Origin: an uncultured Olsenella sp.
GTDB taxonomy: Bacteria > Actinomycetota > Coriobacteriia > Coriobacteriales > Atopobiaceae
Direction of reading: 5' to 3'
Length of the DNA stretch: 64,000 bases
Assembly: GCA_949290055.1 (NCBI GenBank)
Contig: CASEQJ010000001.1
Coordinates: forward strand, 1-64,000
The notes below the pieces were generated by a model. The model searched no databases. It saw only the letters and a list, made by a program, of their open reading frames with translations, and was not told where the DNA came from. The first letter of the stretch is position 1. Each line of letters begins with the position of its first letter. The position numbers and the translations under genes are program-made. Shown here one piece after another: positions 1 through 64,000 of this stretch.

Positions 1-241
1 GGGCATCAACCTGCACACCGTCAACAAGGCCTACGCGACGCTGCGCGACGAGGGCTACGTCATCATGCTCGGCCGGCGCGGCGCCTACGTGGCGGACGCG
101 CCGTCCGACCCGGCCGCCGGCATGGACGAGGCGGCCCTCGCGGGGGCGCTCGCCAAGCTCGCCACCGAGTTCAAGGCGTCCGGCGGCACGCGCGGGGCGT
201 TCCTCGACGCCGCGGCCCGCGCGGCTGCGGACCTGGACTAG
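1..241 (+). CDS. GntR-family transcriptional regulator, C-terminal end (partial)
   Basis: The reading frame is open from base 2 and ends at a TAG at 239-241; the 5' part lies outside the window. The visible 79 residues begin inside a winged-helix domain (GINLHTVNKAYATLRDEGYV, then a wing-like LGRRGAYVA), which is the recognition-helix region of GntR regulators. A short helical tail of about 45 residues follows, so this is a small YtrA-type GntR protein without a large effector domain. It ends 9 nt before the DUF1648-type membrane gene. This pairing is common and suggests that the regulator controls that gene. The operator and start are not visible. Confidence 0.8.
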   Translation, partial: GINLHTVNKAYATLRDEGYVIMLGRRGAYVADAPSDPAAGMDEAALAGALAKLATEFKASGGTRGAFLDAAARAAADLD

Positions 242-250
242 GGAGCGCAC

Positions 251-1348
251 ATGTCGCCTGACCTCATAGCACTCGTCACCAACGCGTCGATGGCGCTCAT
301 CACCTTCCTCTCCGGCTGCCTCATCGCCGCCCGCGGGCGCGAGGCGTTCGCGGTGAGCGTGCCGGAAACCGCCCAGGCAGACCCCCGCATCCAGCGCATG
401 CGGCGGATCTTCCTCGCCAGCGTCCTCGCCATCTCTGCTGCGTCCGCCGTCGCCACCCTGGCGCTTTCCTCCACGTTCCCGCTCGCGATGGCGTCGGTGG
501 TGTGCGCGCCGGTCGCGGCGGGCTTCGCGCTCATGCTCGCCTTCCGCGCCCGCGTGCGGGCGATCAAGCGCGCCGAGGGCTGGGAGACGCGCGCGGCCCG
601 GCTCGCCGCCGTCGCCGGCGCCGCCGAGGCGAACGCGCCCCGCCCGCTCCCGCTCGCCTGGGACCTCCTCTACGTGCCCGTGATCCTGGCGACGCTCGCC
701 CTCGCGCTCGCGCTCTATCCCACCATGCCCGACCCCGTGCCCGTGCACTTCGACGCCGCGGGCGCGGTCGACGACTGGATGGCCAAGGGCTGGCAGGTCG
801 TCGCCATGCCGCTCGCCGTCCAGGCGTTCATGGCGCTGTGCCTCACCGCGTCGCACTGGCAGATCCTGAGGAGCCGCCGGCCGGCCTCGCCCGAGCACCC
901 CGTCGCCTCCGCCATCGCCTACGGAGCGTTCGCCCGCGCCCAGAGCGCGGCCCTGCTCGTCACGGGCCTCGTGATCACCATGTCGATCGCGATCATGCCG
1001 CTCGCCTTCGCCGGCGTGGTCACCTCCGACCAGTCCCTCGTGGCGCTCGTCGTGATCATCATCGGCGCGGTACTCCCCAACCTCGCCGTCTCGCTCGTCT
1101 ACGGACAGGCAGGGTCGCGCCTCCTGCGGCGCATGACGGCGTCGAGCGCGCTCGATTACGACGACGACGAACGTTGGCACCTCGGCGTCTTCTACGTGAA
1201 CCGCGAGGACCCCTCCGTCGTGGTGCCCCGTCGCTTCGGCGTGGGCTGGGCAATGAACTGGGGCAACCTCAGGTCGTGGGGGCTCGTCGCGCTGCTCGTC
1301 GCCGCTGTCGCGGCATTCGTCGCGGTGGTCGAGGTCCTGCTCAGGTAG
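251..1348 (+). CDS. DUF1648/DUF5808-type integral membrane protein
   Basis: 365-residue multi-pass membrane protein. The start ATG has a GGGAG site 5 nt upstream, and the gene follows the GntR gene by 9 nt, so the two form one operon. Hydrophobic segments occur at the N-terminus, around residues 55-95, 135-155, 175-195, 220-280 and at the C-terminus. The segment MPDPVPVHFDAAGAVDDW matches the DUF1648 signature (proline, then HF/HW, then G). The region ERWHLGVFYVNREDPSVVVP followed by RRFGVGW matches the DUF5808 pattern near the C-terminus. Related proteins (SdpI-like and similar) often sit beside GntR or ArsR regulators. The biochemical role is unknown. Confidence 0.85.
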   Translation: MSPDLIALVTNASMALITFLSGCLIAARGREAFAVSVPETAQADPRIQRMRRIFLASVLAISAASAVATLALSSTFPLAMASVVCAPVAAGFALMLAFRARVRAIKRAEGWETRAARLAAVAGAAEANAPRPLPLAWDLLYVPVILATLALALALYPTMPDPVPVHFDAAGAVDDWMAKGWQVVAMPLAVQAFMALCLTASHWQILRSRRPASPEHPVASAIAYGAFARAQSAALLVTGLVITMSIAIMPLAFAGVVTSDQSLVALVVIIIGAVLPNLAVSLVYGQAGSRLLRRMTASSALDYDDDERWHLGVFYVNREDPSVVVPRRFGVGWAMNWGNLRSWGLVALLVAAVAAFVAVVEVLLR

Positions 1349-1372
1349 GGCGGGCAGCCCTGCTCGTCTTCT

Positions 1373-2740
1373 CTAGAGCGGCGCCTTCCGGCAGCCCTCA
1401 CCGAGGCAGAACGCCGCATAGAGGGGAAGCTCGCGGACCTCGTGGCCCCCGCCAACCACGCTCCGCCCAAAGTCGCGCTCGGAGAGTACGACGACATACG
1501 GGGAGCGTGAATGGTCCATGAACGATGCCAGGGTCCGCGCACGCACGTTCCGAGCGGACTTGACCTCGACCGGAATGACCCTCATCTGGTCATCCTGCAG
1601 CAGAAAGTCCAGCTCGCCCGTACCGCCCCATGAAGACGGCGGAGTCCAGTAAAACGTCTGCACGTCGTTTGCCGCAAGCGCCTGCATGACCGCGTTCTCG
1701 GCGAGGGCACCGCGGAAGTCCGCGGACACCGGCAAGGTCGAGGACGACTCCGCCTCGAGCCACAGGCGCGGGTTGACGGCGAGCTTGTAGAACATGAGTC
1801 CCGTGTCCGCCAGATACACCTTGAAGAAGCTGCCCTCATCCTCGTCGTACGGGACGAGGGGGGCCTCCGTGCACGTGGTCAGCTCGTTTATCGACACCAT
1901 ACCCGCGCTCGCGAGCCAATCGATGGGCTCCATGAGCTTTGTCCGCCTGCCACCGCGCTCCACCTCGGCATACTTGAACTTCTTCGTCGATGCACGCAGA
2001 AGCTGTGCTGGGATGCTCCTCCAGACCTTGCGGGCCGCAACGGCGCTGATGCCGTTATCGGGGTCGGTCATGTCGGCGGTGTAGATGTCGTCCACCTCCC
2101 GCTGCTGCACGCGTGCGGCGTCAATGTCGCGCCCGTCAGCATAGGCGGCGACCGCCGCCGGCAGGCCACCGATGACAAGATAGTGCCGAAAGAGATCGAG
2201 CGCTCGCTCATGCGCCGGATATGGCTCCAGCGTCTCCGCATGCCAGCGAATCTCCTCAGACATGCTGCTCTCCCCCATGGCCCAGAGAAACTCCTCGAAG
2301 CTTAGGGGGTGCAGCGTCTCTTGCTGTACACCGCTGGGAAACGGCAGCCGACGCCTGCGCGTGGCGACACCAAGCTGACTTCCCGTCGCCGCAACACGCC
2401 AGCCAGAGCCCGAGAAGAAGCGCAGCGAGTTGAGCGCCCGCTCGCAGAGCTGCACCTCATCAAAGAGAATGAACGAGCGCTCGCGATCGAGTGGGACGCG
2501 CTTGTACTCCGCGATACGCCGCATGATGGCATCGACGTCGTCAGTCGGACCGTTGAAGAGCGGGGAGACAAGATCGAGGTCGGTCTGAAAGTCGAGCTTC
2601 ACAAACTGATCCCCGGCCACACGCTTTCCAACCGCCTCGACCACATAGGTCTTGCCGACGCGACGCGCGCCACGCAGGAGAAGGGGACGCTCCGGCCGCT
2701 GCGCCCAAAGCTCAATCTGCCGCTCAATCGCCCGCTTCAA
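1373..2740 (-). CDS. AAA_14/DUF4143 family ATPase with nuclease-like C-terminus
   Basis: 455 residues. Walker A is at residues 24-31 (GARRVGKT), Walker B at 90-96 (FILFDEV) and a sensor motif ATGSQLG near 118-124. This is the AAA_14 layout. A DUF4143 region follows, and residues about 350-395 carry ELDFLL then PVEVKS, the strands expected of a PD-(D/E)XK-like fold. The start is TTG with a strong GGGAGG site upstream; no better ATG is available. The gene stands alone and convergent to the DUF1648 gene, 42 nt downstream of a 55-bp palindrome. These ATPases are abundant and strain-variable in gut anaerobes. Their function is not established, and some are proposed to be regulatory or toxin-antitoxin-like. 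Confidence 0.88.
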   Translation of the reverse strand: MKRAIERQIELWAQRPERPLLLRGARRVGKTYVVEAVGKRVAGDQFVKLDFQTDLDLVSPLFNGPTDDVDAIMRRIAEYKRVPLDRERSFILFDEVQLCERALNSLRFFSGSGWRVAATGSQLGVATRRRRLPFPSGVQQETLHPLSFEEFLWAMGESSMSEEIRWHAETLEPYPAHERALDLFRHYLVIGGLPAAVAAYADGRDIDAARVQQREVDDIYTADMTDPDNGISAVAARKVWRSIPAQLLRASTKKFKYAEVERGGRRTKLMEPIDWLASAGMVSINELTTCTEAPLVPYDEDEGSFFKVYLADTGLMFYKLAVNPRLWLEAESSSTLPVSADFRGALAENAVMQALAANDVQTFYWTPPSSWGGTGELDFLLQDDQMRVIPVEVKSARNVRARTLASFMDHSRSPYVVVLSERDFGRSVVGGGHEVRELPLYAAFCLGEGCRKAPL

Positions 2741-2781
2741 TGATGTCCCCTCCCTACGTCTTTGATCTCTGCACTCATCAT

Positions 2782-2836
2782 ACAGGTATTTCTCGATTTC
2801 GTGTAATCGAAATACACGTAATCGAGAAATACCTGT
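2782..2836. repeat. 55-bp AT-rich perfect-arm palindrome
   Basis: Outer arms of 17 bp (ACAGGTATTTCTCGATT and its complement) are perfectly paired. A second inner pair CGTGTA/TACACG flanks a 7-nt centre, leaving only one mismatched pair between the two stems. It lies 42 nt upstream of the TTG start of the AAA_14 ATPase gene and 46 nt downstream of the HMA-domain gene. It is much richer in A+T than its surroundings and has no U-tract, so it looks more like an operator or recombination site than a terminator. Confidence 0.8.
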
Positions 2837-2882
2837 ATTTGCAAGACGCGTTTTGAGCAGAGCGATGTCTTACGACCTTCGG

Positions 2883-3248
2883 CTACCCAACCACGCGATA
2901 GCCGGCGGCCTCCACCGCGGCGGCCAGCGCAGCGTGATCGATCGGGTCCTTGGAGAGCACGCGCACGTGGTCGGGCAGGCTCGCACGCGCCCACACGCCG
3001 CCGATGCCGTCGAGCGCGGTCTCCACGGCCGCGAGGCAATGCTCGCAGTGCATCCCCTCGACGGTGAGCTCAGCCGAATAGTGGTAGTGCGCCTCGTTGG
3101 TGTCGGCAACCGTCGGGCGCGCGACGTGGGGCTCTCCCCCGCCGGAGCACCCGCACCCGCAGCCGCCCCGGCGAAGCGTCCGCAGGTAGCGACGGGCGGC
3201 GAGAAGGACGACCGCCACCACGGCCAGGACGATAATGACGTTGATCAT
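2883..3248 (-). CDS. Membrane-tethered heavy-metal-associated (HMA) domain protein
   Basis: 121 residues. An N-terminal membrane helix (residues 2-19) is followed by a basic stretch, a cysteine cluster CGCGC at 30-34, and an HMA ferredoxin-like domain whose metal site is GMHCEHC at residues 65-71. The layout (helix, Cys cluster, HMA) suggests a membrane-bound copper or other soft-metal chaperone facing the cytoplasm. The N-terminus also resembles FeoB-associated Cys-rich proteins. The ATG start has an AGGGAGG site. No P-type ATPase is adjacent, so the partner is unknown. Confidence 0.85.
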   Translation of the reverse strand: MINVIIVLAVVAVVLLAARRYLRTLRRGGCGCGCSGGGEPHVARPTVADTNEAHYHYSAELTVEGMHCEHCLAAVETALDGIGGVWARASLPDHVRVLSKDPIDHAALAAAVEAAGYRVVG

Positions 3249-3288
3249 GGCAACCTCCCTACGAGCCCGCGTTCTTCTCGCCTGCCAT

Positions 3289-3319
3289 GATTCAAAAGGG
3301 GCCTGTCCCCTTTTGAATC
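3289..3319. terminator. Hairpin at the end of the DUF454 gene (REP-like)
   Basis: Perfect 13-bp stem GATTCAAAAGGGG/CCCCTTTTGAATC with a 5-nt loop. It overlaps the stop codon of the DUF454 gene. On the minus strand it can act as the transcription end of the ygbA-DUF454 pair. The stem sequence resembles widespread REP-like AAAAGGGGACAGG repeats, and related stems occur at 28875-28899 and 32227-32270. Confidence 0.6.
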
Positions 3320-3704
3320 ACGCCTCGGCGGGGACGCGGCGGGTCTTCACGCCGAAGCAGAAGTACAGGATGTGGAACACCCACACGCACGCGAGGACGA
3401 TCTGGCCCATGCGCACCTGATGCATCATGACGAAGCCGATGGACATGAGCACGGTCACCGTGACCATCACGCGGATCTTGGTGGCCCAGTCCATGCCCTG
3501 GCCGCTCACGTAGCTCTCGAGGTTCTTCTTGTAGAGCTTGGTGCCCGTGAACCACGTGTGCAGCCGCTCCGAGCTCTTGGCAAAGCAGAACGCCGCGAGC
3601 ATCAAAAACGGAAACGCCGGCAGCAGCGGAACCACCGCTCCCACAGCCCCCAGAGCAAGCCCCACGCAGCCCAGCGCAACGAGCAGCACCTTCTTCACCT
3701 TCAT
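3318..3704 (-). CDS. DUF454 (YbaN-like) inner-membrane protein
   Basis: 128 residues, small and hydrophobic. Start MKVKKVLLVALGCVGLALGA; a GGGAGGA site precedes the ATG. It has the YbaN/DUF454 hallmarks: PLLPAFPFLMLAAFCFAKSS followed by HTWF and a basic YKKNLESY segment, then two C-terminal membrane helices. Its ATG overlaps the stop codon of the upstream YgbA-like gene (ATGA), so the two are translationally coupled. The function of the family is unknown. Confidence 0.88.
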   Translation of the reverse strand: MKVKKVLLVALGCVGLALGAVGAVVPLLPAFPFLMLAAFCFAKSSERLHTWFTGTKLYKKNLESYVSGQGMDWATKIRVMVTVTVLMSIGFVMMHQVRMGQIVLACVWVFHILYFCFGVKTRRVPAEA

Positions 3705-4066
3705 GCATCCTCCCTGGAAAGTCGCCTCTTCTCGGCCTTGGTCTCGATGACGTGACGGACGGCAGCCACGGGGTGGTGGAAGATCATGCGCGGGCCCGAG
3801 AAGCGCATGACCTCGCGGATCTTCTCGCGCATCTCCGGCCTGTAGCAGTGCACGCGGCAGTTTGAGCAGAAGGTCTTGGTCTCCATGAAGGGGCAGCGGT
3901 CGCTCCGCTGCCGCGCGTACTCCGCGAGCTCGGCGCACTCCGGGCAGAGCTCGCCGGCGCGCGTGCCGTGGCGCTTGCGGCAGTAGAGTGCGATCATCTC
4001 GGAGACCATGCGCTTCTCGCGCTCGCGCTTGGCCGCCACGCGCGCGGTGTCGGGCGTGCGCGCCAT
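3701..4066 (-). CDS. YgbA-like (nitrous-oxide-stimulated promoter family) protein
   Basis: 121 residues. The ATG at 4066 was chosen because a GGGAGGG site lies 8 nt upstream; an in-frame codon 30 nt further out lacks one. Conserved cysteines are at residues 29, 41, 44, 58, 67, 70 and 74 (CPEC, CSNC, VHC), followed by the family's RPEMREKIREVMRFSGPRM block. In enterobacteria ygbA is induced by nitrosative stress, and the cysteines may bind metal. Here it is coupled to DUF454 and lies downstream of the CydDC-like exporter, about 60 nt away, possibly in one transcript. Confidence 0.85.
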   Translation of the reverse strand: MARTPDTARVAAKREREKRMVSEMIALYCRKRHGTRAGELCPECAELAEYARQRSDRCPFMETKTFCSNCRVHCYRPEMREKIREVMRFSGPRMIFHHPVAAVRHVIETKAEKRRLSREDA

Positions 4067-4124
4067 TAGCTGACCCTCCCGGTCCCTGCGTGCCAAATAA
4101 ACCTGACGCCAGTGTCACGCGACG

Positions 4125-5765
4125 TCATGAGACCCTCCCGTCCTCAACGCTGACCACGGTGTCGGCGATGCGCATCGTGGACGGCCGATGGGAGACGAGA
4201 AGGACCGTCCGCCCGGTGCGCTCCCGCGCGATGGAACGTAGGATGACGGCCTCGTTCAGGCTGTCGAGGTTGCTCGTGGGCTCGTCCAGCAGCATGAACG
4301 GGGCGTCGTGCAGGAAGGCGCGCGCGAGCCCCAGGCGCTGGCGCTCGCCGCCGGAGAGAGTGTCCCCCAGCTCGCCGACCGGCGTGTCGTAGCCCGCCGG
4401 CAGGCTCATGACGAAGTCGTGGACCGATGCCTTGCGGCAGGCTGCCTCGATCTCTTCGTCCGTGGCGTCGAGCCGCGCGATGCGCAGGTTGTTGCGGATG
4501 CTGTCGTGGAAGAGGTGCGTCTCCTGCGTGACAAGGGACTCCAGCTCGCGCAGGTTGGCCGTGTCCACGTGCCGCACGTCGCGCCCGGAGACGGAGACGC
4601 TCCCCTCGTCCGCGTCCCAGAATCGCATGAACAGGCGCAGCAGCGTGGACTTGCCGGAGCCGGAGCGTCCGGTGATACCCACGATTCTGCCGGCGGGCGC
4701 CTCGAGCGAGACGTCATCGAGCACGCGTTCTTCTCCGTACGAGAATCCCACGCGCTCGGCGGCAGCGCCGGTGAAGCCGACGTGCTCCCAGCCCGTCACC
4801 TCCGGCGTCACCGGCTCCTCGTCCAGGATGGCGAGCACGCGCTCCCCCGCCGCGAGGGCGGGCTGCAGCGTGGAGCCCAGGTTCGCAAGCGCCACCACCG
4901 GGCCGAACGAGCTCATGAGCGCGAGCACGGGGATGAGCACCCCGTCAAAGCCCACGGCACCGGCACGGTGAAGCGCCGCCGCCACGAGCAGCATGACCAG
5001 GTCGCAGGCGAGAATGACGGTGCCCGTGAGCGCCGTCGCGCGACCGGTGGAGCGCTTCATGCGCTCCTCGTCCGCGGCAAGCGCGCGGGACCGCTCGTCC
5101 ATCTGAGCAAGGCGCTCCGCACCTGCGCCGTACTGCAGAATCTCGTCCAGGCCGCGCAGGCTCTCCAGCACGAAGCTCGAGAGCTCGCCCGCACCGGCGC
5201 GGAAGCGCGCACCGGCGTCACCAGCGAGGCGCGCCGCAACGAGCGGGCACGCCACGCCCACGGCGAGATACGACGCCGCGGCCACAGCGGCGAGCAGCGG
5301 GTGGAAGCTCCCGATGAAGGCGCAGGCACCCGCGCAGAAGAGGAGCGCAATCGCCGCCGGTGAGATGGTGTGCGCATAGAAGACCTCGAGAAGCTCGATG
5401 TCCGAGGTGATGAGCGAGATGAGGTCGCCGCGGTCTCGCCCCTCGAGCTTGGCCGGGGCAAGGCGCCGCAACGCCCGGAACACGCGGTCGCGGACGAGCG
5501 CGAGCAGCTTGAACGCGATGAAGTGGTTGCACGCCTGCTCGCCGTAGCGGAGAAGCCCACGCGCCACGGCGCAGACCGCCATCGCAGCGACGAGGCCGGC
5601 GAGCGAGGCAGCCGCGCCGTCCGCAAGCACCGCGAGCACGCCGTAGCCGCCGAGCACCGTGATCGCCGCCGCGCAGACGTGACTGAGAAGCCCCATGAGG
5701 ATTGCCAGCACCATGAATCCCATGAGCGGGCGCACCAGCCCCACGAGCCGAAGCATCACCCTCAT
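4125..5765 (-). CDS. cydC: CydC-like ABC exporter, permease/ATPase fusion
   Basis: 546 residues. Six membrane helices (about 10-275) are followed by an ABC ATPase: Walker A GRSGSGKST (366-374), signature LSGGERQ (470-476), Walker B MLLDEP. The segment LAPAKLEGRDRGDLIS followed by the TSDIELLEVF motif is typical of CydC. Its start overlaps the stop of the CydD-like gene (ATGA), so the pair is a heterodimer made from one transcript. CydDC exports cysteine/glutathione and is needed for cytochrome bd assembly in E. coli. No cydAB is in the window, so the substrate here is inferred from family only. Confidence 0.8.
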   Translation of the reverse strand: MRVMLRLVGLVRPLMGFMVLAILMGLLSHVCAAAITVLGGYGVLAVLADGAAASLAGLVAAMAVCAVARGLLRYGEQACNHFIAFKLLALVRDRVFRALRRLAPAKLEGRDRGDLISLITSDIELLEVFYAHTISPAAIALLFCAGACAFIGSFHPLLAAVAAASYLAVGVACPLVAARLAGDAGARFRAGAGELSSFVLESLRGLDEILQYGAGAERLAQMDERSRALAADEERMKRSTGRATALTGTVILACDLVMLLVAAALHRAGAVGFDGVLIPVLALMSSFGPVVALANLGSTLQPALAAGERVLAILDEEPVTPEVTGWEHVGFTGAAAERVGFSYGEERVLDDVSLEAPAGRIVGITGRSGSGKSTLLRLFMRFWDADEGSVSVSGRDVRHVDTANLRELESLVTQETHLFHDSIRNNLRIARLDATDEEIEAACRKASVHDFVMSLPAGYDTPVGELGDTLSGGERQRLGLARAFLHDAPFMLLDEPTSNLDSLNEAVILRSIARERTGRTVLLVSHRPSTMRIADTVVSVEDGRVS

Positions 5766-7501
5766 GCGACCATCCCCTTCGCCGCACCGTATTCCTCAAG
5801 CTCGCGCTGGGCGCGCCAGAGCGTGGCGTAGCGGCCGCCCGCGGCAACGAGGTCGTCATGGCGCCCGTGCTCCACCACGCGCCCGCCGTCGAGCACGAAG
5901 ATCTTGTCCGCCCCCACCACATTCGCCAGGCGGTGCGAGATGAGGATCACCGTCGCGCGGCCGGCAAGCCCGCGAACGGCGTCCATGATGGCGTCCTCGC
6001 TCTCCGCGTCCACGTTGGACGTCGCCTCGTCAAAGACGTAGACCGGCGTGGCGTGCAGCAGCGCGCGGGCGATGGCCAGGCGCTGGCGCTGACCTCCGGA
6101 GAGGTTGGAGCCACGCTCCGCGAGCATCGTGTCCAGCCCGTCCTCGCCGCGAAGGAAGCCCGCCAGGCGCGTGGCCTCGAGCGCGGACCAGAGCGCATCG
6201 TCACTCGCGCCCGGCGCCGCGACCAGCAGGTTCTCTCGCACCGTCCCCTTGAAGAGGTAGCTCTCGTGACCCACGTACGTCACGTTGGCGAGCAGGTCGG
6301 CCGCGTCGAGCGCGCCGACCTCAACGCCGCCCACCGCGAGCGAGCCGCAGCACCCGCGCAGCCGTCCCAGAAGGAGCGCGGCGAGCGTGGACTTGCCGCA
6401 GCCGGACTCGCCCACCACGGCAACGAAGCCGCCGGCCGGCACGTCCAGATCAACGCCGTCCGGCACCTCGCGCTCGCCGTCGTAGGAGAAACGCAGGTCG
6501 CGAGCGCACACGTCGCACCGCGCAGGAAAGCTCTCCCCACCCGCCGGAGGCTCCGGCAGCTCCAGCAGGCGGAAGATCTTCTCGCTCGCCGCCATGCCGT
6601 TCATGGCCACGTGGAAGAACGACCCCAGCTGGCGCATGGGAATGAAGTAGTCCGCCGCCAGCAGGATGATGGCGAGGCACCCGCCCAGGTCAACGGCACC
6701 CGCCGTCATCTGCGTGAGCGCCACCGCCACGCCAGCGGCAGCCCCGCCGTATGCCACGAGGTCCATGATCGTAATGGAGTTGAGCTGCATCGTGAGCACG
6801 CGCATGGTAATGCGCCGGAACTTCTCGGCCTGCTCGTTCATCTCGGCCTGCTTGAACTCGTCAGCCTGATAGACCTTGAGGGTGGTGAGGCCCTGGAGGT
6901 TCTCCAGGAACGTGTCGCCGAGCTCGGTGTACTGCCCCCAGTAGCGGCCGAGCAGCTTCTTTGCCCAAGTCTGCACCGCGGCGATGGCCACCGGGATGAG
7001 CGGCACGCACACGAGCAGCACCACCGCCGCCGGCACGCTCACAAAGGCCAGGGCCACAAAGAGCGTGAGCGGCGCGAGCATGGCGTAGAAGAACTGCGGC
7101 AGGTACGCACCGAAGTAGGTCTCGAGCTGGTCACACCCCTCCACGGCCACCTGCACGACCTCGGAGGTACGCACGTCCTCGCGGTAGCTCGGTCCCAGAC
7201 GCAGGAGCTTCTCGTAGATTCGGTGGCGCAGCGTGCGCTTGACCTCACGGCTGGCGAGAAACCCCATGCGCGCGGAGCCCACGGCGGCAAGCCCGCGCAC
7301 GACGGCCGCCACGACCACGCAGACGGCGAGAAGCACGAGGTCCTTCTCGCCCGCCGTGCCTGACCAGAGCGCGGAGAGCGTCCGGCAGATGACGAGCACC
7401 ATGCCCATGTTGGCCACGAGCGACGCCCACTGCAGGGCCACGCTCGCACCCACGTACCTCATGCTCCCCGGCACGATGCCGATGAGCCGCTTGTCGATCA
7501 T
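5762..7501 (-). CDS. cydD: CydD-like ABC exporter, permease/ATPase fusion
   Basis: 579 residues from ATG at 7501 (MIDKRLIGIV); a GTG one codon upstream is equally possible, with GAGGGG 9 nt before it. Six transmembrane helices include the CydD-type segment FGAYLPQFFYAMLAPL. The ATPase domain has Walker A GESGCGKST (about 364-372), LSGGQRQ and the Walker B core FDEATSNVD. It forms a coupled pair with the CydC-like gene. A further upstream TTG would extend it over the presumed promoter and was not chosen. Confidence 0.8.
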   Translation of the reverse strand: MIDKRLIGIVPGSMRYVGASVALQWASLVANMGMVLVICRTLSALWSGTAGEKDLVLLAVCVVVAAVVRGLAAVGSARMGFLASREVKRTLRHRIYEKLLRLGPSYREDVRTSEVVQVAVEGCDQLETYFGAYLPQFFYAMLAPLTLFVALAFVSVPAAVVLLVCVPLIPVAIAAVQTWAKKLLGRYWGQYTELGDTFLENLQGLTTLKVYQADEFKQAEMNEQAEKFRRITMRVLTMQLNSITIMDLVAYGGAAAGVAVALTQMTAGAVDLGGCLAIILLAADYFIPMRQLGSFFHVAMNGMAASEKIFRLLELPEPPAGGESFPARCDVCARDLRFSYDGEREVPDGVDLDVPAGGFVAVVGESGCGKSTLAALLLGRLRGCCGSLAVGGVEVGALDAADLLANVTYVGHESYLFKGTVRENLLVAAPGASDDALWSALEATRLAGFLRGEDGLDTMLAERGSNLSGGQRQRLAIARALLHATPVYVFDEATSNVDAESEDAIMDAVRGLAGRATVILISHRLANVVGADKIFVLDGGRVVEHGRHDDLVAAGGRYATLWRAQRELEEYGAAKGMVA

Positions 7502-7649
7502 CACGAGTCGTCGCCCCTCACGTCCGTCTCTATCTGTTAGACAGAGTAAACTATTTTGGGGCAACTGTTAACCTCAAATAACTTTCAGGCTCCTCGGCTC
7601 AGCGCTCCGCGGGATACAATCTGCCCAACCTACGCGCAGGGAGGGCCCC

Positions 7650-7994
7650 ACGAACGCAGACGTCACAGGCTGGGAGCGACTGCTCGTCCGCTGGTACTAC
7701 GTCATGGACCCGCTCCCGCGGCGCGGCCTCACCTGCATCCTCATCGTCATGGGCGAGTTCCTCCTTCTCAGCATGCTTGACAACCTCGTCTTCCACGACC
7801 CCGGGCTCGTCACCGCGCACGAGCTGTTCCCGGAGTTCAGGGAAGCCTTCCTCGCGGGCTCACCGTACGAGGACATCTTCCTCGACCGCTACGACGTCCG
7901 CGAGACGGCGCTCGTCGACGGCGCCGAGGTGGAGTGCAACTTCCTGACCGACCCGCAGGACGAGTTGGACGACAACTCCGAAGCGTGCATGTGA
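7650..7994 (+). CDS. Small single-pass membrane protein, unknown; possible ACG start
   Basis: Not recognised. The first conventional start in frame is ATG at 7704 (MDPLPRRGLTCILIVMGEFL), but it has no ribosome binding site. The frame is open further upstream, and an ACG codon at 7650 sits 4 nt after a perfect GGGAGGG. This matches the cccc-ATG spacing seen at the CmpB-like gene at 10189. The ACG may therefore be the real start or a mutated ATG. The product has one hydrophobic helix near the centre and an acidic C-terminal half (DRYDVRETALVDGAEVECN), with nothing catalytic visible. It is divergent from cydDC. Confidence 0.5.
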   Translation, partial: TNADVTGWERLLVRWYYVMDPLPRRGLTCILIVMGEFLLLSMLDNLVFHDPGLVTAHELFPEFREAFLAGSPYEDIFLDRYDVRETALVDGAEVECNFLTDPQDELDDNSEACM

Positions 7995-8057
7995 ATTCGC
8001 GTCAAGCCGACGGACTAGGGGGACCAGGTCCTTCTCGCCAGAGGGCGCTTCCCGCTC

Positions 8058-8112
8058 AGGGTACGTACACACAGATTAAGGGTGTGCGCACTCCCTCTTA
8101 GGGTATGCGCAC
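8058..8112. repeat. Three direct repeats with 21-bp period
   Basis: Copies of AGGGTRYGYRCAC begin at 8058, 8079 and 8100, exactly 21 bp apart (two helical turns). A fourth, inverted copy (TGCGCATACCCT) lies at 8195-8206 over the stop codon of the MFS gene. The region 7995-8204 otherwise holds no gene. Phased direct repeats of this kind are typical of multi-dimer transcription-factor sites; the bound factor is unknown. Confidence 0.65.
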
Positions 8113-8204
8113 TGTTGCAGAATTAATAAGGTACCATGCAATCGCGAAATCGCAGGTCAGCGCATTGGCGAGAAGAACATCGGACTTTTAATCTTGCGCA
8201 TACC

Positions 8205-9419
8205 CTATGGATGGGAGGCACAGGGACGGCCGAGCGCGACAAGCGCGACCGCGAGCGCCGCGAGGACCGGCCACGCACCGGCGAGCGTGAGCGCCGCCAC
8301 GGCGGGCCCGCTCGCCGCTGACCCCGCGAGGCCGCCAGCGCGCAGGGCGATCGACTGCACGGACGCCATGCCGGAGCGCTCGCGTGAGGGGACGGCGTTG
8401 TGGAGCACGGTCTGCTCGACCACGCTGCGCGCGCCAAGGGCGAGGTAGAGCGCCACGTAGACGGCCACGAACACGGGCACGCTCGCGGCGGCCGAGAAGA
8501 GCGCGAGGCAGACGATCGCCGCCACCTGCAGTACCAGGTAGAGCCCGCGCCGCCCGTGCGCGCCAGACGCCGCGCTTCCCCAGCGCATCGCCGCCGCGCT
8601 GCCGATCGCCGCCGCGCCCATGCCCGCGCAGTTGACGAAGCCCAGCAGCCACGTGCCGCCCGCGCCCACGAGACCCTCGAAGGCGAGCTGCCAGTACGTC
8701 TCCACGGCGACCATCACCACACCGGCCGAAGCGGAGGCAGCGAGCACCAGGCGGATGTCGCCCGGACGGGCGAGCGTCGCGCGCATGTCGGCGAGGGTGG
8801 CGCGCAGTCGCTCGTGCACCGGGGCACCCGAGCGCACGTCCGGCGGGAAGAGGGCAATGCCACCCGCCAGCGCAGCCGCCCCGGATGCAATGATGCACGC
8901 GATGAGCAGCACGTAGCTGGGATCGAGCGTCGCCAGCACGCCGCCGGCAACGGCGCCCGCGCCCACGCCCGCGGACTCCAGCAGCGCGAGCCTCCCGTTG
9001 AGCGCGTCGAGCGCAGCGAGGCGCTCCGAAGCCTCCGGGTGCTCCGCCACCGCGCGATCCAGCTCGACCGCCTCGAGCGTCCCCGTGCGCGCCGCGAGGG
9101 CAAGCCCGCGCAGGACACCCGAGAGCGCCACCACGGCGAGGCTCGGGGTCGCGAGCAGCACCACGTAGGTCGCCACCTGCAGCGCCATCGAGAGCGCGAA
9201 GACCCGCCGGCGCCCCAGCACGTCCGCAGCGATGCCGCTCGGTACCTCGAGGAGGCACGTGACCACGGTCGTCACACCCACCACGAGCGGCAGCGTCGCC
9301 AGCGTGGCGCCGCGGGCGAGCAGCATGAGTGAGAGCACGGGCGCGGCAAGGCCCGTCCCCAGATGGATCAGCAGGAACACGAGCGCGTGCGAGACGGACA
9401 GAACGCGGTTCTTCTCCAT
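8205..9419 (-). CDS. MFS transporter (multidrug-efflux type)
   Basis: 404 residues with about 12 hydrophobic helices. The ATG is preceded by GGGGAGGGG at 7 nt. The loop between helices 2 and 3 carries EVPSGIAADVLGRRRVFALS, the usual MFS motif A (G-x-x-x-D-x-x-GRR). It lies 67 nt downstream of a helix-turn-helix regulator on the same strand and is probably controlled by it. The substrate cannot be inferred. Confidence 0.85.
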   Translation of the reverse strand: MEKNRVLSVSHALVFLLIHLGTGLAAPVLSLMLLARGATLATLPLVVGVTTVVTCLLEVPSGIAADVLGRRRVFALSMALQVATYVVLLATPSLAVVALSGVLRGLALAARTGTLEAVELDRAVAEHPEASERLAALDALNGRLALLESAGVGAGAVAGGVLATLDPSYVLLIACIIASGAAALAGGIALFPPDVRSGAPVHERLRATLADMRATLARPGDIRLVLAASASAGVVMVAVETYWQLAFEGLVGAGGTWLLGFVNCAGMGAAAIGSAAAMRWGSAASGAHGRRGLYLVLQVAAIVCLALFSAAASVPVFVAVYVALYLALGARSVVEQTVLHNAVPSRERSGMASVQSIALRAGGLAGSAASGPAVAALTLAGAWPVLAALAVALVALGRPCASHP

Positions 9420-9486
9420 GACGAACCCCTCCCCTGTAGGGCCTTCTACGAGTTAGGTTGTGCGGATGGTCATGCAGAGGCGGCGC

Positions 9487-10056
9487 CTACGCCGAGAAGC
9501 TCCTATGCGGGTAGCAGGCCACGCTGAACTCCCAGGGCACCGCGCCCTCCTGCGGCTGGTCGTACTTCTCGACAAACGCGCGCACCACGTCCTGGAACTC
9601 CCGCGCCGCGTCCTCCGTAAGGTACATCACGCCGCTGAGCAGCTCGCCGTGGGCAAGGCCCAGCTCCTTCTCGCGCTCCACCGCGCCCGACGTCGCGTAG
9701 GCGTGCAGTCCCGCAAAGACCTGCTGGTTGAGGTAGTCCACGAGGAACATCTTCTCCTCCTGGAGGTCCCCGCCCTCGTTGGCGCGCAGCGACACGTCCG
9801 TGGGCACGGCCCGCCAGTAGCGCGCGGTGATGCCGCGGATGACCTCTGTGTGGTCGAGCTCCACGAGCCCGAGCGACTCGAGCTTCTTCATGTGGTGCGT
9901 GACCGAGGAGGCGGAGATGCCCATGGCGTCGGCCAGCTGCTTGCACGTGGCCGGCTGCGCGAGGACCTGCATTTCGTGCAGCAGGCGCTGGCGCTGCGGG
10001 TTCATGTAGACGTCCAGCTGCTCGCGCGTCGTGATGTCCAGGGTCTTCTTGGCCAT
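9487..10056 (-). CDS. Winged-helix transcriptional regulator (ArsR/MarR-like)
   Basis: 189 residues. The N-terminal winged helix (about 15-90) contains TCKQLADAMGISASSVTHHM followed by KKLESLGLVE, a classic ArsR-type HTH. The C-terminal half is helical and may bind a ligand. An AAAGGAGG-like site precedes the ATG. A very good promoter lies just upstream, and the TTACA/TGTAA inverted repeat in its spacer suggests autoregulation. It is the first gene of a two-gene unit with the MFS transporter. Confidence 0.85.
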   Translation of the reverse strand: MAKKTLDITTREQLDVYMNPQRQRLLHEMQVLAQPATCKQLADAMGISASSVTHHMKKLESLGLVELDHTEVIRGITARYWRAVPTDVSLRANEGGDLQEEKMFLVDYLNQQVFAGLHAYATSGAVEREKELGLAHGELLSGVMYLTEDAAREFQDVVRAFVEKYDQPQEGAVPWEFSVACYPHRSFSA

Positions 10057-10085
10057 GGGACCTCCTTTTCCAATCGTTGCACGCT

Positions 10086-10114
10086 ATAGTACGTTACACG
10101 TTATGTAATGTCAA
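10086..10114 (-). promoter_or_regulatory. Sigma-70-type promoter with operator-like spacer for the regulator-MFS unit
   Basis: On the minus strand, -35 TTGACA (10109-10114), a 17-bp spacer and -10 TACTAT (10086-10091). The spacer holds the imperfect palindrome TTACATAACGTGTAA, a plausible binding site for the regulator itself. Confidence 0.75.
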
Positions 10115-10188
10115 CAGCCAGCATCTCCCGTTGGAAGCGAGAAGAACGGGGTACGATGCCGCTAATGCACCCGGCCCGAAGGAGCCCC

Positions 10189-11400
10189 ATGAGCAACCAC
10201 GAAGCGCCCGCGCCCGCCGAGAGCCGCAAGATCTCCGTCCTTCTCAAGGTCTACGGCGTCTACTGCCTCGTTACGGCAGTCGCCGTACTCGCACTGATCG
10301 CACTCATAGCGATCCCGCTCGCACAGTACGGCGCGGACCTCTTCCGCGAGCGCCACGACGTCACGCTCACCATGACGCTCGTCGCCGTCCAGCTCGTCAC
10401 CATGTTCGTGGCGTCTGTCGGCTACGTCGCCTTTGGCGTGCTCGTGCTCAAGAACCGCCGCCGGCACGTGGCGCAGATCGCCTATGCGCTGCTCGGCGTG
10501 GGCGTCGTCAACATTATTCTGGAGATCATGCTCAATGGCTTTGGCGACAACCTGATCTACGACGGGATTCGCCTCGCCGTCCTTCTCGTCATATCCGTAA
10601 CCGTTGACCCCACGCTGATTTCGGAGCGCCGGCTCCAGCGCAAGCTGCGCGACATGGAGACCGAGGAGGAGGCCGAGGCGGGCACGCTCGGGCGCGCCAA
10701 GGGCGACCGCGGCTTCATTGAGCTGGACTTCTTCAACCTGTTCTGGGTCTTTGTGGTCTGCTGCGTGCTGGGGCTGATCATTGAGACCGTCTACCACATG
10801 GTCGTCGTGGACCCGGGCGTCTACCAGGACCGCGCCGGCATGCTCTACGGGCCCTTCTCGCCGATCTACGGCTTTGGCGCCGTGCTCATGACCGTAGCGC
10901 TCAACCGCTTCTACAAGGCCAATCCCGTGGTTATTTTCCTGGTGTCCGCCGTAATCGGCGGTCTCTTTGAGGCGACGGTCTCCTGGTTCATGCAGGTCGG
11001 CTTTGGCGCCGTGGCCTGGGACTACTCGGGCTCCACGATCTTCGGGCTCTTCCCGGACCCGATCGCCGCGCTCTTCCAGGGCCGCACCTCCACGCTCTTC
11101 ATGTGCATGTGGGGCGCGCTGGGCTTCGTCTGGATCAAGGTCTGCCTGCCGTGGCTGCTGAAGCTGATCAACCTCATTCCCTGGCAGGCCCGCTACTCGC
11201 TCACCACGCTTTGCGCCGTGCTCATGCTCGTGAACGGCGTCATGACGCTGCAGTCGCTGGAGTGCTGGTACCAGCGCGAGAGCGGTCTGGCGCCCACCTC
11301 GCCGGTCGAGGAGTTCTACGCCGAGCACTACGACGACGCCTACATGGCGCACCGCTTCCAGTCCATGACGATCACGCCCGAGGACTCCGCCCGCGCGTAG
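10189..11400 (+). CDS. CmpB-family (ABC_trans_CmpB) membrane protein
   Basis: 403 residues. The ATG at 10189 was chosen because AAGGAG lies 4 nt upstream. The N-terminal half has four helices of lower conservation. The C-terminal half carries the family core: a helix ending in GLIIETVYHM, then RAGMLYGPFSPIYGFGAVLM, and further helices around residues 250-380. CmpB proteins are annotated as putative ABC-transporter permeases, but no ATPase gene is adjacent, so this may be a stand-alone membrane protein. It is divergent from the HTH regulator and convergent with the TetR gene. Confidence 0.8.
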   Translation: MSNHEAPAPAESRKISVLLKVYGVYCLVTAVAVLALIALIAIPLAQYGADLFRERHDVTLTMTLVAVQLVTMFVASVGYVAFGVLVLKNRRRHVAQIAYALLGVGVVNIILEIMLNGFGDNLIYDGIRLAVLLVISVTVDPTLISERRLQRKLRDMETEEEAEAGTLGRAKGDRGFIELDFFNLFWVFVVCCVLGLIIETVYHMVVVDPGVYQDRAGMLYGPFSPIYGFGAVLMTVALNRFYKANPVVIFLVSAVIGGLFEATVSWFMQVGFGAVAWDYSGSTIFGLFPDPIAALFQGRTSTLFMCMWGALGFVWIKVCLPWLLKLINLIPWQARYSLTTLCAVLMLVNGVMTLQSLECWYQRESGLAPTSPVEEFYAEHYDDAYMAHRFQSMTITPEDSARA

Positions 11401-11410
11401 TGGGTACGCG

Positions 11411-12031
11411 TCAGCCAGTCACGGCGTCACGCGTGCGCGCCCGGCCGAGAAGGGCCATGACGTCGCGAGGCTCCCTTCCAAGAACCTCGGACACGCGCGC
11501 CACGAGCCACAGGTGCCGCTCGTGAAGGAAGGCAATCGAGACGCGGCGCTTGGCGTCGGTCGAGACGCTGGCGCGGGCGAGCATCCCTACCAGGCCGCCC
11601 ACCGCGTACTCGAGCTGCGCCACGACCTCGTCGGGCAGCGGACCGCCGTCCGGGCACAGCGCCGCCTCCCAGAGGCGCAGCACGGCGTCGAGCGCAACCT
11701 CGTAGACCGCGCTCATGCCGCCTCGGCCGAGCAATAGGCACACGCGCTCGAGGCTACGCGTCACCGCCGGGTTCTCCTCGGGCGTCTCCTCCCCTGCGGC
11801 GAGCTCCAGAAACGAGTGGCCCTCGCGGTCGGAGTCGAGCAGCTCCCGCGCGAGCGCCCAGGAGACCAAGTGGTCGAGGTCAGAGAAGTGGTAGTAGAAC
11901 GAGCCCCTGCTCACGCCTGCGACCTCAATCACGTCACCGACCGAAAGGCCGGTGAGCGCGCGCGTCACCAGACAGCCCCAGAGGGCGTCCGCAAGGCACG
12001 TCTTCATGCGGTCGGCAACGTGTTCGCTCAT
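11411..12031 (-). CDS. TetR-family transcriptional regulator
   Basis: 206 residues. The N-terminal HTH contains LSVGDVIEVAGVSRGSFYYH followed by FSDLDHLVSW, the standard TetR DNA-binding block, then an all-helical ligand domain. AAGGAG precedes the ATG, which overlaps the stop codon of the giant activator gene (ATGA). The regulator is therefore co-translated with that gene and probably controls it. Confidence 0.88.
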   Translation of the reverse strand: MSEHVADRMKTCLADALWGCLVTRALTGLSVGDVIEVAGVSRGSFYYHFSDLDHLVSWALARELLDSDREGHSFLELAAGEETPEENPAVTRSLERVCLLLGRGGMSAVYEVALDAVLRLWEAALCPDGGPLPDEVVAQLEYAVGGLVGMLARASVSTDAKRRVSIAFLHERHLWLVARVSEVLGREPRDVMALLGRARTRDAVTG

Positions 12032-15000
12032 GGCCTCTCCTTCGAGTCCGGCTCCACGTCGGGTCGCGCGTCCATGACGAGCATCTGCAGGCGGTTCTCA
12101 ATGTTTGCCTGGCTCACGTCCGGGTCGTAGTCGAGCGGCAGCAGCTGCGCGTCGGGATAGAGCTCCTTCACGCGCTTTATTATGCCGCGACCCACCACGT
12201 GGTTGGGCAGACAGCCAAACGGTTGAAGGATCACGAAGTTGCGCACGCCGCGCTCTGCCTGCTCCAGGATCTCCGCGGGAATAAGAATGCCCTCGCCCGC
12301 GTCGAAGGTGTGGTGAATGATCGGGTCGCTCTTCTCGGCCAGCTCTGCCATGCTCGCAGGGCGCTCGTAGAGCGGGAAGTTCCGCGCGATCCGGTCGACC
12401 AGGGCAAGGGCGGTCGAGAAGAGCCTGTCCGCCAGCGCGTTCCACGCGCGCTCGCGCGCGGGAATGTCCGCGTGGTACTCGCGGGCTTGCGCGTGCTTGT
12501 AGGAGTAGCTCTTGCGAATGACGTCGGCCATGCGCGCCTCCACGACCTCCAGGCCGTTCGCCTCGAGGTAGCGCTCGATCTCGTGGTTGGCGCCGGGGTG
12601 GAAGTTGAGCAGGTACTCGCCGACGATAAGGACGCGCGGCCGCGGGTGGGAGCGGTCGTGCGGCACCGCCGAGAGCTCCTCGAGTCCGCGCGCAAACGCG
12701 TCGAGCGCGCCGCGGGCCCCGCGCGCGACGACGCCGTCGATGAGACCGTCCATCGCCCGCTCGAAGGCGGCGTCGGCGGCGCCCGGCTCGATCTCGTACG
12801 GGCGCACCTTGCGCAGCAGCGCCTCGTAGACGTCCACCATGGCTATGCCCAGCACGAAGTTCGCCGACGCGGGCACGCCCAGGCGAAATCCCGGGTGCAA
12901 ATTGTGCGAGTCCGCACCGTCGTTCGTGAGTATGGGCACCTGGGCGTAGCCGGCGTCGTCAAGCGCCTTGCGCAGAAGGGCGCCGTAGTGCGTGAGGCGA
13001 CAGTCCCCCACGTACTTGGCCATCATGACCGCCGTGCGGTCGGGGTCGTGCCCGCCGCGCTCGAGCTCGGCCAGAACCTCGCCGATCACGATCTGCGCCG
13101 GGAAGCAGATGTCGTTGTGCACGTAGCGCTTGCCGAGCCGGATGGCCTCCTCACGACCGATCTCCAGCGGCACCGCGCGCAGGCCCTGGCGGCTCACCAC
13201 GGCCGCCATGAGGCGCGAGAACGCATGGCTGGTGTTGGGGACGATCACCTCGTAGACCTTCTCGTCCCCGCGCCCGAACTTCACGGGGTACGGGTCCGTG
13301 AGCGGCTGCGGGTTCGCCGCGCCGCCAGCCGCCCGCTCCGCCGCGCGCCGCTCGCGCACGGTCTCCACGAACGAGCGCACGCGGATGCCGAGCGGGCCCG
13401 TGGCGTCGGATTCGTCCAGCTTGAGGATCAGCGGGGCCTTCTCGCCGATCTCGTGCATGAGGCGGACGATCTCGTCCGAGAGGTAGGCGTCGTGGCCGCA
13501 GCCAAAGCTCACGAGCTGCACGTACTCCAGGCGCGGGTCACGCGCGGCGATCACGGCCGAACCGAGCATCCGCTCGTGGAAGTTGTTCACCACGTCGATG
13601 CGGCTGGCCGAGAGGTCCACGTCGTGGACGCCCGGCACCGCGTCCGCCGTGAGCACGGGCACGCCCATCCGCACGAAGGCGTCCGGCAGCTCGTGGTTCA
13701 CGAGCGCGTCGTTCTGGTACGGGCGGGAGGCGAGCACCACCGCGTAGCCGCCGTCGCGCCCCACCTGCTCGAGAACCTCGCGCCCGCGACGCTCAAGCTC
13801 CTCGCGGAAGGCGCGCTGGGCCGAGGCGGCCTGCCGGATCGCCGAGCGGGCCTGGACGCGGGTGACGCCCGCCCAGTCGCGCAGCCAGCCCATGAGCTGC
13901 GCCTCACGGTCCCTGTCGCTGTACCAGTGGAAGAGCGGCGCGTCAAAGGGGATGCCCCAGCGGCGCTCCGGGTTGTCGGAGTTTCTCACCACGAGCGGGT
14001 AGCCCTTGACCACGGCGCACATGGACTGGCTCGTGGGCGAGGCATTGTCCGAGGGGACCGTGGTGATCGAGGGCATGAGGATGCGGTCCACGCCGGCGTC
14101 GCGCAGGTCGCGTAGGTGGCCGTGGACGAGCTTGGCCGGAAAGCACACCGTGTCCGAGGTCACGGCCGGCAGTCCCCGCTCGTACATGGCGCGCGTGCTC
14201 TTGCGCGAGAGGTGCACGCGGTAGCCCACGGCGCGCACGAGCGTGGTCCAAAACGGCGCCCACTCCCAGAGCGCAAGCACGCGCGGCAGGCCGATCACGG
14301 GTGCGTCGTCGCCGAGGTCGCGCACGGGCTCCACGGGGTAGTCGCGAAAGAGCAGCCGCTCGCGCTCCGCAAAGAGGTTGGGCACGCGGGCGGCGCGCTC
14401 GCGGACCTTGCGCTCCTGAGCACGGACGTCCTCGTCGTGCGGGTCCCCCACGACCTCACCGCGCGGGCAGCGGTTGCCCGTGACCCACGAGGCGCCACTC
14501 GAGAACGTGATCCGCGTTCTGCTGCAGTGGTTCTGGCAGAACGGGCAGCGCAGGCCCGTCTCGGTCTCGTAGGAGAAGCCCGCGAGCGCGTCGAAGCCCA
14601 CGAACGACGTGCGCGGCAGGTGGCCGGTCGCCCGCAGGCCCTCCTCGGCGCGCTCGCGCACGAGCTGGGCCACGCCGATGGCCCCCATGAGGCCGGCGTG
14701 CGGGGAGCGCGTGACGGGGCGGCCCACGCGCTGCTCGAAGGCGCGCAGCACCGCGTCGTTCAGGAACGTGCCGCCCTGCACCACGATCTTCTCGCCCAGC
14801 GCGTCCATGCTCGGCACGCGAACGACCTTGGTGAACACGTTCTCGATGATCGAGCGGCAGAGGCCGGCCATGATGTCGTCCGGGGTTGCGCCGTTGCGCT
14901 GCTCGGTCACGATGGAGCTCGTCATGAAGACGGTGCAGCGGCTGCCGAGGCGCGCCGGGGCGCTCGCGCGGAAGGCCGCCTCGGCGATGCCCTCCACCGG

Positions 15001-16458
15001 GATGCCGAGCGTTCCCGCAAAGGTCTCCAGGAAGGAGCCGCAGCCCGACGAGCACGCCTCGTTGACCACCACGTTGGTGATTATGCCGTGGTCGAGCCAG
15101 ATGGCCTTCATGTCCTGGCCGCCGATGTCCAGCACGAAGGTGGCATCGGGCACGAGGTCGCGGACCGCGCGGGCGTGCGCCACGGTCTCCACGACGTGGT
15201 AGTCCGCGCCAAACGCTTTGGCAAACATGAGCTCGCCGTAGCCCGTGGTGCCCACGCCCACGACCTCAAGCTCGTGACCGGCGGCGCGGTGGCGCTCGCC
15301 CAGCTCGCGCAGGGCGCGGGCGGCAACTTCGAGCGGGGCGCCCTCGTTGGAGGCGTAGAAGGAGTCCACGAGCGCGCCGCCCTCGTCGAGCAGGGCAAAC
15401 TTGGTGGTGGTGCTGCCGGAGTCGATGCCCAGGTAGCAGCGCAGGACGCCGTCTTCTGGCGCGGCCGGGGCGGGGTCTGCCGGCGCGGCGTGGCGCCGCT
15501 CGAAGTCCGCGCGCTCCTCGGCGGACGAGAAGAACGGGCGGGCAGGTTCCTCGTACGCGGCGACGGGGGTCCGGTCGAGCTCCTCGAGCGCCGCCGTTGC
15601 CGCCGCGACGTCGAGCGCGGCGGGCCGGTCGGCGAAGAGCTCCGTGGTCGCGAGGGCCGCGCCGAGCGCCATGATCGTCTCGGCGTGCTCGGGGACGAGC
15701 GCCTCGTCCGCGGCGAGCCCCAGCCGCTCGGAGAAGACCCGCACGAGCGTCGGGTCAAAGGTGAGCGGGCCGCCCTCAAAGACGACGGGCGCCACAATGT
15801 CCAGGCCCTGGGCGAGGCCGCCAATCGTCTGCTTGGCAATGGCGTGCAGGGCGGAGAGCGCAATGTCGGCCCTGGAGACGCCCTGGTTGATCAGGGGCTG
15901 AATGTCGGTCTTGGCGTAGACGCCGCAGCGACCGGAAATGTCGTAGACCGTGGTACCGGTGGCGGCGAGGGAGTCGTAGTCCTCCGGCGCCACCTTGAGC
16001 AGGGAGGCGATCTCGTCCAGGAAGGCGCCGGTGCCGCCCGCGCACGAGCCGTTCATGCGCATGTTGGAGACCGTGAGCTCGCCGGTGCGGGGGTCGCGCT
16101 CGAAGAAGACGATCTTGGCGTCCTGGCCGCCGAGCTCGATGGCGGTGCGGGCCTCGGGGTAGAGCGCGCGCACGGCAATGGAGTTGGCAACGACCTCCTG
16201 CACGTAGGGCAGGTGGAGGGCGTCGGCGAGCGCGGGCGCGCCGGAGCCGGTGAGCGCCGCGCGGAAGGTGGCACCCGGGAGGGCGGCGGCGAGCTCCGTC
16301 AGAACGGCGGCCGCCGTGTGCGCCTGGCGCGCGCCGTGGCGCACGTAGCGCGAGAAGACCGTGGCCCCGTCCGACGCGAGCGCCACGACCTTGACCGTCG
16401 TGGAACCGACGTCGATGCCGACCCGGAGTTCTTCTCGCCGCTCGTTCTTCTCGCCCAT
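12028..16458 (-). CDS. Giant 2-hydroxyacyl-CoA dehydratase activator-like protein (double ASKHA + DUF2229 + dehydratase-like)
   Basis: 1476 residues. The ATG at 16458 was chosen for its AGGGGG site. Two BcrAD/HgdC-type ASKHA ATPase domains are visible: GIDVGSTT at residues 14-21 with its cluster cysteine in NGSCAGGTG (C139), and GIDSGSTTTK near 354 with ACSSGCGS (C469, C473). A Cys-rich knuckle follows (FCQNHC and RCPRGEV, about 641-665). Then comes a DUF2229-type region (about 720-960, with CFPAKLVHGH) and a dehydratase-D-like C-terminus. In known systems the activator injects electrons into 2-hydroxyacyl-CoA dehydratases through a [4Fe-4S] cluster. These long multidomain proteins are common in anaerobes, but their substrate is unknown. 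Confidence 0.88.
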   Translation of the reverse strand: MGEKNERREELRVGIDVGSTTVKVVALASDGATVFSRYVRHGARQAHTAAAVLTELAAALPGATFRAALTGSGAPALADALHLPYVQEVVANSIAVRALYPEARTAIELGGQDAKIVFFERDPRTGELTVSNMRMNGSCAGGTGAFLDEIASLLKVAPEDYDSLAATGTTVYDISGRCGVYAKTDIQPLINQGVSRADIALSALHAIAKQTIGGLAQGLDIVAPVVFEGGPLTFDPTLVRVFSERLGLAADEALVPEHAETIMALGAALATTELFADRPAALDVAAATAALEELDRTPVAAYEEPARPFFSSAEERADFERRHAAPADPAPAAPEDGVLRCYLGIDSGSTTTKFALLDEGGALVDSFYASNEGAPLEVAARALRELGERHRAAGHELEVVGVGTTGYGELMFAKAFGADYHVVETVAHARAVRDLVPDATFVLDIGGQDMKAIWLDHGIITNVVVNEACSSGCGSFLETFAGTLGIPVEGIAEAAFRASAPARLGSRCTVFMTSSIVTEQRNGATPDDIMAGLCRSIIENVFTKVVRVPSMDALGEKIVVQGGTFLNDAVLRAFEQRVGRPVTRSPHAGLMGAIGVAQLVRERAEEGLRATGHLPRTSFVGFDALAGFSYETETGLRCPFCQNHCSRTRITFSSGASWVTGNRCPRGEVVGDPHDEDVRAQERKVRERAARVPNLFAERERLLFRDYPVEPVRDLGDDAPVIGLPRVLALWEWAPFWTTLVRAVGYRVHLSRKSTRAMYERGLPAVTSDTVCFPAKLVHGHLRDLRDAGVDRILMPSITTVPSDNASPTSQSMCAVVKGYPLVVRNSDNPERRWGIPFDAPLFHWYSDRDREAQLMGWLRDWAGVTRVQARSAIRQAASAQRAFREELERRGREVLEQVGRDGGYAVVLASRPYQNDALVNHELPDAFVRMGVPVLTADAVPGVHDVDLSASRIDVVNNFHERMLGSAVIAARDPRLEYVQLVSFGCGHDAYLSDEIVRLMHEIGEKAPLILKLDESDATGPLGIRVRSFVETVRERRAAERAAGGAANPQPLTDPYPVKFGRGDEKVYEVIVPNTSHAFSRLMAAVVSRQGLRAVPLEIGREEAIRLGKRYVHNDICFPAQIVIGEVLAELERGGHDPDRTAVMMAKYVGDCRLTHYGALLRKALDDAGYAQVPILTNDGADSHNLHPGFRLGVPASANFVLGIAMVDVYEALLRKVRPYEIEPGAADAAFERAMDGLIDGVVARGARGALDAFARGLEELSAVPHDRSHPRPRVLIVGEYLLNFHPGANHEIERYLEANGLEVVEARMADVIRKSYSYKHAQAREYHADIPARERAWNALADRLFSTALALVDRIARNFPLYERPASMAELAEKSDPIIHHTFDAGEGILIPAEILEQAERGVRNFVILQPFGCLPNHVVGRGIIKRVKELYPDAQLLPLDYDPDVSQANIENRLQMLVMDARPDVEPDSKERP
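16428..16455 (+). repeat. Two copies of the dispersed 12-mer GTTCTTCTCGCC at a start codon
   Basis: Exact copies at 16428-16439 and 16444-16455, the second touching the ATG (16456-16458) of the activator gene. They are the closest pair of the dispersed motif in this window; in the protein the motif reads GEKN and then RREE. Confidence 0.7.
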
Positions 16459-16561
16459 GCGTCCCCCTTCGATCTCACGTAGGGGACTGTACCAGTCTCG
16501 CGCGGTTTTTAGACAGGTTGTACAAAAATCACAGGAGGCCCCGCACGCCAACGCCGCCGGA

Positions 16562-16593
16562 AATAACGTACAGAATTGGACAAGTACGTTATT
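16562..16593. repeat. Inverted repeat between lgt and the activator gene
   Basis: Perfect 10-bp arms AATAACGTAC/GTACGTTATT with a 12-nt loop, followed on the plus strand by TTT. It lies about 40 nt after the lgt stop and about 100 nt before the activator start. It may be the lgt terminator or an operator for the activator gene. The remainder of 16459-16633 contains no gene. Confidence 0.6.
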
Positions 16594-16633
16594 TTTACCT
16601 GCGGATATAGAAAGTTGTGCTTAATCGAGCGCG

Positions 16634-17464
16634 TTAATCGGAGGCGGGACCGTCCAGGTACCCTTGCTGTGGTCGGTTGAGCCGGTGCGCCCCCACCAGA
16701 ATCACAATGCCGAGAAGAACGAGCGGCAGGCTCAGGAGCTGGCCCATGGTAATGGGGCCAAAGAGGTAGCCGAGCTGCGCGTCCGGCACGCGGACGAACT
16801 CCACCAGGAAGCGGAAGACGCCGTAGAGCGCCAGGAACGCGCCCATGAAGGTGCCCTGCGGGCGCGGCGGCACGCGGCGCGACAGCGCGTAGAGCACCAC
16901 GAAGATCACCAGGCCCTCGAGCACGGCCTCGTAGAGCTGCGAGGGGTGACGGTACACGCCGCCGCCCGTCTCGAACATGACGCCCCAGGGAAGCGTGGTC
17001 TCCTTGCCCCAGAGCTCGCCGTTCACGAAGTTGGCGCAGCGGCCAAAGAACAGGCCGATCGGCGCGCCAATGACGCCCAGGTCGCAGACTGTGGGAATGG
17101 AAATGCCGTAGCGCCAGCACACCAGGCTGCCGCCCACGACGGCGCCCACGAGCCCGCCGTGGAAGCTCATGCCACCGTGGTTGAGCATGAAGATCTCCAG
17201 CGGGTTCTCGAGGTAGTAGCCCGCCCCATAGAAGACCACGTAGAACAGGCGCGCGCCCACGATTATGCCGAAGACGACGCCGATCACGATCGAGAGCACG
17301 TCGTCGAGAGTGAGCCCGAGCCCCCAGCGCCGCTGCGTGCGCCACATGACCACGCCCGCGCAGACAAAGCCTGCCAGGTAGGCCAGGGCGTACCAGCGCA
17401 CCGTGAGCGGCCCCAGCGCGAAGGCCACGGGGTCGAGCATGTGGTAGATCTCGTCGAGAAACAC
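16634..17464 (-). CDS. lgt: Prolipoprotein diacylglyceryl transferase Lgt
   Basis: 276 residues, seven predicted helices. The Lgt signature GRCANFVNGELWG is at 141-153 and the periplasmic-side HGGMSFHGG block at 96-104. Lgt transfers diacylglycerol from phosphatidylglycerol to the lipobox cysteine of prelipoproteins, which fits the lipoprotein genes in this window. The start is taken as GTG, 14 nt after the NifU-like gene, with a weak GAGAAG site; an internal ATG at codon 9 is the alternative. The gene ends in TAA. Confidence 0.95.
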   Translation of the reverse strand: MFLDEIYHMLDPVAFALGPLTVRWYALAYLAGFVCAGVVMWRTQRRWGLGLTLDDVLSIVIGVVFGIIVGARLFYVVFYGAGYYLENPLEIFMLNHGGMSFHGGLVGAVVGGSLVCWRYGISIPTVCDLGVIGAPIGLFFGRCANFVNGELWGKETTLPWGVMFETGGGVYRHPSQLYEAVLEGLVIFVVLYALSRRVPPRPQGTFMGAFLALYGVFRFLVEFVRVPDAQLGYLFGPITMGQLLSLPLVLLGIVILVGAHRLNRPQQGYLDGPASD

Positions 17465-17478
17465 GTTCTTCTCGCCCG

Positions 17479-17715
17479 CTAGAACGCGGCGGGCTGGACG
17501 CGCGTCACGCCGGGGACGTGCTCCATGAGAATGCGCTCAATGCCCTCGGACATGTCGAGGGAGGAGAGCGGGCAGCCGGCGCAGGCCCCCTGCATCTCCA
17601 GGGTCACGACACCGTCGTCGGTGACGTCTATGAGGGCGATGTCGCCGCCGTCGGCCTGGAGGCTCTGGCGGATGACGTCGAGGGTTGCGTCGAGAAGTGC
17701 GCGGTCAACGGCCAT
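17479..17715 (-). CDS. NifU C-terminal-domain (Nfu-type) iron-sulfur scaffold protein
   Basis: 78 residues, the length of a stand-alone Nfu domain. ADGGDIALIDVTDDGVVTLE and the cluster-binding CAGC motif (C45, C48) are visible, followed by the usual MSEGIERIL helix. Nfu proteins carry and deliver [4Fe-4S] clusters. The ATG at 17715 has AAAGGA upstream. It is probably co-transcribed with lgt. Confidence 0.9.
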   Translation of the reverse strand: MAVDRALLDATLDVIRQSLQADGGDIALIDVTDDGVVTLEMQGACAGCPLSSLDMSEGIERILMEHVPGVTRVQPAAF

Positions 17716-17779
17716 GGTGTTCCTTTCGCTGGGCGCGCGGCGCGGCGGTGCCGGGCGCAGTTGTTGTCCGAGAGACATC

Positions 17780-20305
17780 TTACCCAATGGGCGAGAAGAG
17801 GTGACCTGACGTGGCTCCCTTGGCGCGCGGCGCGGGACGGCGACCGGCGCTTGCCGCCTCGAGGGCGCGCATGACGCGGGTCACGGCCGCGCGGGTCTCC
17901 GCAGCGTCCATGAGCTGAGCGTCCACGAGCAGGCGCGACACACCGGCCGAGACGAGCTCGCCGACCTGCGGCGTCGCGTCGAGCGGGCGCGCCGTCCAAA
18001 TTCGCGAGCGGCCGTTGACGTCCGTGCGCACGGGCAGGAGGTTGCCGTCAATGTCGCGCAGCGAGAGGTGGCGGACGCGCTCCGGGCAGCGGGCGCAGTC
18101 GTGGCGGCAGCGGCCGAGCGCCTGCAGGACGCAGTGCTCGCTCGTCATGACGCGCTCACGACCGAGAACGGAGAGGCCAACGGGCACGCGCGACGCGCGG
18201 GCGAGCGCACAGACCTCCTCGAGCGTGAGCTCCGGCGAGAGCCAGACGCCGGCCGCGCCCGCCTCGGCAAGCGCCGCCAGGGCGGACGTGTTGTGGACGG
18301 GTATGCAGGAGCGGACCTCGAGGGCCGCGCCGCGGCTGACGGCGAGGGCGAGCTCGGAGACGTTGCCCACCGCCACGGGCTCGCCGGCGCGCACCCACGG
18401 GTCCAGGCGGGCGTGGTCGGCCTCGCGGCAGACCTCGTCCAGCCAGGGTATGACGCCGCCCGGCCACGTGCCCCGCGCGAGGTCGTCCGCGGAGGCGTAG
18501 ACGCGCGTCGCGCCGGCCGCGAGCGCGGCCTCGACGCACTCCGGCGTCGTCACGAGCGCGCACACCTGGGTGTTTTGGGGGTCGTTCGGGGAGAAAGCCG
18601 ACAGGTATGTATGGTCAGGCTCTCCAGCAGAGAGCTCACGATCGGCATAGGGCGCGAGCAGGGCCTCTTCCAGGCGGCGGCAGGCCTCGGCCCGGACCTT
18701 ATGTACGGCCGAGAAGGACATGCCGCAGCCGGCGTCCAGCGCAACGTCCCACTCCGAGGGCGCAAACGCGCTCTGACCCATACGCCCCACGTGCTCGACG
18801 AGGTCCTCCTCGCTGACCGCACGGGTGCGCGCAGCCTCCACGACAAAGCCCTCGGCGCGCGCCGCGGCCGCGCCGTCGAGCGTCTCGAGCTTCACCGCAA
18901 ACGACTGGCCCAGGCACGCCGTCACGCGCACGCGCACCGGACGCCGCCGCACCACGTCCTTCTCGGCCACGCGCGCCGCCTCGTCGAGCGCCGCCTGCGA
19001 GCGGATCACGCGCACGAGCGACCCATCCTCCATGGGACGCGACGTCCGGCAGGTTATGGTCTCCCCCGCCGCGGCGTCGGCCTCGGCATGAGCGGTCAGG
19101 AACTGCGAGGGGTCGGAGACCGGGCGGATCTCCAGCAGGTCACCAGCGCCCACCGGCTCGCTGAGAAGGACCTCCACGTCGGCGCGCGTGAGGCGGCGCA
19201 TGCGCTCGCGCCCGCCGTTGCCGCCGCCGCGTCGCACCACGGCGTCCTCGAGCGCGCGCGACCCCACGACGCGTCCCACCAGCTCACCGCGGTTGTTGGA
19301 GCGCTCGTAGCTCATCATGTCATTGTCCGAGTCGCCCCAGAGGTAGCTCTCGGTGAAGTCGCGGTTGAACGCGCGCCGCAGGCGGCGGTCGCGCGCGGCG
19401 CGGGCCGCGTCCTCGTCGCGCCCGTCGCGCAGCGCGTCCAGCGCGTCGCGGTAGGCGGCCACCACGGAGAAGACGTAGTCGGGCGCCTTCATGCGGCCCT
19501 CGACCTTGAGCGAGCCCACGCCGGCGTCGCGCATTTCGCGCACGTGGTCAATCGTGCGGTAGTCCTTGGGGCAGAGCAGGCGCGTCCCGCCCACGCCGCG
19601 GCTCGTCTCGGGAATGCCCTGTGTGGCCACGCCGGGAATCTCCAGCACCTCGCCCTTCTCGTCCACCAGATCGTAGGGCAGGCGGCACGGCTGCGCGCAG
19701 AGGCCGCGGTTGGCCGAGCGACCGCCGTTCATGGAACTCATGAGGCACACGCCGGAATAGCAGAAGCAGAGCGCCCCGTGCCCAAAGCACTCAAGCTCCA
19801 CGCCCTCCTCGGCAATGCGGGAAATCTCGGCCAGCGAGAGCTCGCGCGAGAGCGTCACGCGGTCCACGCCCCAGACGTCGCGACACCATGCCACGCCCCG
19901 CGCGTCGTGGACGTTGGCCTGCGTGGAGACGTGGGTCTCCACCTCCGGCCACCGGCGGCGGACCTCCGCCATGAGGCCCCAGTCCTGGATGATGAAGGCG
20001 TCGGCGCCCAGCTCCCACGCGCAGCGCACCAGCTTCAGCACGCGCGGCAGCTCCTCGGTGGAGACGGCCACGTTCACGGTCACGTAGACGCGCGCGCCCG
20101 CGAGGTGCGCGCGGCGGCATGCGGCCGAGAAGGACTCGTCGTCAAAGTTCTTGGCCCCGCGACGGGCGTTGAAGTCGTTGCCGAGGCCGCAGTATATGGC
20201 GTCGGCACCGGCGGCGAGCGCGGCGTTGAACGGCTCCGGGCCGCCGGCGGGGGCCAGCAGCTCCGGCACGCCGTGCTCCTCCAGGAATGTGGTTCTTCTC
20301 GCCAT
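17780..20305 (-). CDS. U32-family peptidase, long form
   Basis: 841 residues. The N-terminal TIM-barrel-like U32 domain begins ELLAPAGGPEPFNAALAAGA. The family signature ECFGHGALCFCYSGVC at 172-187 is followed by RSANRGLCAQPCRLPYD. The middle resembles DUF3656. The C-terminal part (about 620-820) is a second barrel-like repeat with a Cys knuckle HCVLQALGRCRHDCARCP. Long U32 proteins include RlhA, which is needed for 23S rRNA C2501 hydroxylation, so an RNA-modification role is likelier than proteolysis. The ATG at 20305 was chosen for its AAGGG site. The dispersed 12-mer overlaps the start codon. Confidence 0.88.
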   Translation of the reverse strand: MARRTTFLEEHGVPELLAPAGGPEPFNAALAAGADAIYCGLGNDFNARRGAKNFDDESFSAACRRAHLAGARVYVTVNVAVSTEELPRVLKLVRCAWELGADAFIIQDWGLMAEVRRRWPEVETHVSTQANVHDARGVAWCRDVWGVDRVTLSRELSLAEISRIAEEGVELECFGHGALCFCYSGVCLMSSMNGGRSANRGLCAQPCRLPYDLVDEKGEVLEIPGVATQGIPETSRGVGGTRLLCPKDYRTIDHVREMRDAGVGSLKVEGRMKAPDYVFSVVAAYRDALDALRDGRDEDAARAARDRRLRRAFNRDFTESYLWGDSDNDMMSYERSNNRGELVGRVVGSRALEDAVVRRGGGNGGRERMRRLTRADVEVLLSEPVGAGDLLEIRPVSDPSQFLTAHAEADAAAGETITCRTSRPMEDGSLVRVIRSQAALDEAARVAEKDVVRRRPVRVRVTACLGQSFAVKLETLDGAAAARAEGFVVEAARTRAVSEEDLVEHVGRMGQSAFAPSEWDVALDAGCGMSFSAVHKVRAEACRRLEEALLAPYADRELSAGEPDHTYLSAFSPNDPQNTQVCALVTTPECVEAALAAGATRVYASADDLARGTWPGGVIPWLDEVCREADHARLDPWVRAGEPVAVGNVSELALAVSRGAALEVRSCIPVHNTSALAALAEAGAAGVWLSPELTLEEVCALARASRVPVGLSVLGRERVMTSEHCVLQALGRCRHDCARCPERVRHLSLRDIDGNLLPVRTDVNGRSRIWTARPLDATPQVGELVSAGVSRLLVDAQLMDAAETRAAVTRVMRALEAASAGRRPAPRAKGATSGHLFSPIG

Positions 20306-20335
20306 ATGCGCCACCCTTCGGAACTCACGCCCTTC

Positions 20336-20465
20336 AAACTCTGACGTATGCGAGAGCGCACCGTCCCCTCCGGATGCCGAGAAGGACGGTGCGCCCAATC
20401 TAGCTGAATATATAGAACACGAAATCACCTTCGGCCCCGGAGCGCTCTCGCATACGCCAGAGTTT
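20336..20465. repeat. 130-bp MITE-like element with 24-bp terminal inverted repeats
   Basis: The ends 20336-20359 and 20442-20465 are inverted copies with one mismatch in 24 bp (core GTATGCGAGAGCGC). The 82-bp interior holds another 11-bp inverted repeat (20356-20366 and 20384-20394, GCGCACCGTCC) and an AT-rich stretch (GAATATATAGAA). It fills most of the 185-bp gap between tyrS and the U32 gene and must contain or precede the U32 promoter. No target-site duplication is obvious. Confidence 0.65.
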
Positions 20466-20490
20466 GCGCACGGCGGCGGGGTCCGTGGCC

Positions 20491-21708
20491 CTAGACCAGG
20501 CGCGCCCAGCGCTTCTTGCCGGACTGAACCGTCGTGCCGGCCGAGAAGAGCGCGGGGTCGACGTTGTAGCACTTGGGCGCCACGGGCTCGCCGCCGATCT
20601 TGACGCCGCCGCCGTCCACGAGACGGCGCGCCTCGCCGGCGGACTTGGCAATGCCCACCTCCACGAGGAGCTTGCCCAGGTAGACCTTGCCCTCGTCGTT
20701 GACCTCGACGACGGAGAGCGGGAACTCGGGCATGTCCTCGGGGGCCTCGGCGCGCTTGAACTGCGCGTCAAAGGCCGCGCTCGCGGCAGCGCCGGCGCCC
20801 TCGCCGTGGTAGAGGTCCACAATGTTGGCGGCCAGCTCGCGCTTGAGCGCGTACGGGTCGGCGGAGCCGTCCGCGAAGGCCGCGTCGATCGCGTCGAGCT
20901 TGTCCATGTCGGCCGTGGAGCAGAGGCGCCAGTAGAGCGGCACCAGCTCGTCGGTAATGGACATGACCTTGCCGTACATGTCCGCCGGCTCGTCGGTGAG
21001 GCCCACGTAGTTGCCGTAGCTCTTGGACATTTTCTTGTGGCCGTCGGTGCCCACCAGAAGCGGCATCGTGAGGGCCACCTGCGGCTCCATGCCCATGGCG
21101 CGCATGAGGTCGCGGCCGGCGAGCAGGTTGAAGATCTGGTCGTTGCCGCCCATCTCCAGGTCCGCCTTCACCACGACGGAGTCGTAGGCCTGCAGCACCG
21201 GGTAAATGAACTCGTGAAGGGCAATCGACTTGCCCTCGGTGTAGCGGTTGTGGAAGTCCTCGCGCTCGAGAATGCGGGCCACGTTGAACTGGCTCATGAG
21301 CTTGAGCATTTCGGCGAGGTTCAGGCCCTTCAGCCAGTCGCCGTTGTGGACGATCTGGGTCTTCTCGGGGTCGAGCACCTTCATGGCCTGCTCGACGTAG
21401 GTCTTGGCGTTGGCCTCCACCTGCTCCTCGGTGAGGGGCGGGCGGGTGGAGTCGCGGCCGGACGGGTCGCCGATAAGGGCGGTGCCGTTGCCAATGATCA
21501 GCGTCACGTTGTGGCCCAGGTCCTGGAACTGGCGCATTTTGCGCAGCGGCACGGCGTGGCCGAGGTGCAGGTCCGGCGAGGTGGGGTCCACGCCGAGCTT
21601 AATGTTGAGGGGCGTGCCCTTCTCGAGCTTCTTCTTGAGCTCGTCGAGCGGCACGATCTGCATCGTGCCGGAAGTGATTACCTTGAGTTGCTCGTCAACT
21701 GGGAGCAT
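20491..21708 (-). CDS. tyrS: Tyrosyl-tRNA synthetase
   Basis: 405 residues, class I synthetase of the TyrZ-like type. HLGH at 48-51 and KMSKS at 226-230 are intact; tyrosine-pocket features LEMGGNDQIFN are present. The C-terminus is an S4-like RNA-binding domain (GKLLVEVGIAKSAGEARRLV). The ATG at 21708 was chosen because GGAGGA lies 7 nt upstream; an ATG five codons earlier has no such site. No T-box leader is visible in the short upstream gap. Confidence 0.96.
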   Translation of the reverse strand: MLPVDEQLKVITSGTMQIVPLDELKKKLEKGTPLNIKLGVDPTSPDLHLGHAVPLRKMRQFQDLGHNVTLIIGNGTALIGDPSGRDSTRPPLTEEQVEANAKTYVEQAMKVLDPEKTQIVHNGDWLKGLNLAEMLKLMSQFNVARILEREDFHNRYTEGKSIALHEFIYPVLQAYDSVVVKADLEMGGNDQIFNLLAGRDLMRAMGMEPQVALTMPLLVGTDGHKKMSKSYGNYVGLTDEPADMYGKVMSITDELVPLYWRLCSTADMDKLDAIDAAFADGSADPYALKRELAANIVDLYHGEGAGAAASAAFDAQFKRAEAPEDMPEFPLSVVEVNDEGKVYLGKLLVEVGIAKSAGEARRLVDGGGVKIGGEPVAPKCYNVDPALFSAGTTVQSGKKRWARLV

Positions 21709-21778
21709 GGCGCTGTCCTCCATAGGGTCTACGTCTCTCTGAACCGCCCGAAGGCGGCGGCACAGCAAACTAGCATAG

Positions 21779-21784
21779 TATAAT
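21779..21784 (+). promoter_or_regulatory. Likely -10 element of the penicillin-binding protein gene
   Basis: Perfect TATAAT 44 nt before the ATG of the PBP gene, preceded by TAG. No convincing -35 sequence is found at 16-18 bp, so the promoter is only partly supported. Confidence 0.4.
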
Positions 21785-21827
21785 GACGAACGACTGTGGA
21801 CGGGACGTCCCGGACAAGGAGTGATAG

Positions 21828-24062
21828 ATGGGAATCAGAACGCGTCGGGCGCACGCGCACTCGAAGACCCACTTCGTTGGGTTTGGCCTTGCGGGGCTGT
21901 TGGGCTTCATAGCCCTTCTCTGCGTGACGCTTGCGCTCTCTCTGGGCGCGGTCGTGTCGAGCTGGCTCGAGGACCTGCCCGACTACACCTCCGCCGACGC
22001 CTTCCTCGTGGCCGAGCCCACGCGCGTCTACGACGCGGACGGCAACGAGATCGTCGCCTACTACCTGCAGAACCGCCGCTCGATCACGCTCGACCAGGTC
22101 TCCGAGTACGTTATCAAGGGCACGATCGACACCGAGGACAAGCGCTTCTACCAGCACAGCGGCGTCGACCCCGAGGGCATTATGCGCGCCGCGGTGGGCC
22201 AGGTCTTTGGCGGCGGCGAGCAGGGCGGCGGCTCCACGATCACCCAGCAGCTCGTCCGCTGGACGGTCCTTTCGGACGAGCAGTTCGAGAACACGCTGCG
22301 CCGCAAGGTCCGCGAGGCCTACATAGCCATTCAGATGGAGAAGACGTACACGAAGGACCAGATCCTCAACATGTACCTCAACACCATCTTCTACGGTAAC
22401 GGCGCCTACGGCATTGAGGCCGCCGCGATCACCTACTTCAACAAGAGCGCCGCCGACCTCACGCTCAACGAGGCCGCCACGCTCGTGGGCATTCCCAACT
22501 CCCCCACCTACTACGACCCCTTCGTGAACTACGAGAACTGCAAGAGCCGCCGCAACCTGGTTCTCTCGCGCATGCTCGAGGCGGGTGACATTACGCAGGA
22601 GGAGTACGACGCCACCTGCGCCGAGGAGATTCCGCTCAACCCCGGCCAGCTCACCGACTCCGACAGCACCTACCCCTTCTTCACCGACTACGTCCGCAAC
22701 CTCCTGCTCCAGGACTTCTCGTCCGACACGATCGCCCAGGGCGGCCTCAGGGTCTACACGACGATCCAGCCGGCCAAGCAGGCCGCGGCCGAGCAGGCGT
22801 GCAGCGACAGAATCGCCGCGGGCGGAAACCCCGACATTGCGGCGGCGCTCGTCTCGATCGACAACTCGAACGGCCACATAGTCGCCATGGTGGGCGGCCA
22901 GAACTACGGCAACGACACCTCGGCCGGCCAGAGCACGGTCAACCTCGCCACGAGCAAGTCCCAGACCGGCTCCAGCTTCAAGGCCATCGTGCTCATGGCG
23001 GCCCTCGAGCAGGGCATGAGCCCGGACGTCCGCATTAACTGCCAGGCCACGCTCCAGGTCACGCCCACGTGGGCGCCGAGCAACATTAACCACATTAACT
23101 ACGGCGTCATTACGCTCCAGCGCGCCACGGCCGTCTCGTCCAACACGGGCTACGTCCAGGTCGCCGAGGCCATAGGCATGGACAAGGTCGCGGACATGGC
23201 GGCGCGCCTCGGCATAGACAACTCGATCGACTCCGGCCTCGCGGCGAGCCTGGGCACCTCGGAGCTCACGCCGCTCGAAATGTGCGAGGCGTTCTCGACG
23301 ATCGCCAACGCCGGCGTCCACCGCAACCCCGTGGCGATCACCAAGATCGAGGACCGCAACGGCAACGTGGTCTACGAGCACACGGACGACCCCGAGCAGG
23401 CCGTCGACTCCGCCGTCGCCGTGGAGGCGACCAAGATCCTCGAGACCGTCGTCACCGAGGGCAGCGCCTCCACGCTGCGCAGCTACTTCCGCTGCAACCA
23501 GCCCGTCGCCGGCAAGACCGGCACGGCGGACAACTACTCCAACCTCTGGTTCTGCGGCTTCACGCCGCAGCTCACCACCGCGGTCTGGGTGGGCAACCCC
23601 CACAGCGGCACCGCGCGCGTCTACTACGGCGGCACGAAGGGCACCACCGCCACGACGGCCGTCCCGATCTGGGGCAACTACATGAACGCCGCGCTCCAGG
23701 GCGTGGGACGGGCGGAGTTCCCCACCTCCGACCACGAGATCGAGTACAAGCCCAACGAGTCGTGGACCTTCCTCGGCACGAGCTCCTCGGTCAACACCCA
23801 GGGCTGGAGCGACCAGCCCGTCGACGACGGCAGCGGCACGCAGGGCCAGACCACGACGACGCAGGAGCCCACCACGCCGACGGCGCCGTCGACCGGAGAC
23901 GACGGCGGTGGCGGTAACACCGGCGGTGGTGGCGGCGAGACAACCGACCCCGACGGCGGCGAGACCACCGATCCCGGCACCAACCCCGGCGGAGGCACCA
24001 ACCCCGGCGGCGGCACCAACCCCGGCGACGGCGGCGGTGGCGAAACCGGAGACGATCAGTAG
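21828..24062 (+). CDS. Class A penicillin-binding protein (glycosyltransferase/transpeptidase)
   Basis: 744 residues. N-terminal membrane anchor (16-43), then a GT51 domain with catalytic E103 in TEDKRFYQHSG and GGGSTITQQLVR. The transpeptidase domain has SSFK (S382), SSN (437-439) and KTGTAD (563-568), so both activities look intact. A long low-complexity tail rich in Thr, Pro, Gly and Asp (about 665-744, NPGGGT repeats) probably spans the wall. It polymerises and crosslinks peptidoglycan at the outer membrane face. AAGGAG precedes the ATG. It is transcribed divergently from tyrS. Confidence 0.95.
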   Translation: MGIRTRRAHAHSKTHFVGFGLAGLLGFIALLCVTLALSLGAVVSSWLEDLPDYTSADAFLVAEPTRVYDADGNEIVAYYLQNRRSITLDQVSEYVIKGTIDTEDKRFYQHSGVDPEGIMRAAVGQVFGGGEQGGGSTITQQLVRWTVLSDEQFENTLRRKVREAYIAIQMEKTYTKDQILNMYLNTIFYGNGAYGIEAAAITYFNKSAADLTLNEAATLVGIPNSPTYYDPFVNYENCKSRRNLVLSRMLEAGDITQEEYDATCAEEIPLNPGQLTDSDSTYPFFTDYVRNLLLQDFSSDTIAQGGLRVYTTIQPAKQAAAEQACSDRIAAGGNPDIAAALVSIDNSNGHIVAMVGGQNYGNDTSAGQSTVNLATSKSQTGSSFKAIVLMAALEQGMSPDVRINCQATLQVTPTWAPSNINHINYGVITLQRATAVSSNTGYVQVAEAIGMDKVADMAARLGIDNSIDSGLAASLGTSELTPLEMCEAFSTIANAGVHRNPVAITKIEDRNGNVVYEHTDDPEQAVDSAVAVEATKILETVVTEGSASTLRSYFRCNQPVAGKTGTADNYSNLWFCGFTPQLTTAVWVGNPHSGTARVYYGGTKGTTATTAVPIWGNYMNAALQGVGRAEFPTSDHEIEYKPNESWTFLGTSSSVNTQGWSDQPVDDGSGTQGQTTTTQEPTTPTAPSTGDDGGGGNTGGGGGETTDPDGGETTDPGTNPGGGTNPGGGTNPGDGGGGETGDDQ

Positions 24063-24094
24063 CCGCCCGCCTAGCCCCACACAGACGCTCGCGC

Positions 24095-24129
24095 GCGGGC
24101 GCCGCTCCCCGATTGGGGACGGCGCCCGC
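24095..24129 (+). terminator. Terminator of the penicillin-binding protein gene
   Basis: Stem GCGGGCGCCG with an inner CCCC/GGGG extension around a GATT loop, followed by AGTTT. It starts 32 nt after the PBP stop codon. Confidence 0.7.
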
Positions 24130-24210
24130 AGTTTCATGAATCGGCGCTGGCGTATCATGCGATAAGAGTTTTTCTGTCAAGTACGCGTAAGCACACGTCA
24201 TGGAGGACGC

Positions 24211-25296
24211 ATGACATACAACGATCACGGCGGGCGACCCCGCCAGGAGCTCGCCCCGCGCTCGGGGTCCTCGCGCCCCCAGGGCTCGCGCGGGCGCGTC
24301 CCCGCGCAGGGCACCTACCATGGGCCGCGAGGCACCCGCCAGCGCCCCTCCTCCTCGCGTCGCTCGTCCGGCCCCGGCTACCCCCTGCGCAGCCGCAGCA
24401 TTAACTTCCAGAGCGGGCGGGCCCGCCGCCTGAGCGCCAACCGTCGCCTCCTCATTCTCGCCGCGCTGGCCCTCGTTCTTCTCGTCCTCCTGATCGTGGG
24501 AATCTCCAGCTGCGTCCGCGGCTGCAGTGCCGAGCAGACGACGACCGAGGTGAACCCCGTGGACGAGCGCGTTGCCGTTGGGGTCTCCGAGGACCTCACC
24601 AAGCAGTTCTCCACCGAGCTCGACCGGGGCGAGAAGCTCGCCGACATAGCCGCCCACGCGGACGAGTACGAGAACCAGGGGCTTCTCGAGCTTGCGCTCA
24701 CCCAGCCCGCCGCCATTGACTTCGTGGCGGCCTATCCGGAGGCCGAGAAGAGCGCCCAGCCGTATGGCGAGAGCGTCAGCAAGGGAACCGTGCCGCAGCT
24801 CTATTGCTGGGACTCCCGCTGGGGCAACGTCGACTACGCCGGCGGACCCCTGGCGCTCACCGGCTCCGGTCCCGCCTCGCTCTCCATGGCCTACATGGCG
24901 CTCACGGGCAACGGCGACCGCACGCCGGCCGACTTTGCCCAGTCGATCACGGACGCCGACATGGCGAGCGGCGACTCCCTCATGTCTGGAACGTTCCTGT
25001 CCGACTCGCTTGGTGACTTTGGTCTCAGCTGCTCGACGTACACCTCCAACGCCGACAACCTCACCCAGGTGCTCGACACAGGCACCTACCTGCTGATCGA
25101 AGTCCAGGCCGGCATGCTCACGGACGAGACCCACTGGGTGATCGCCGTGTCCGAGAACTCCGACGGCTCGGTGCAGGTCTACGACCCCACCTCGACGGAC
25201 GTCAGCTCGAGGTCCTGGGACCCCGCCACGATCGCCGGCGCCAGCGACACCCTCTACGCCCTCAGCGCCGCCGACTCCGACTCCAGCTCCGAGTAA
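24211..25296 (+). CDS. Membrane-anchored C39-like (papain-like) protein with nucleophile replaced by serine
   Basis: 361 residues. A basic, Gly/Arg/Ser-rich cytoplasmic N-terminus (1-77), one transmembrane helix (about 78-98), then an extracellular domain. Residues about 195-345 have the peptidase_C39_2 layout: YCWDSRWGNVDYAGG, then LTGSGPASLSMAYMAL, then THWVIAV and VYDPTS. The family nucleophile (GCGPT) is Ser219 here (GSGPA), while His308 and Asp325 remain. It could be a binding pseudo-enzyme or an unusual serine variant. GGAGGA precedes the ATG. It lies 148 nt after the PBP gene and may act at the cell wall. Confidence 0.75.
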   Translation: MTYNDHGGRPRQELAPRSGSSRPQGSRGRVPAQGTYHGPRGTRQRPSSSRRSSGPGYPLRSRSINFQSGRARRLSANRRLLILAALALVLLVLLIVGISSCVRGCSAEQTTTEVNPVDERVAVGVSEDLTKQFSTELDRGEKLADIAAHADEYENQGLLELALTQPAAIDFVAAYPEAEKSAQPYGESVSKGTVPQLYCWDSRWGNVDYAGGPLALTGSGPASLSMAYMALTGNGDRTPADFAQSITDADMASGDSLMSGTFLSDSLGDFGLSCSTYTSNADNLTQVLDTGTYLLIEVQAGMLTDETHWVIAVSENSDGSVQVYDPTSTDVSSRSWDPATIAGASDTLYALSAADSDSSSE

Positions 25297-25327
25297 CGCG
25301 AGGCAGACGCGCGCCGTCGAGACACGC

Positions 25328-25394
25328 GGAGCCCCGCCGTTTCCTAAGAGGAAGTTTTGCAAAGCGCACTTCCTCGTGGAAACGGCGGGGCTCC
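25328..25394. terminator. Large bidirectional terminator hairpin
   Basis: Perfect 17-bp GC-rich stem (25328-25344 with 25378-25394) enclosing a second 8-bp stem GAGGAAGT/ACTTCCTC around TTTGCAAAGCGC. An outer CGAGGCA/TGCCTCG pair extends it. It separates the convergent C39-like gene and phosphoglucomutase. Confidence 0.85.
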
Positions 25395-25414
25395 TTGCCT
25401 CGCATGAGCGTGAC

Positions 25415-27136
25415 CTACGAGAGGATCTTCTCGGCGGCCTCCTGGAGCTTGGCGCGCACGGCCTCGGACTCGGCGCGCGTGGCACCCTTGGAGAAGAGAT
25501 AGGCCTTGACCTTGGGCTCGGTGCCGGACGGGCGGAAGATCACCTTGTTGTCGTCCTCGAGGCGGAACTCAATGACGTTGGCCGGCGGGAGCACTTGCGC
25601 GGCCTCCTTCTGCAGGCCGGAGACGCGCGGCATCTCAGGGCCGGTGGCGTAGTCGGTCATGCCGGTGACCTTGTAGCCGGCGATCTCCGCGGGCGGGTTC
25701 TTGCGCAGCCCGTCCATGATCGAGGCCATCTTGTCGGCGCCCGCCGCACCCGGGAAGGAGGCGTTGACGGTGCCGTTGAGGTAGTAGCCGTACTTCTGGT
25801 AGAGGGCGTCCATGGCCTCGTAGAGGTCCATGCCGCGCTCGGCGTAGTAGGAGGCCATCTCGACGCAGAGCATGGTCGCGACGATGGCGTCCTTGTCGCG
25901 AGCGTGCGTGCCCACGAGGTAGCCGTAGGACTCCTCGAAGCCCATGAGGAAGCGGTCCTCCTCGCCCTCGTCCTTCAGCTGGTCGATCTGGTCGCCAATG
26001 TACTTGAAGCCGGTGAGCACGCGCCTCATTTCAAAGCCCCAGTCGCGCGCGAGGGCGTCCGGCATGGAGGACGAGACGATCGTGGAGACGGCGACCTTGC
26101 GCGCCACGTCCTCGCCGCGCTCGGCGGCCATGGTGGCGAGCCAGTCCATGAGCAGCACGCCCATTTCGTTGCCCGAGAGCAGCACGTAGTCGCCGTCGTG
26201 CGGAATTGCGGTGCCCATGCGGTCGGCGTCGGGGTCGGTGGCCACGACGAGGTTGGGCTTGACCTCCTCGGCGAGCTTGAGGGCAAGGTCGAGCGCCTCG
26301 CGGAACTCGGGGTTGGGATAGGTGCAGGTCGGGAAGTTGCCGTCCGGCTGGGACTGCTCGGGAACGACGGAGACCTTCTCGACGCCGATCTCCTTGAGGA
26401 TGCGGGTCACGAGCTCCATGCCGGTGCCGTTGAGCGGCGTGTAGACCACGGAGTAGTCGTCGGACGCCTTGAAGCCGGGGACGGAGACCTTCTTTATGTT
26501 CTCAATGAAGCTGTCGAGAACCTCTTCGGGCGTCCACTCGATCAGGCCCTTCTCGATGCCCTCCTCAAAGTCCATGACGTCGACGGCAAACGGGTCGACC
26601 TTGGCAATGTTCGCAGAGATCTCCGCCGCGGCCTCGTCGGTGATCTGGCCGCCGTTATCGTTGTAGACCTTGTAGCCGTTGTAGGGCGCCGGGTTGTGGG
26701 AGGCCGTGAGCACGATGCCGGCGGAGGTGTGCAGGTGACGCACCGCAAAGGAGAGCGTGGGGACCGGCTCAATGCGCGGGTAGACGTAGACGTGAATGCC
26801 GTTGGCGGCAAGCACGCCGGCGGCCACGCGCTGGAAGTCCTCACCCTTGTTGCGCGAGTCGCGCGCGAGCGCGAGCGTGGGGCTGTCGTAGTGGGCATTC
26901 AGGTAGTCGGCGACGCCCTGGGTGGCCTGAGCGACCACGTAGACGTTCATGCGGTTGGTGCCGACGCCGAGCGTGCCGCGCAGACCGGCGGTGCCGAAGG
27001 CGAGGTCGCGGTAGAAGGCGTCAAAGAGCTTGTCCTCGTTGCCCTCGCTGCAGAGCTCGTTGAGCTCGACCACCAGGTCGGACTCGGTGACGCTGTCCTT
27101 CCAGGCGCTGACCTTGGCCTCAATGCTTGCGTCCAT
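25415..27136 (-). CDS. Phosphoglucomutase/phosphomannomutase
   Basis: 573 residues from ATG at 27136 (MDASIEAKVSAW), preceded by GGGGGAA at 6 nt; an ATG five codons upstream is possible. Active-site serine in TASHNP (144-149), metal-binding DPDADRMG (about 305) and phosphate-binding RPSGTEPKVK (about 530) are all intact. This is the long (about 570-residue) alpha-PGM type (PgcA/PGM2-like), which interconverts glucose-1-P and glucose-6-P. It feeds glycogen, cell-wall and nucleotide-sugar synthesis. Confidence 0.93.
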   Translation of the reverse strand: MDASIEAKVSAWKDSVTESDLVVELNELCSEGNEDKLFDAFYRDLAFGTAGLRGTLGVGTNRMNVYVVAQATQGVADYLNAHYDSPTLALARDSRNKGEDFQRVAAGVLAANGIHVYVYPRIEPVPTLSFAVRHLHTSAGIVLTASHNPAPYNGYKVYNDNGGQITDEAAAEISANIAKVDPFAVDVMDFEEGIEKGLIEWTPEEVLDSFIENIKKVSVPGFKASDDYSVVYTPLNGTGMELVTRILKEIGVEKVSVVPEQSQPDGNFPTCTYPNPEFREALDLALKLAEEVKPNLVVATDPDADRMGTAIPHDGDYVLLSGNEMGVLLMDWLATMAAERGEDVARKVAVSTIVSSSMPDALARDWGFEMRRVLTGFKYIGDQIDQLKDEGEEDRFLMGFEESYGYLVGTHARDKDAIVATMLCVEMASYYAERGMDLYEAMDALYQKYGYYLNGTVNASFPGAAGADKMASIMDGLRKNPPAEIAGYKVTGMTDYATGPEMPRVSGLQKEAAQVLPPANVIEFRLEDDNKVIFRPSGTEPKVKAYLFSKGATRAESEAVRAKLQEAAEKILS

Positions 27137-27554
27137 GTCGTGTTCCCCCATTTGCTCGGGGCGCGGGGCTTCCCGCGCCGAATCCACACGTATGAAGCAA
27201 TAGTAGTCGCGCTGCGACGCCAGGCCGCGCTCGGCTTGTCCGGTGGATGCCCTGCGTCGGCGGACGGAGGCACGGGTGTGGCGGGGCGGACGGAGCGAGT
27301 GACGCGGGACGACGGGTGCCACGAATTGCAGGGTTTTGCGAATCACGGCTCGTCGTGCTTCTCGCCAAGCCGATTCTTTGGCTTCCGTCCATGTTTTGGG
27401 CAATAGATTTTATGTTGGACTGAAAGATTGCCAACAGTTCTCAGGTATTGGGCAACAAACTTGATGCAAAACCAACGCGTAGGCGCCAGAGCATCAAAGT
27501 TGTTGCCCAAAACAAGAAGAAACCGCTTCGAAGGCGGCGGCGCCCCGACGCGCC
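27137..27554. other. 418-bp intergenic region with repeat island
   Basis: No credible gene. It holds the presumed pgm promoter region, a locally AT-rich stretch (27380-27525), a TTTTGCGAATCACGG stretch near 27333 and the repeat copies annotated at 27391-27515. A similar sequence, ATTTGCGAATTTAGCC, occurs in the island near 51.5 kb. Confidence 0.6.
27391..27515. repeat. Intergenic repeat island A (three copies of a 25-nt repeat)
   Basis: Copies of TGGGCAACAARTTTKATGC lie at about 27391-27415 (plus, diverged), 27444-27468 (plus) and 27491-27515 (minus). The last two form an inverted pair with 20-bp arms (27448-27467 and 27491-27510) and a 23-nt loop. The same set of copies, in the same order and orientation, recurs at 51469-51603. 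Too AT-rich and lacking a U-tract for a normal terminator. Confidence 0.75.
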
Positions 27555-29771
27555 CTACCCGCGCTCCACCAGGTAGGCGTGGTGAATCTTCCGGTTGCGG
27601 GCAAAGTCCTCGGGAATGGTCTCGTCCGTTATGTCGGTAAGGCGCACGCCGGCGCGCTCGAGCTTCTCCACGTCCGGCTTGAAGTTCCGCAGGTTGCACG
27701 AGAAGATCGCGCACCCGCCGCGCACGAGCAGGCGCGACACGCCAATGATCAGCTCCGCGTGGTCTCGCTGCACGTCAAAGGAGCTCTTGCGCATGCGCGC
27801 CGAGTTGGAGAACGTGGGCACGTCGCAGAAGATCAGGTCCCAGCGGTTGCGCGTGTGGCGCTGCTCGGAGACCCAGGCGAGCACGTCCGCCTGCACGAAC
27901 TCATGCTCCGGGCCCGTGAAGCCGTTTCTGGCCATGTTGCGGCGCGCCCACTCCAAGCTCGGACGCGAGAGGTCGACGGTCGTGGTGTGGCGCGCACCGC
28001 CGTCCGCCGCGTAGCAGGTCGCGGTGCCCGTGTACGCAAAGAGGTTCAAAAACCGCTTGGATCCCTTGGTCCGTTTCATCATCTCCCGTATGCGCGAGCG
28101 CGTCTCTCGGTGGTCGAGGAAGATCCCGCAGTCGTGGCGCGCGTCAAAGTTGACCTCAAAGGTGAGGCCGCCCTCGTCCACCAGGTGCGAGCCCGCCGGC
28201 AGCTCCACACGATTCACCTGGCGAGAAGAACGGTCCCGCCGCGGCCCGCGCTCGGAGGCGCGCGCCTCGTCTGCGTACTGAGAGCCGCCGCGGGCGCGCG
28301 TCCGCACGCGCACGCTCACGTCGCCCGGCGCCACGTCCAGCACGCGCGGCGCGATCGTCAGCACGTCCAGCAGGCGCCGGCGCGCGAGCTCGGGGTCCAC
28401 GCCGCGCGGCGCGGCGTACTCGGAGACCTGGAGCCAGCGCCCCGGGGTCTCGGACCCCTCGTAGAGCTCGAGCGCAACGGCGTAGTCGGGCAGGTCGGCG
28501 TCGTAGACGCGGTAGCAGGTCACGTCCTCGCGGCGCGCCCACTTGGCGCGCAGCTTGGCGACCTTGGCAAGGCGGCGCGCAAACTGGTCGGAGGCCGCCA
28601 CGAGCACGCTCGCGCGCTCGCCGCCCGGCAGCTCCACCGACGGCGCGGCCGCCACGGCGTCGCTCGGCTCGTAGACGCGCACGGTCGCCGGGTCGCGACC
28701 GACAATGACCTCGGTCACGGACGCGGGCTCGCAGCGCAGCGCGGCGTCCGGCGCGGCGTCGCGGGAGAGCACGACAAGGCGCGCGCCCGCGTGCGACGCG
28801 AGCTCGGAGAGCGCGGCGGCCTCAGTCGCGAGCGCGGTCTCCCCCACCCACGAGAGGTCCGCCACCGCAAGATCATACGAAGGGGCCGTCCCTTCGTATC
28901 CTTCTGGGACAAGGGGGAGGCCGGCTGCGCGCAGGGTCTGGCGGCAGGCGGAGAGTGCGCCGGGCCTCCCGTCGCGCACGAGCAGCGAGCAGGGGTTCTT
29001 CTCGCCCGCGGAGGCACGCGCCTCGGCCTCGTCGAGAAGAGACCGCCAGGCCTCGGCGTCATGGCCGGCCCAGCCGGCAAAGCCCCAGCGCGAGCGCAGC
29101 AGCCCCGGCGCTCGGTCAAGCGCCACGCCGGCCGCCTCCACGAGCACGCTCCCCTGTCCCGGCCACAGCGCGGCAAGGGTCGGCTCGCCCGCACGGGCGA
29201 TCTCCCCCCAGCCTCCGACGGCGAGCAGCGCGGCCGCGTAGTCGGGACGCAGCGAGCTCAGGCGCGCCTCACCGCGCGTCGCGTAGCCGCGCCGGAAGAG
29301 CGGCTCGCCGGCGAGGTCGACCGCCAGCGTCGCGCGCCGGCCGGAGAGACGGACGGACACGGTCACGTCCGCGCGCGCCGTGTCGACCACCGGCCGGGAG
29401 CCGCGCACGGAGACCAGCCGGTCAACGACGGCGTCCTTGGTGCGCAGGGCCACGAACTGCGTGTTGCGAAGCTGGGCGTTGGTGCCGTGGGCGTCCACCA
29501 CGAAGGTGGCGCCGGGCGCGAGGTGCTCCTCCCAGGGGATCCCGCGGGCACCCTCGTAGAGCTCGTCTGCGTCTGCCGCGTCCACGCGCGCGAGCACGAG
29601 CAGCACGCGCGACGCCAGCCGCGACCACAAACACGCCCGGTACGCGTCCGCAAGCTCGCCGCCAAAGGCCACCTGGCCGGCCAGCGGCCGCACCTGAGGC
29701 GCCCCCAGCGCAATGAGCTCGTCCGCCAGCAGTCGCTCGAAACCCTTGGGGCACGTCGCCACAAACTCCAT
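27555..29771 (-). CDS. RlmKL-like 23S rRNA methyltransferase with degenerate N-terminal methylase half
   Basis: 738 residues. THUMP-like region about 45-150. The first methylase half keeps RlmL-like APGLLRSRWGFAGWAGHD, but its SAM motif DPMCGSGT is LWPGQGSV (202-209) and the catalytic NPPY is DLSW (305-308), so m2G2445 activity is doubtful. The RlmK-like half is intact: LNLFAYTGTATCYA (about 575) and CDVPTFSNS (about 655), as expected for m7G2069. AAAGGTGA precedes the ATG at 29771. A REP-like hairpin lies inside the degenerate half. Confidence 0.85.
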   Translation of the reverse strand: MEFVATCPKGFERLLADELIALGAPQVRPLAGQVAFGGELADAYRACLWSRLASRVLLVLARVDAADADELYEGARGIPWEEHLAPGATFVVDAHGTNAQLRNTQFVALRTKDAVVDRLVSVRGSRPVVDTARADVTVSVRLSGRRATLAVDLAGEPLFRRGYATRGEARLSSLRPDYAAALLAVGGWGEIARAGEPTLAALWPGQGSVLVEAAGVALDRAPGLLRSRWGFAGWAGHDAEAWRSLLDEAEARASAGEKNPCSLLVRDGRPGALSACRQTLRAAGLPLVPEGYEGTAPSYDLAVADLSWVGETALATEAAALSELASHAGARLVVLSRDAAPDAALRCEPASVTEVIVGRDPATVRVYEPSDAVAAAPSVELPGGERASVLVAASDQFARRLAKVAKLRAKWARREDVTCYRVYDADLPDYAVALELYEGSETPGRWLQVSEYAAPRGVDPELARRRLLDVLTIAPRVLDVAPGDVSVRVRTRARGGSQYADEARASERGPRRDRSSRQVNRVELPAGSHLVDEGGLTFEVNFDARHDCGIFLDHRETRSRIREMMKRTKGSKRFLNLFAYTGTATCYAADGGARHTTTVDLSRPSLEWARRNMARNGFTGPEHEFVQADVLAWVSEQRHTRNRWDLIFCDVPTFSNSARMRKSSFDVQRDHAELIIGVSRLLVRGGCAIFSCNLRNFKPDVEKLERAGVRLTDITDETIPEDFARNRKIHHAYLVERG
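28875..28899. repeat. REP-like hairpin inside the rlmKL-like gene
   Basis: Perfect 10-bp arms ATACGAAGGG/CCCTTCGTAT with a 5-nt loop, followed by CTTCTGGGACAAGGGGG. It translates in frame (EGYEGTAPSYD) within the degenerate methylase half, about 20 nt before the DLSW codons. The stem resembles the hairpins at 3289 and 32227. Confidence 0.55.
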
Positions 29772-29830
29772 CGGGTCACCTTTCGCCCGTCGCAACCTAC
29801 CCTGCCATTCTCGCACGAACAGCAAGCCGA

Positions 29831-29857
29831 CGTCCTTCTCGCCCGCCGAGAAGGACG
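29831..29857. repeat. Hairpin made of two inverted copies of the dispersed motif
   Basis: CGTCCTTCTCG and CGAGAAGGACG form a perfect 11-bp stem with a 5-nt loop in the divergent gap between the rlmKL-like gene and kup. Each arm is a GTCCTTCTCG variant of the dispersed 12-mer. Confidence 0.65.
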
Positions 29858-29919
29858 GCGTAGCAGACCGAGAAACGCTACACTTGTCGCGTCTTTAGTA
29901 GCCCCGAGTTTGGAGTTCC

Positions 29920-32166
29920 ATGGCCACGAATCTCGCGCCCGCCGCGCGCAAGGCCCGCTACACGGGCATTCCCCTCTCTGCGGCAATGATCCTCGTCACC
30001 CTGGGCGTCGTCTACGGCGACATTGGCACGAGCCCGATGTACACCCTGAAGGCGATTATCTCCGGCAACGGCGGTCTCGCCACCATGTCCCAGGACGTGG
30101 TCCTGGGCGCCCTCTCGCTCATAATCTGGACCCTCACCCTGATCACGACGGTCAAGTACGTCCTTGTGGCCATGAAGGCCGACAACCACAACGAGGGCGG
30201 CATATTCGCGCTCTACAGCCTGGTCAAGCGCTGCGGGCGCTGGCTCATAATCCCCGCCATGATCGGCGGCGCAGCGCTTCTTGCCGACGGAATCCTCACC
30301 CCGGCCGTGACCGTCACCACCGCCATAGAGGGCCTGCGCACCGTTGACTTCATTTACTCCGTCATAGGCGACAAACAGGGCATTGTCGTCGCGATCGTGA
30401 TCTGCATACTCTGCGTCCTCTTCTTCCTGCAGAAGGCGGGCACCTCCACGATCGGCAAGCTCTTTGGCCCGGTCATGACGCTGTGGTTTATCTTCCTCGC
30501 CGGCGCCGGCCTCATGAACATTGGCGCCGACCTCAACGTCCTGCGCGCCTTCAACCCGCTGCGCGGCATAACCTTTCTCTTTGACGGCAACCTCAACGCC
30601 GCCGGCCTCATGGTCCTGGGCAACGTGTTCCTGTGCACCACCGGCGCCGAGGCCCTCTACTCCGACATGGGTCACGTGGGCAAGCCCAACATTTACGCCA
30701 CCTGGCCGTTCGTGAAGGTCTGCCTGATCCTCAACTACCTCGGCCAGGGCGCCTGGATCATTGCCAACGCCGGCAGCGCCGAGCTCGCCGCGGTCCCCGA
30801 CCTCAACCCGTTCTTCCAGATGCTGCCCGAGCAGATTCGCGTCTTTGCCGTCCTGCTCTCCACCTTCGCGGCGATCATAGCCTCCCAGGCGCTCATAACC
30901 GGCTCCTACTCCATCGTCTCCGAAGCCGTGCGCCTGGACCTCATGCCCCACATGCGCATCAACTACCCCTCCGAGACCAAGGGCCAGATCTACATTCCGC
31001 TGGTCAACAGCATAATGTGGATCGGCTGCATCTGCGTGGTGCTGCTGTTCCAGACCTCCGCGCACATGGAGGCCGCCTACGGCCTGGCGATCACGGTCAC
31101 CATGCTCATGACCACGATCCTGCTCACGATGTACCTCTCGCGCGTGCGCCACCAGACCGTCCTCGCCGTGCCGTTCGCGATCTTCTTCGGCGCGATCGAG
31201 TTCATGTTCTTCTTCTCGAGCCTCACGAAGTTCTTCCACGGCGGCTACGTCACCGTGATCATGAGCTTCCTGATCTTCGTGGTCATGTACGTGTGGCGCC
31301 GCGGCACCGCCGTCGAGCGCACGCAGACGGTCTTCCTGCCAGTTCACGAGTACCTGGACCAGATCTTTGACCTCAGCCACGACGAGAACTACCCGCTGCT
31401 GGCCGACAACCTGGTCTTCCTCACCAACGACTCGTCGTTCGACAAGCTCGACCGCGACATTCTCTACTCGATTCTGGACAAGCGCCCCAAGCGCGCCAAG
31501 GCCTACTACTTCCTCAACGTCCAGGTCACCGACGAGCCGCACACACACGAGTTCACCGTCAACGATTTTGACACCGACTTCCTCTTCAAGGTGCAGCTGC
31601 GCCTGGGCTTCAAGGTCAACCAGCGCATCAACACCTACCTCTACCAGATCGTGGCCGACCTCATGGAGCGCGGCCAGCTCGCCCCGCAGAACCACAAGTA
31701 CTCGATCTACCGCGAGCGCAGCACCGTGGGCGACTTCCGCTTCTGCCTCATTCGCAAAATGCTCTCCCCCGAGACGGACATATCCGGCTTCGACCAGCGC
31801 ATAATCGAGCTCAAGTACCTCATTCGCGGCTTCTGCGGCTCGCCGGCGCGCTGGTACGGCCTGGAGAACTCGAGCGTGATCTTTGAGTACGTGCCGCTCT
31901 TCTCCAAGACCAAGCGCCAGCACAAGCTCACCCGCCGGCCGCTCGAGGAGGTGGCGCCGCAGGTCGCCGCCAAGCTCGCCGAGAGCCGCGAGAACTCCGA
32001 GGACGACGAGGACATTTTCTCCGTCCACATGAAGGACAAGCGCGAGGCCCAGGCCGAGGAGGCCATGCGCGGGCTCGTCGGCGGCGACACCGCCACGTTC
32101 CGTCCCCTGGTCATTGACGAGGAGGGCGACGACAGCGCAGAGGTCTCCCAGGAGGGCGAGGAGTAG
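29920..32166 (+). CDS. kup: Kup-type potassium transporter
   Basis: 748 residues. Twelve hydrophobic helices (about 20-470) begin with LVTLGVVYGDIGTSPMYTLK, the Kup/HAK signature, followed by a conserved GGIFALYSLVKR loop. A cytoplasmic C-terminal domain of about 270 residues ends in an acidic tail. Kup imports K+ with H+ and is low-affinity. TTTGGAG precedes the ATG. No c-di-AMP riboswitch was recognised upstream. It is a single-gene unit, ending just before a copy of the dispersed 12-mer. Confidence 0.95.
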   Translation: MATNLAPAARKARYTGIPLSAAMILVTLGVVYGDIGTSPMYTLKAIISGNGGLATMSQDVVLGALSLIIWTLTLITTVKYVLVAMKADNHNEGGIFALYSLVKRCGRWLIIPAMIGGAALLADGILTPAVTVTTAIEGLRTVDFIYSVIGDKQGIVVAIVICILCVLFFLQKAGTSTIGKLFGPVMTLWFIFLAGAGLMNIGADLNVLRAFNPLRGITFLFDGNLNAAGLMVLGNVFLCTTGAEALYSDMGHVGKPNIYATWPFVKVCLILNYLGQGAWIIANAGSAELAAVPDLNPFFQMLPEQIRVFAVLLSTFAAIIASQALITGSYSIVSEAVRLDLMPHMRINYPSETKGQIYIPLVNSIMWIGCICVVLLFQTSAHMEAAYGLAITVTMLMTTILLTMYLSRVRHQTVLAVPFAIFFGAIEFMFFFSSLTKFFHGGYVTVIMSFLIFVVMYVWRRGTAVERTQTVFLPVHEYLDQIFDLSHDENYPLLADNLVFLTNDSSFDKLDRDILYSILDKRPKRAKAYYFLNVQVTDEPHTHEFTVNDFDTDFLFKVQLRLGFKVNQRINTYLYQIVADLMERGQLAPQNHKYSIYRERSTVGDFRFCLIRKMLSPETDISGFDQRIIELKYLIRGFCGSPARWYGLENSSVIFEYVPLFSKTKRQHKLTRRPLEEVAPQVAAKLAESRENSEDDEDIFSVHMKDKREAQAEEAMRGLVGGDTATFRPLVIDEEGDDSAEVSQEGEE

Positions 32167-32226
32167 GCGTTCTTCTCGCCCGCCCCTCGGGGGCATGTCC
32201 CCCTGTTTGAGCGCGATTCCTGCCAA

Positions 32227-32270
32227 AAGGGCGCCTTGTCCCCGTACAAAAAGGGGGACAAGGCGCCCTT
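32227..32270. terminator. Bidirectional terminator between kup and the GTPase/chaperone operon
   Basis: Perfect 17-bp stem AAGGGCGCCTTGTCCCC with its complement and a 10-nt A-rich loop. It ends 24 nt before the stop of the operon's last gene, so it can stop both converging transcripts. A smaller GGGG...CCCC hairpin lies at about 32188-32203. Confidence 0.85.
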
Positions 32271-32293
32271 CGCTTGCCGTGGGCGCGCCGGCG

Positions 32294-32680
32294 CTAGCTC
32301 AGCGCCGTCCGCTCGGCCGACATGAGCATGGCCGCGAGCGGGACGCCCGCGTCGGACTTGGCCAGAAACGTCACGGTCTGCGAGTCGCCGCAGAAGAAGT
32401 CGACTCGCGTCCCGTCGACGACGAAGCGACCCTCTATGTCCCCCGAACCCATGTCAGCTGCCCTGTCGAGAAGAACGGCGAGCTCGTCGGCGTTTCTCGC
32501 CGAGTAGCCGCCCGCCCCGATCTCGCCCGGGGACACGGAGAGCGCAAAGGACTCGACCGTCGACCTCGTCACGAGGGCGGCGGCGAGCCTCAGCATTTCC
32601 CCCCAGCTCGCGGGGCGGTCGAGAATAAACCGCGTCCGCTCGTACCCGCGCCTTGTCTTGATTCGCTCGTCAAGCCTCAC
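32294..32680 (-). CDS. Small protein at the end of the GTPase/chaperone operon, unknown
   Basis: 128 residues, not recognised. GTG start at 32680 with AGGTGG 7 nt upstream, 11 nt after the HD gene, so it is the last gene of the operon. The sequence begins MRLDERIKTRRGYERTRFIL and continues as a compact mixed alpha/beta protein with no membrane segment. A central SFALSVSPGEIGAGGYSARN and a C-terminal VDFFCGDSQTVTFLAKSD are the most distinctive parts. It could be an immunity, adaptor or effector subunit; nothing in the sequence decides this. Confidence 0.75.
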   Translation of the reverse strand: MRLDERIKTRRGYERTRFILDRPASWGEMLRLAAALVTRSTVESFALSVSPGEIGAGGYSARNADELAVLLDRAADMGSGDIEGRFVVDGTRVDFFCGDSQTVTFLAKSDAGVPLAAMLMSAERTALS

Positions 32681-32691
32681 GTTGCCACCAC

Positions 32692-34077
32692 CTAAACCTC
32701 GTTGCCCTGTGCGTCGACGAAGCGCACGTCGACGCGCACGGGCTGGGCACACTTGTCCGGGTTTTCCGTCTTTGCCTCGATCCGCTCGGCGGCGTCCTCG
32801 TAGCGCTCCCTCAGCGCGTCCAGCTTCTCGGGCGGCACCTCGGAGACGTCCACGTCCACGCTCATGCGCGCGTCGACGCCGCGCGCGGTCGCGAGCTCGC
32901 CCGCCCGCTCCTCGACGCACATCATCGTCGACTCCGGCGCAAAGTCCCCCTTGTCCACCGTGACGTGCTCGACCAGCTGACCGTCCTCGCAGCGCATGTC
33001 CATGGAGCGAATGTTCCCCTCGCCCATGGCATACGCCTTGGCCCTGGGGTCCTCCACCTCGCGCACCGAGCCGTCGGGAGCCTTGGCGAGCACCGTGTTG
33101 CGCTCCGCCTCGGACTCCCAGCCGCCGTTCTCCTCGCCCTCCACGAAGCCCCCGCGGTCGATCACGCGACGTTCGCCGGACTGCAGCTCGTCGTCGGCCA
33201 TGTCGTGCCCGTTGGCGTCGGCCACGCGCATGCAGTAGGCGTGCGAGGCGCACCGCTCCTTTGCCTCGGGCCTGACCGTGCCGTCCTCGTTCATGAACTT
33301 CGACTTGTCAAACTCCACGCCCCGCTCGTCCGCCGCGCGGTCGATCTCGTTGAAGACGCCCGCCCACTGCTCGTCGGAGCGCAGGTCCCTCACGCCCGAC
33401 CCGCTCTTGCTGTGCACCATGCAGTCAACCGCGGCCTGGTCGGGGTCCACGCCGGCGCGCTCGAACGCCTCGCGGTCAGAGAGGACGTTCAGGGCGGCGT
33501 TCTCCCCGTGGTTCGAGCGCACGAGCGTCTCCGCCTCCCTGCCGCCCGCGTCCAGGGTCTCACCGGCGTCCTTTCCACGAATCGCCTCGAGGTTCTCGCG
33601 GCCTCCGTCCATGCCCGTGTCGTGGTAGAGCGCGGCGGCCTTGAGCGTCCGGACGTCGTCGTCGCCCAGGCTCGCGTAGCCCTCGGGCATGGGCTCCTGG
33701 CGGTTGAACTCGCCCGCCGTAGACTCGACGCCGTCGTAGACCTTCTCTATGTGCGCGGACTTGTGCTCGGAGTAGTTCTCAAAGCACCGCGTGTCGCTCG
33801 AGAAGCGCTCCGCCTCCTCGTAGTGCGCCGCGGCGCGCTCGGAGACCTCCCCGAGCCGGGGGTCGTCCCGCTCCGCGAACGAGAGGTCCTGCTTGCGCTC
33901 GGCCGAGGATACGTCCGCGGTCGAGGAGACGTCCGTCTTTTTGCCGCTGTTGACCCGAGCGAACATGCTCTCGGCCTCGCTGTGGGAGACCTCGCGCCGA
34001 CCGGGGGACGACTCGGGCGCGCGGACCTCGACGGAGCCTCCGCCGCCGTCTGAGCCGGACTCTCGAATCTCGCCCAT
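32692..34077 (-). CDS. HD-domain phosphohydrolase-like protein of the operon
   Basis: 461 residues. A polar, disordered N-terminus (1-75) is followed by an HD domain with metal ligands in order: H105/H109 (SEHKSAH), H152-D153 (LYHDTG), H190 (SNHGENAA), H222 (MVHSKSG) and D287 (RVADANG). This is the full HD set, so it is probably an active phosphohydrolase or phosphodiesterase. The C-terminal 170 residues are acidic and not recognised. AGGGGG precedes the ATG. It lies 14 nt after the HerA-like gene and is a good candidate for a nucleotide-acting effector. Substrate unknown. Confidence 0.8.
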   Translation of the reverse strand: MGEIRESGSDGGGGSVEVRAPESSPGRREVSHSEAESMFARVNSGKKTDVSSTADVSSAERKQDLSFAERDDPRLGEVSERAAAHYEEAERFSSDTRCFENYSEHKSAHIEKVYDGVESTAGEFNRQEPMPEGYASLGDDDVRTLKAAALYHDTGMDGGRENLEAIRGKDAGETLDAGGREAETLVRSNHGENAALNVLSDREAFERAGVDPDQAAVDCMVHSKSGSGVRDLRSDEQWAGVFNEIDRAADERGVEFDKSKFMNEDGTVRPEAKERCASHAYCMRVADANGHDMADDELQSGERRVIDRGGFVEGEENGGWESEAERNTVLAKAPDGSVREVEDPRAKAYAMGEGNIRSMDMRCEDGQLVEHVTVDKGDFAPESTMMCVEERAGELATARGVDARMSVDVDVSEVPPEKLDALRERYEDAAERIEAKTENPDKCAQPVRVDVRFVDAQGNEV

Positions 34078-34091
34078 GCTCGCCCCCTACC

Positions 34092-37000
34092 CTAGAGAAA
34101 CGCCCTGCGGACGGCGTCGTAGCGCTCCCAGCTCGCAATGGAGCGCTCCACGCACACGCAGACAATGTGGTTGCACAGCACGCGCTCCTTCAGCCTGTCC
34201 GACCCAAGGCGGACGTAGTGCGCAAGGCTGTCCTTTGCCAGGCGCTTCCACTGGTCAAAGTCGCGGCGGTCGGCGGTGGTGACCGCGGCAGGGTCGACCT
34301 CGGGAAGGCGCTCGGCCAGCACCTCAAAGAGGTCGCCCGCCCCTATGAGCCGGGCCACCGTCATGCCAAACTTTTCCTCGTCGATCTTCTTCGAGCAGGC
34401 ATAGACCAGCGCCGAGATCATGCGCCGCATGGCCCGCTTGTTCGTCGCCGTGTCCTGGACCTGTCTGACCAGAACCTCAAAGGGCTGCACGGAGAGCTCG
34501 CCCTCGTCGTGCTGGCGGAAGAGCTCCTCCACGACGCGCCCCACGAGCTCGGCATGGCGTGCGGGGTCGTTGACCTTGGCGCTCGTCCGCTCGTAGAGCG
34601 CCTCGGCGCGGTTGACCTTCGTGAGCACCGGCTCGAGCCAGTCGTTCTGGTAGACGACCGCGCAGCCCATGGGCAGCTTCGCGATCTCCGCCAGCTGGTC
34701 CTCCGAGAGCCCCATGGACGCGCCCGCGGCGGTGCGGTCCTCGAGCTCGGGCAGCCTCATGACGATCTTGGTGTTGGTGTTTCGTATCGCCGACATGTCC
34801 ACCGCCGAGGGCGACTGGTCCACGATCAGGAACCCCTCGCCGTAGGTTCGCATCTCCGCAATCGAGTTTGAGATCATCTCCACCGACTTGCCCTGGACGT
34901 TGGAGCCCTCCTGGGACTGGTCGGTGGAGGTGCGCCGCAGCAGGTTGTGCGCCTCCTCGAGCACCGTGACGTGGCGAAGCGACGCGTTCGTGCCGCTGGA
35001 GGTGGCCTGGCGGTACTCGTTCAGCTGGAGGATCAGCGTGCCGGTAATGAGCGCCTTGGTCTCGGTCGAGCCAATGCGCGAGAGGTCGACGATCGTCCGC
35101 TGGTCAAAGAGGATCTCCGGCGTCACCGCCTCGCGCGTGAAGATCTGCCCCACCAGCCCGTTGGTGAGCGACTCCACGCGCGTGACGAGCGACCCAACGT
35201 AGTCGCCCTTCGTGTCGCCCGAGAACGCCGAGGAGGCGAGAAGCTCGGGCAAGATCCTGACGACGTCGGAGAAGGTCGGCCACCGGCCGTTGCCCAGGTT
35301 GACCCAGTAGGAGTTCGCCAGGTCCCAGCCGTGCAGAATGTAGGCGCGCTCGAAGGCCTTCTTGAGCAGCGCGGGCATGGCGGCGTAGAGCGGCCAGCAG
35401 GCGGAGAAGACCTCTATGATCCGGTCGAGGTGCTCGAGCACGTGAATCTCCTCGGGAAACGCGAAGGGGTTCACGTGCAGCATGTCGTTGTAGCGCGGGT
35501 TCGTCGTGAACACGTTCACGTCGGGGAGCCTGCCAAACGCCAGCTTGTACTCGCCCTTGGCGGGCTCGATCACAAGGAACGGGACGTCGTTCTTCTCGTC
35601 CGCCAGCTCGTTGAGGATCTGGTAGGTGGTGTTGGACTTGCCGGAGCCCGTCGAGCCCGTTATGAAGCAGTGCGCCGTCAGGGAGTCCACGTCAAGCAGG
35701 ACGGGTATGCTGGCGGACTCACGCCCCATGTAGCTCACCACGCCGAGCTCGATCGTGCGGCGCGGCGCCCCCTTGCCCGCCCGCAGGACGTTGCGGCCGA
35801 ACTCCGCGCTGGAGGTGGCCGTCACTCCGGAGACGGAGTGGCGCGGCAGCCCGAGCACGAGCGGGAGCTCCTCGCCCGAGACGAGCGTCGTGGGAGCCAC
35901 GTTCGGAAAACTCTTCGCGCGGTTGAGCGGCAGCTCGTGGACGAAGTTGGGCTGGCGCGCCTCCCGCAGGTACTCAAAGACCACCGAGAGACGCGAGAAG
36001 GACGGGCGGTCGTTGGGCCAGGTGTTGACATGGGCGGACTCGAGCTGGGAGTTCTCGCCCGAGACGAGCGCCTTGAACAGCGACGCCGCCATGATCGAAA
36101 TGTGCTCGAACCCCGCCACGAAGTAGCACCCGACCTCCCACACGCCGTAGGCCTCGCAGGCGGCAATGCGCTCGAGCTGCCGGTCGATCCGCTCGAGCAG
36201 CGCGGACACCGTCTTGTCCGTCTGCGTGATCGTCAGGGAGCGCGAGGAGCCGGTCGTCGTCGAGTCTGAGTGCGAGGTCCCGCTTCCGCGGGTCTCGGTA
36301 TCGTTTCGCGAGGTGGTGTGGCTCTCGTTGGTGCCGGACGTCTCCGTGCTCGTCGTCCCGGACGAGCCGCCCTTCGTCCCCTTTGACAGGAGGGTCTCGC
36401 GGTGGCGGTCCCGGCTCTTCGACCGGGCGAGGGAGCTGTCGGAGTGCGAGCCGGCCGTGTCCGAGAAGCCGTTCGAGATCGCCGCCGAGAAGGAGTCGTT
36501 GACGCCGTCAGTCACGCTCAGGCTCTCCTGCTCGGAGAGCTGGCGCTGCACCTCGCGGAACATGGAGAGCGAGGTCGAGAGCTCCTCGTAGGTCCTGCGA
36601 ATGAGGGAGAGTCGCTCGTCGTCGACCGGCGTCGCCAGCAGAAGCGCCGTGAACTCCTGGCCCGCCATGCCCTCTATGAACTTCTCGATTCCCTGGACGA
36701 AGCCGCCCTGCTCGCCCGAGTGCGAGGCGCGCTCGGAGGGGACCACGGTGACGGAGGTGAGCGAGCGACAGCGGTACTCGCTCGGGAAGGCCTCCTCCAT
36801 GAGGTGCTTGACCTCGTTCTTGGTGCAGGCGGCCATTTCGACGCCCGGGAAGTTCCCGCGCAGCGACGACTCGAAGATTCCCTCGGAGACGTGGCGGCGG
36901 TCGAACGAGGACTCCCGGGTCCCCAGGTAGAAGGAGACGCCGCCGCGCGTCCCGTGAATGACGAGCATGGCCGTGCTGCCGTATGCCGAGAGCGCCCCGT

Positions 37001-37241
37001 AGACGCTCACCAGCTTGTCGTTCACGTCCTCGCCCTTGAGATAGACGATCTTCTCAAGGCGGAAGAGCGCCATGTCCTCGTAGGGGTCCTCGTCCTCGAC
37101 GAAGGGCAGCGGCGTGGCTCGCGGGAGGTCGGCGAGGTAGCCTCGGTTCACGAGGGAGTCGACCGCGTCGAGGTTCTCGCGCAGCCGCCGCAGCCGATCG
37201 GCACTCTCCCGGTCGATCTTGCTCAGTGCCTTGGCCGCCAT
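34092..37241 (-). CDS. HerA/VirB4-like (DUF87-type) ATPase with Ser/Thr-rich linker
   Basis: 1049 residues. An N-terminal alpha/beta domain (1-230), an extreme Ser/Thr/Gly/Asp linker (about 264-336), then a FtsK/HerA-type motor. Walker A is GSTGSGKSN (529-537), FLVIEPAKGEYK is at 555-566, Walker B is VTVLEEAH (758-765), and a sensor DQSP is near 808. HerA-type ATPases form hexamers that translocate DNA or protein; together with conflict genes they often power a nuclease or secretion step. GGGAGG precedes the ATG, 3 nt after the GAP1-like gene. The low-complexity linker is unusual for this family. Confidence 0.88.
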   Translation of the reverse strand: MAAKALSKIDRESADRLRRLRENLDAVDSLVNRGYLADLPRATPLPFVEDEDPYEDMALFRLEKIVYLKGEDVNDKLVSVYGALSAYGSTAMLVIHGTRGGVSFYLGTRESSFDRRHVSEGIFESSLRGNFPGVEMAACTKNEVKHLMEEAFPSEYRCRSLTSVTVVPSERASHSGEQGGFVQGIEKFIEGMAGQEFTALLLATPVDDERLSLIRRTYEELSTSLSMFREVQRQLSEQESLSVTDGVNDSFSAAISNGFSDTAGSHSDSSLARSKSRDRHRETLLSKGTKGGSSGTTSTETSGTNESHTTSRNDTETRGSGTSHSDSTTTGSSRSLTITQTDKTVSALLERIDRQLERIAACEAYGVWEVGCYFVAGFEHISIMAASLFKALVSGENSQLESAHVNTWPNDRPSFSRLSVVFEYLREARQPNFVHELPLNRAKSFPNVAPTTLVSGEELPLVLGLPRHSVSGVTATSSAEFGRNVLRAGKGAPRRTIELGVVSYMGRESASIPVLLDVDSLTAHCFITGSTGSGKSNTTYQILNELADEKNDVPFLVIEPAKGEYKLAFGRLPDVNVFTTNPRYNDMLHVNPFAFPEEIHVLEHLDRIIEVFSACWPLYAAMPALLKKAFERAYILHGWDLANSYWVNLGNGRWPTFSDVVRILPELLASSAFSGDTKGDYVGSLVTRVESLTNGLVGQIFTREAVTPEILFDQRTIVDLSRIGSTETKALITGTLILQLNEYRQATSSGTNASLRHVTVLEEAHNLLRRTSTDQSQEGSNVQGKSVEMISNSIAEMRTYGEGFLIVDQSPSAVDMSAIRNTNTKIVMRLPELEDRTAAGASMGLSEDQLAEIAKLPMGCAVVYQNDWLEPVLTKVNRAEALYERTSAKVNDPARHAELVGRVVEELFRQHDEGELSVQPFEVLVRQVQDTATNKRAMRRMISALVYACSKKIDEEKFGMTVARLIGAGDLFEVLAERLPEVDPAAVTTADRRDFDQWKRLAKDSLAHYVRLGSDRLKERVLCNHIVCVCVERSIASWERYDAVRRAFL

Positions 37242-37244
37242 GCT

Positions 37245-39884
37245 CTACCTCCCGCCGAACAGCTTCTTGCCCAGACCGCTCAGGCCACGGCCCTCGTCGA
37301 CGCGCCTCAGCATGTTCCCCAGCAGGCTGCGGGCGTCCGGGTTCACCCTGAAGCCCTTGTCCTCGAGGTCCTTCGGGTCAAAGAAGCGCTGGGCCTCGGC
37401 GCGCACCGCGTCGCGGGCGTCCTTGCGAACCCGCATTGCGCGCTCCGCCACCTCCTCGCACACCTCAAGCGGGTAGAGCGAGGCCGTGCAGGCAAGCACG
37501 ATTCCCAGCGACTCGGCCCCGGTCAGGCGGCGCTTGAGCAGGTCGAGCGCGCGGTCCGCGCAGGCGCACAGGAGCACGCTCGCCTCCCGATTGGAGCTCG
37601 TGAGGTAGGAGGTGAGGTAGGCGAGGTAGCACGTGACGCGCGAGAGGTCGACGACGACCCCGGAAACGCCGACGAGAAACGCCTCGGTCTCCCCGGCGGA
37701 CAGCGGGTTGGCACGCAGGCGCGGCATGACGTGGTAGGCGTAGCTCACGGCGTCGTCCGGCCGGTTTGCGTTGCAGGAGCGGCGCAGCTGCGCGGACAGC
37801 ACGAGACGAAGCATTCGCGGACCCATGACCTCGTGGTGGGCGAGCGCTTCATACCCGAGGAGATAGCGCGACAGGCGCTCCTCGTCCGGGGTCGGGTTGA
37901 GCGGGTCGACGCCCCCCTCGAGCGCGAGCCCCGCCGCCCGCATGGCCTCGCCAAACTGCTCGCCGCAGAGCAGCTCGTCGTTCTCCGCGCCGTCGGCGAC
38001 CGAGGCGACGAAGGCCGTCAGGGCGCGCTCGCCGTCCCGGTCGCCGCGCGAGACAAGCTCGTCGACGTAGGCGCGGGCGACCGCGGGGTAGCACGCGGTC
38101 CCCATGGCGGCGTTCGAGAACAGGTCCCCCGAGCAGCACGCACGGTAGAGGGAGGCCACCTCGCGCGAGCTCGCCCGCTGGCTGGCCGCACGCGCGAAGA
38201 GCCGCGCGGCGCCCTCGTACTTCCCGCAGGAGCCGAGCCAGCGCATGAGCAGAAGCGTGGCGTCGTCGCTCGAAACGTCAGCGCCGTCGGCGAGCGCGTC
38301 CCACAGGGCCCGCAGGCAGGCCTCGTCGCCCGGACGGGCGGCGTCGCAGGCCTCGAGAGTCGCGTTGGCGACACGGACGTAGAGCTCGGCGACGTCGACG
38401 AACGGCTCGCTCACCAGTCGCGCGGCACGCAGCCCCTCCTGCGGACCAAAGCGGTACGCGGCCCCCACGAGGCTCCTCACCAGAGAGCTGACCGCGCCCC
38501 CGAGGTCGAGCTCGCTCGCCTCGCAGCCCCGGTCCATGACGGCCACCATGGTCGAGCCGCACAGCACGCAGAGCTTCTCGGCGCTCGAGGCGCTCTCCCC
38601 GAGCGCCACGCCACGCTCGCCGCCGAGTATGGAGAGCGGGTCGACGCCGGACTGCGCGCAGGAGCCCAGGATCTCGTCGAGCCGCGAGGAGAACTCCTCC
38701 TCCGAGACGGAGCGGTCGGAGATCAGGCCGGCGACCGTCGCACCGGCGACCTCCTCCACGCGCCGGCGGTTGTCCGAGCCGAGCGAGCGTCCCGCCCGGA
38801 GCAGGTAGCCGAGCGCGCCCAGAAGGATTGCGGGGCTGGCCCCCTCAAGCTGGTCGAGACCGTCCGTCAGGCGATTGGCGAGCTGCTCGCGCGTGGCCTC
38901 GTCGGCATGCGCCTCGGCGAAGGGCAGGGCGAGCGCGTAGGTCCCCTCGTCGTCGGGCAGGTCGTCGCGCAGCAGCGACCAGAGCTGAAACGCCGCCTCA
39001 AAGAGCCCCAGGTTGAAGCCAATGTCGCAGTGGTCGCCCACAAAAGCCGTGAAGTCGAGCAGCTTCGCGGGATTGAGCTCGAGCGACATGGTCACAAAGT
39101 CCAGGTAGTCGTCGGCGGGAACGTAGTCGGCGTCGGCGGGGGCGGCGGGGTCAAAGGTCACGCAGGACGCGAGCGCGTAGTCCTGGGCGCGCCCAAGGGC
39201 CTCTCGCGTGGTCCCGCAGGCGTCTCCGCCCACCAGGCCCGGCTGCTCGCAGGCGAGAAGGAACGACACCTCGCGGCTCATGCGCAGGGGAACCGCCAGG
39301 CACGCGGCCGCGAGCCAGCGGGCGGCCTCCTCGGGGTCCGCCACGATCACCAGCTGCTTGTCCTCGGTCTTCGCCCGGAAGAGTGAGGTGACCAGCTCGA
39401 GAAGGCGGTCGACGCGCTCGCCCTCGCCCAGCCAGTCGACAATGCGCTCGCAGGAGAGCTCGCCGGTCGGGCGAATGTCGACCGTCGGCAAATAGTCCGG
39501 CTTCTCGGGGCTCGCGACCTCGGGACCCATGGACGAGACGAACACCGGCGACCCAAAGGCCTCGACCGGGGCGAAGGTCAGCTCCTCGGCCGAGAGGAGC
39601 ACGGACTGACGCAGCACGTTGCCGCTTCTGCCCTGCGGGCCCTGGTAGTCGTAGGGAAGCTTGGTGTTGTAGGTGAAGAGGCACTTGTCGCCAAGCAGGT
39701 GGTAGCCGAGCGCCGGGCGGCCGACCTCGCTGGGGTCCGGGTCGGGAAAGAGCTGGGAGAAGCCGGAGCCGTACTCCGCCTTGCACGCGGCAAGCCCCTC
39801 GTCATAGGAGAAGACCTGGAGGCCGTCCGAGACGCCGTCCATGCCCCGGCGGCAGGAGGTGTATATGACCTGGTGCGCCCGCAT
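37245..39884 (-). CDS. GAP1-like (GTPase-associated protein 1) large protein
   Basis: 879 residues from ATG at 39884, with AAGGAG 11 nt upstream. The N-terminus reads AHQVIYTSCRRGMDGVSDGL, and LPYDYQGPQGRSGN and VYVRVANATLEA-like helical repeats follow later. The opening matches, from memory, the GAP1 N-terminal domain type 1 (IYTS...G...GFQV). The rest is helical and repeat-like with no catalytic motif. GAP1 proteins are defined by co-occurrence with paired GTPases in predicted conflict systems. Here the gene lies 5 nt after a zinc-ribbon GTPase gene, as expected. A scaffold or GTPase-regulating role is inferred. Confidence 0.72.
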   Translation of the reverse strand: MRAHQVIYTSCRRGMDGVSDGLQVFSYDEGLAACKAEYGSGFSQLFPDPDPSEVGRPALGYHLLGDKCLFTYNTKLPYDYQGPQGRSGNVLRQSVLLSAEELTFAPVEAFGSPVFVSSMGPEVASPEKPDYLPTVDIRPTGELSCERIVDWLGEGERVDRLLELVTSLFRAKTEDKQLVIVADPEEAARWLAAACLAVPLRMSREVSFLLACEQPGLVGGDACGTTREALGRAQDYALASCVTFDPAAPADADYVPADDYLDFVTMSLELNPAKLLDFTAFVGDHCDIGFNLGLFEAAFQLWSLLRDDLPDDEGTYALALPFAEAHADEATREQLANRLTDGLDQLEGASPAILLGALGYLLRAGRSLGSDNRRRVEEVAGATVAGLISDRSVSEEEFSSRLDEILGSCAQSGVDPLSILGGERGVALGESASSAEKLCVLCGSTMVAVMDRGCEASELDLGGAVSSLVRSLVGAAYRFGPQEGLRAARLVSEPFVDVAELYVRVANATLEACDAARPGDEACLRALWDALADGADVSSDDATLLLMRWLGSCGKYEGAARLFARAASQRASSREVASLYRACCSGDLFSNAAMGTACYPAVARAYVDELVSRGDRDGERALTAFVASVADGAENDELLCGEQFGEAMRAAGLALEGGVDPLNPTPDEERLSRYLLGYEALAHHEVMGPRMLRLVLSAQLRRSCNANRPDDAVSYAYHVMPRLRANPLSAGETEAFLVGVSGVVVDLSRVTCYLAYLTSYLTSSNREASVLLCACADRALDLLKRRLTGAESLGIVLACTASLYPLEVCEEVAERAMRVRKDARDAVRAEAQRFFDPKDLEDKGFRVNPDARSLLGNMLRRVDEGRGLSGLGKKLFGGR

Positions 39885-39889
39885 GGCGA

Positions 39890-41125
39890 TCACTGCTCCT
39901 TCGTCACGAGGCCGTAGCGCGACATGAGCCACAGCAGCGGGTCCTCGACGCGGTGGGGTCGCGGCCGGCGGACGTTGCCGTCGGTGTCCGGCGCGTTCCC
40001 CAGGCCCAGGCTCGAGACCGCGAAGAACGAGACGTCCTTGAAGTTGCCGCGAATGTCGGTGATCAGGGCGCCCTCGCCCCAGTTCTCGAGCAGCGTCCGC
40101 ATTTCGGCGTCCACGGCCTGCTGGTCGCCCTCGACGAACGCCCCGTGCGCGCAGTGCGGGCTCGGCTGCTGGATCGTGAGGGCGTCGCCGGCAATGGGCA
40201 GCAGCGCGTCGAACTTGGGGAAGGTGACGGCGACCGGAATGTCGATCGCGGCGCCCTGCTTTATGCCGCGCGCGTTGCGAATCAGCGTCGTGACGTTGGC
40301 AAGGACGCTCGAGAAGGTCTTGGTGCTCTCGACGCCGGCGAGACTCGTGAGCGCACCGCCGGTCTCCGCCTCGAGCTGGGCGCGAACGCTCGGGATCTGC
40401 AGGGGGTCGGCGAGGAAGATAATCCCCTTGGAGTGGCGAAGGTAGCCGCCGACCGTCGCAATGTCCTCCTCGTTCTGCAGGTCCTCGCCTGCGGCGTCGA
40501 AGAAGGAGAGCGTGAAGGACTTCTTGCGCCCAAAGCTGTGGTCAAGGTAGTTCCAAATGTAGATCAGCGGAATCTTGTCGTTCTCGCGCACGCCACTGAC
40601 GTCGCTTCTGGTGAGCTCGAGCAGCTTCTGGTCCTCGTAGAGCGGCCGGTACTTCGTTTCCTGGTAGAGGCTCTCCACGTCGTAGCCGCCGCTGCCCAGC
40701 GACACGAAGTTGCGGATCTCGGCGCCCATGGAGTGGCCCACCCGCTTGCGGAGCTCGTCGATCAAAACCGCAATGTAGTGGCTCTTGCCCGAGCCGCGCG
40801 TGCCGACGACCGAGATTATGTTGTCGGTCCCCGTGAGCGTGGACTCGGGAAGGGGGTTGTGGCAGTGGGGGCAAATGGGCTTGGGCGTATGGTCGTGGCA
40901 GACGTCGCAGGAGACGTCCGAGGAGCGGCCGAACAGCGAGCGGGAGGTGGGCTTGAAGACGTGGCCGAGCCCCTGGTCGCGCGGCCAGCGCATGTACTGG
41001 GAGTAGAGGTGGTCCGGCTCGGCCGCGGAGGGGCAGCGCTTGTTCACGCAGCGGTACTCTATGCTGCCGCGCTCGACCTCCTGGAAGCAGAACGGGCAGA
41101 CGATCTTGTTGAACAGGGTAATCAT
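39890..41125 (-). CDS. Zinc-ribbon GTPase (DO-GTPase-like), soluble
   Basis: 411 residues. Two N-terminal zinc ribbons (C10, C13, C26, C31 and C73, C76, C85, C88) precede a GTPase domain. G1 is GTRGSGKS (108-115), G3 is DAAGE (210-214), and a degenerate G4 is PKFD (303-306). These resemble the double-GTPase families found with GAP1. GAGGAGG precedes the ATG. It lies between the FN3 protein and GAP1-like genes. The zinc ribbons suggest a docking or nucleic-acid sensing role that would control the GTP cycle; this is inference. Confidence 0.8.
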   Translation of the reverse strand: MITLFNKIVCPFCFQEVERGSIEYRCVNKRCPSAAEPDHLYSQYMRWPRDQGLGHVFKPTSRSLFGRSSDVSCDVCHDHTPKPICPHCHNPLPESTLTGTDNIISVVGTRGSGKSHYIAVLIDELRKRVGHSMGAEIRNFVSLGSGGYDVESLYQETKYRPLYEDQKLLELTRSDVSGVRENDKIPLIYIWNYLDHSFGRKKSFTLSFFDAAGEDLQNEEDIATVGGYLRHSKGIIFLADPLQIPSVRAQLEAETGGALTSLAGVESTKTFSSVLANVTTLIRNARGIKQGAAIDIPVAVTFPKFDALLPIAGDALTIQQPSPHCAHGAFVEGDQQAVDAEMRTLLENWGEGALITDIRGNFKDVSFFAVSSLGLGNAPDTDGNVRRPRPHRVEDPLLWLMSRYGLVTKEQ

Positions 41126-41149
41126 GGGGTACCTCCTCGGACGAAGGGA

Positions 41150-44100
41150 CTAGGCGCGGTAGCCGCAGCTCGACATGAAGCTCGGGGTCGGGCCGCTTGC
41201 GGGATACGCCTCGACGTTCAGGTTCTTCTGCTTGGGGAGCTCGACCGTGTAGGAGTAGGACCCCCTGGCCTCGACCGGGCCGAACGTGGCGAGCGTCGCC
41301 GCGTCGGGCGCCATGTGCGGAACGCGACCGACGCAGCAGGCAATGCGAACCTCCGGCAGGGTGAAGACCGCGGAGCCCTCGGCCGACCTGAACGTGAACG
41401 TGGCGCTCGGCCTGCCGATCAGCGGACGCGAGACCGAGAACGTGTAGACGATCTTGCCGCGCGGGGTCTGGTTGACCTCGACCTGGGCGGGATCGGAGAA
41501 GACGAAGTCGCCCGGGGCTCCGGAGCGGGCGAAGACCGTGACGCAGAGGTGGTCGCCCTTGGCCCCGGGAACGGTGAGGCGGCCGTCGCGCCGCCACTGC
41601 TTGACCGGTACGAGCTTGCGCAGCACGCCCGGCTCGTCGGACTCGAGGTCGTCCACGAAGCGGCTCTCGCTGACAAGGACCATGAAGCCGTTGACGCCCG
41701 GGTCCTTGCAGTCGACGTCAATGCTCAGGGCGCCGTTGAGCACGCTCGCCTCGCGAATCTTCACCGCGCCGCCCGTGGCAATGCGCGCCCGCGCGCCCAC
41801 GACCGCCGAGCCACCGTACACGCCGACCACGAACGCGTGGACCGAGCGCTCGTCGCGCCACGAGAGCGTGCCCAGACCGTCGCTGCGGCTGTCCACGGGC
41901 AGAATCTCAAAGTCGCGTTCGAGCTCGTCGAGGGTGAGGGCGCTTCCTTCGGCGGGGACGTCCTCGCGCCGCTCGGCGGCGAAGAAGCGCACCGGCGCCC
42001 CCGTGCCCTCCCAGGTCAGCTCGTAGCTGCCCTCGCCCGTCGAGCGGGCGTGGAGGTGGGTGGGGTAGGTCGTCACGTCGAGCGGCGTGGCGGAGCAGCG
42101 CGCGGAGGCGCCGCGCGCCTCGGCGGCGCCGGAAACGCGGTAGGCGACGTCCACGACGAACGTGTAGGTCACCCCGTCGCTCAGGCCCTCGAGGACGCAG
42201 CTGTGGGGGCCGTGAAGCTCCCGAGGGGGCACCGCGCCCGAGGCCTCGCTGACCCGGACGTGGGCGGACTCGGGCAGGGGCCTCCAGCTCAGCTCGACGC
42301 GCCCGTGGCTCGGAACGGCGCGCAGCCCCTCGACGCCCGGGGCAACGACCACCGGCGCAGAGCCCGGCGAGGGGCGCGAGGAGACCTCGCCGCGGTGGGT
42401 GACGACGCGATAGTGGCAGGGACGGCCCACCGGGGCGGACTCGTGGACGAACGTGGTCGACTTCGTCGTGCCGAGCGAGCGCTCGCCAAGACCGCCCTCC
42501 TCCTGGAGCAGGACCTCGTAGACGAGGGCGCCCTTCGAGCGGCTCCGCTGCCACGAGACGTGCACGGAGCCCTTTGACTGGTCGGCGACCGCCCGCACGC
42601 TCGAGGCGGGAAGGGGCGGGTGCGCGGCAAGGAAGCTGAGGGCGGACGGGTGGTCCGCGCAGAGGGCCAGCGCCTGGGCGCAGAGCTCGGCGGCGTCCTC
42701 GGGGTCGGCGGAAGCACCTGCCCGGCGCACGACCTCGTCGGCCTCCTCGACGTAGCGCGAGACTCGACGCTCCTGTCCGGCGAGGTGGACCCCGTCGAAG
42801 CCGGGCATGGACTGCGCGCGGCGCAGGGCGTCGCGCGCCGCGACGAAGCGGCTCTCGGCAAGCGAGGAGGCGAGCTCCTTGGCGAGCGGCCCCGCTACGC
42901 CCTCGAGGCGCTCCACCTCGCGGCGGGTGCCGGCGAGGGTGGGCAGCGCGGGCCAGCTCCTCGACGCCTCCTCGAGGCACTGGCGCGCGCCCGCGAAGTC
43001 AAGGCGCGTCGCCTGTCGCCGCGCCTGCTCGCACAGGGAGCTCGCCTCGTCCAGGGCGAGGCCGAGCGGGGTGCCGCACTTGGGGCAGCGGTCCTCCGTG
43101 TTGGGGCTCTTGGTGTGGCAGCCCGGGCACTCCACCACGAGCGGCAGGCCGCAGCGCGAGCACACGGCGGCGCCCTTCTCGTTCACGTGGCCGCAGCGGC
43201 ACACGGTCTTGGAGGAGATCTCCGCGTCGCGCTCGAGCGCTATGCCCTTCTCCTGGCAGTAGCCCACCAGCAGCGGGCGCGCGTCCGCCTTCGTGTCAAC
43301 GAGAAGCGCGAGGCGCTCGATTGCCTCGCGCTGCGAGGCGACGCTCAGCGTCTTGTTGCTCAGGCCGGCAATGTCGGCAAACTCCTGCAGCGCCTCCTTG
43401 AGCGCCTTGCGCCTCAGGTAGGCGTCGTAGCCCTTGCGCGACTCGTCGCTCGCGAACGCCTTGCGGCACAGCGCCTCGAGCGAGGACGCCGCGGCGTCCT
43501 CCGCCGTGTTTCTCCGCTGACGGGCCTTCAGCGCCTGGGCGGCGGCGACCAGGTCGGCGTTGGAGGCCCGACGCGGGTCGCCGACGCCCTCCGGCTGGGC
43601 AAAGTCATAGAGCGTGGCGGCGTCGAACAGCGGGAGGTCCTTGTCCGCCGAGTTGTAGCTCCTCTCCTCCGGCAGCCTGGTCTTGCAGTACTTCTCGTAG
43701 GCGTCGACGGCCTTCTGGTCCGTCTCCGCCGCGGGCTTGTCCCAGGAGAGGCCGAGGTGCTGGGCCCGCCGCTCCACCAGCGCCTCGTCGAGCGAGTAGT
43801 CGATCACGCCGGTCTTCTTGCGAACCTGCTTGTTGACGAACTTGGCGATCTGCTCCCTCCCGGAGGCGATCGTCCCGTCCTCGTCGCTCGCCGTCTTGAG
43901 CGCTCCGTCCAGCTCTCCGTACACGACCGTCGCGGCCTCACGCGCAAACTCCGCCACGTGGGCGGAGTCCGCCAGGGCCTCCTTGATCTCGGCGTAGTGC
44001 TCGCTCAGCTGCTTGTAGTAGTTTGCGTTGTCGCCTCTCGCCGACTTGCTCCCCCACTCCCCGGAGAACTTGCTCTCGAGCAGCTCGAGACAGGTCCGCG

Positions 44101-44161
44101 AGTCCGGCACGGGGTCGAACGGGGCCCCGATCGCAAGCAGCCAGTTGCTTCCCTTTGGCAT
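41150..44161 (-). CDS. Zinc-ribbon and FN3 repeat protein with J-like helical N-terminus
   Basis: 1003 residues. The N-terminal 75 residues (SKFSGEWGSKSARGDNANYY, then KQLSEHYAEIKEALAD) have the helical look of J-like domains found beside Hsp70 genes, but no HPD triplet is present. Residues 321-362 hold two zinc ribbons (CRC...CSRC and CPGC...CPKC). A helical TPR-like stretch follows (370-520), then about three FN3-like beta domains (530-760) and a beta-rich C-terminus (to 1003). It precedes the soluble GTPase gene by 24 nt. It could be the J-type adaptor or substrate receptor of the chaperone pair. No enzyme motif. Confidence 0.72.
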   Translation of the reverse strand: MPKGSNWLLAIGAPFDPVPDSRTCLELLESKFSGEWGSKSARGDNANYYKQLSEHYAEIKEALADSAHVAEFAREAATVVYGELDGALKTASDEDGTIASGREQIAKFVNKQVRKKTGVIDYSLDEALVERRAQHLGLSWDKPAAETDQKAVDAYEKYCKTRLPEERSYNSADKDLPLFDAATLYDFAQPEGVGDPRRASNADLVAAAQALKARQRRNTAEDAAASSLEALCRKAFASDESRKGYDAYLRRKALKEALQEFADIAGLSNKTLSVASQREAIERLALLVDTKADARPLLVGYCQEKGIALERDAEISSKTVCRCGHVNEKGAAVCSRCGLPLVVECPGCHTKSPNTEDRCPKCGTPLGLALDEASSLCEQARRQATRLDFAGARQCLEEASRSWPALPTLAGTRREVERLEGVAGPLAKELASSLAESRFVAARDALRRAQSMPGFDGVHLAGQERRVSRYVEEADEVVRRAGASADPEDAAELCAQALALCADHPSALSFLAAHPPLPASSVRAVADQSKGSVHVSWQRSRSKGALVYEVLLQEEGGLGERSLGTTKSTTFVHESAPVGRPCHYRVVTHRGEVSSRPSPGSAPVVVAPGVEGLRAVPSHGRVELSWRPLPESAHVRVSEASGAVPPRELHGPHSCVLEGLSDGVTYTFVVDVAYRVSGAAEARGASARCSATPLDVTTYPTHLHARSTGEGSYELTWEGTGAPVRFFAAERREDVPAEGSALTLDELERDFEILPVDSRSDGLGTLSWRDERSVHAFVVGVYGGSAVVGARARIATGGAVKIREASVLNGALSIDVDCKDPGVNGFMVLVSESRFVDDLESDEPGVLRKLVPVKQWRRDGRLTVPGAKGDHLCVTVFARSGAPGDFVFSDPAQVEVNQTPRGKIVYTFSVSRPLIGRPSATFTFRSAEGSAVFTLPEVRIACCVGRVPHMAPDAATLATFGPVEARGSYSYTVELPKQKNLNVEAYPASGPTPSFMSSCGYRA

Positions 44162-44170
44162 GAGCTCCCC

Positions 44171-46288
44171 CTAGAGCCGAATCTCGGAACCGCTGGCGAT
44201 CGACCTGCCGATCGTGGAGAACGTCTCCCCAAGCTGGGAGAAGTCGAAGAGGCCCGCGTAGCTGTCGGAGGTGGATATGCTCCGCAGGAACTCCGGGTCC
44301 GCATAGGCGACGCCAATACCTATGATCATGACGTTCTCTTTCCTGAGCTCCTGCGAAATCTGCTGCGCCTCCTGGCAGGCGGGCATGCTCCACACGCCGT
44401 CGGTGAGGAGCAGCAGACAGTTTGCCATGGAGCGCTTGTACCTCTCTTGGCCGGAGTACCAGTCGCTGTAGTTTCTGAGCGGGTCGTTCGTGTTGCCACC
44501 GCCGAGGTTAGCCTCTCTCAGAACCTCTGGGTCGGAGCAGGCGAGCAGCTTCTCCGGGCCGGTCCCCACCTCCGCAATAATCTCAGCCCTGTCGGAGAAG
44601 CACATGAGCCCCACCTCGACCGGGGCCCCCTCGATCGAGGAGAGGAAGCCCCTCACTGCCTCGTGGGCAGCTTCGAACCCCCGCCCATACATGGACCCCG
44701 AGGTGTCTATGGCGATCATGACCCGCATGGGCGCGCACGCAGGCTCGGAGGCCTCGTTCTCGAGGGGCGAGCGGTCAAAGCGCGAGAGGTCGCCCTCGAC
44801 CTCGGCGCGCTCCACCGTGAGCTCGCGGCCGAGCGCGGGCTGGTCGGCACTCACCTCGATCGTCGCGTTCTCCGTGTAGGAGTAGGTCACGCGGACCTTC
44901 GCGTCGCCCTGCTCGCGCTCAATGCCGGTGACCACGTACTTGCCGACCACGTCGTTGTCGAGGGGACGGGGCTCGGAGCCCTGGAGGACGTAGACCTCGA
45001 GCCGTCCCGTTCCCCATGCGGGAACGGGAATGAGGTACTCGCGGGACTCCGAGGCGGGAACGGTCGCGTTCTTGGGAATGATCGTCGAGTTCACGTAGCG
45101 GGAGCGGTCGGGGCTCTCGGCGATCATGCCCATGGGGTGCGCGGTGCAGTCCACGAGCCGCGGGGCGGAGCCGCCCAGAAGGAAGCGCGGGGAGTCCCCC
45201 TCGGCCTCCGCGAGCTGGCTCGCGTAGATCGCGGCACCCAGGGCGACCGCCTCGTCGGGGTTCACCCCGCCGAGCGGCGGCCGGCCGGTCTGCTCCTCGA
45301 GGTAGGCAGCGACCTGCGGCATGCGCGTGGAGCCACCTATGAGCACCACGCCGTCCAGGTCAGCCCAGGCAAGCGGACGACCCAGGGACTCGGCGGCCTC
45401 GGCGATCGTCTCCTCGCAGAGGTCCGTCGTCATGGTCAGGAGGTGCGCGGTCGCCTCTTCGAACTCCCGGCGCGCGACCTCGACCGTCCCGGTGGCCCCG
45501 GCGACCGAGACCCGCGCCCTTGTGCGCGGCCGGGCGGAGAGCTCGCGCTTAGTCCGCTCGGAGAGCACGGCGAGGGTGCCTAGATCGGAAAGCGACAGGT
45601 CCAGGTCCCCGCGGTCCATGTCGAGCCCCTCGCAGAGGCCCTCGAGAAGCATGTCGGTGAGTATGGCGTCCCAGTCGCGGCCCCCGAGGTGGTGGTTCCC
45701 GTTCGAGGCGAGGACGTGGATCTCGTCGGCCGAGATGCGGGCGACGGTCACGTCGAACGTGCCGCCGCCGAGGTCGTAGATCAGCACCGTCCGGTCCGCT
45801 CCGGCGCCGGTGAGGCCGTAGGCGTAGGCCGCCGCCGAGGGCTCGTTCAGGACCCCGAGCACGCGCACGCCGGTGCGACGCAGCGCCTCCTGGGTCGCCT
45901 CGCGCTGCGTGGCGCCGAAGTAGGCCGGGACCGTGACCACGGCCGCGTCGATCTCGACACCGTTGGCGGCGGAGACGTCGGCGAGCAGGTTGCGCAGGAA
46001 TATGGCGGAGAGATCGGTCGCGTCGAACGCCATGTTCTGGAGCCGCTCGACGTAGGTCGACTCCCCCATGCTCCGCTTGTAGAACGAGGCGGCGTTGGCG
46101 TCGCCCATGAGCTGGCTCTCCTTGGCCTCGTCGCCCCAGAGAATGCTCCCGTCCTCGCGGACGGCAACGACCGAGGGCGTCGTCGTCTCACCGCTCGAGT
46201 TCGGCAGAATGTGGGGCCTGCCGTCCTCACCCACGCGCGCCACGGCGCTGAACGTGGTTCCCAGATCAATTCCGACAACGATTCCCAT
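44171..46288 (-). CDS. Hsp70-vWA fusion protein
   Basis: 705 residues. A nucleotide-binding Hsp70 domain (1-375) has DLGTT (8-12), DLGGGTFD (about 177) and IGGSTRMPQV. A shortened beta substrate-binding region (about 380-500) follows. The normal helical lid is replaced by a von Willebrand A domain (about 520-700) with an intact MIDAS: DTSGSM, GGNTND and LLLTDG. A vWA domain binds a protein ligand through Mg2+, so the fusion would couple ATP-driven chaperone action to ligand capture. GGGAGGA precedes the ATG; it lies between the DnaK and FN3 protein genes in the operon. Confidence 0.9.
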   Translation of the reverse strand: MGIVVGIDLGTTFSAVARVGEDGRPHILPNSSGETTTPSVVAVREDGSILWGDEAKESQLMGDANAASFYKRSMGESTYVERLQNMAFDATDLSAIFLRNLLADVSAANGVEIDAAVVTVPAYFGATQREATQEALRRTGVRVLGVLNEPSAAAYAYGLTGAGADRTVLIYDLGGGTFDVTVARISADEIHVLASNGNHHLGGRDWDAILTDMLLEGLCEGLDMDRGDLDLSLSDLGTLAVLSERTKRELSARPRTRARVSVAGATGTVEVARREFEEATAHLLTMTTDLCEETIAEAAESLGRPLAWADLDGVVLIGGSTRMPQVAAYLEEQTGRPPLGGVNPDEAVALGAAIYASQLAEAEGDSPRFLLGGSAPRLVDCTAHPMGMIAESPDRSRYVNSTIIPKNATVPASESREYLIPVPAWGTGRLEVYVLQGSEPRPLDNDVVGKYVVTGIEREQGDAKVRVTYSYTENATIEVSADQPALGRELTVERAEVEGDLSRFDRSPLENEASEPACAPMRVMIAIDTSGSMYGRGFEAAHEAVRGFLSSIEGAPVEVGLMCFSDRAEIIAEVGTGPEKLLACSDPEVLREANLGGGNTNDPLRNYSDWYSGQERYKRSMANCLLLLTDGVWSMPACQEAQQISQELRKENVMIIGIGVAYADPEFLRSISTSDSYAGLFDFSQLGETFSTIGRSIASGSEIRL

Positions 46289-46328
46289 GAGCGTCCTCCC
46301 ACGCGCCGCCTCGTTCTCGTGCCAGGTC

Positions 46329-48035
46329 TTACACCATCATCGTCATGGCGGTGATCGCCTCGCGCGCCTCCTGGATCTGCTCGGAGCTGAGGCCGCCGGT
46401 CACGACGAGCTGAATGTTGCACTGCTTGCCCGAGCTAGGCTCCACGGCCGTGACGTCGAGCATGCCCTCCTCGCTCAGGACGAACGTGACGTCGATCGGG
46501 GAGCCGGCGGGGAGGTTCGTGCCGGTAAGGTCGATCTGGGCGGAGCCGAGCGGGTCGCGGTCAATGTCGACGACGTCCTGCTCGAAGTCGTTCTCGTAGA
46601 CCTGCAGGAGCACCGAGGTCTGCCCGTCGGCCACCGTGCCAAACCTCCTGGTGACCTCATAGGCGCCGAGACTGTGGTCAATGCGCTGGTTCTTGAGAAT
46701 GAGGTTGTTGACCTTCAGCACGTTGTCGGCAGAGTCGATCGCCTCGACGCCGTAGCTCTTCGAGGTGACCGTCTGGATCACGATGGCGTTGGCCGCCGTG
46801 TCGGCGTCCACGAAGTGCGTGGCAATGTTGTTCTCGCCCACCACGCGCTGGCGCTCGACGGTGTTGGTCTCCTGGTCGACGACGTCGACGAAGGCCTCCT
46901 CCTCGTTGCCGCCCTCGGCGGAGGCGACGTTGATCTGCGCCTGAATGCCGGCCGCGAGCTGCAGGGCGTAGCGGACCGCGCCCTTGGCGACGGCCTCGTC
47001 GGGCTCGTTCTTCTCGAGCGGAACGCCCGGGAACTCCTCGGCGAGCCTGCGCTCGACCTGCGGCATCTTCGTCGAGCCGCCCACGAGGAGAATGCGCTGG
47101 GCTTCCACGCCCTTGGACTTGGCGTTGTCAATGCAGGCGTGCATTATGCTCATGGTGCGGTCGAGCTCGGCGAGGGTCATGTCGTCGAACTCCTCGGCGG
47201 TGAGGGTGATCTTGACCGGCTTGCCCGTGAGGTTGAGGACCGCGGACGCCTTGGGCTTCTGCGAGAGGGCGATCTTGAGCTTCTCGGCCTCGCTCTGGAA
47301 GGTCTGCATGGCGTACTCGTCGAAGTCGTCGTCAAAGCCGGCCTGCTCGCGGAACTCGTCCTGGAGGAAGCTCATGACGCGCGCGTCCCAGTCGCCGCCG
47401 CCGAGGTTCTTGTCGCCGTCGTTGCAGACGACGTCAATGTGGGTGGTGCCGTCGGCGTCGTGGGAGATCTCGACGACCGAGGCGTCAAAGGTGCCGCCGC
47501 CGAGATCGAACACGGCGACGACCTCGTCCTTGTCCGTGCGGTCGCAGCCGTAGTTGATCGCCGCCGCCACGGGCTCCTGCAGCAGGCCGTAGACGTTGAG
47601 GCCGGCAATCTCGGCCGCGGCGAGGGTGGCCTTCTTCTCGGCGTCGCCGAAGTAGGCGGGCACCGTGATCACGCAGCCGTCAAAGCGCATGGGCATGAGG
47701 GCCTGGGCGTCGCCGGCGACCTTCTTGAGGACGAACGCGGAGATCTCCTCGGGAGAGTAGGTCTTCCCGTCGACCGTGATCGCGACGGGGTTGACGCCGA
47801 TTATGCGCTTCACGAAGGACGCCGTGCGGTCGGGGTCGATCAGCGCATTGTCCTTGGCGACCTGGCCCGCGTCCCAGATCGTGGGGTCGTCGAGGTCGAA
47901 GTGGACGACGGAGGGCGTGGTGCGCTCGCCCTCGCGGTTGGGCTGGACGACCGGCTCGCCGTTCTCGTTTGCGTAGGCAATGCAGGAGTAGGTCGTGCCG
48001 AGGTCAATGCCGACGACGGTGGTCATGTCGTTCAT
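46329..48035 (-). CDS. DnaK-like Hsp70 chaperone, short form
   Basis: 568 residues from ATG at 48035 (MNDMTTVVGIDLGTTYSCIA), preceded by AAAGGAAC. The ATPase domain has DLGGGTFDASVVEIS and LLVGGSTKMPQV. The substrate-binding beta domain is present and the C-terminal lid is short, so it is smaller than housekeeping DnaK (about 610-640). It sits next to a GrpE-like gene but without a canonical dnaJ. It is probably an operon-specific paralog rather than the cell's main DnaK. Confidence 0.88.
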   Translation of the reverse strand: MNDMTTVVGIDLGTTYSCIAYANENGEPVVQPNREGERTTPSVVHFDLDDPTIWDAGQVAKDNALIDPDRTASFVKRIIGVNPVAITVDGKTYSPEEISAFVLKKVAGDAQALMPMRFDGCVITVPAYFGDAEKKATLAAAEIAGLNVYGLLQEPVAAAINYGCDRTDKDEVVAVFDLGGGTFDASVVEISHDADGTTHIDVVCNDGDKNLGGGDWDARVMSFLQDEFREQAGFDDDFDEYAMQTFQSEAEKLKIALSQKPKASAVLNLTGKPVKITLTAEEFDDMTLAELDRTMSIMHACIDNAKSKGVEAQRILLVGGSTKMPQVERRLAEEFPGVPLEKNEPDEAVAKGAVRYALQLAAGIQAQINVASAEGGNEEEAFVDVVDQETNTVERQRVVGENNIATHFVDADTAANAIVIQTVTSKSYGVEAIDSADNVLKVNNLILKNQRIDHSLGAYEVTRRFGTVADGQTSVLLQVYENDFEQDVVDIDRDPLGSAQIDLTGTNLPAGSPIDVTFVLSEEGMLDVTAVEPSSGKQCNIQLVVTGGLSSEQIQEAREAITAMTMMV

Positions 48036-48065
48036 GGGTGGGTTCCTTTCCACGTGGGGGCAGGG

Positions 48066-48848
48066 CTAGGCCTGCGCGCCCTCCTTGTAGCCGTACACCT
48101 TGACGCTCGCCTGGGAGATCACGCTCCCGTTGAGCTCGTAGCCCTGCGAGAGGACCTCCGCCACCCTTTGGTGGAGCGAGCGGTCCCCGGTCGTCACCCT
48201 GCTCACCACGCGGTGGCGGCCGCTCTCAAAGCGGTCCCCAACCTCAGGAGAGAACGGGCGGACGGAGTAGTCCTCCAGAAGCTCCACGAGCATGTCGCGG
48301 TAGGTCTCAAAGTCCTCGAGGCCAACGCTGGCGTCGGGGTCGTCCTGCGAGCGCGCGTAGGTGACCGTCGTGCCCATCTTGTCCGCGACGTCGACCACCT
48401 TGAGCAGCAGCGGGGTCATGATCTTGTCGTAGACCCCCGCGCGGTAGCGCTCGATCTCCTCGGTCTGGTTCTTGAGGGTGGCCGTCTCGAACTCGTTGCG
48501 GTCGATCTTCTTCTTGAAGAGCTCCCTCATGGCGCCAAGCTCGCCGAGAAGCGCCTCGCGCAGGTCACCCACCGCCTCGAGGACGGGGTCCGCGCCGGCG
48601 TCCTCGGTCGGCTCCGGGGCGTCCTCGGCCGGCTCCTCGGCGCTCGCGTCCTTCTCGCCCGCGGGCTCCGCCGCCGGCTCGCCTTCCTCCTCGGGGGCCT
48701 CGACGGGCTCCTCGGGCTCGGCTGCGGCCTCCTCGGGGGCCGCTGCGGGCGCCTCCTCGGTCACCTCGGCCTTGACGGGCTCGACCGGCTCAACGGGCTC
48801 CTCACGCTTGGGGATTGGGGGCGGCGCCGCCCACTCGTCGTCGTACAT
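48066..48848 (-). CDS. GrpE-like nucleotide-exchange factor with long acidic N-terminus
   Basis: 260 residues. Residues 1-90 are Pro/Ala/Glu repeats. A coiled-coil follows, then the GrpE beta domain: VLSQGYELNGSVISQASVKV matches the GrpE C-terminal signature (GY.L...vi.pA.V.V). GrpE releases ADP from Hsp70. It lies between the membrane GTPase and DnaK genes, 30 nt before the latter, so it probably serves both Hsp70s of the operon. A GTCCTTCTCGCC copy occurs inside the repeat. Confidence 0.85.
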   Translation of the reverse strand: MYDDEWAAPPPIPKREEPVEPVEPVKAEVTEEAPAAAPEEAAAEPEEPVEAPEEEGEPAAEPAGEKDASAEEPAEDAPEPTEDAGADPVLEAVGDLREALLGELGAMRELFKKKIDRNEFETATLKNQTEEIERYRAGVYDKIMTPLLLKVVDVADKMGTTVTYARSQDDPDASVGLEDFETYRDMLVELLEDYSVRPFSPEVGDRFESGRHRVVSRVTTGDRSLHQRVAEVLSQGYELNGSVISQASVKVYGYKEGAQA

Positions 48849-48850
48849 GG

Positions 48851-50530
48851 CTACTCCTCACCACTCTCGCGTGCGTTCTTCTCTGCCTCGCGCTCCTGGG
48901 CGCGCCTCTCGGCCTCGTCCCTGCGCTCCTGGGCCTGGCGCTCGGCCGCGTTTCTCTTCTCGCGACGCGGGTCGATCGCAAACGGCACCGCCCCCGCGTG
49001 GTCCACGAGGCCGCCGCCGAACCCGAGCGCCCTGGTGAGCGCCCGGTCGGAGCGCGCGAGAATCCATGAGAACGGCTCGTCAACGTGAACGGGCGCAAAG
49101 CTCCCGGCAAGGCGCTCGTGGCCGATCGCGCTCACGACGAACAGCCGCTGCGCCTTGAAGTTGCCCTGCAGCATGTTCAGGAAGTTCCCCATGCCGTGAC
49201 GTTCGAGGAAGGCGCGCGCGAGGGCGTCGTCCACGTCGTAGTCGGGGCAGGCCGGGTTGGCCTGGAGGTAGGCCTCGCGCGCCCGCTCGTCAAAGTAGGG
49301 CGCGAGTCCCGGCAGGTCGGCCTTGCTCAGCACGACCGCAAGGGGAAGGGAGATCTGCTCGCCCTGGCCGACGCCGCTCACCTGACGGATCTTCTCGACG
49401 AAGTTCGAGAGGACCGTGTCGGGGTACTCGCGCGCCGTGACGGCCGAGTCCGCCGAGGAGAGGCGCTCGGAGAGCTCGTCCGAGACCTCGGGAATGCTCA
49501 TGGGGTCAACGAGGAAGATCGCGCCCGTCGCATAGGCGTACTGCAGCTGCGTCTCGTGCTCCTCGCCCTTGAGGAAGGTCTCGCCGGCAACGTCGTAGAC
49601 GTGCAGGAGGCGCTGGGGCGAAAGCCCGCGCTTCCTGACGAAGAAGCTCAGGGAGAACGCGCTCGGCCGGTTGAGGTCGGTCGCCTCGCGCGTCATCTCG
49701 GTCGAGCCGCTCCGGTAGCAGTCCTCGAGCTCCCGGTACAGCTTCCGCTTCTCCGCGTCCAGAAACTCGGTCTCGTACCCACGCGACTCCGGGAGCTCGT
49801 CAAGGAGCAGGTGCGACAGGGCGGCTATGTAGGTGGTCTTGCCCACCGAGCGGCTGCCGACGACCGAGACGCTCAGGGTGCGCGCGTCTCCCGTCGAGAC
49901 CTGACGCGCGCACGCGGGGTTGGGGCAGCGCTGCTCGAGCATGGAGCGGCGGGCGCGCTTGCCCGAGGAATCCTTCACGGTCGAGAAGAACGTCGCGGGC
50001 ATGAGCTGGCCGCAGGTGCAGCGGTGGAAGAAGATTCCGAAGGTGTTGGGGCGCAGGTAGCTGTGAACCCGCCCGCAGCTGGGGCACACGTAGCCCGGCT
50101 GCAGGTATATGTTCTTGCAACGGTCGCACGCATAGGTCACGTGCAGGATTGAGCGGTAGGCGCCGTCGAGGGCCTTGGCGATCCAGAGCAGCACGTACAC
50201 GATCGTCATGACGACGAGGATCACGAGGGAGTGCACGAACGAGAGGACGACGGTGACCAGCGTGCCAAACACCAGAATCGACAGAATGCCAAAGAGGTAG
50301 AAGATCGTGTAGACCAGCTTCATGAGGAGGAACTTGTCCGACGCCCAGACCAGCCCCATTCTTCCGGAGAGGTCGCTCATCGCCACCCGGTCACCCATGA
50401 ACGACTCGCGAATGGTCGCGCCCAGGTCAACAAAGCCCTTGTCGAGCCAGTAGTTCCTCGTGGAGGGCTCCTCCGGGAGCAGCTCGGCGCTGCGCGCGTA
50501 CTGCTGTGCGGTCAGCGAGCGAATTCTCAT
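48851..50530 (-). CDS. Membrane-anchored zinc-ribbon GTPase (DO-GTPase-like)
   Basis: 559 residues. The ATG at 50530 was chosen for GGGAGGTGA. Order: cytoplasmic N-terminus, two transmembrane helices (about 68-118), a zinc-ribbon array (C135, C138, C149, C152; C171, C173; C202, C207), then a GTPase with G1 GSRSVGKTT (225-233), G3 DVAGE (about 316) and G4 SKADL (about 405). A highly charged C-terminal tail (EKRNAAERQAQERRDEAERR) ends it. It is paired in the operon with the soluble GTPase but is membrane-bound, so the system probably acts or senses at the inner membrane. Confidence 0.82.
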   Translation of the reverse strand: MRIRSLTAQQYARSAELLPEEPSTRNYWLDKGFVDLGATIRESFMGDRVAMSDLSGRMGLVWASDKFLLMKLVYTIFYLFGILSILVFGTLVTVVLSFVHSLVILVVMTIVYVLLWIAKALDGAYRSILHVTYACDRCKNIYLQPGYVCPSCGRVHSYLRPNTFGIFFHRCTCGQLMPATFFSTVKDSSGKRARRSMLEQRCPNPACARQVSTGDARTLSVSVVGSRSVGKTTYIAALSHLLLDELPESRGYETEFLDAEKRKLYRELEDCYRSGSTEMTREATDLNRPSAFSLSFFVRKRGLSPQRLLHVYDVAGETFLKGEEHETQLQYAYATGAIFLVDPMSIPEVSDELSERLSSADSAVTAREYPDTVLSNFVEKIRQVSGVGQGEQISLPLAVVLSKADLPGLAPYFDERAREAYLQANPACPDYDVDDALARAFLERHGMGNFLNMLQGNFKAQRLFVVSAIGHERLAGSFAPVHVDEPFSWILARSDRALTRALGFGGGLVDHAGAVPFAIDPRREKRNAAERQAQERRDEAERRAQEREAEKNARESGEE

Positions 50531-50555
50531 GCGTGTCACCTCCCTCGGTACGCGG

Positions 50556-50774
50556 CTACGAGCGGCGGTTCGACGTGATCGTATGCTTGCTGAAAGCCCT
50601 CGCATAGCTCGTGATCGCCATGGCGGCGCCGTATATCACCGCGAGGAGCACCGTAATCGCAAAAATCGCCGTCGCGGAGGCGACCACCGCGGGAATCACG
50701 TACGGGATTATGATCGCGGTGATAACCCAGTAGATGAACCAGATTACGAGTATGGCAATAACCAGATATCCCAT
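50556..50774 (-). CDS. Small two-helix membrane protein
   Basis: 72 residues, two hydrophobic helices (about 2-30 and 33-55) and a basic C-terminus. GAGGAG precedes the ATG. It is the second gene of the operon, 25 nt before the membrane GTPase, and may be a membrane partner of it. Family not recognised. Confidence 0.75.
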   Translation of the reverse strand: MGYLVIAILVIWFIYWVITAIIIPYVIPAVVASATAIFAITVLLAVIYGAAMAITSYARAFSKHTITSNRRS

Positions 50775-50806
50775 GTGAGCTCCTCAGTTGCGCGCCTCTT
50801 GACCCG

Positions 50807-51256
50807 TCACACCGTGACCGTCCATGAGGACAGGGCCGTGAACAGAGAGTCGAGTGCGTTCGGGTTTGTCAGGAAGTAATAGATCAGAAAGGCGGCGACC
50901 GCTCCCGAGACCAGGGCGGCACCTATGCCGAGCCGCTTGTCCTTCTCGCGCTGAATCTCGTCCTCGGTCGGAGCGGTGGGAGCCGCAGAGGCGGGCGAGG
51001 GCGCGGCGGACGGGGACGGGGTCGAAGACGGGGTCGGGCTCGGGGTCGAAGTCGGGGCAGGCTTCGCATGGGCAGCTGGCTTTGGCGCTGGCTTTGGCGA
51101 CGGAGCGGAGCTCGGTGCGGGACTTGGGGCCGGAGCGGGCTTCGCATGGGCCGCGGGCTTAGGCGTCGGCTTTGCCCCGGCGGGCTGCGGTGCGCCGCAG
51201 TACGGACACACCTTCATGCTGTCGGACAGGTCCTTTCCGCACGAAACGCACTTCAT
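50807..51256 (-). CDS. Zinc-ribbon / Pro-Ala-rich spacer / membrane-helix protein, first gene of the operon
   Basis: 149 residues. An N-terminal zinc ribbon (CVSC...CPYC, residues 3-20) is joined by a long Pro/Ala/Lys/Ser spacer with repeats of KPAAHAKPAP to a C-terminal transmembrane helix (about 110-128). AGGGGG precedes the ATG. The layout is a tethered zinc ribbon, matching the zinc ribbons on both GTPases and on the FN3 protein, so these may share one recognition theme. No clear -10/-35 pair was found upstream. Confidence 0.8.
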   Translation of the reverse strand: MKCVSCGKDLSDSMKVCPYCGAPQPAGAKPTPKPAAHAKPAPAPSPAPSSAPSPKPAPKPAAHAKPAPTSTPSPTPSSTPSPSAAPSPASAAPTAPTEDEIQREKDKRLGIGAALVSGAVAAFLIYYFLTNPNALDSLFTALSSWTVTV

Positions 51257-51676
51257 GGCATCGCCCCCTTCACGACCGTTATTCCGGTTTCAGCTTTTCC
51301 GCTTCCTTACGATAGCGACTCAGCCCCCCACAATTTGCGAAAATTCGACAAGCGTTCCTCCCCTGTTACAACCCTAACGTAGGCCGCCAAGATTGCGCAG
51401 GTTTTGGGTTTTCGCCAAAGCAGTGTCGCCGAGAAGCGCGTTTTTGAGACTAACCCTGAGGTTGTGGGGCAAACGAGTTATGTCGGCCGCCTCGGCGGGA
51501 GGTTCTTCTCGCCAGATTTGCGAATTTAGCCACGCTTTCCAAGATTGTGGGCAACAAGTTCTATGCCTTACCGAGAAGGGCATCAAACTTGTTGCCCACA
51601 ACCAAAGAGAAGGCCCGGGGGTTTCGGCGGGGCGCGCGCAATCCCGACCTAGGGCAGCAGGTCGAGAAGAACGGCG
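51257..51676. other. 420-bp intergenic region upstream of the operon
   Basis: No credible gene. It holds the presumed operon promoter, which was not resolved. An ATTTGCGAA sequence near 51333 recurs near 51517, with a similar TTTTGCGAATC at 27333. Three to four copies of the 25-nt repeat and two GAGAAG-type motifs are also present. It is richer in A+T than its surroundings. Confidence 0.6.
51469..51603. repeat. Intergenic repeat island B (25-nt repeats, same set as at 27.4 kb)
   Basis: Copies at about 51469-51493 (plus, one extra G), 51543-51567 (plus) and 51579-51603 (minus) fit TGGGCAACAARTTTKATGC. The last two pair over about 20 bp with a short loop. A weaker copy starts near 51399. It lies about 210-350 nt upstream of the GTPase/chaperone operon and after the citrate synthase stop. 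Island A lies at a similar distance upstream of pgm. Confidence 0.75.
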
Positions 51677-53128
51677 CTACCGCTCGTCAATTGGCACGTA
51701 GGCACCGCCGTGCGGCATGACGGAGTTGTAGGCGGGACGGATTATGCGCCCGGCACCGTAGAGCTCCTCCATGCGGTGCGCGGTCCAGCCGGCGAGGCGC
51801 GCCATGGCGAAGATCGCCGTGTAGAGGTCCGGCTCGATTCCGAGCATGGAGTATATGAAGCCGGTATAGAGGTCTATGTTGGCGCAGATCGCCTTGCCCG
51901 AGCCCTTGACGTCGCGCATGACCTGGGGCCCGAGGCGCTCAATGCTCTCTATGAGGTCAAAGCGCTCCGAGAGGCCCTTCTCGGCCGCGACCTTGCGCGC
52001 GTAGGTCTTCACGATCTGGGCGCGCGGGTCGGAGAGCGTGTAGACGGCGTGTCCCAGGCCATATATGAGGCCGGTCTTGTCGAAGGCCTCCTTGCGGACG
52101 ATCTTGGTCAGGTAGCTCGCGACCTCGTCCTCGGAGTCCCAGTGGCGCACGTGCGCCGCCACGTCGTCGATCATGCCGCTCACCTTGAAGTTGGCGCCGC
52201 CGTGCTTGGGACCCTTGAGCGAGCCTATGGCCGCCGCGTAGGCGGAGTAGGCGTCGGTGCCGGAGGAGGAGAGGACGCGCGTGGTGAACGTGGAGTTGTT
52301 GCCGCCACCGTGCTCGGCATGCAGTATGAGCATGACGTCGAGCAGCATGGCCTCGTCGTGGCTGAAGCCGTCGTCGCTGCGCAGGACGTCGAGGACGGTC
52401 TCGGCCATGGAGTAGCCCTCGCGGATCGGCGGCACCACGAGCTTCTCGTCCGCGAGCTCCGCCTTGTGGGCGGCGTGCGCCACGGCCGCGGTGCGCGGCC
52501 AGCGGCCGAGCAGCGAGAGCGCCACGTCGATCTCGTGGGTGGGCGAGGTGTCGTCCGGGTTGGGGTCGAAGGCGTAGAGCAGAAGCGTCGCGCGCTGCAG
52601 CACGTTCATTATGTTGTGGCTGTAGGTGGCGCGCGGGAAGATCCCGAAGTAGCCCTCGGGGAGCTGCTTGCGGGCGTCAATGCGGGCGCGGAAGTCGTCA
52701 AGCTCCTCGCGGCTGGGCAGCTTGCCGGCTATGAGCAGGTAGGCGACCTCCTCGTAGCCAAAGCGGTCCTCCGCCTGGGAGTGCTCAATGAGGTCGGCCA
52801 CGCGGTAGCCGCGGTAGATCAGGTCGCCCTCGTCGGGCTCGACGCCGTGGTCGGTCTTGTTGTAGCCGTGCACGTTGGAGATCGTGGTGAGGCCCACGAG
52901 CACGCCCGAGCCGTCGGCGTTGCGCAGGCCACGCTTGACGTCATACTTGGCGTAGAGCTCGCTCGGCACCACGTCCACGTCCTCGTAGCCGTGGTAGAGC
53001 CCGTCCGAGACGGGGGGAAGCCCCAGGCCGACCGACGGCATGGGGTAGGCGTCGGCCACATGGTCGAAGGCGGGGGTGTCACGCGGAGTGAGAATGGGCC
53101 TTCCGCCACCCTTGGGCAGGTGAATCAT
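51677..53128 (-). CDS. Citrate synthase
   Basis: 483 residues from ATG at 53128 (MIHLPKGG), with GGAGGAGG upstream. Catalytic histidine regions HAEHGGGNNSTFT and GSLKGPKHGGAN are intact, and the C-terminus has GLGHAVYTLSDPRA. It condenses oxaloacetate and acetyl-CoA. No other TCA gene is near, so in this anaerobe it probably makes glutamate precursors. The N-terminal extension is longer than in GltA of E. coli. Confidence 0.93.
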   Translation of the reverse strand: MIHLPKGGGRPILTPRDTPAFDHVADAYPMPSVGLGLPPVSDGLYHGYEDVDVVPSELYAKYDVKRGLRNADGSGVLVGLTTISNVHGYNKTDHGVEPDEGDLIYRGYRVADLIEHSQAEDRFGYEEVAYLLIAGKLPSREELDDFRARIDARKQLPEGYFGIFPRATYSHNIMNVLQRATLLLYAFDPNPDDTSPTHEIDVALSLLGRWPRTAAVAHAAHKAELADEKLVVPPIREGYSMAETVLDVLRSDDGFSHDEAMLLDVMLILHAEHGGGNNSTFTTRVLSSSGTDAYSAYAAAIGSLKGPKHGGANFKVSGMIDDVAAHVRHWDSEDEVASYLTKIVRKEAFDKTGLIYGLGHAVYTLSDPRAQIVKTYARKVAAEKGLSERFDLIESIERLGPQVMRDVKGSGKAICANIDLYTGFIYSMLGIEPDLYTAIFAMARLAGWTAHRMEELYGAGRIIRPAYNSVMPHGGAYVPIDER

Positions 53129-53173
53129 AGGGACCTCCTCCCGGGCCGCCACGGGCGGCCCCTCAAGGCGCGG

Positions 53174-53464
53174 CTAGAGGCGGTACATGTACCTGAAGAC
53201 CTCCTCGCGCTGCAGCACGATCTGGACGCCGAGGCTCTCGGCCAGCTCGTCGAGACGGGCCTTGAGCTCGGAGAAGTCAGCCTGGCCAAGGTCAATAAGC
53301 ATGGTCATGGTGAAAATGCCCTGCAGGATCGTCTGAGAAATGTCCAGTATGTTAGCCTCGCGCTCGCTGAGCGCGCCCGCCACCGCGGCGACGATTCCCG
53401 GGCGGTCGCTGCCCAGAACGGTAATGACGGCCCTGCTTCCGCGGGCCTCCTGATCGGACGTCAT
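53174..53464 (-). CDS. ACT-domain protein (UPF0237-type)
   Basis: 96 residues, one ACT domain: AVITVLGSDRPGIVAAVAGA and NILDISQTILQGIFTMTMLI are typical of the short UPF0237 family. These proteins usually pair with a UPF0210 partner, which is absent here. GGGAGGA precedes the ATG. A -10-like TACAAT lies 41 nt upstream on the minus strand (53505-53510). Probably a ligand-binding regulator of amino acid metabolism. Confidence 0.85.
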   Translation of the reverse strand: MTSDQEARGSRAVITVLGSDRPGIVAAVAGALSEREANILDISQTILQGIFTMTMLIDLGQADFSELKARLDELAESLGVQIVLQREEVFRYMYRL

Positions 53465-53596
53465 CGTGAATCCTCCCTGTGACGGGGTCCGTTGCGTGCC
53501 CACCATTGTACGGGCAGGAGGCAAAAACTCACAGTACCCATATGAGCCGGAGCGCAAACGGTAACGGGAGGCGCGCGGCGACGCCGTTCTTCTCGC

Positions 53597-54097
53597 CTAG
53601 TTCTGGGAGGGGTCCTCGCCCATGCTGCGCTGGAACAGCACCACGACGTCCTCGGGCGTGCAGCCGAGCGCGACGGCGAGCTCGGAGCAGGAGCGCTCGC
53701 GCGCCTCCTTGAGAATCCGCTCGTAGGCCACCGGCGGCTTCTTGTTGCGCGCGGAGAGCTCGGCTATGCGGGCGCGGAAGGTCTTCACGATGCGCACGGA
53801 GTCCCGGCAGGAGCCCTGCCGCATCTCGTTGCGATAGTGCTCCTCCTCGAGGGAGTTGTTGCGCGCCTGGAAGCGCTCGACCTCGATCGTGGGGTACTCG
53901 TCAATGATCTGCTCGGCCTCGCCGCGCGAGAGGACCGGGCGGAGCCGCCCCTCGTTGGCAACAGGGAAGCTAATGTGGACGGGATGGCGCTTCCCAATGG
54001 GAAGCAGCTGGTAGACCGCTTGCGGACCAGTCGTCACGTCCTTCACCTGACAGACGCCCTGGCCCGGGTGGACGAGATAGTCTCCCACGGAATACAT
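53597..54097 (-). CDS. CarD-family transcriptional regulator
   Basis: 166 residues. The N-terminal Tudor-like RNA-polymerase-interacting domain begins YSVGDYLVHPGQGVCQVKDV, and a helical DNA-binding C-terminus ends in SCSELAVALGCTPEDV. CarD stabilises open promoter complexes at rRNA and other promoters in actinobacteria. AAAGGAG precedes the ATG, and a promoter with TATACT lies just upstream. Its stop codon abuts a copy of GTTCTTCTCGCC. Confidence 0.92.
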   Translation of the reverse strand: MYSVGDYLVHPGQGVCQVKDVTTGPQAVYQLLPIGKRHPVHISFPVANEGRLRPVLSRGEAEQIIDEYPTIEVERFQARNNSLEEEHYRNEMRQGSCRDSVRIVKTFRARIAELSARNKKPPVAYERILKEARERSCSELAVALGCTPEDVVVLFQRSMGEDPSQN

Positions 54098-54122
54098 AAG
54101 ACCGCTCCTTTCACGTGGGTTG

Positions 54123-54150
54123 AGTATACCACGGAAAAGGGCGATTTCAC
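54123..54150 (-). promoter_or_regulatory. Promoter of the carD-like gene
   Basis: On the minus strand, -35 GTGAAA (54145-54150), 16-bp spacer, -10 TATACT (54123-54128). The -10 lies 26 nt from the carD ATG. Confidence 0.55.
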
Positions 54151-54229
54151 GCCGTTTACGGATAGGGTATTGTCAGAGAGCGGTCATATAGGTAAGTTTT
54201 TGCGTTTACCTTTCAGCGTTTGGTCTCGC

Positions 54230-54901
54230 TCAGTCGAGAATCTCGACCGACGCAATGACCGGCTGGTCCTCGGGCGCCACCAGGCCGCTTGCCTCGTCGG
54301 CCACGGGGACGCTCTCGCAGATCTTGTCGACGACCTCCATGCCCGAGGTCACGGTGCCGAAGGCGGCGTACTGGCCGTCGAGCGAGGGCGTGGTCTCCTG
54401 CATGATGAAGAACTGCGAGCTCGCGGAGTCGGGGTCGCTCGCGCGCGCCATGGAGATCGTCCCGCGCACGTGCGGAATGCTGTTGGCCACGCCGTTGTCG
54501 GAGAACTCGCCGGCAATGGTCTGGTCGGAGCCGCCCGTGCCGTCGCCTGCGGGGTCGCCGCCCTGAATCATGAAGCCGGGCACCACGCGGTGGAACGTGA
54601 GGCCGTCATAGAACCCGTCCTCGGCCAGGTGGCAGAAGTTGGCAACCGTGATCGGGGCGGCGTTGGCGTTGAGCGTCACCTCGATCGTGCCGTAGCCCTC
54701 GACCTCAATGCGGGCGTGGTGAATGCCCGTGGCGTAGGGGTCGTCGGAGTCCGCGGTCTGCTGGGCCGGGGCCTCGGTGGCCTCTTCGTCCGACGGGGCG
54801 GCCTCCTGCGAGGAAGAGCAGCCCACCGTGACAAAGGCGACGAGCGCGACGGCGAGAAGGACGAGCGGGAGCAGCCTCCCGCCCCTGTTTGAGACTCTCA
54901 T
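54230..54901 (-). CDS. Secreted cyclophilin-type peptidyl-prolyl isomerase lipoprotein
   Basis: 223 residues. Signal peptide with a lipobox-like VTVGC at about residue 28, then an Asp/Glu/Ala linker. The cyclophilin domain (about 55-220) shows FHRVVPGFMIQGGDPAGDGT, SSQFFI and AFGTVTSGMEVVDKI. The active-site arginine and QxxGG motifs are present, so it is probably an extracellular isomerase. AAAGGAG precedes the ATG, which overlaps the BrnQ stop codon (ATGA). Confidence 0.9.
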   Translation of the reverse strand: MRVSNRGGRLLPLVLLAVALVAFVTVGCSSSQEAAPSDEEATEAPAQQTADSDDPYATGIHHARIEVEGYGTIEVTLNANAAPITVANFCHLAEDGFYDGLTFHRVVPGFMIQGGDPAGDGTGGSDQTIAGEFSDNGVANSIPHVRGTISMARASDPDSASSQFFIMQETTPSLDGQYAAFGTVTSGMEVVDKICESVPVADEASGLVAPEDQPVIASVEILD

Positions 54902-56229
54902 GTGAGCTCCTTTCGAGCGTTGTTTGGCACCATGAACGCGAGAAGCGCGGCAACGAGGACCGGGCACACCCAGCCGAGCCCCACGTCCGCGAGCGGCAGC
55001 GGGAGGGCGGGGAGCGCGAGCGCGTCGCAGACGACCTCGGCCGCGCTCACGACGGCGGCAACGACGACGGTCCACGCCCACACGCGCGGCGCGCGGTCCG
55101 CACGGCGGCGGAGCATGCCGAGCGTCACCAGGACGATCGCGATCGGGTACAGGGCCCCGAGCAGCGTCGCGGAGAGGTCGAGAATGGCGTCAAGCCCGAG
55201 GTTGGCGACCGCGCACGAGAAGGCGGCGATCGCGATCGCGCAGCCGCGGTAGGTGACGCGCGGCAGCTCGTCTGCGAAGTAGGAGCCGCAGCAGCTGATA
55301 AGGCCTATGCAGACGTTGAGGCAGGCGAGCAGAAAGATCGCCGCCACGACGATTGTGCCCGCGGTCCCAAAGTGCTGCGTCGCGGACGCCGTTATGACCG
55401 CGGCGCCGTTGGTGGCCCCGGCGAGCGCCTCGCACTGCTCGAACCCCACCACGGCCAGTCCCCCGTAGACGGCGACCATGAGGACGCCCGCGATCGCGCC
55501 GGCACGGCAGACCTCGCGCATGACGCCGCCCTGCTCGGTGACGCCCAGGGAGCGCACGTTCGTGGCGATCACGAGGCCAAACGTGAGCGAGGCGAGCAGG
55601 TCCATGGTCTGGTACCCCGTGAGAAAGCCCTGAACGGCGGCGTTTGCGTCATAGGGCGCGACGGCGGGCGCGGAGGGCGCGCTGGCCGCGGAGGCGAGGC
55701 CGGCGAGCGAGGCCGCGACCACCGCCACAATGAGCAGAATGAGCGCCGGCCCGGTCACGCGCCCGAGCAGGCGCGTGAGGCGACCCGGACGCATGGCAAG
55801 CGCAAAGGCGAGCGAGAAGAACACGAGCGAGAACGCGAGGCGCGCCGCCTCGAGGGGCCAGTCCTGCGGCAAGAGCGGCGCAAGCATCTCAAACGCCGTC
55901 GAGGCCGTGCGCGGAATGGCAAGACAGGGGCCTATGGCGAGGTAGACCAGGGCAACAAAGACTCGGGCGAAGCGCGGGTGCACCCGCGCGGCAAGCTCGC
56001 GCAGCGTTCCGGAGAGCGCGACCGCGACTATGCCCAGCACCGGCAGCCCGACGCCGGCCACGAGAAAGCCGAGAAGGGCGGGCAGCGTCTCGCGTCCCGC
56101 CTGCACCCCCAGAAGCGGCGGCAGTATGAGGTTTCCCGCCCCAAAGAACATGGAGAAGAGCGTCACCCCAACGAAGAGCGACTGGCGCGGGGAGAGCGCG
56201 GCCTCCCCCTCCTGGCCTCCCTGGCTCAT
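54898..56229 (-). CDS. brnQ: Branched-chain amino acid carrier BrnQ (LIVCS family)
   Basis: 443 residues, 12 hydrophobic helices. The start VGVTLFSMFFGAGNLILPPL is the LIVCS signature, and helix 3 has AIGPCLAIPRTASTAFE. It is a Na+ (or H+)-coupled importer of Leu, Ile and Val. AGGGGG precedes the ATG. Its stop overlaps the start of the cyclophilin gene. It lies 8 nt after the alpha/beta-hydrolase gene, so the three may be one transcript. Confidence 0.92.
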   Translation of the reverse strand: MSQGGQEGEAALSPRQSLFVGVTLFSMFFGAGNLILPPLLGVQAGRETLPALLGFLVAGVGLPVLGIVAVALSGTLRELAARVHPRFARVFVALVYLAIGPCLAIPRTASTAFEMLAPLLPQDWPLEAARLAFSLVFFSLAFALAMRPGRLTRLLGRVTGPALILLIVAVVAASLAGLASAASAPSAPAVAPYDANAAVQGFLTGYQTMDLLASLTFGLVIATNVRSLGVTEQGGVMREVCRAGAIAGVLMVAVYGGLAVVGFEQCEALAGATNGAAVITASATQHFGTAGTIVVAAIFLLACLNVCIGLISCCGSYFADELPRVTYRGCAIAIAAFSCAVANLGLDAILDLSATLLGALYPIAIVLVTLGMLRRRADRAPRVWAWTVVVAAVVSAAEVVCDALALPALPLPLADVGLGWVCPVLVAALLAFMVPNNARKELT

Positions 56230-56237
56230 GGCGCCCC

Positions 56238-58094
56238 CTACGACGCGCAGCAGGCGACGACCCACGCGATCAGGTTGGAGGTCGCCGACCCCGTGCGCTC
56301 GGCCAGGACGTGGCCCTGCCCCCACACCGGCGTGTGCGCCACGTCCGCCACGCCGTCGTACTTGCGCAGCGCGAGGACCAGGTTCGCGGCCGCGCACAGC
56401 GAGACCTCGGTGTCGAACAGGCCCTCGTTGACCCGCCAGTGAGGGGCCACCGAAGACTGGCCGTAGCCGTCGTAGTGCCCGCTCAGCCACGCCAGCGGGT
56501 TCATCATGTCGACCCGCTCCGCCATGCCGACCTCAAGCGCGTCGACCTTCTCGAGGTCCTCGGCCCACGCGGTATCAAGGGTGACGTTCCAGTCCTCGCA
56601 CGACGCGTACTTCTCGGCCCCCGCCTCGACGGTCTGGGCGACGCAGGGCGAGAAGTGCAGCGTGGACTCCTCGCCTATGCCAAAGAGCTGGTTTGCCCGC
56701 GAGCTTCGGTCCGGGCGGTCGTAGGGCGAGGAGGGAAGGCGCGCCGGGCGGAGGTGCATGACGAAGTCGCGCAGGCTGGAGACTGAGACGGACGCGGAGC
56801 GGTGGTTGTAGTTGATCCACCAGGTCCCCTCGTTGAGCGAGGCGAAGTAGCTCTGGGCGGAGTCGTAGATCGTGGACTGGACCTGAGCCACGCCCTCGAT
56901 CGCGCCCGAGGACGCGGCGTCACCCTCGCCGGCGCCGTCCGCCGCCCCCGAGAGGAGGTTGGGGTCGCCCGGGAAGGACGGGTCGTCGAGGCGCTGGGGC
57001 GTGTAGGTGTAGGGGAAGGCGGTGTTCTGGACGAAGTGGGTCGCCGCGTCGTCGACCTCAGCGAGAAGCGCCTGGGCGTAGGAGCCCATGGAGTAGACGC
57101 CCGTCTCGGTCTCGTCGAGCGTGAGCTGCGCGTCGTCTGAGTCGCGCAGGTCCATTTCGTTGACCCAGGAGGCGTAGGCGGCGGCAAGGTCGCGCGAGAG
57201 CAGCTGCGTCCACGTGCCGTCGGCGCGCGAGTCCTCGCTCGCGTACTGGCCCTGGCACCACTCGTAGGCGGCATCGGCCATGTCGTAGGAGGTCACGGGA
57301 CACCATGAGGCGCTCCCGGCAACGGCGTCAGAGACGGGCTCGCCCTCGGCGTCGTGCGTGATCGCGCCGATCTCGGCGAGGTAGGGCTCGAAGAGGGACG
57401 AGTCGCCGGACGCCCCGAGCACAGCCGACAGGCCGCCGCCGGCGCCGAAGCCAAAGACGAAGGTCCGGCTCGCGTCACAGGGCAGCGCCGCGGCGTTGTA
57501 GCGCAGGTAGCGGACGGCCGCCTTGAGGTCCACGACCGGCCAGGGGGAGCCGCCGGCAATGAGCTCGCTGGATCCCGTCGCGGTGTCCACGGCAGCCGAG
57601 CGACCGCGGAACCCGGCGTAGACGTAGACGCAGCCCTCGCCCAGGTAGGGGGCAAGCCCCTCGTAGCCATAGGCGGTCGGGCTCGCCTGCGCGGAGAGCG
57701 CGGCGGAGTTTATCGGCATGAGAATCGGCGCGGTCGCAGGGGTGAAGCTTCCGACCACGGCCTTCTCGTTGACGGTGCAGGTGTAGGTGTCGCCGTTCTT
57801 CTCGGCCGTGAAGTAGGCGCCGGGCACGAAGATCGCCAGCGACTCGTAGGTCTCGGTCGCCGGGTTCAGGCAGTAGGTGAGGCCGAGCTGGTAGTAGACG
57901 TTGTTCTCGTCGTCGTAGCGCCACGCCGAGCTGTCGAGGGCGAGGCCCTCGAACTCGGAGAGGTCGACGGCGGGATCGGCGGCGACGTCGGTCGACGGGG
58001 ACTGCGGCTCGTGCGAGGCGGGCGTGCACCCGGCCACCCCAGCCACGGTCCCCATGGACGCCAGTGCGAGAAACTCTCTTCGTGTGCAGCCCAT
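56238..58094 (-). CDS. Tat-exported alpha/beta-hydrolase-like protein lacking the catalytic serine
   Basis: 618 residues. Tat-type signal RREFLALASMG with a lipobox AGC, so it is a Tat-exported lipoprotein. The core resembles tannase/acyl-esterase-type hydrolases: TFVFGFGAGGGLSAVLGASG aligns with the family nucleophile elbow GTSAGG, but serine is replaced by glycine. Later regions keep LFEPYLAEIGA and PHWRVNEGLFDTEVSL, which matches the family's HWR/D block. It is probably a binding protein or a relic enzyme. AAGGAG precedes the ATG. Confidence 0.75.
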   Translation of the reverse strand: MGCTRREFLALASMGTVAGVAGCTPASHEPQSPSTDVAADPAVDLSEFEGLALDSSAWRYDDENNVYYQLGLTYCLNPATETYESLAIFVPGAYFTAEKNGDTYTCTVNEKAVVGSFTPATAPILMPINSAALSAQASPTAYGYEGLAPYLGEGCVYVYAGFRGRSAAVDTATGSSELIAGGSPWPVVDLKAAVRYLRYNAAALPCDASRTFVFGFGAGGGLSAVLGASGDSSLFEPYLAEIGAITHDAEGEPVSDAVAGSASWCPVTSYDMADAAYEWCQGQYASEDSRADGTWTQLLSRDLAAAYASWVNEMDLRDSDDAQLTLDETETGVYSMGSYAQALLAEVDDAATHFVQNTAFPYTYTPQRLDDPSFPGDPNLLSGAADGAGEGDAASSGAIEGVAQVQSTIYDSAQSYFASLNEGTWWINYNHRSASVSVSSLRDFVMHLRPARLPSSPYDRPDRSSRANQLFGIGEESTLHFSPCVAQTVEAGAEKYASCEDWNVTLDTAWAEDLEKVDALEVGMAERVDMMNPLAWLSGHYDGYGQSSVAPHWRVNEGLFDTEVSLCAAANLVLALRKYDGVADVAHTPVWGQGHVLAERTGSATSNLIAWVVACCAS

Positions 58095-58205
58095 GACCTC
58101 TCCTTAGCGTAGACATGAAGGCGCGGGTACTATTGTAGCAACGGGTCGCGGGCGTGCCTCATGGCCATGCGACCACCACATAGTTGATGCTTGCAGGGAG
58201 GGCGC

Positions 58206-58544
58206 ATGGCAGCGTTCTGGAGAAAGGAACCGACGCGGGACGTCCCCACGCCCGAAAACGCCCAGAGGCTTCGGGTGCGCTTTGTCGGCAGGGTCCAGGG
58301 CGTGGGGTTTCGCTGGACCGCGGCCACGGTGGCGCGCAGCCTCTCCGTCACCGGCTGGGTGAGAAACGAGTCCGACGGCTCGGTCACGGCGGAGATCCAG
58401 GGCGAGCCGTCGCACCTGGGTGCGTTCTTCTCGCGCATGCTGGAGGAAATGGGAGTGCGCGGCGTGCGCTCGAGCTACACGGTCGACCAGCGCGACGAGA
58501 TTCCCGTGGTGCCCGGCGAGAAGAACTTTGAGGTGCGCTACTAG
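58206..58544 (+). CDS. Acylphosphatase
   Basis: 112 residues. The ATG at 58206 was chosen for GGGAGG. Phosphate loop RVQGVGFRW and the substrate block [20 protein letters not shown] are intact. It hydrolyses acyl phosphates such as carbamoyl or acetyl phosphate. Slightly longer than usual (about 90) because of a basic N-terminal extension. Divergent from the hydrolase gene. Confidence 0.92.
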
Positions 58545-58572
58545 CCGAGGACGGCCCGCCGCGAAAAAGTCT

Positions 58573-58600
58573 TTGACACGCGTGACGAGTTTGGTATAGT
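58573..58600 (+). promoter_or_regulatory. Promoter of tRNA-Phe
   Basis: -35 TTGACA (58573-58578), 16-bp spacer, -10 TATAGT (58595-58600), 17 nt before the tRNA. Confidence 0.85.
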
Positions 58601-58616
58601 AATTCCCGCACCAAAT

Positions 58617-58692
58617 GGCTGGGTAGCTCAGTTGGTAGAGCAGGGGACTGAAAATCCCCGTGTCAGGGGTTCGACTCCCTTCCCCGCCACCA
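58617..58692 (+). tRNA. tRNA-Phe (GAA)
   Basis: 76 nt including an encoded CCA. Anticodon loop CTGAAAA gives GAA. D arm GCTC/GAGC, anticodon stem GGGGA/TCCCC and a T loop TTCGACT are present. The acceptor stem pairs GGCTGGG with CCCCGCC, leaving a T:C mismatch at 4:69. The promoter upstream and terminator downstream are strong. Confidence 0.95.
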
Positions 58693-58701
58693 GAACTTTC
58701 G

Positions 58702-58732
58702 CGGCCCCCGATACCGTTGGTATCGGGGGCCG
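58702..58732 (+). terminator. Terminator after tRNA-Phe
   Basis: Perfect stem CGGCCCCCGATACC with its complement and a 3-nt loop, followed by TTT. It also lies 8 nt beyond the stop of the HicB-like gene on the other strand and can serve both. Confidence 0.85.
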
Positions 58733-58740
58733 TTTGCGTG

Positions 58741-59196
58741 CTACGCGGTGGAGACGCGCGGTCTTCCGGGACGAGCGCCGGAGGCACGACGTCGCTCGAC
58801 GCTTTCCAGAGTGACGTAGGTGCTTCGCCCCACGCGATAGCCCTCAAGCACCCCCGAATCGATCATGTGCGTTACCCTTCCCGGACTCACGCCCAGCATG
58901 CGAGAAGCCTCTGCCGCGCTCACGTGAGCACCGGGAACAACGTAGGTGGCATCCACCTCAATGCAGACGTCCGAAAACCGGCATCCCTCGGGACAGTCGC
59001 TGAGCTCGTAGGAAGGAACCTCCTCGCCAGCGTGAAGAAGAGCGGCAACGTGGGTCTTCATGGCGTCAGCCGCCATGAAGACCGCCTCTTGAAAGCCGTC
59101 CCCCTCAGTCACGCAGCCAGGCAGCGCCGGAACGTCGACCCAGTAGCCCCCCTCTTCGGCAGGGTGCAGTATCGCCCTGAAAAGATATCTCGCCAC
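58741..59196 (-). CDS. Orphan HicB-like antitoxin fused to an HTH domain
   Basis: 151 residues. The N-terminal HicB partial RNase-H fold reads RAILHPAEEGGYWVDVPALP, then GCVTEGDGFQEAVFMAADAM. A linker with three cysteines leads to an HTH of the excisionase/MerR type (SAAEASRMLGVSPGRVTHMI) and a basic tail (GARPGRPR). GTG start; GGAAG is 6 nt upstream and a strong promoter lies before it. No HicA toxin gene is adjacent on either side, so it may be a solitary regulator. Confidence 0.8.
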   Translation of the reverse strand: MARYLFRAILHPAEEGGYWVDVPALPGCVTEGDGFQEAVFMAADAMKTHVAALLHAGEEVPSYELSDCPEGCRFSDVCIEVDATYVVPGAHVSAAEASRMLGVSPGRVTHMIDSGVLEGYRVGRSTYVTLESVERRRASGARPGRPRVSTA

Positions 59197-59239
59197 TGGA
59201 TTCTTCCTGCTCCTTTGGCACGCCCTCTCCGTTTCTCTT

Positions 59240-59267
59240 ATTGTAAATAGTTGCTAGTTTTTGTCAA
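59240..59267 (-). promoter_or_regulatory. Strong promoter of the HicB-like gene, overlapping the FHA gene stop
   Basis: On the minus strand, -35 TTGACA (59262-59267), 16-bp spacer, -10 TACAAT (59240-59245). The -35 covers the stop codon of the FHA gene (59264). The spacer holds the direct repeat AACTAgcAACTA, a possible operator. Confidence 0.75.
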
Positions 59268-59788
59268 CGGGTGGTCGGACCGTTGTCTGGGGCGGTCATG
59301 GTGAGAACGCAGCCGCACACGTCGATCGCGTCCCCGTAGGGGACGACAACGCTGCCCCGAACGTCCCTTCCGCGGTGACGTGCCGGGTTCGTGGCGCCCA
59401 GGTCGCTCACCTCCATGCCCTCTGGCCTGGGCACCAGCTTCAGGTGACGCCGGGAGACCGCATGCGAGTGGAGCACAACGTCGTTGCCGGGCGCCCTCCC
59501 GACCGTGACCCCCTGCGCCGGCACGCTCACCCACAGGTCGACCGACGCGGTCCTGACGAGCATGCCCGTCTCCCTGCCGAGCACCACGGCCCTTCTCCCG
59601 AGGTCGAGCGTGATCTCGTCCTCGCGCTCCGGCACCTCCGGCGGAAAGCCCGGAAGCTCCGCGCGGGAACCTCCCCTCGAGAAGTCGTAGAGGCACCCGT
59701 AGCAGACGTTCATGTCCGCATAGAGCTCCGCGCCGCAGCGCGGGCAGACCTTTGTCTCGTACCTCGTCGCCTCGTTGTTCCCCTCCAT
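59264..59788 (-). CDS. Zinc-ribbon FHA-domain protein of the tad locus
   Basis: 174 residues. An N-terminal zinc ribbon (CPRCGAELYADMNVCYGC) and a C-terminal FHA domain with GRAPGNDVVLHSHAVSRRHL, the phosphothreonine-binding GR...S..H pattern. GGGGAG precedes the ATG. Last gene of the tad operon in transcription order. FHA domains bind phospho-threonine, so it may link pilus assembly to Ser/Thr kinase signalling. Confidence 0.85.
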   Translation of the reverse strand: MEGNNEATRYETKVCPRCGAELYADMNVCYGCLYDFSRGGSRAELPGFPPEVPEREDEITLDLGRRAVVLGRETGMLVRTASVDLWVSVPAQGVTVGRAPGNDVVLHSHAVSRRHLKLVPRPEGMEVSDLGATNPARHRGRDVRGSVVVPYGDAIDVCGCVLTMTAPDNGPTTR

Positions 59789-59804
59789 GGCTCTGTCTCC
59801 CCTC

Positions 59805-60161
59805 TCAGTCGATTCCACCAGGTCCCACTGCGACCACCCAGAGGTGATCGCCCTCCTCGAGCCATTCGCCTGGACGCGCCGGGCGCTCGATCGCGCAGAC
59901 GGCCTCGGGGTGGGAGAGAAACTCGCGCGGACGCAGGGACCTCCTCACCACGAGCACCTCCCCCAGCTCCCCGACGAGCGCGACGTCAAGCTCGTAGCGC
60001 ATTCCGAAGGTGTGTACGGACGGGCAGCGCACGAGCAGGACGGGCGTTGCGTCGGGCGTCGTCCCGAGCAGGCCGCGGAGCCGCTCCGCCCACGTGCTCA
60101 GCACGCGAAGCTCATGGACGAGTCCGGGCCGCTCGTCCGAGGCCAGTCGCACAAGCGCCAC
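59805..60161 (-). CDS. DUF192 protein
   Basis: 118 residues. TWAERLRGLLGTTPDATPVL and CPSVHTFGMRYELDVALVGE match the DUF192 core. GTG start 1 nt after the TadE-like stop, so translation is coupled. DUF192 proteins are often secreted; this one has no signal peptide. Role in the tad locus unknown. Confidence 0.85.
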   Translation of the reverse strand: MALVRLASDERPGLVHELRVLSTWAERLRGLLGTTPDATPVLLVRCPSVHTFGMRYELDVALVGELGEVLVVRRSLRPREFLSHPEAVCAIERPARPGEWLEEGDHLWVVAVGPGGID

Positions 60162-60162
60162 C

Positions 60163-60639
60163 TCACACCACCACCCCGGGTCGATACCGGTCGACGACGA
60201 GCGAGCACTCGTGACGCAGGGCGAGCGGGGCCTCGTAGGTAATGCCGGGAAACCTGACCGAGCGCGGCCACGGACGGTACGTCAGCGTGCAGACGTAGCG
60301 CGTGAGCAGAGGAGATATGGCAAAGGACCCCTGGCCCGTCCCCGACGTAGGCTCGGTGCGTACCTCGACCTCGCAGCGGTCCGACCTGCCGAGAAGCTCC
60401 TCGAGCGTGACCTGGACCCCCTCCACCGCCCCGATCTCGCTCTGCTCCCCGGGAGGGGCCACGCCCTGGGCAACGATCGCGTCTCGCGCGGCCTGATCGA
60501 ACGCGGCGCACGCCTCCACGAACCCCATGAGGTTCAGCACCACGAGGGCGACGACCATGACGACGGGCGTCAGCACCGCGAGCTCCACGGTCATTTGCCC
60601 CTCACGGGACCGAGCGAGTCCCCAAACCCACCGTCTCAT
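60163..60639 (-). CDS. TadE-like pilus assembly protein (1)
   Basis: 158 residues. The prepilin-like start EGQMTVELAVLTPVVMVVAL shows the TadE pattern (E five residues into the helix), with a single N-terminal helix and an extracellular domain containing four or more cysteines. GGGAGG precedes the ATG, which overlaps the TadG-like stop (ATGA). TadE is a pseudopilin of the Flp pilus. Confidence 0.85.
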   Translation of the reverse strand: MRRWVWGLARSREGQMTVELAVLTPVVMVVALVVLNLMGFVEACAAFDQAARDAIVAQGVAPPGEQSEIGAVEGVQVTLEELLGRSDRCEVEVRTEPTSGTGQGSFAISPLLTRYVCTLTYRPWPRSVRFPGITYEAPLALRHECSLVVDRYRPGVVV

Positions 60640-62693
60640 GCCGCCCTCCCCAACCCCGAAAGGTCAACGGACAGCGGAATGGTGAGGTCCGTTCCCGGAA
60701 TCGGCACCTCGGCCACCGTGAAGCCCGACCCGCCGACGGCGTCCACCAGCTCGACGCCCATGGCCTGGGCAAACTCCTCGGCGGACCCCGCGCTCGGAAG
60801 CCCCCTCACAAAGGAGCGAATCGTGGCCGCCTGCTCGTATCCCGCCTGGTCGAGCACGTCCTGGGTATTCGTCAGCACCGGCTTTCTCAGCCGCATGTCC
60901 ACGGGCTCGAGACCCGCGTCGCGCAGGACCCCCTTGAGCCGGTCGCGCAGCCAGGACCCGACACTCCCTCCCATGACCCCGTCGAGGTCGTCGAGGAAGG
61001 CCCCTCCCGCGTCGGCCACGCTCCCGTATGCCGACCCATACCCCACCAGGAGGCTCCCCCAGAGTTCCATGACGCCGTCAAGGGCCCCGCCAAGCGCAGA
61101 GTCGCTCACGGCGAGCGAGTCAAAGAAGCTCGACAGCACGTTGTTCTCGGACGTCGCCTCGTCCGGAGCGAGCGTGGCGGCTGAGACGGCCACGCCAGCG
61201 GGCAGCTCGGCGGACGAGAGGAAGGAGGACGTCAGCTCCGCCGGAACGACACTGCCGCCCCCGCGAGAGACGACCGCCACGCACCCCCACGCCCCGGGCG
61301 GGCACAGGGTCGGCCGCCCCACGGAAAGCTGGTCGAGCGCCGTCGCAAACGCGTCTTCGCCCTCCTCCGCCAGCTCCCGCGTCCGCGCCTCGGCGGCAGC
61401 CCAGTCCTCCCGCGCCGCCGCATAGTCCTCGGACGCGTCGACGATTATGCGCCAGTGGTGCTCGAAGCCGTTCTCGATCGACGTCGACGCCGCGGCGACG
61501 CGGCCCAGCTCCCCAACGTCCATCTCGCACGCCGGGCAGCGCGACACGGCGCCGGAGTCCAGCTGCGCGAGCGAGGCGCTTCCGGACGCGGCGCCCCGAG
61601 CGCCCGGACAGCTCGAGGCCGCGTGGAGCACCCGGGCGCCGCCCTCGTTCGTGCAGGGCCAGATCGCCTGCGTGTAGAGCTCGCACGCGCGCGTCTCGTC
61701 GGCGTTTCTCGGAAGCCGCGGAAGGCCTGCCTCGACCGTTCCGTCCTCGTTCTCGACCCAGAACCCGGAGCGGACCTCGCCAAGGGCGTACTCGTAGTAC
61801 GCGCGACGACACGCGGCGTCGGTCAGCCGCTCCGCACTCGACCCCTCCACGCGCTCGGCCGCGAGCCGGGCAGCGTAGTAGTGGCGCGCCCTCAGCAGCG
61901 CGACCCCAAAGCCCCACGTGTCGGCGGAGGCATGGTAGGGGTTCTGCGACCCTGCGAGCCCCGCCAGGGTGCCTGCCCGCTCGTACAGCGAGTAGGGAGT
62001 CGAGCCGCAGTCCGCAAACCAGCCGCGCTCGAGGGCGTCGAGCGCCCGCTCCCGCGCCTCCTGGGCCTCCTCCGAGGCCGCGCGCATCTCCTCGGAGAGC
62101 TCGCTCATGGCGCTGTCGTCAACGTCGGCGAGAAGGGCGGAGAAGTTCGAGGCCGACGTGGTCGGGAGGGGTATCGCGCACCCCGTGTACGAGAGTCCCT
62201 CCCCCGAGTTGGCGGCGACGCACGAGGCGGAGTTTGCGACCACGATCAGCGGAAGCGTCGCCTCGAGTCGCTCGAGCCCGGCGGCTGCCGTCCGTGCGAA
62301 GCCACGGCGGGCCTCGAGGATCCGCTCCCCCGTCGCGCACAGCTCGACGCCGACCGACGTGAGGCCCGGCACGCAGGAGGCGACCAGGCCCGCCCCGAAC
62401 ACGACCGTCCCGGCAAGCCCCATGCTCAGGACGCAGGCGTCCAGCACCTGCGCGACCGTCGTGAAGCCGGCAACTGCATTGGACCCTGCGAGCGCCGCCG
62501 CGTCCGCCACGCGCTGGACCTCCGACGACCGCGAGGCGACCCACCCCGCCGAGGCCGACGCAAAGACGAGCGTCATGCTGAGGAGCAGCGCTATCGCGAC
62601 CGCAACCGTCGTGAAGCCTCCCTCGTCGTCGCGAAACGCCCCCAGCGCGCACATGGGCCGAGCCGTGCTACCCCCACATTTCGATCCAGTCAC
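60636..62693 (-). CDS. TadG-like pilus assembly protein, large
   Basis: 685 residues. GTG at 62693 was chosen because AGGGAGG lies 6 nt upstream. The N-terminal TadE/G-like helix reads GGFTTVAVAIALLLSMTLVF followed by AGWVASRSSEVQRVADAAAL. The long extracellular region is Ser/Ala-rich with many cysteines and helical stretches (ASEEAQEARERALDALERG), and no vWA domain is visible. Its start overlaps the end of the upstream TadE-like gene by 26 bp. Confidence 0.8.
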   Translation of the reverse strand: MTGSKCGGSTARPMCALGAFRDDEGGFTTVAVAIALLLSMTLVFASASAGWVASRSSEVQRVADAAALAGSNAVAGFTTVAQVLDACVLSMGLAGTVVFGAGLVASCVPGLTSVGVELCATGERILEARRGFARTAAAGLERLEATLPLIVVANSASCVAANSGEGLSYTGCAIPLPTTSASNFSALLADVDDSAMSELSEEMRAASEEAQEARERALDALERGWFADCGSTPYSLYERAGTLAGLAGSQNPYHASADTWGFGVALLRARHYYAARLAAERVEGSSAERLTDAACRRAYYEYALGEVRSGFWVENEDGTVEAGLPRLPRNADETRACELYTQAIWPCTNEGGARVLHAASSCPGARGAASGSASLAQLDSGAVSRCPACEMDVGELGRVAAASTSIENGFEHHWRIIVDASEDYAAAREDWAAAEARTRELAEEGEDAFATALDQLSVGRPTLCPPGAWGCVAVVSRGGGSVVPAELTSSFLSSAELPAGVAVSAATLAPDEATSENNVLSSFFDSLAVSDSALGGALDGVMELWGSLLVGYGSAYGSVADAGGAFLDDLDGVMGGSVGSWLRDRLKGVLRDAGLEPVDMRLRKPVLTNTQDVLDQAGYEQAATIRSFVRGLPSAGSAEEFAQAMGVELVDAVGGSGFTVAEVPIPGTDLTIPLSVDLSGLGRAA

Positions 62694-63141
62694 CGTAGCC
62701 TCCCTTCAGCCAGTCTGCGCGCAGGTCGCCCGAGGTCGTGACGCGCAGCTCCACCAGACCACCCTCCCCGGTGCCCAGCGCCGCGACGAGCGCGCCGAAC
62801 AGCGGCAGGGGACGAACGTCCCCCTCAAGCGTCACCTCGACCCTCCCCTCCTCGTCAGGGCCGTCGAGCGTGACCTCCCAGTCGGAGGCGCCTCCCTTGT
62901 GAAAGATCGAGAGGTCGGGCACCGCACCCAGCCTTCTCAGGGCATAGTCGCGCGCCTCTCCCTCGCCGCCCCGGAAGGTGACGGCGAGACGCGCGAGCTC
63001 GCCGGCGGTCGCCGCCATGACCGTTCGCGTATAGAGGACGCATGCCGGCTGGGCGAGAAACGCGAGCAGGGTCAGGACGACCGGCAGAAGCGCGGCCGCC
63101 TCCACGCTCACCTGTCCCCTCCGGTCTCCGCGTCCGGCCAT
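62668..63141 (-). CDS. TadE-like pilus assembly protein (2)
   Basis: 157 residues. GQVSVEAAALLPVVLTLLAF is a TadE-type prepilin helix after a basic leader (MAGRGDRR). The extracellular part is acidic. GGAG precedes the ATG, which lies 1 nt after the Flp-like stop codon. The two TadE-like genes flank the TadG-like gene. Confidence 0.82.
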   Translation of the reverse strand: MAGRGDRRGQVSVEAAALLPVVLTLLAFLAQPACVLYTRTVMAATAGELARLAVTFRGGEGEARDYALRRLGAVPDLSIFHKGGASDWEVTLDGPDEEGRVEVTLEGDVRPLPLFGALVAALGTGEGGLVELRVTTSGDLRADWLKGGYGDWIEMWG

Positions 63142-63142
63142 G

Positions 63143-63337
63143 TCAGTACTCCATGACGTCCTTGAGCAGGAAGACGCCGCCCTGCTCGAAGCCATGGGAC
63201 GCGCTCGTCGTCGCGAGGTTCACCAGCACGCCGTCTCTGCCCGCATGCCACAGCAGCCCGAGGGCGCCGACCGCGGAGACGAAGGCAGCGAGAACGAGGA
63301 GGTACTCCACCGTCGACTGGCCGTCCGACCCCCTCAC
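63143..63337 (-). CDS. Flp-type pilin-like small protein
   Basis: 64 residues. GTG start at 63337 overlapping the upstream stop codon (GTGA). Short leader, then GQSTVEYLLVLAAFVSAVGA, matching Flp/TadE pilin helices with Glu at position 5 of the mature form (G-QSTVE). The length fits a minor pilin. Confidence 0.8.
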   Translation of the reverse strand: MRGSDGQSTVEYLLVLAAFVSAVGALGLLWHAGRDGVLVNLATTSASHGFEQGGVFLLKDVMEY

Positions 63338-63777
63338 TCGGCAGCGAGCGAGCCAAGCTCCGACGCCTCCATACGCCAGGTGACGACTTCGCTTCCCCTT
63401 CCCTCGTCCCTCTCGGAGACGAGGCATATCTCCACCCAGCCACTTCCCTGCAGCACACATGCCCATGTCCTTCCCAACAGGTCCAGATAGCCGCTTCGCA
63501 CCACCACGCACCCACCCTGCGCACGACGTTCCTCCAGAAGCGCGCTCGCCGCGCCCTCCACCCCCTCGGAGCTCTCATGCTCTTCTCGTTGGTGAGAAAT
63601 CCCCAGGTCGGTGAGCCTCCCCTCAACCCCGTCGCCCACCTCGGCAGACGACGTCCCCCGCAACGTGCGGGCGTCCCTCTCCCCCGGCTTCTGCCCGGTC
63701 CCGACGCACGGGGCGGCAACCGAGAGGGCGGCCGCGCAGACGAGCGCGAGCGCGACCGCCGCTTCGCGTGCCCTCAC
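63334..63777 (-). CDS. Small secreted protein of the tad locus, unknown
   Basis: 147 residues. Signal-peptide-like start MRAREAAVALALVCAAALSV followed by a polar domain with two or more cysteines (GGCVVVRSG, TWACVLQGSG). GTG start overlapping the Flp stop codon (GTGA); its own stop overlaps the next gene (GTGA). Not recognised. Confidence 0.7.
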   Translation of the reverse strand: MRAREAAVALALVCAAALSVAAPCVGTGQKPGERDARTLRGTSSAEVGDGVEGRLTDLGISHQREEHESSEGVEGAASALLEERRAQGGCVVVRSGYLDLLGRTWACVLQGSGWVEICLVSERDEGRGSEVVTWRMEASELGSLAAE

Positions 63778-63968
63778 AGCGAGTTGATGCCGTTCGCGAT
63801 CGCCTCCCAGAGCTCGGAGACCCGGTCCCTGAAGGCCACAATCGCGACAATCGCAATGATCACGAGCACGCCCACGAGGATTGCGTACTCCGTGGTTCCC
63901 TGGCCCTCGCGCCCGGCGAGCAGCCTCCTTGCGTCCCTGACCAAACCCGACAAACGACGACCACCCAT
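63774..63968 (-). CDS. Flp-type (type IVb) major pilin
   Basis: 64 residues. A basic leader, then GQGTTEYAILVGVLVIIAIV, the Flp pilin processing site and hydrophobic helix with Glu5. A short C-terminal helix follows. AAGGGAG precedes the ATG. It is the first gene of the tad operon part visible here; motor and platform genes should lie to the right of the window. Confidence 0.9.
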   Translation of the reverse strand: MGGRRLSGLVRDARRLLAGREGQGTTEYAILVGVLVIIAIVAIVAFRDRVSELWEAIANGINSL

Positions 63969-64000
63969 GGAAAGCTCCCTTCTCCTGCTGCCTAACCCGC

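Follow-up and report, generated by a model that had tools for sequence, protein, structure and literature searches.

HPD-less tandem J-like domains in the candidate Hsp70-docking receptor of a GAP1-N2 operon from an uncultured Olsenella sp.

J domains normally switch on Hsp70 chaperones. The aspartate of their HPD motif draws R167 of DnaK away from D393 and D481, and DnaK R167H suppresses DnaJ D35N, according to the accessible text of PMC7289447. Pam16 lacks HPD and is described as forming a stable complex with Pam18 (PMC13254874, accessible text). GTPase-centred conflict systems with GAP1 were described in 2020 (eLife 2020;9:e52696; PMC7159879), and the accessible text of that paper reports HSP70 and GrpE in approximately 14% of GAP1-N2 neighbourhoods, a second HSP70 without the peptide-binding domain in a subset of these, and, for the FNIII protein of this HSP70/GrpE theme, a DnaJ domain or TPRs as the typical fusion partner. 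The words HPD, J-domain, and Coriobact are absent from the main text of PMC7159879, and the loss of DnaK-R167 is unmentioned in the portion of its text consulted. A literature search, conducted mostly outside subscription journals, found no closer work on the combination of FNIII, DnaJ, and HSP70.

We analyzed a stretch of 64,000 nucleotides (the window; contig CASEQJ010000001.1, positions 1 to 64,000) from an uncultured Olsenella sp. and identified a locus that is a member of the GAP1-N2 system with the HSP70/GrpE theme. What is new is the absence of HPD across the family of its FNIII-repeat protein, a putative receptor and hereafter called the receptor, together with the absence of DnaK-R167 across the operon Hsp70s.

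Operon and domain layout of the receptor

Seven core genes were identified on one strand, in the transcription order membrane-type double-GTPase, GrpE, Hsp70A, Hsp70-VWA, receptor, second double-GTPase, and GAP1:

48851..50605, minus strand: double-GTPase (DO-GTPase2) with hydrophobic segments (Pfam 47.6 bits; hydrophobic stretch by eye)
48066..48848, minus strand: GrpE (Pfam GrpE 57.9 bits)
46329..48053, minus strand: Hsp70A without lid, Gly at the DnaK-167 site (Pfam and alignment)
44171..46288, minus strand: Hsp70-VWA, an Hsp70 NBD and SBD-beta-like region with VWA replacing the lid, Gly at the DnaK-167 site
41150..44161, minus strand: receptor with 2 HPD-less J-like domains, double zinc ribbon, TPR-like stretch, FN3, and conserved C-terminal domain
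39890..41125, minus strand: second double-GTPase (DO-GTPase2; Pfam 29.5 bits)
37245..39932, minus strand: GAP1 with N2 and M domains (Pfam GAP1-M 41.6 bits, GAP1-N2 23.4)

The locus thereby has the double-GTPase genes, the GAP1 with N2 and M domains, and the HSP70 and GrpE genes of the published theme. The DO-GTPase2 Pfam scores of both double-GTPases were above the cut-off, as was that of GAP1-M, and GAP1-N2 scored 23.4 against a cut-off of 24 in the window scan and 27.8 in the genome search. Where the theme has FNIII fused to DnaJ or TPRs, the receptor has FN3 and an HPD-less J-like fold, with the TPR signal being weak. The subset trait of a second HSP70 without the peptide-binding domain was not found, with Hsp70-VWA covering positions 1-518 of the 599 of Pfam HSP70.

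Downstream, a HerA-like ATPase (Pfam DUF87, 54.8 bits; 34092-37241) begins four bases past GAP1, and the operon strand also carries a 461-aa ORF weakly matching an HD domain (32692-34077) and a 782-aa ORF with no Pfam match (29878-32226). All 3 were considered as parts of the system and left out of the core because tblastn at E 1e-4 found no match to them in the fetched surroundings of the six other carriers; the HerA-like ATPase, not being found in those six loci, is perhaps a locus-specific effector.

The receptor ORF starts with ATG and encodes 1003 aa, with the following parts:

43877..44161, minus strand: J-like domain 1, residues 1-95 (fold evidence only, sequence signal absent)
43742..43873, minus strand: small beta-alpha-alpha-beta unit after J-like 1, residues ~97-140 (model secondary structure)
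43388..43633, minus strand: J-like domain 2, residues ~177-258 (fold and sequence evidence)
43229..43357, minus strand: small beta-alpha-alpha-beta unit after J-like 2, residues ~269-311 (model secondary structure)
43073..43201, minus strand: double zinc ribbon, residues 321-363 (Pfam DZR 29.2 bits, above cut-off)
42626..43066, minus strand: helical, weakly TPR-like stretch, residues 366-512 (Pfam TPR_14 E 0.08, below cut-off)
42062..42640, minus strand: two FN3 domains, residues 508-608 and 604-700 (Pfam fn3)
41153..41794, minus strand: conserved C-terminal domain, residues ~790-1003 (fused to an Hsp70 domain in G491)

The first-pass annotation had read this gene as a J-like, HPD-less N-terminus followed by two zinc ribbons and about three FN3-type domains. 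The zinc ribbons were recovered as Pfam DZR at 321-363, and the estimate of FN3 domains holds for two (508-608 and 604-700), the remaining C-terminal pieces being unclassified, with no Pfam match in three pieces covering residues ~694-1003. A single FN3 stretch (residues 622-675) passed the Pfam cut-off in the whole-protein scan, and residues 508-608 and 604-700, scanned as separate pieces, gave weak fn3 matches (E 0.013 and 0.0062). J-like 2 and the weakly TPR-like stretch had been overlooked. Pfam DnaJ (PF00226) was unmatched in the whole receptor scan and was not among the families listed for the 5 and 4 receptor members scanned at E up to 10. Further, the zinc-finger domain of DnaJ itself was not detected in the receptor by the Pfam scan, and PADLOC left the receptor unmatched at E 0.01.

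Relatives of the receptor

We gathered relatives at seven loci, namely the window's own genome (G000) and G213, G062, G791, G739, G290, and G323. Full-length receptor relatives were identified in G062 (29% identity) and, by tblastn, in G213 (42.8%) and G791 (28.7%), and all seven core genes are present, with the gene order conserved, in 4 of the 7 loci (G000, G213, G062, and G791). G739 and G290, the latter spread over two contigs, have all core genes except the membrane-type GTPase, and the receptors of G290 and G739 are short (578 and 592 aa, respectively), with both J-like domains and the C-terminal region kept and the middle missing, which suggests that the receptor core consists of these retained parts. 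In G323, we identified GrpE, a copy of Hsp70A whose frame is broken, and, encoded directly behind these two, a protein (L014 8309-11202) with a zinc ribbon, a hydrophobic segment, and J-like 2 alone; neither GTPase nor GAP1 was matched within the 18.7 kb read. An Hsp70 without a substrate-binding domain was considered for G323 and dropped, since tblastn placed the missing part downstream in another frame.

The profile of the receptor N-terminus matched 5 of 296 genomes of the class, its own included, and among 396 genomes of the phylum its own genome alone. The profile of residues 174-312 matched 7 of 396 genomes in the class, including G044 in part. In the families of G290 and G213, it matched 4 of 138 and 1 of 65 genomes, respectively. 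Carriers include Candidatus Aphodovivens avistercoris and a Coriobacteriales bacterium from sheep duodenum. From these profile searches and the carriers found, the receptor family looks confined to Coriobacteriia at the search sensitivity used. No receptor relatives were found in viral contigs or in plasmids, and GAP1 had no plasmid match.

Several other matches were set aside. Two Rhodococcus plasmids were matched by the GTPase alone, and their surroundings resemble the tubulin kind by eye, as does G254. On both Rhodococcus plasmids, the megaplasmids L067 and L068, a tubulin-like GTPase system adjoins genes that look TerD-type by eye. A weak match in G057 had housekeeping neighbours and was dropped. 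The partial match in G044 is a different J-like/TPR protein (L057 7859-9214, minus strand) and was excluded from the seven; it has a DnaJ-like start (Pfam DnaJ 17.7 bits, below the cut-off; HPD absent by eye), TPRs, and hydrophobic segments, with an FtsK/EssC-like ATPase nearby. G433 has GTPase and FN3-like genes, and Hsp70 was unmatched in the stretches fetched.

J-like domains and their Hsp70 partners

AlphaFold2 modelled residues 1-95 alone (five sequences; pLDDT 84.1) with helices at 7-10, 21-39, 46-54/56-63, and 66-93, and residues 1-316 (four sequences; pLDDT 86.6) with helices I, II, III, and IV and then the small beta-alpha-alpha-beta unit, an order seen twice. The four-helix J fold is present in prediction for both residues 1-95 and residues 177-258. 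In a Foldseek search of the PDB with the model of residues 1-95, J domains or HscB accounted for 9 of 17 matches, none of them significant (all E > 2), with a best TM of 0.62 by target length (the DnaJ J domain of 5nro); as the DnaJ profile finds only 76 J-domain sequences among the 177,635 distinct sequences of the PDB, this is a large enrichment. VIA-align placed J domains or HscB in all of rows 1-9 (Z 4.3-6.2, rmsd 3.3-6.3, up to 74 of 74 residues aligned). The model thus superposes on J domains, the outcome on which the first-pass annotation had made its N-terminal assignment depend, and that assignment of a J-like, HPD-less N-terminus is borne out at the level of predicted fold, with Z values that are modest for a helical domain. 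With the whole 316-residue model, Foldseek gave no J domain among 24 matches, and the top VIA-align row was a DnaJ domain (Z 5.4, rmsd 4.3, 73 aligned) at model residues 177-258.

At the sequence level, the J-like 2 profile ranked DnaJ chains first in the PDB (E 0.078 to 0.2, singly not significant), with 4 of 7 matches belonging to the DnaJ family by name or sequence. Profile-profile comparison (hhalign) of J-like 2 with 33 DnaJ J domains scored 27.1 over 56 columns, which none of 150 column shuffles reached; the score of a helical stretch from these proteins, used as a control, was reached by 5 of 150. The score of J-like 1 against the same 33 domains was reached by 49 of 150 shuffles (20 of 60 in another run), and we therefore do not regard J-like 1 as a J domain that sequence comparison can detect. 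By the structure matches and the shuffle comparison, J-like 2 has both fold and sequence support and J-like 1 fold support only. Internal duplication of the two domains, hinted at by the repeated helix order alone in the 316-residue model, was set aside as weak (2 of 150 shuffles reached the score; probability 0.6% in a separate comparison).

The N-terminal helical units might merely resemble J domains and mediate receptor dimerisation or contact with the GTPases and GAP1 rather than with Hsp70, as would suit the missing sequence signal of J-like 1, the Foldseek result on the 316-residue model, and the modest Z values. However, J domains and HscB hold ranks 1-9 for J-like 1 by itself, J-like 2 has a sequence signal, and the units stay in tight linkage with the genes for Hsp70 and GrpE, even in G323, where no GTPase gene was matched, and we consider mere resemblance quite unlikely.

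None of the six J-like 1 domains and none of the seven J-like 2 domains of the receptor family has HPD, and the motif was not found within the N-terminal 330 residues of the seven receptors. In J-like 1, the tryptophan before the loop is kept in 5 of 6 rows, and the residues after it are unrelated. In J-like 2, Asn or Asp stands at or adjoining the position of the HPD Asp in all seven (by eye, the alignment register being our own reading), and His and Pro of HPD are together kept in none.

DnaK-R167 is absent in 13 of 13 operon Hsp70s, and all six housekeeping Hsp70s readable at this site, one each from E. coli, G000, G213, and G062 and a pair from G739, have Arg; housekeeping copies of G323 and G290, broken or cut at the 167 site, were left out, and the G791 copy is not in the count. 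Aligned to E. coli DnaK, the seven operon Hsp70A have Gly, Ser, or Asn at this site and the six Hsp70-VWA Gly throughout, with the G791 residue read by eye from the tblastn alignment. The three complete Hsp70A rows lack D393 and D481 as well; in Hsp70-VWA, D393 is kept and Asn stands in place of D481 in 4 of 5 rows. The checked ATPase residues (DnaK 8, 10-12, 70, 171, 194, and 199) are kept in 9 of 9 operon Hsp70 rows aligned, which suggests that the operon Hsp70s are probably live ATPases. Hsp70A has no lid, since it ends 18-19 residues past DnaK 507 in the three complete rows, and a VWA domain occupies the lid position in 5 of 5 Hsp70-VWA proteins aligned (window 44171-46288 and four others).

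These residues also bear on the idea that J-like 2 is a re-tuned J domain still stimulating its Hsp70s, with the HPD Asp changed to Asn (or kept) and the Hsp70 arginine co-changed, as in the pair R167H/D35N. The Asn or Asp in all seven J-like 2 domains and the published suppression (PMC7289447, accessible text) speak for it, but the fact that no J-like 2 keeps both His and Pro, the change of the Hsp70 residue to Gly, Ser, or Asn and not His, and the additional loss of D393 and D481 from Hsp70A make re-tuning unlikely.

Hsp70 docking and comparison with known systems

The distant actinomycete G491 encodes a fusion in which a low-complexity linker joins an Hsp70 domain (Pfam 44.6 bits) to a receptor-type C-terminal domain (L107 15375-17411, minus strand; 37.2 bits against the receptor C-terminal profile, with seven target proteins searched), and this fusion gene directly precedes GTPase and GAP1 genes. 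A pattern search of the 28 kb fetched around it showed no HPD-type J domain. Its Hsp70 apparently keeps Arg at the 167 site (by eye), and the losses of Arg and of HPD are therefore not strictly tied. Most simply, the fusion would mean that receptor and Hsp70 act as one unit in G491 and, by analogy, that the J-like pair of Coriobacteriia would achieve by docking what the fusion achieves there; the fused C-terminal domain supports this docking reading.

We propose, at a probability of about 0.55, that the receptor is the FNIII-repeat component of a GAP1-N2 system whose HPD-less tandem J-like domains dock two divergent Hsp70s without the HPD-Arg switch. The two J-like domains would serve as docking modules tethering both Hsp70s to the receptor, the operon GrpE would recharge both, and the zinc ribbons, FN3, and C-terminal domain would face the target and the GTPase-GAP1 complex. 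ATP hydrolysis might be triggered by a contact other than HPD-Arg167 or be slow and intrinsic, and the Hsp70 nucleotide state may gate assembly or effector release rather than ordinary folding. More tentatively, co-chaperone and chaperones may have jointly abandoned the HPD-Arg switch, with the receptor docking the lidless Hsp70 and Hsp70-VWA and with the nucleotide state, through GrpE and coupling to the double-GTPases, controlling assembly and not client folding. The predicted J folds, the absence of HPD and of DnaK-R167, the kept ATPase residues, the conserved gene order, the G323 locus, where J-like 2 adjoins Hsp70A and GrpE without GTPase genes, and the G491 fusion speak for the docking proposal; the missing sequence signal of J-like 1, Foldseek matches that are singly not significant and, for the 316-residue model, include no J domain, the Arg that the G491 Hsp70 apparently keeps, and relatives numbering only seven speak against it.

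The genome has three canonical DnaJ matches elsewhere, and the pseudo-J domains could instead act like Pam16, binding and restraining a host HPD-bearing DnaJ and thereby supplying the receptor with housekeeping DnaK or J function, for which the stable Pam16-Pam18 complex (PMC13254874, accessible text) offers a model. The operon, however, has its own Hsp70s and GrpE, and these Hsp70s lack the residue through which an HPD protein acts, which makes such a regulator improbable. The same DnaJ matches and the missing Hsp70 arginine qualify the earlier suggestion that the protein may be a substrate receptor replacing DnaJ: an HPD-less J-like protein with zinc ribbons and FN3 is indeed encoded directly after two Hsp70 genes and GrpE, but a like-for-like replacement it probably is not. 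Since the operon Hsp70s lack the HPD contact, replacing DnaJ would mean docking without the canonical switch.

The locus suggests a chaperone-based sensing system of a gut-type bacterium working without the usual Hsp70 switch, and its purpose is presumed, from the published class, to be defence or envelope-stress sensing. Within a single compact bacterial operon, neither the HPD motif nor its contact residue in Hsp70 is present, and a related system fuses a receptor-type domain to Hsp70. The operon allows a direct test of whether a J fold can serve purely to dock Hsp70, and it offers a first mechanistic entry to HSP70-type GAP1-N2 systems.

Measured against a canonical J-domain protein, the receptor shares the J fold in prediction and lacks HPD, a Pfam DnaJ match, and an R167-bearing partner Hsp70 (0 of 13). 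As in DnaK-DnaJ-GrpE, there are an Hsp70, a GrpE, and a J-like protein carrying zinc-binding and beta-rich parts, whereas HPD, R167, and the Hsp70 lid are missing and GTPases and GAP1 are added. The accessible text of PMC7159879 describes the same set for the GAP1-N2 HSP70/GrpE theme, with two double-GTPases, GAP1-N2, HSP70, GrpE, and an FNIII-repeat protein; unlike the systems described there, this one has two J-like domains, both HPD-less, and a second HSP70 with VWA replacing the lid. With Pam16/Tim16 and other pseudo-J proteins, as portrayed in the accessible text of PMC13254874, the receptor has in common a J fold without HPD in an Hsp70 setting. Pam16 is paired with an HPD-bearing J protein and a normal Hsp70, whereas the Hsp70s of this operon lack the HPD-contact residue, and here two pseudo-J domains stand in tandem within a multidomain receptor.

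What the first reader, a model, noticed from the sequence alone, without database searches (positions are those of the whole stretch)
44171..48848. Hsp70-vWA fusion beside a second Hsp70 and a GrpE, without a canonical DnaJ
The fusion replaces the Hsp70 lid with a vWA domain that keeps its full MIDAS (DTSGSM, GGNTND, LTDG). Two Hsp70s and one GrpE in tandem suggest a heteromeric, operon-dedicated chaperone. The vWA domain may recruit a substrate or target instead of a J-protein.
Basis: partly seen in the sequence, partly recalled or inferred. Interest (0 to 1): 0.75.

Follow-up and report, generated by a model that had tools for sequence, protein, structure and literature searches.

The report
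Hsp70 lid replaced by vWA domain
A gut actinobacterium carries a mobile gene cluster, of a kind predicted to fight invaders, in which two specialised Hsp70 chaperones have lost the residues that answer to ordinary DnaJ helpers, and one of them has swapped its lid for a vWA ligand-binding domain; this suggests a chaperone engine rewired into a private switch.

Summary
The fusion is real. Window 44171-46288 (-) is one 705-aa ORF: Hsp70 nucleotide-binding domain, substrate-binding beta domain, then a vWA domain where the lid should be. Seven genomes, including an isolate (Bifidobacterium criceti), have the same ORF in the same gene order, so it is not a frameshift or mis-assembly. The operon is TM DO-GTPase, GrpE, Hsp70, Hsp70-vWA, zinc-ribbon/FN3 protein, DO-GTPase2, GAP1: the 'HSP70 theme' of GAP1-N2-type DO-GTPase conflict systems (Kaur et al. 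2020). It sits in a ~19.5-kb island that four genus mates lack precisely. The Hsp70-vWA fusion is not mentioned in that paper's text. New here: all 16 Hsp70s of these systems keep the ATPase residues but lack both DnaK residues (R167, Q378) that bind the HPD aspartate; 15 of 15 comparison Hsp70s keep both. The neighbouring FN3 protein has a weakly supported J-like segment without HPD. I read it as a dedicated Hsp70 pair uncoupled from housekeeping DnaJ, with vWA as a nucleotide-gated docking module. Identity is well supported; mechanism is inferred; defence function is untested. Novelty: new variant of a known kind.

The parts
32186..51671 (.). mobile island; flanks are contiguous in four genus mates
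   Evidence: blastn of window against L089-L092: Kup gene end (~32167-32185) joins citrate synthase end (~51672-51681) with no island genes between
50807..51256 (-). zinc-ribbon, proline/alanine-rich protein with one predicted TM segment (TM by eye)
   Evidence: PF13240 E 4.7e-7; zinc-ribbon relative at the same place in L033
48851..50605 (-). DO-GTPase with hydrophobic segments (membrane form)
   Evidence: PF19993 E 2.2e-12, 47.6 bits over cut-off 27; syntenic at loci that reach this far
48066..48848 (-). operon GrpE (second GrpE of the genome)
   Evidence: PF01025 E 1.3e-15; genome also has a housekeeping GrpE on C45
46329..48053 (-). partner Hsp70: NBD + beta domain, lid cut to a short helix, linker motif lost
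   Evidence: PF00012 E 1.5e-98; D393 lost 9/9, R167 lost 9/9, Q378 lost 9/9; clade 100/98
44171..46288 (-). Hsp70-vWA fusion, 705 aa
   Evidence: fusion clade of 7 with support 100/99
45203..46288 (-). fusion: nucleotide-binding domain (residues 1-362)
   Evidence: DnaK-like, Z about 41 over residues 1-371 at rmsd 2.6-2.9; D8, K70, E171, D194, T199 equivalents 7/7; R167 to G 7/7; Q378 0/7
44789..45139 (-). fusion: substrate-binding beta domain (residues ~384-500), with conserved segment A-E-S-x-D-R-S-R-Y-V-N-S
   Evidence: beta strands 398-495 in the model; alignment A1
44174..44746 (-). fusion: vWA domain (residues 515-705) in place of the lid
   Evidence: PF00092 E 5e-14, found in 6/6 members scanned; profile hits on solved vWA domains
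41150..44161 (-). FN3 / double zinc ribbon protein, 1003 aa, the variable FNIII component
   Evidence: fn3 29.3 bits over cut-off 25, DZR 29.2 over 27.3
43376..43642 (-). J-like segment without HPD (residues 174-262)
   Evidence: hhalign score 23.5 against J-domains; best of 200 column shuffles 17.7; no Pfam hit; helical in the model
39890..41125 (-). DO-GTPase2, soluble zinc-ribbon form
   Evidence: PF19993 29.5 bits over cut-off 27
37245..39932 (-). GAP1 (likely start about 50 bases inside the ORF)
   Evidence: PF20014 GAP1-M E 1.5e-10; PF20013 GAP1-N2 23.4 bits, just under cut-off 24; the B. criceti counterpart passes both
34092..37241 (-). HerA/FtsK-like ATPase with serine-rich insert, 3 bases after GAP1; only in the window's copy
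   Evidence: DUF87 E 1.8e-14; no match at the other loci
32692..34077 (-). island-end gene of unknown function, very weak HD match
   Evidence: PF01966 17.3 bits, under cut-off 22

Best explanation
This is the chaperone module of a GAP1-N2-type double-GTPase (DO-GTPase) conflict system of the 'HSP70 theme', in a Coriobacteria/Bifidobacterium variant with a second Hsp70 whose lid has been replaced by a vWA domain. Shown by sequence: operon, synteny, mobility, intact ATPase residues, loss of both DnaK residues that bind the HPD aspartate in all Hsp70s of these systems examined. Inferred: both Hsp70s turn over ATP with their own GrpE but ignore housekeeping DnaJ; the FN3 protein, with its HPD-less J-like part, replaces J control and links the Hsp70s to the GTPase/GAP1 switch; the nucleotide state of the fusion's Hsp70 part controls the position or access of the vWA, which uses its metal site to hold a peptide or partner, as vWA co-chaperones do next to MoxR ATPases; the result is controlled assembly of a membrane-near response complex when an invader is sensed.
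For: DO-GTPase2 x2, GAP1, FN3, GrpE and Hsp70 by Pfam, matching the published description. Seven loci in the same order. In the class sample GAP1-M and the fusion occur in the same 5 of 398 genomes. Island with a clean empty site in four genus mates. Both Hsp70 types: ATPase residues intact 16/16, R167 and Q378 lost 16/16 against kept 15/15 in other Hsp70s; D393 kept 7/7 in the fusion, lost 9/9 in the partner. In DnaK, HPD D35 bonds R167 and Q378 (PMC8215388). HPD-less J-like segment in the FN3 protein. Both MIDAS aspartates conserved, the pair that Kaur et al. tie to peptide binding. One copy is flanked by a Wadjet set, JetA/C/D detected.
Against: No experiment on any such system was found, and the conflict role is itself a prediction. 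The MIDAS threonine is not conserved, so metal-dependent ligand binding may be weak or altered in some members. J-likeness rests on one profile comparison (32% probability) and a weak structural match; Pfam sees nothing. No contact between vWA, Hsp70 and GTPase was modelled. Coriobacteria and bifidobacteria are not the multicellular hosts stressed by Kaur et al.
Confidence: 0.6

Rival explanations
1. The fusion is an adaptor, not a chaperone: the Hsp70 part is a slow ATP-dependent switch or multimerising scaffold, and the vWA binds one fixed partner (GTPase, GAP1 or a membrane protein). General peptide binding is lost.
For: No lid; the segment replacing DnaK loop L1,2 (A-E-S-x-D-R-S-R-Y-V-N-S) is strongly conserved, as expected for one fixed ligand rather than many peptides; J-docking residues lost. 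Kaur et al. list HSP70 and tubulin as likely multimer-forming effectors.
Against: GrpE and all ATPase residues are kept, pointing to active nucleotide cycling; the beta domain is kept.
Confidence: 0.25
2. A membrane or cell-envelope stress chaperone of the host, not a conflict system.
For: DO-GTPase with hydrophobic segments and a zinc-ribbon gene with a likely TM segment; the PSP paper notes a DO-GTPase family protein tied to membrane stress.
Against: Island absent from genus mates at a clean empty site, 5 of 398 genomes in the class, one copy flanked by a Wadjet set: the pattern of accessory defence genes.
Confidence: 0.1
3. Decaying genes: relaxed Hsp70s that lost R167/Q378 by drift.
For: Partner Hsp70 has lost the linker motif and most of its lid.
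Against: ATPase residues invariant 16/16, full-length ORFs, fixed G at R167 in 7/7 fusions, well-resolved co-inherited clades.
Confidence: 0.03

Closest known systems
GAP1-N2-type DO-GTPase conflict systems, HSP70 theme (Kaur et al. 2020, PMC7159879)
   Same: DO-GTPases (one membrane form), GAP1, FNIII protein, HSP70, GrpE, second HSP70 in a subset; all present here.
   Different: The text describes the second HSP70 as lacking its peptide-binding domain and the FNIII protein as fused to DnaJ or TPR; here the second Hsp70 keeps the beta domain and carries a vWA, and the J-like part has no HPD. Coriobacteria and Bifidobacterium are not named in the text.
DnaK/Hsp70 chaperones
   Same: NBD and beta domain, ATPase residues, GrpE.
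   Different: No lid, R167 and Q378 lost, altered linker; vWA at the C-terminus.
MoxR-vWA chaperone/co-chaperone pairs
   Same: An ATPase engine works with a peptide-binding vWA.
   Different: Engine here is Hsp70, covalently fused, no AAA+ ATPase of MoxR type in the operon.
CoCoNuT Hsp70-like proteins (CnuD; PMC11090510)
   Same: Hsp70 NBD/SBD units inside GTPase-based defence operons, with vWA genes nearby.
   Different: There Hsp70 motifs are partly degenerate and Hsp70 is fused to McrB/McrC homologues, vWA genes are separate; here ATPase residues are intact and vWA is fused to Hsp70.
Pam16/Tim16 J-like proteins
   Same: J-like domain without HPD beside Hsp70 machinery.
   Different: Mitochondrial; in yeast paired with Pam18, which has a true J-domain. 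The relationship of the FN3 segment to J-domains is only weakly supported here.

Membership tests
GAP1-N2 DO-GTPase system | one or two DO-GTPases | tested here: met
   PF19993 47.6 and 29.5 bits, cut-off 27
GAP1-N2 DO-GTPase system | GAP1 downstream of a DO-GTPase | tested here: met
   GAP1-M E 1.5e-10, gene directly after DO-GTPase2
GAP1-N2 DO-GTPase system | GAP1-N of type N2 | tested here: inconclusive
   23.4 bits, cut-off 24, in the window; the syntenic B. criceti protein scores 53.3
GAP1-N2 DO-GTPase system | FNIII-repeat protein | tested here: met
   fn3 29.3 bits, cut-off 25
GAP1-N2 DO-GTPase system, HSP70 theme | HSP70 plus GrpE in the operon | tested here: met
GAP1-N2 DO-GTPase system, HSP70 theme | FNIII protein typically fused to DnaJ or TPR | tested here: inconclusive
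   no Pfam DnaJ or TPR; J-like by profile comparison only
GAP1-N2 DO-GTPase system | mobile, patchy gene neighbourhood | tested here: met
   5 of 398 genomes; empty site in four genus mates
GAP1-N2 DO-GTPase system | role against invasive elements | not testable with these tools
   predicted by Kaur et al.; no experiment found
DnaK-type Hsp70 (fusion) | ATPase residues | tested here: met
   D8, K70, E171, D194, T199 equivalents 7/7
DnaK-type Hsp70 (fusion) | helical lid (SBD alpha) | tested here: not met
   HSP70 match ends at residue 517, VWA starts at 523; no helical lid in the model
DnaK-type Hsp70 (fusion) | J-domain docking residues R167 and Q378 | tested here: not met
   0/7 and 0/7 against 15/15 and 15/15 in other Hsp70s
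J-domain protein (FN3 protein N-terminus) | HPD tripeptide | tested here: not met
   absent from the N-terminal region of the homologues
J-domain protein (FN3 protein N-terminus) | J fold / profile similarity | tested here: inconclusive
   residues 174-262 score above 200 of 200 shuffles but probability only 32%; residues 1-86 match a DnaJ domain at Z 5.1, rmsd 7.6, weak
vWA domain with MIDAS | DxSxS and the second aspartate | tested here: met
   conserved in all aligned members
vWA domain with MIDAS | middle threonine, conserved across the family | tested here: not met
   present in the window (GGNTND), shifted by one in L038, absent in the others

The most novel reading that the evidence does not exclude
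An Hsp70 that no longer traps peptides under a lid but uses its ATP/ADP cycle to open and close a vWA metal-dependent docking site, controlled not by a J-domain but by an HPD-less pseudo-J scaffold and a GTPase pair: a J-independent Hsp70 signalling switch in bacterial immunity.
Probability: 0.3. Interest if true: 0.8.

Novelty: new variant of a known kind. Interest (0 to 1): 0.58.

Why it matters
It asks whether an Hsp70 can work as a dedicated switch without J-proteins and without a lid. Natural loss of R167 and Q378 on the Hsp70 side, next to an HPD-less J-like partner, is a readable test of the HPD docking model and gives a signature for spotting such systems. A genome-sequenced isolate, B. 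criceti Ham19E, carries a complete operon, so it can be tested.

Tried and rejected
Frameshift or assembly error: rejected, seven genomes. vWA as noise: rejected. Phage or plasmid cargo: no match in phages, plasmids or viral contigs. Single-sequence scan of genome contigs found nothing; the alignment query worked. Foldseek of the FN3 N-terminal model against PDB: no match at E <= 0.001. The first segment (residues 3-92) as a J-domain by profile: not supported, score 12.0, within shuffles. The N-terminus of the simpler systems' FN3 proteins (L064, L076-L078) against J-domains: no signal. Known defence-system models (PADLOC) for the core genes: none convincing; HerA-type hits for the 34092-37241 ATPase only. 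Short repeats at the island ends: only a 14-base match, taken as chance. A sister relationship of the two Hsp70 clades is weakly supported, 63/38, so I do not claim a duplication.

Full report
What is there. On the minus strand the finding's three genes lie inside a compact gene run: zinc-ribbon protein 50807-51256, DO-GTPase 48851-50605, GrpE 48066-48848, Hsp70 46329-48053, Hsp70-vWA 44171-46288, FN3/zinc-ribbon protein 41150-44161, DO-GTPase2 39890-41125, GAP1 37245-39932, HerA-like ATPase 34092-37241. Pfam places HSP70 on residues 4-517 and VWA on 523-678 of the 705-aa fusion. An AlphaFold2 model from six sequences (mean pLDDT 74) shows an Hsp70 nucleotide-binding domain, a beta domain and a vWA Rossmann fold; confidence is lowest in the linkers and parts of the beta domain. 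Residues 1-496 align with E. coli DnaK 1-502 at Z 41, though the two domains sit differently, so rmsd over both is large. The lid is absent.

It is not an artefact. The same fused ORF in the same gene order occurs in Coriobacteriales RGIG5691 (L038), Eggerthellaceae RGIG4335 (L037) and E40 (L039), Ca. Aphodovivens avistercoris (L040, contig edge at the fusion), an unnamed complete genome of the same order, G189 (L033), and Bifidobacterium criceti Ham19E (L041). In two of them (L039, L040) an unrelated gene on the other strand lies between the fusion and the FN3 gene. In a sample of 398 genomes of the class, five carry the fusion and the same five carry GAP1-M. Across 396 genomes of the phylum, GAP1-M occurs in seven others without the fusion.

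What it belongs to. Kaur et al. 2020 describe DO-GTPase/GAP1 systems; about 14% of GAP1-N2 neighbourhoods have HSP70 and GrpE, a subset with a second HSP70 said to lack its peptide-binding domain, and an FNIII protein typically fused to DnaJ or TPR. The core components are met here. The text does not mention a vWA on the HSP70; figures and supplementary tables could not be read. A simpler form with GrpE, one Hsp70, FN3 protein, DO-GTPase, GAP1 and a TM DO-GTPase is found in an actinobacterial genus outside the class, with the same Hsp70 type in four of its genomes.

Mobility. In four genus mates the flanking Kup transporter and citrate synthase genes are contiguous: window ~32.19 kb joins ~51.67 kb. 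The island is therefore about 19.5 kb, with the same G+C as its flanks (0.680 against 0.682-0.684) and no tRNA at its ends. In G038 a Wadjet set (JetA, JetC, JetD detected) lies close to the operon.

The new observation. In DnaK the HPD aspartate of the J-domain bonds R167 and Q378 (PMC8215388), and the D35-R167 salt bridge is critical for stimulation (PMC13012618). I aligned 31 Hsp70s. Comparison Hsp70s, housekeeping and paralogous: R167 15/15, Q378 15/15. Fusions: G at R167 7/7, no Q 7/7. Partner and single Hsp70s of these systems: no R 9/9, no Q 9/9. D8, K70, E171, D194 and T199 are intact in all 16. The linker aspartate D393 is kept 7/7 in fusions and lost 9/9 in partners. Residue positions rest on alignment to the genome's own DnaK and on E. 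coli numbering from my own knowledge. The 16 proteins are related, so these counts are not independent events. The fusion and partner clades are each strongly supported (100/99 and 100/98) and have B. criceti at the base of both. So both Hsp70s appear ATPase-competent and uncoupled from HPD J-proteins, with different roles: only the fusion keeps part of the linker signal.

A J-like neighbour. The N-terminal 310 residues of the FN3 protein are helical (pLDDT 86). Residues 174-262 match J-domains by profile comparison (score 23.5, probability 32%, against a maximum of 17.7 in 200 column shuffles), including a helix-IV-like SxxSRxxYDxYL, but no HPD is present. Residues 1-86 have a J-domain as their top but weak structural match (Z 5.1, rmsd 7.6) and no sequence support. 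Pfam detects neither. This is a lead, not a proof.

The vWA. DxSxS and the LTDG aspartate are conserved; the threonine is not. The two aspartates are those that Kaur et al. link with peptide binding by vWA co-chaperones of MoxR ATPases.

How it most likely works (inference). GrpE and intact active sites imply nucleotide cycling. Loss of lid and of J-docking implies that classical peptide trapping is not the job. I propose that the nucleotide state moves or exposes the vWA, which docks a partner, and that the FN3 pseudo-J scaffold and the GTPase/GAP1 switch decide when. The defence role is taken from the published prediction and the island context and is untested.

Noticed in passing
window 32186-51671: A ~19.5-kb island is missing precisely from four genus mates, whose Kup and citrate synthase genes are adjacent; G+C equals that of the flanks and no tRNA or clear end repeat marks it.
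   Followed up: partly
window 34092-37241: HerA/FtsK-like ATPase with a serine-rich insert starts 3 bases after GAP1; it matches the NCBIfam 'serine-rich protein' model NF033849 far under its cut-off, and PADLOC HerA/mad8 models; it is not at the other loci.
   Followed up: partly
L036:2804-9817: Wadjet genes (JetD, JetC, JetA, and an ORF at 7360-8142 in the JetB place) lie close to the G038 copy of the operon.
   Followed up: no
L033:687-2564: A protein kinase domain protein lies downstream of GAP1 in G189, recalling the kinase theme of GAP1-N2 systems.
   Followed up: no
L019:6905-8008 and L025:1-3147: J-like proteins without HPD (no HPD in one, HPE in the other) sit beside other Hsp70 paralogues that keep R167, so an HPD-less J neighbour does not always go with R167 loss.
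   Followed up: partly
window 45086-45121 (residues 390-401 of the fusion): The segment replacing DnaK loop L1,2 is almost invariant (A-E-S-x-D-R-S-R-Y-V-N-S) in the coriobacterial fusions, unusual for a promiscuous peptide site.
   Followed up: no
window 12028-16551: 1507-aa BadF/BcrAD-type CoA-activase (DUF2229) ORF whose early residues (44-130) score as IS110 transposase; probably an overlong start call or a chance resemblance.
   Followed up: no
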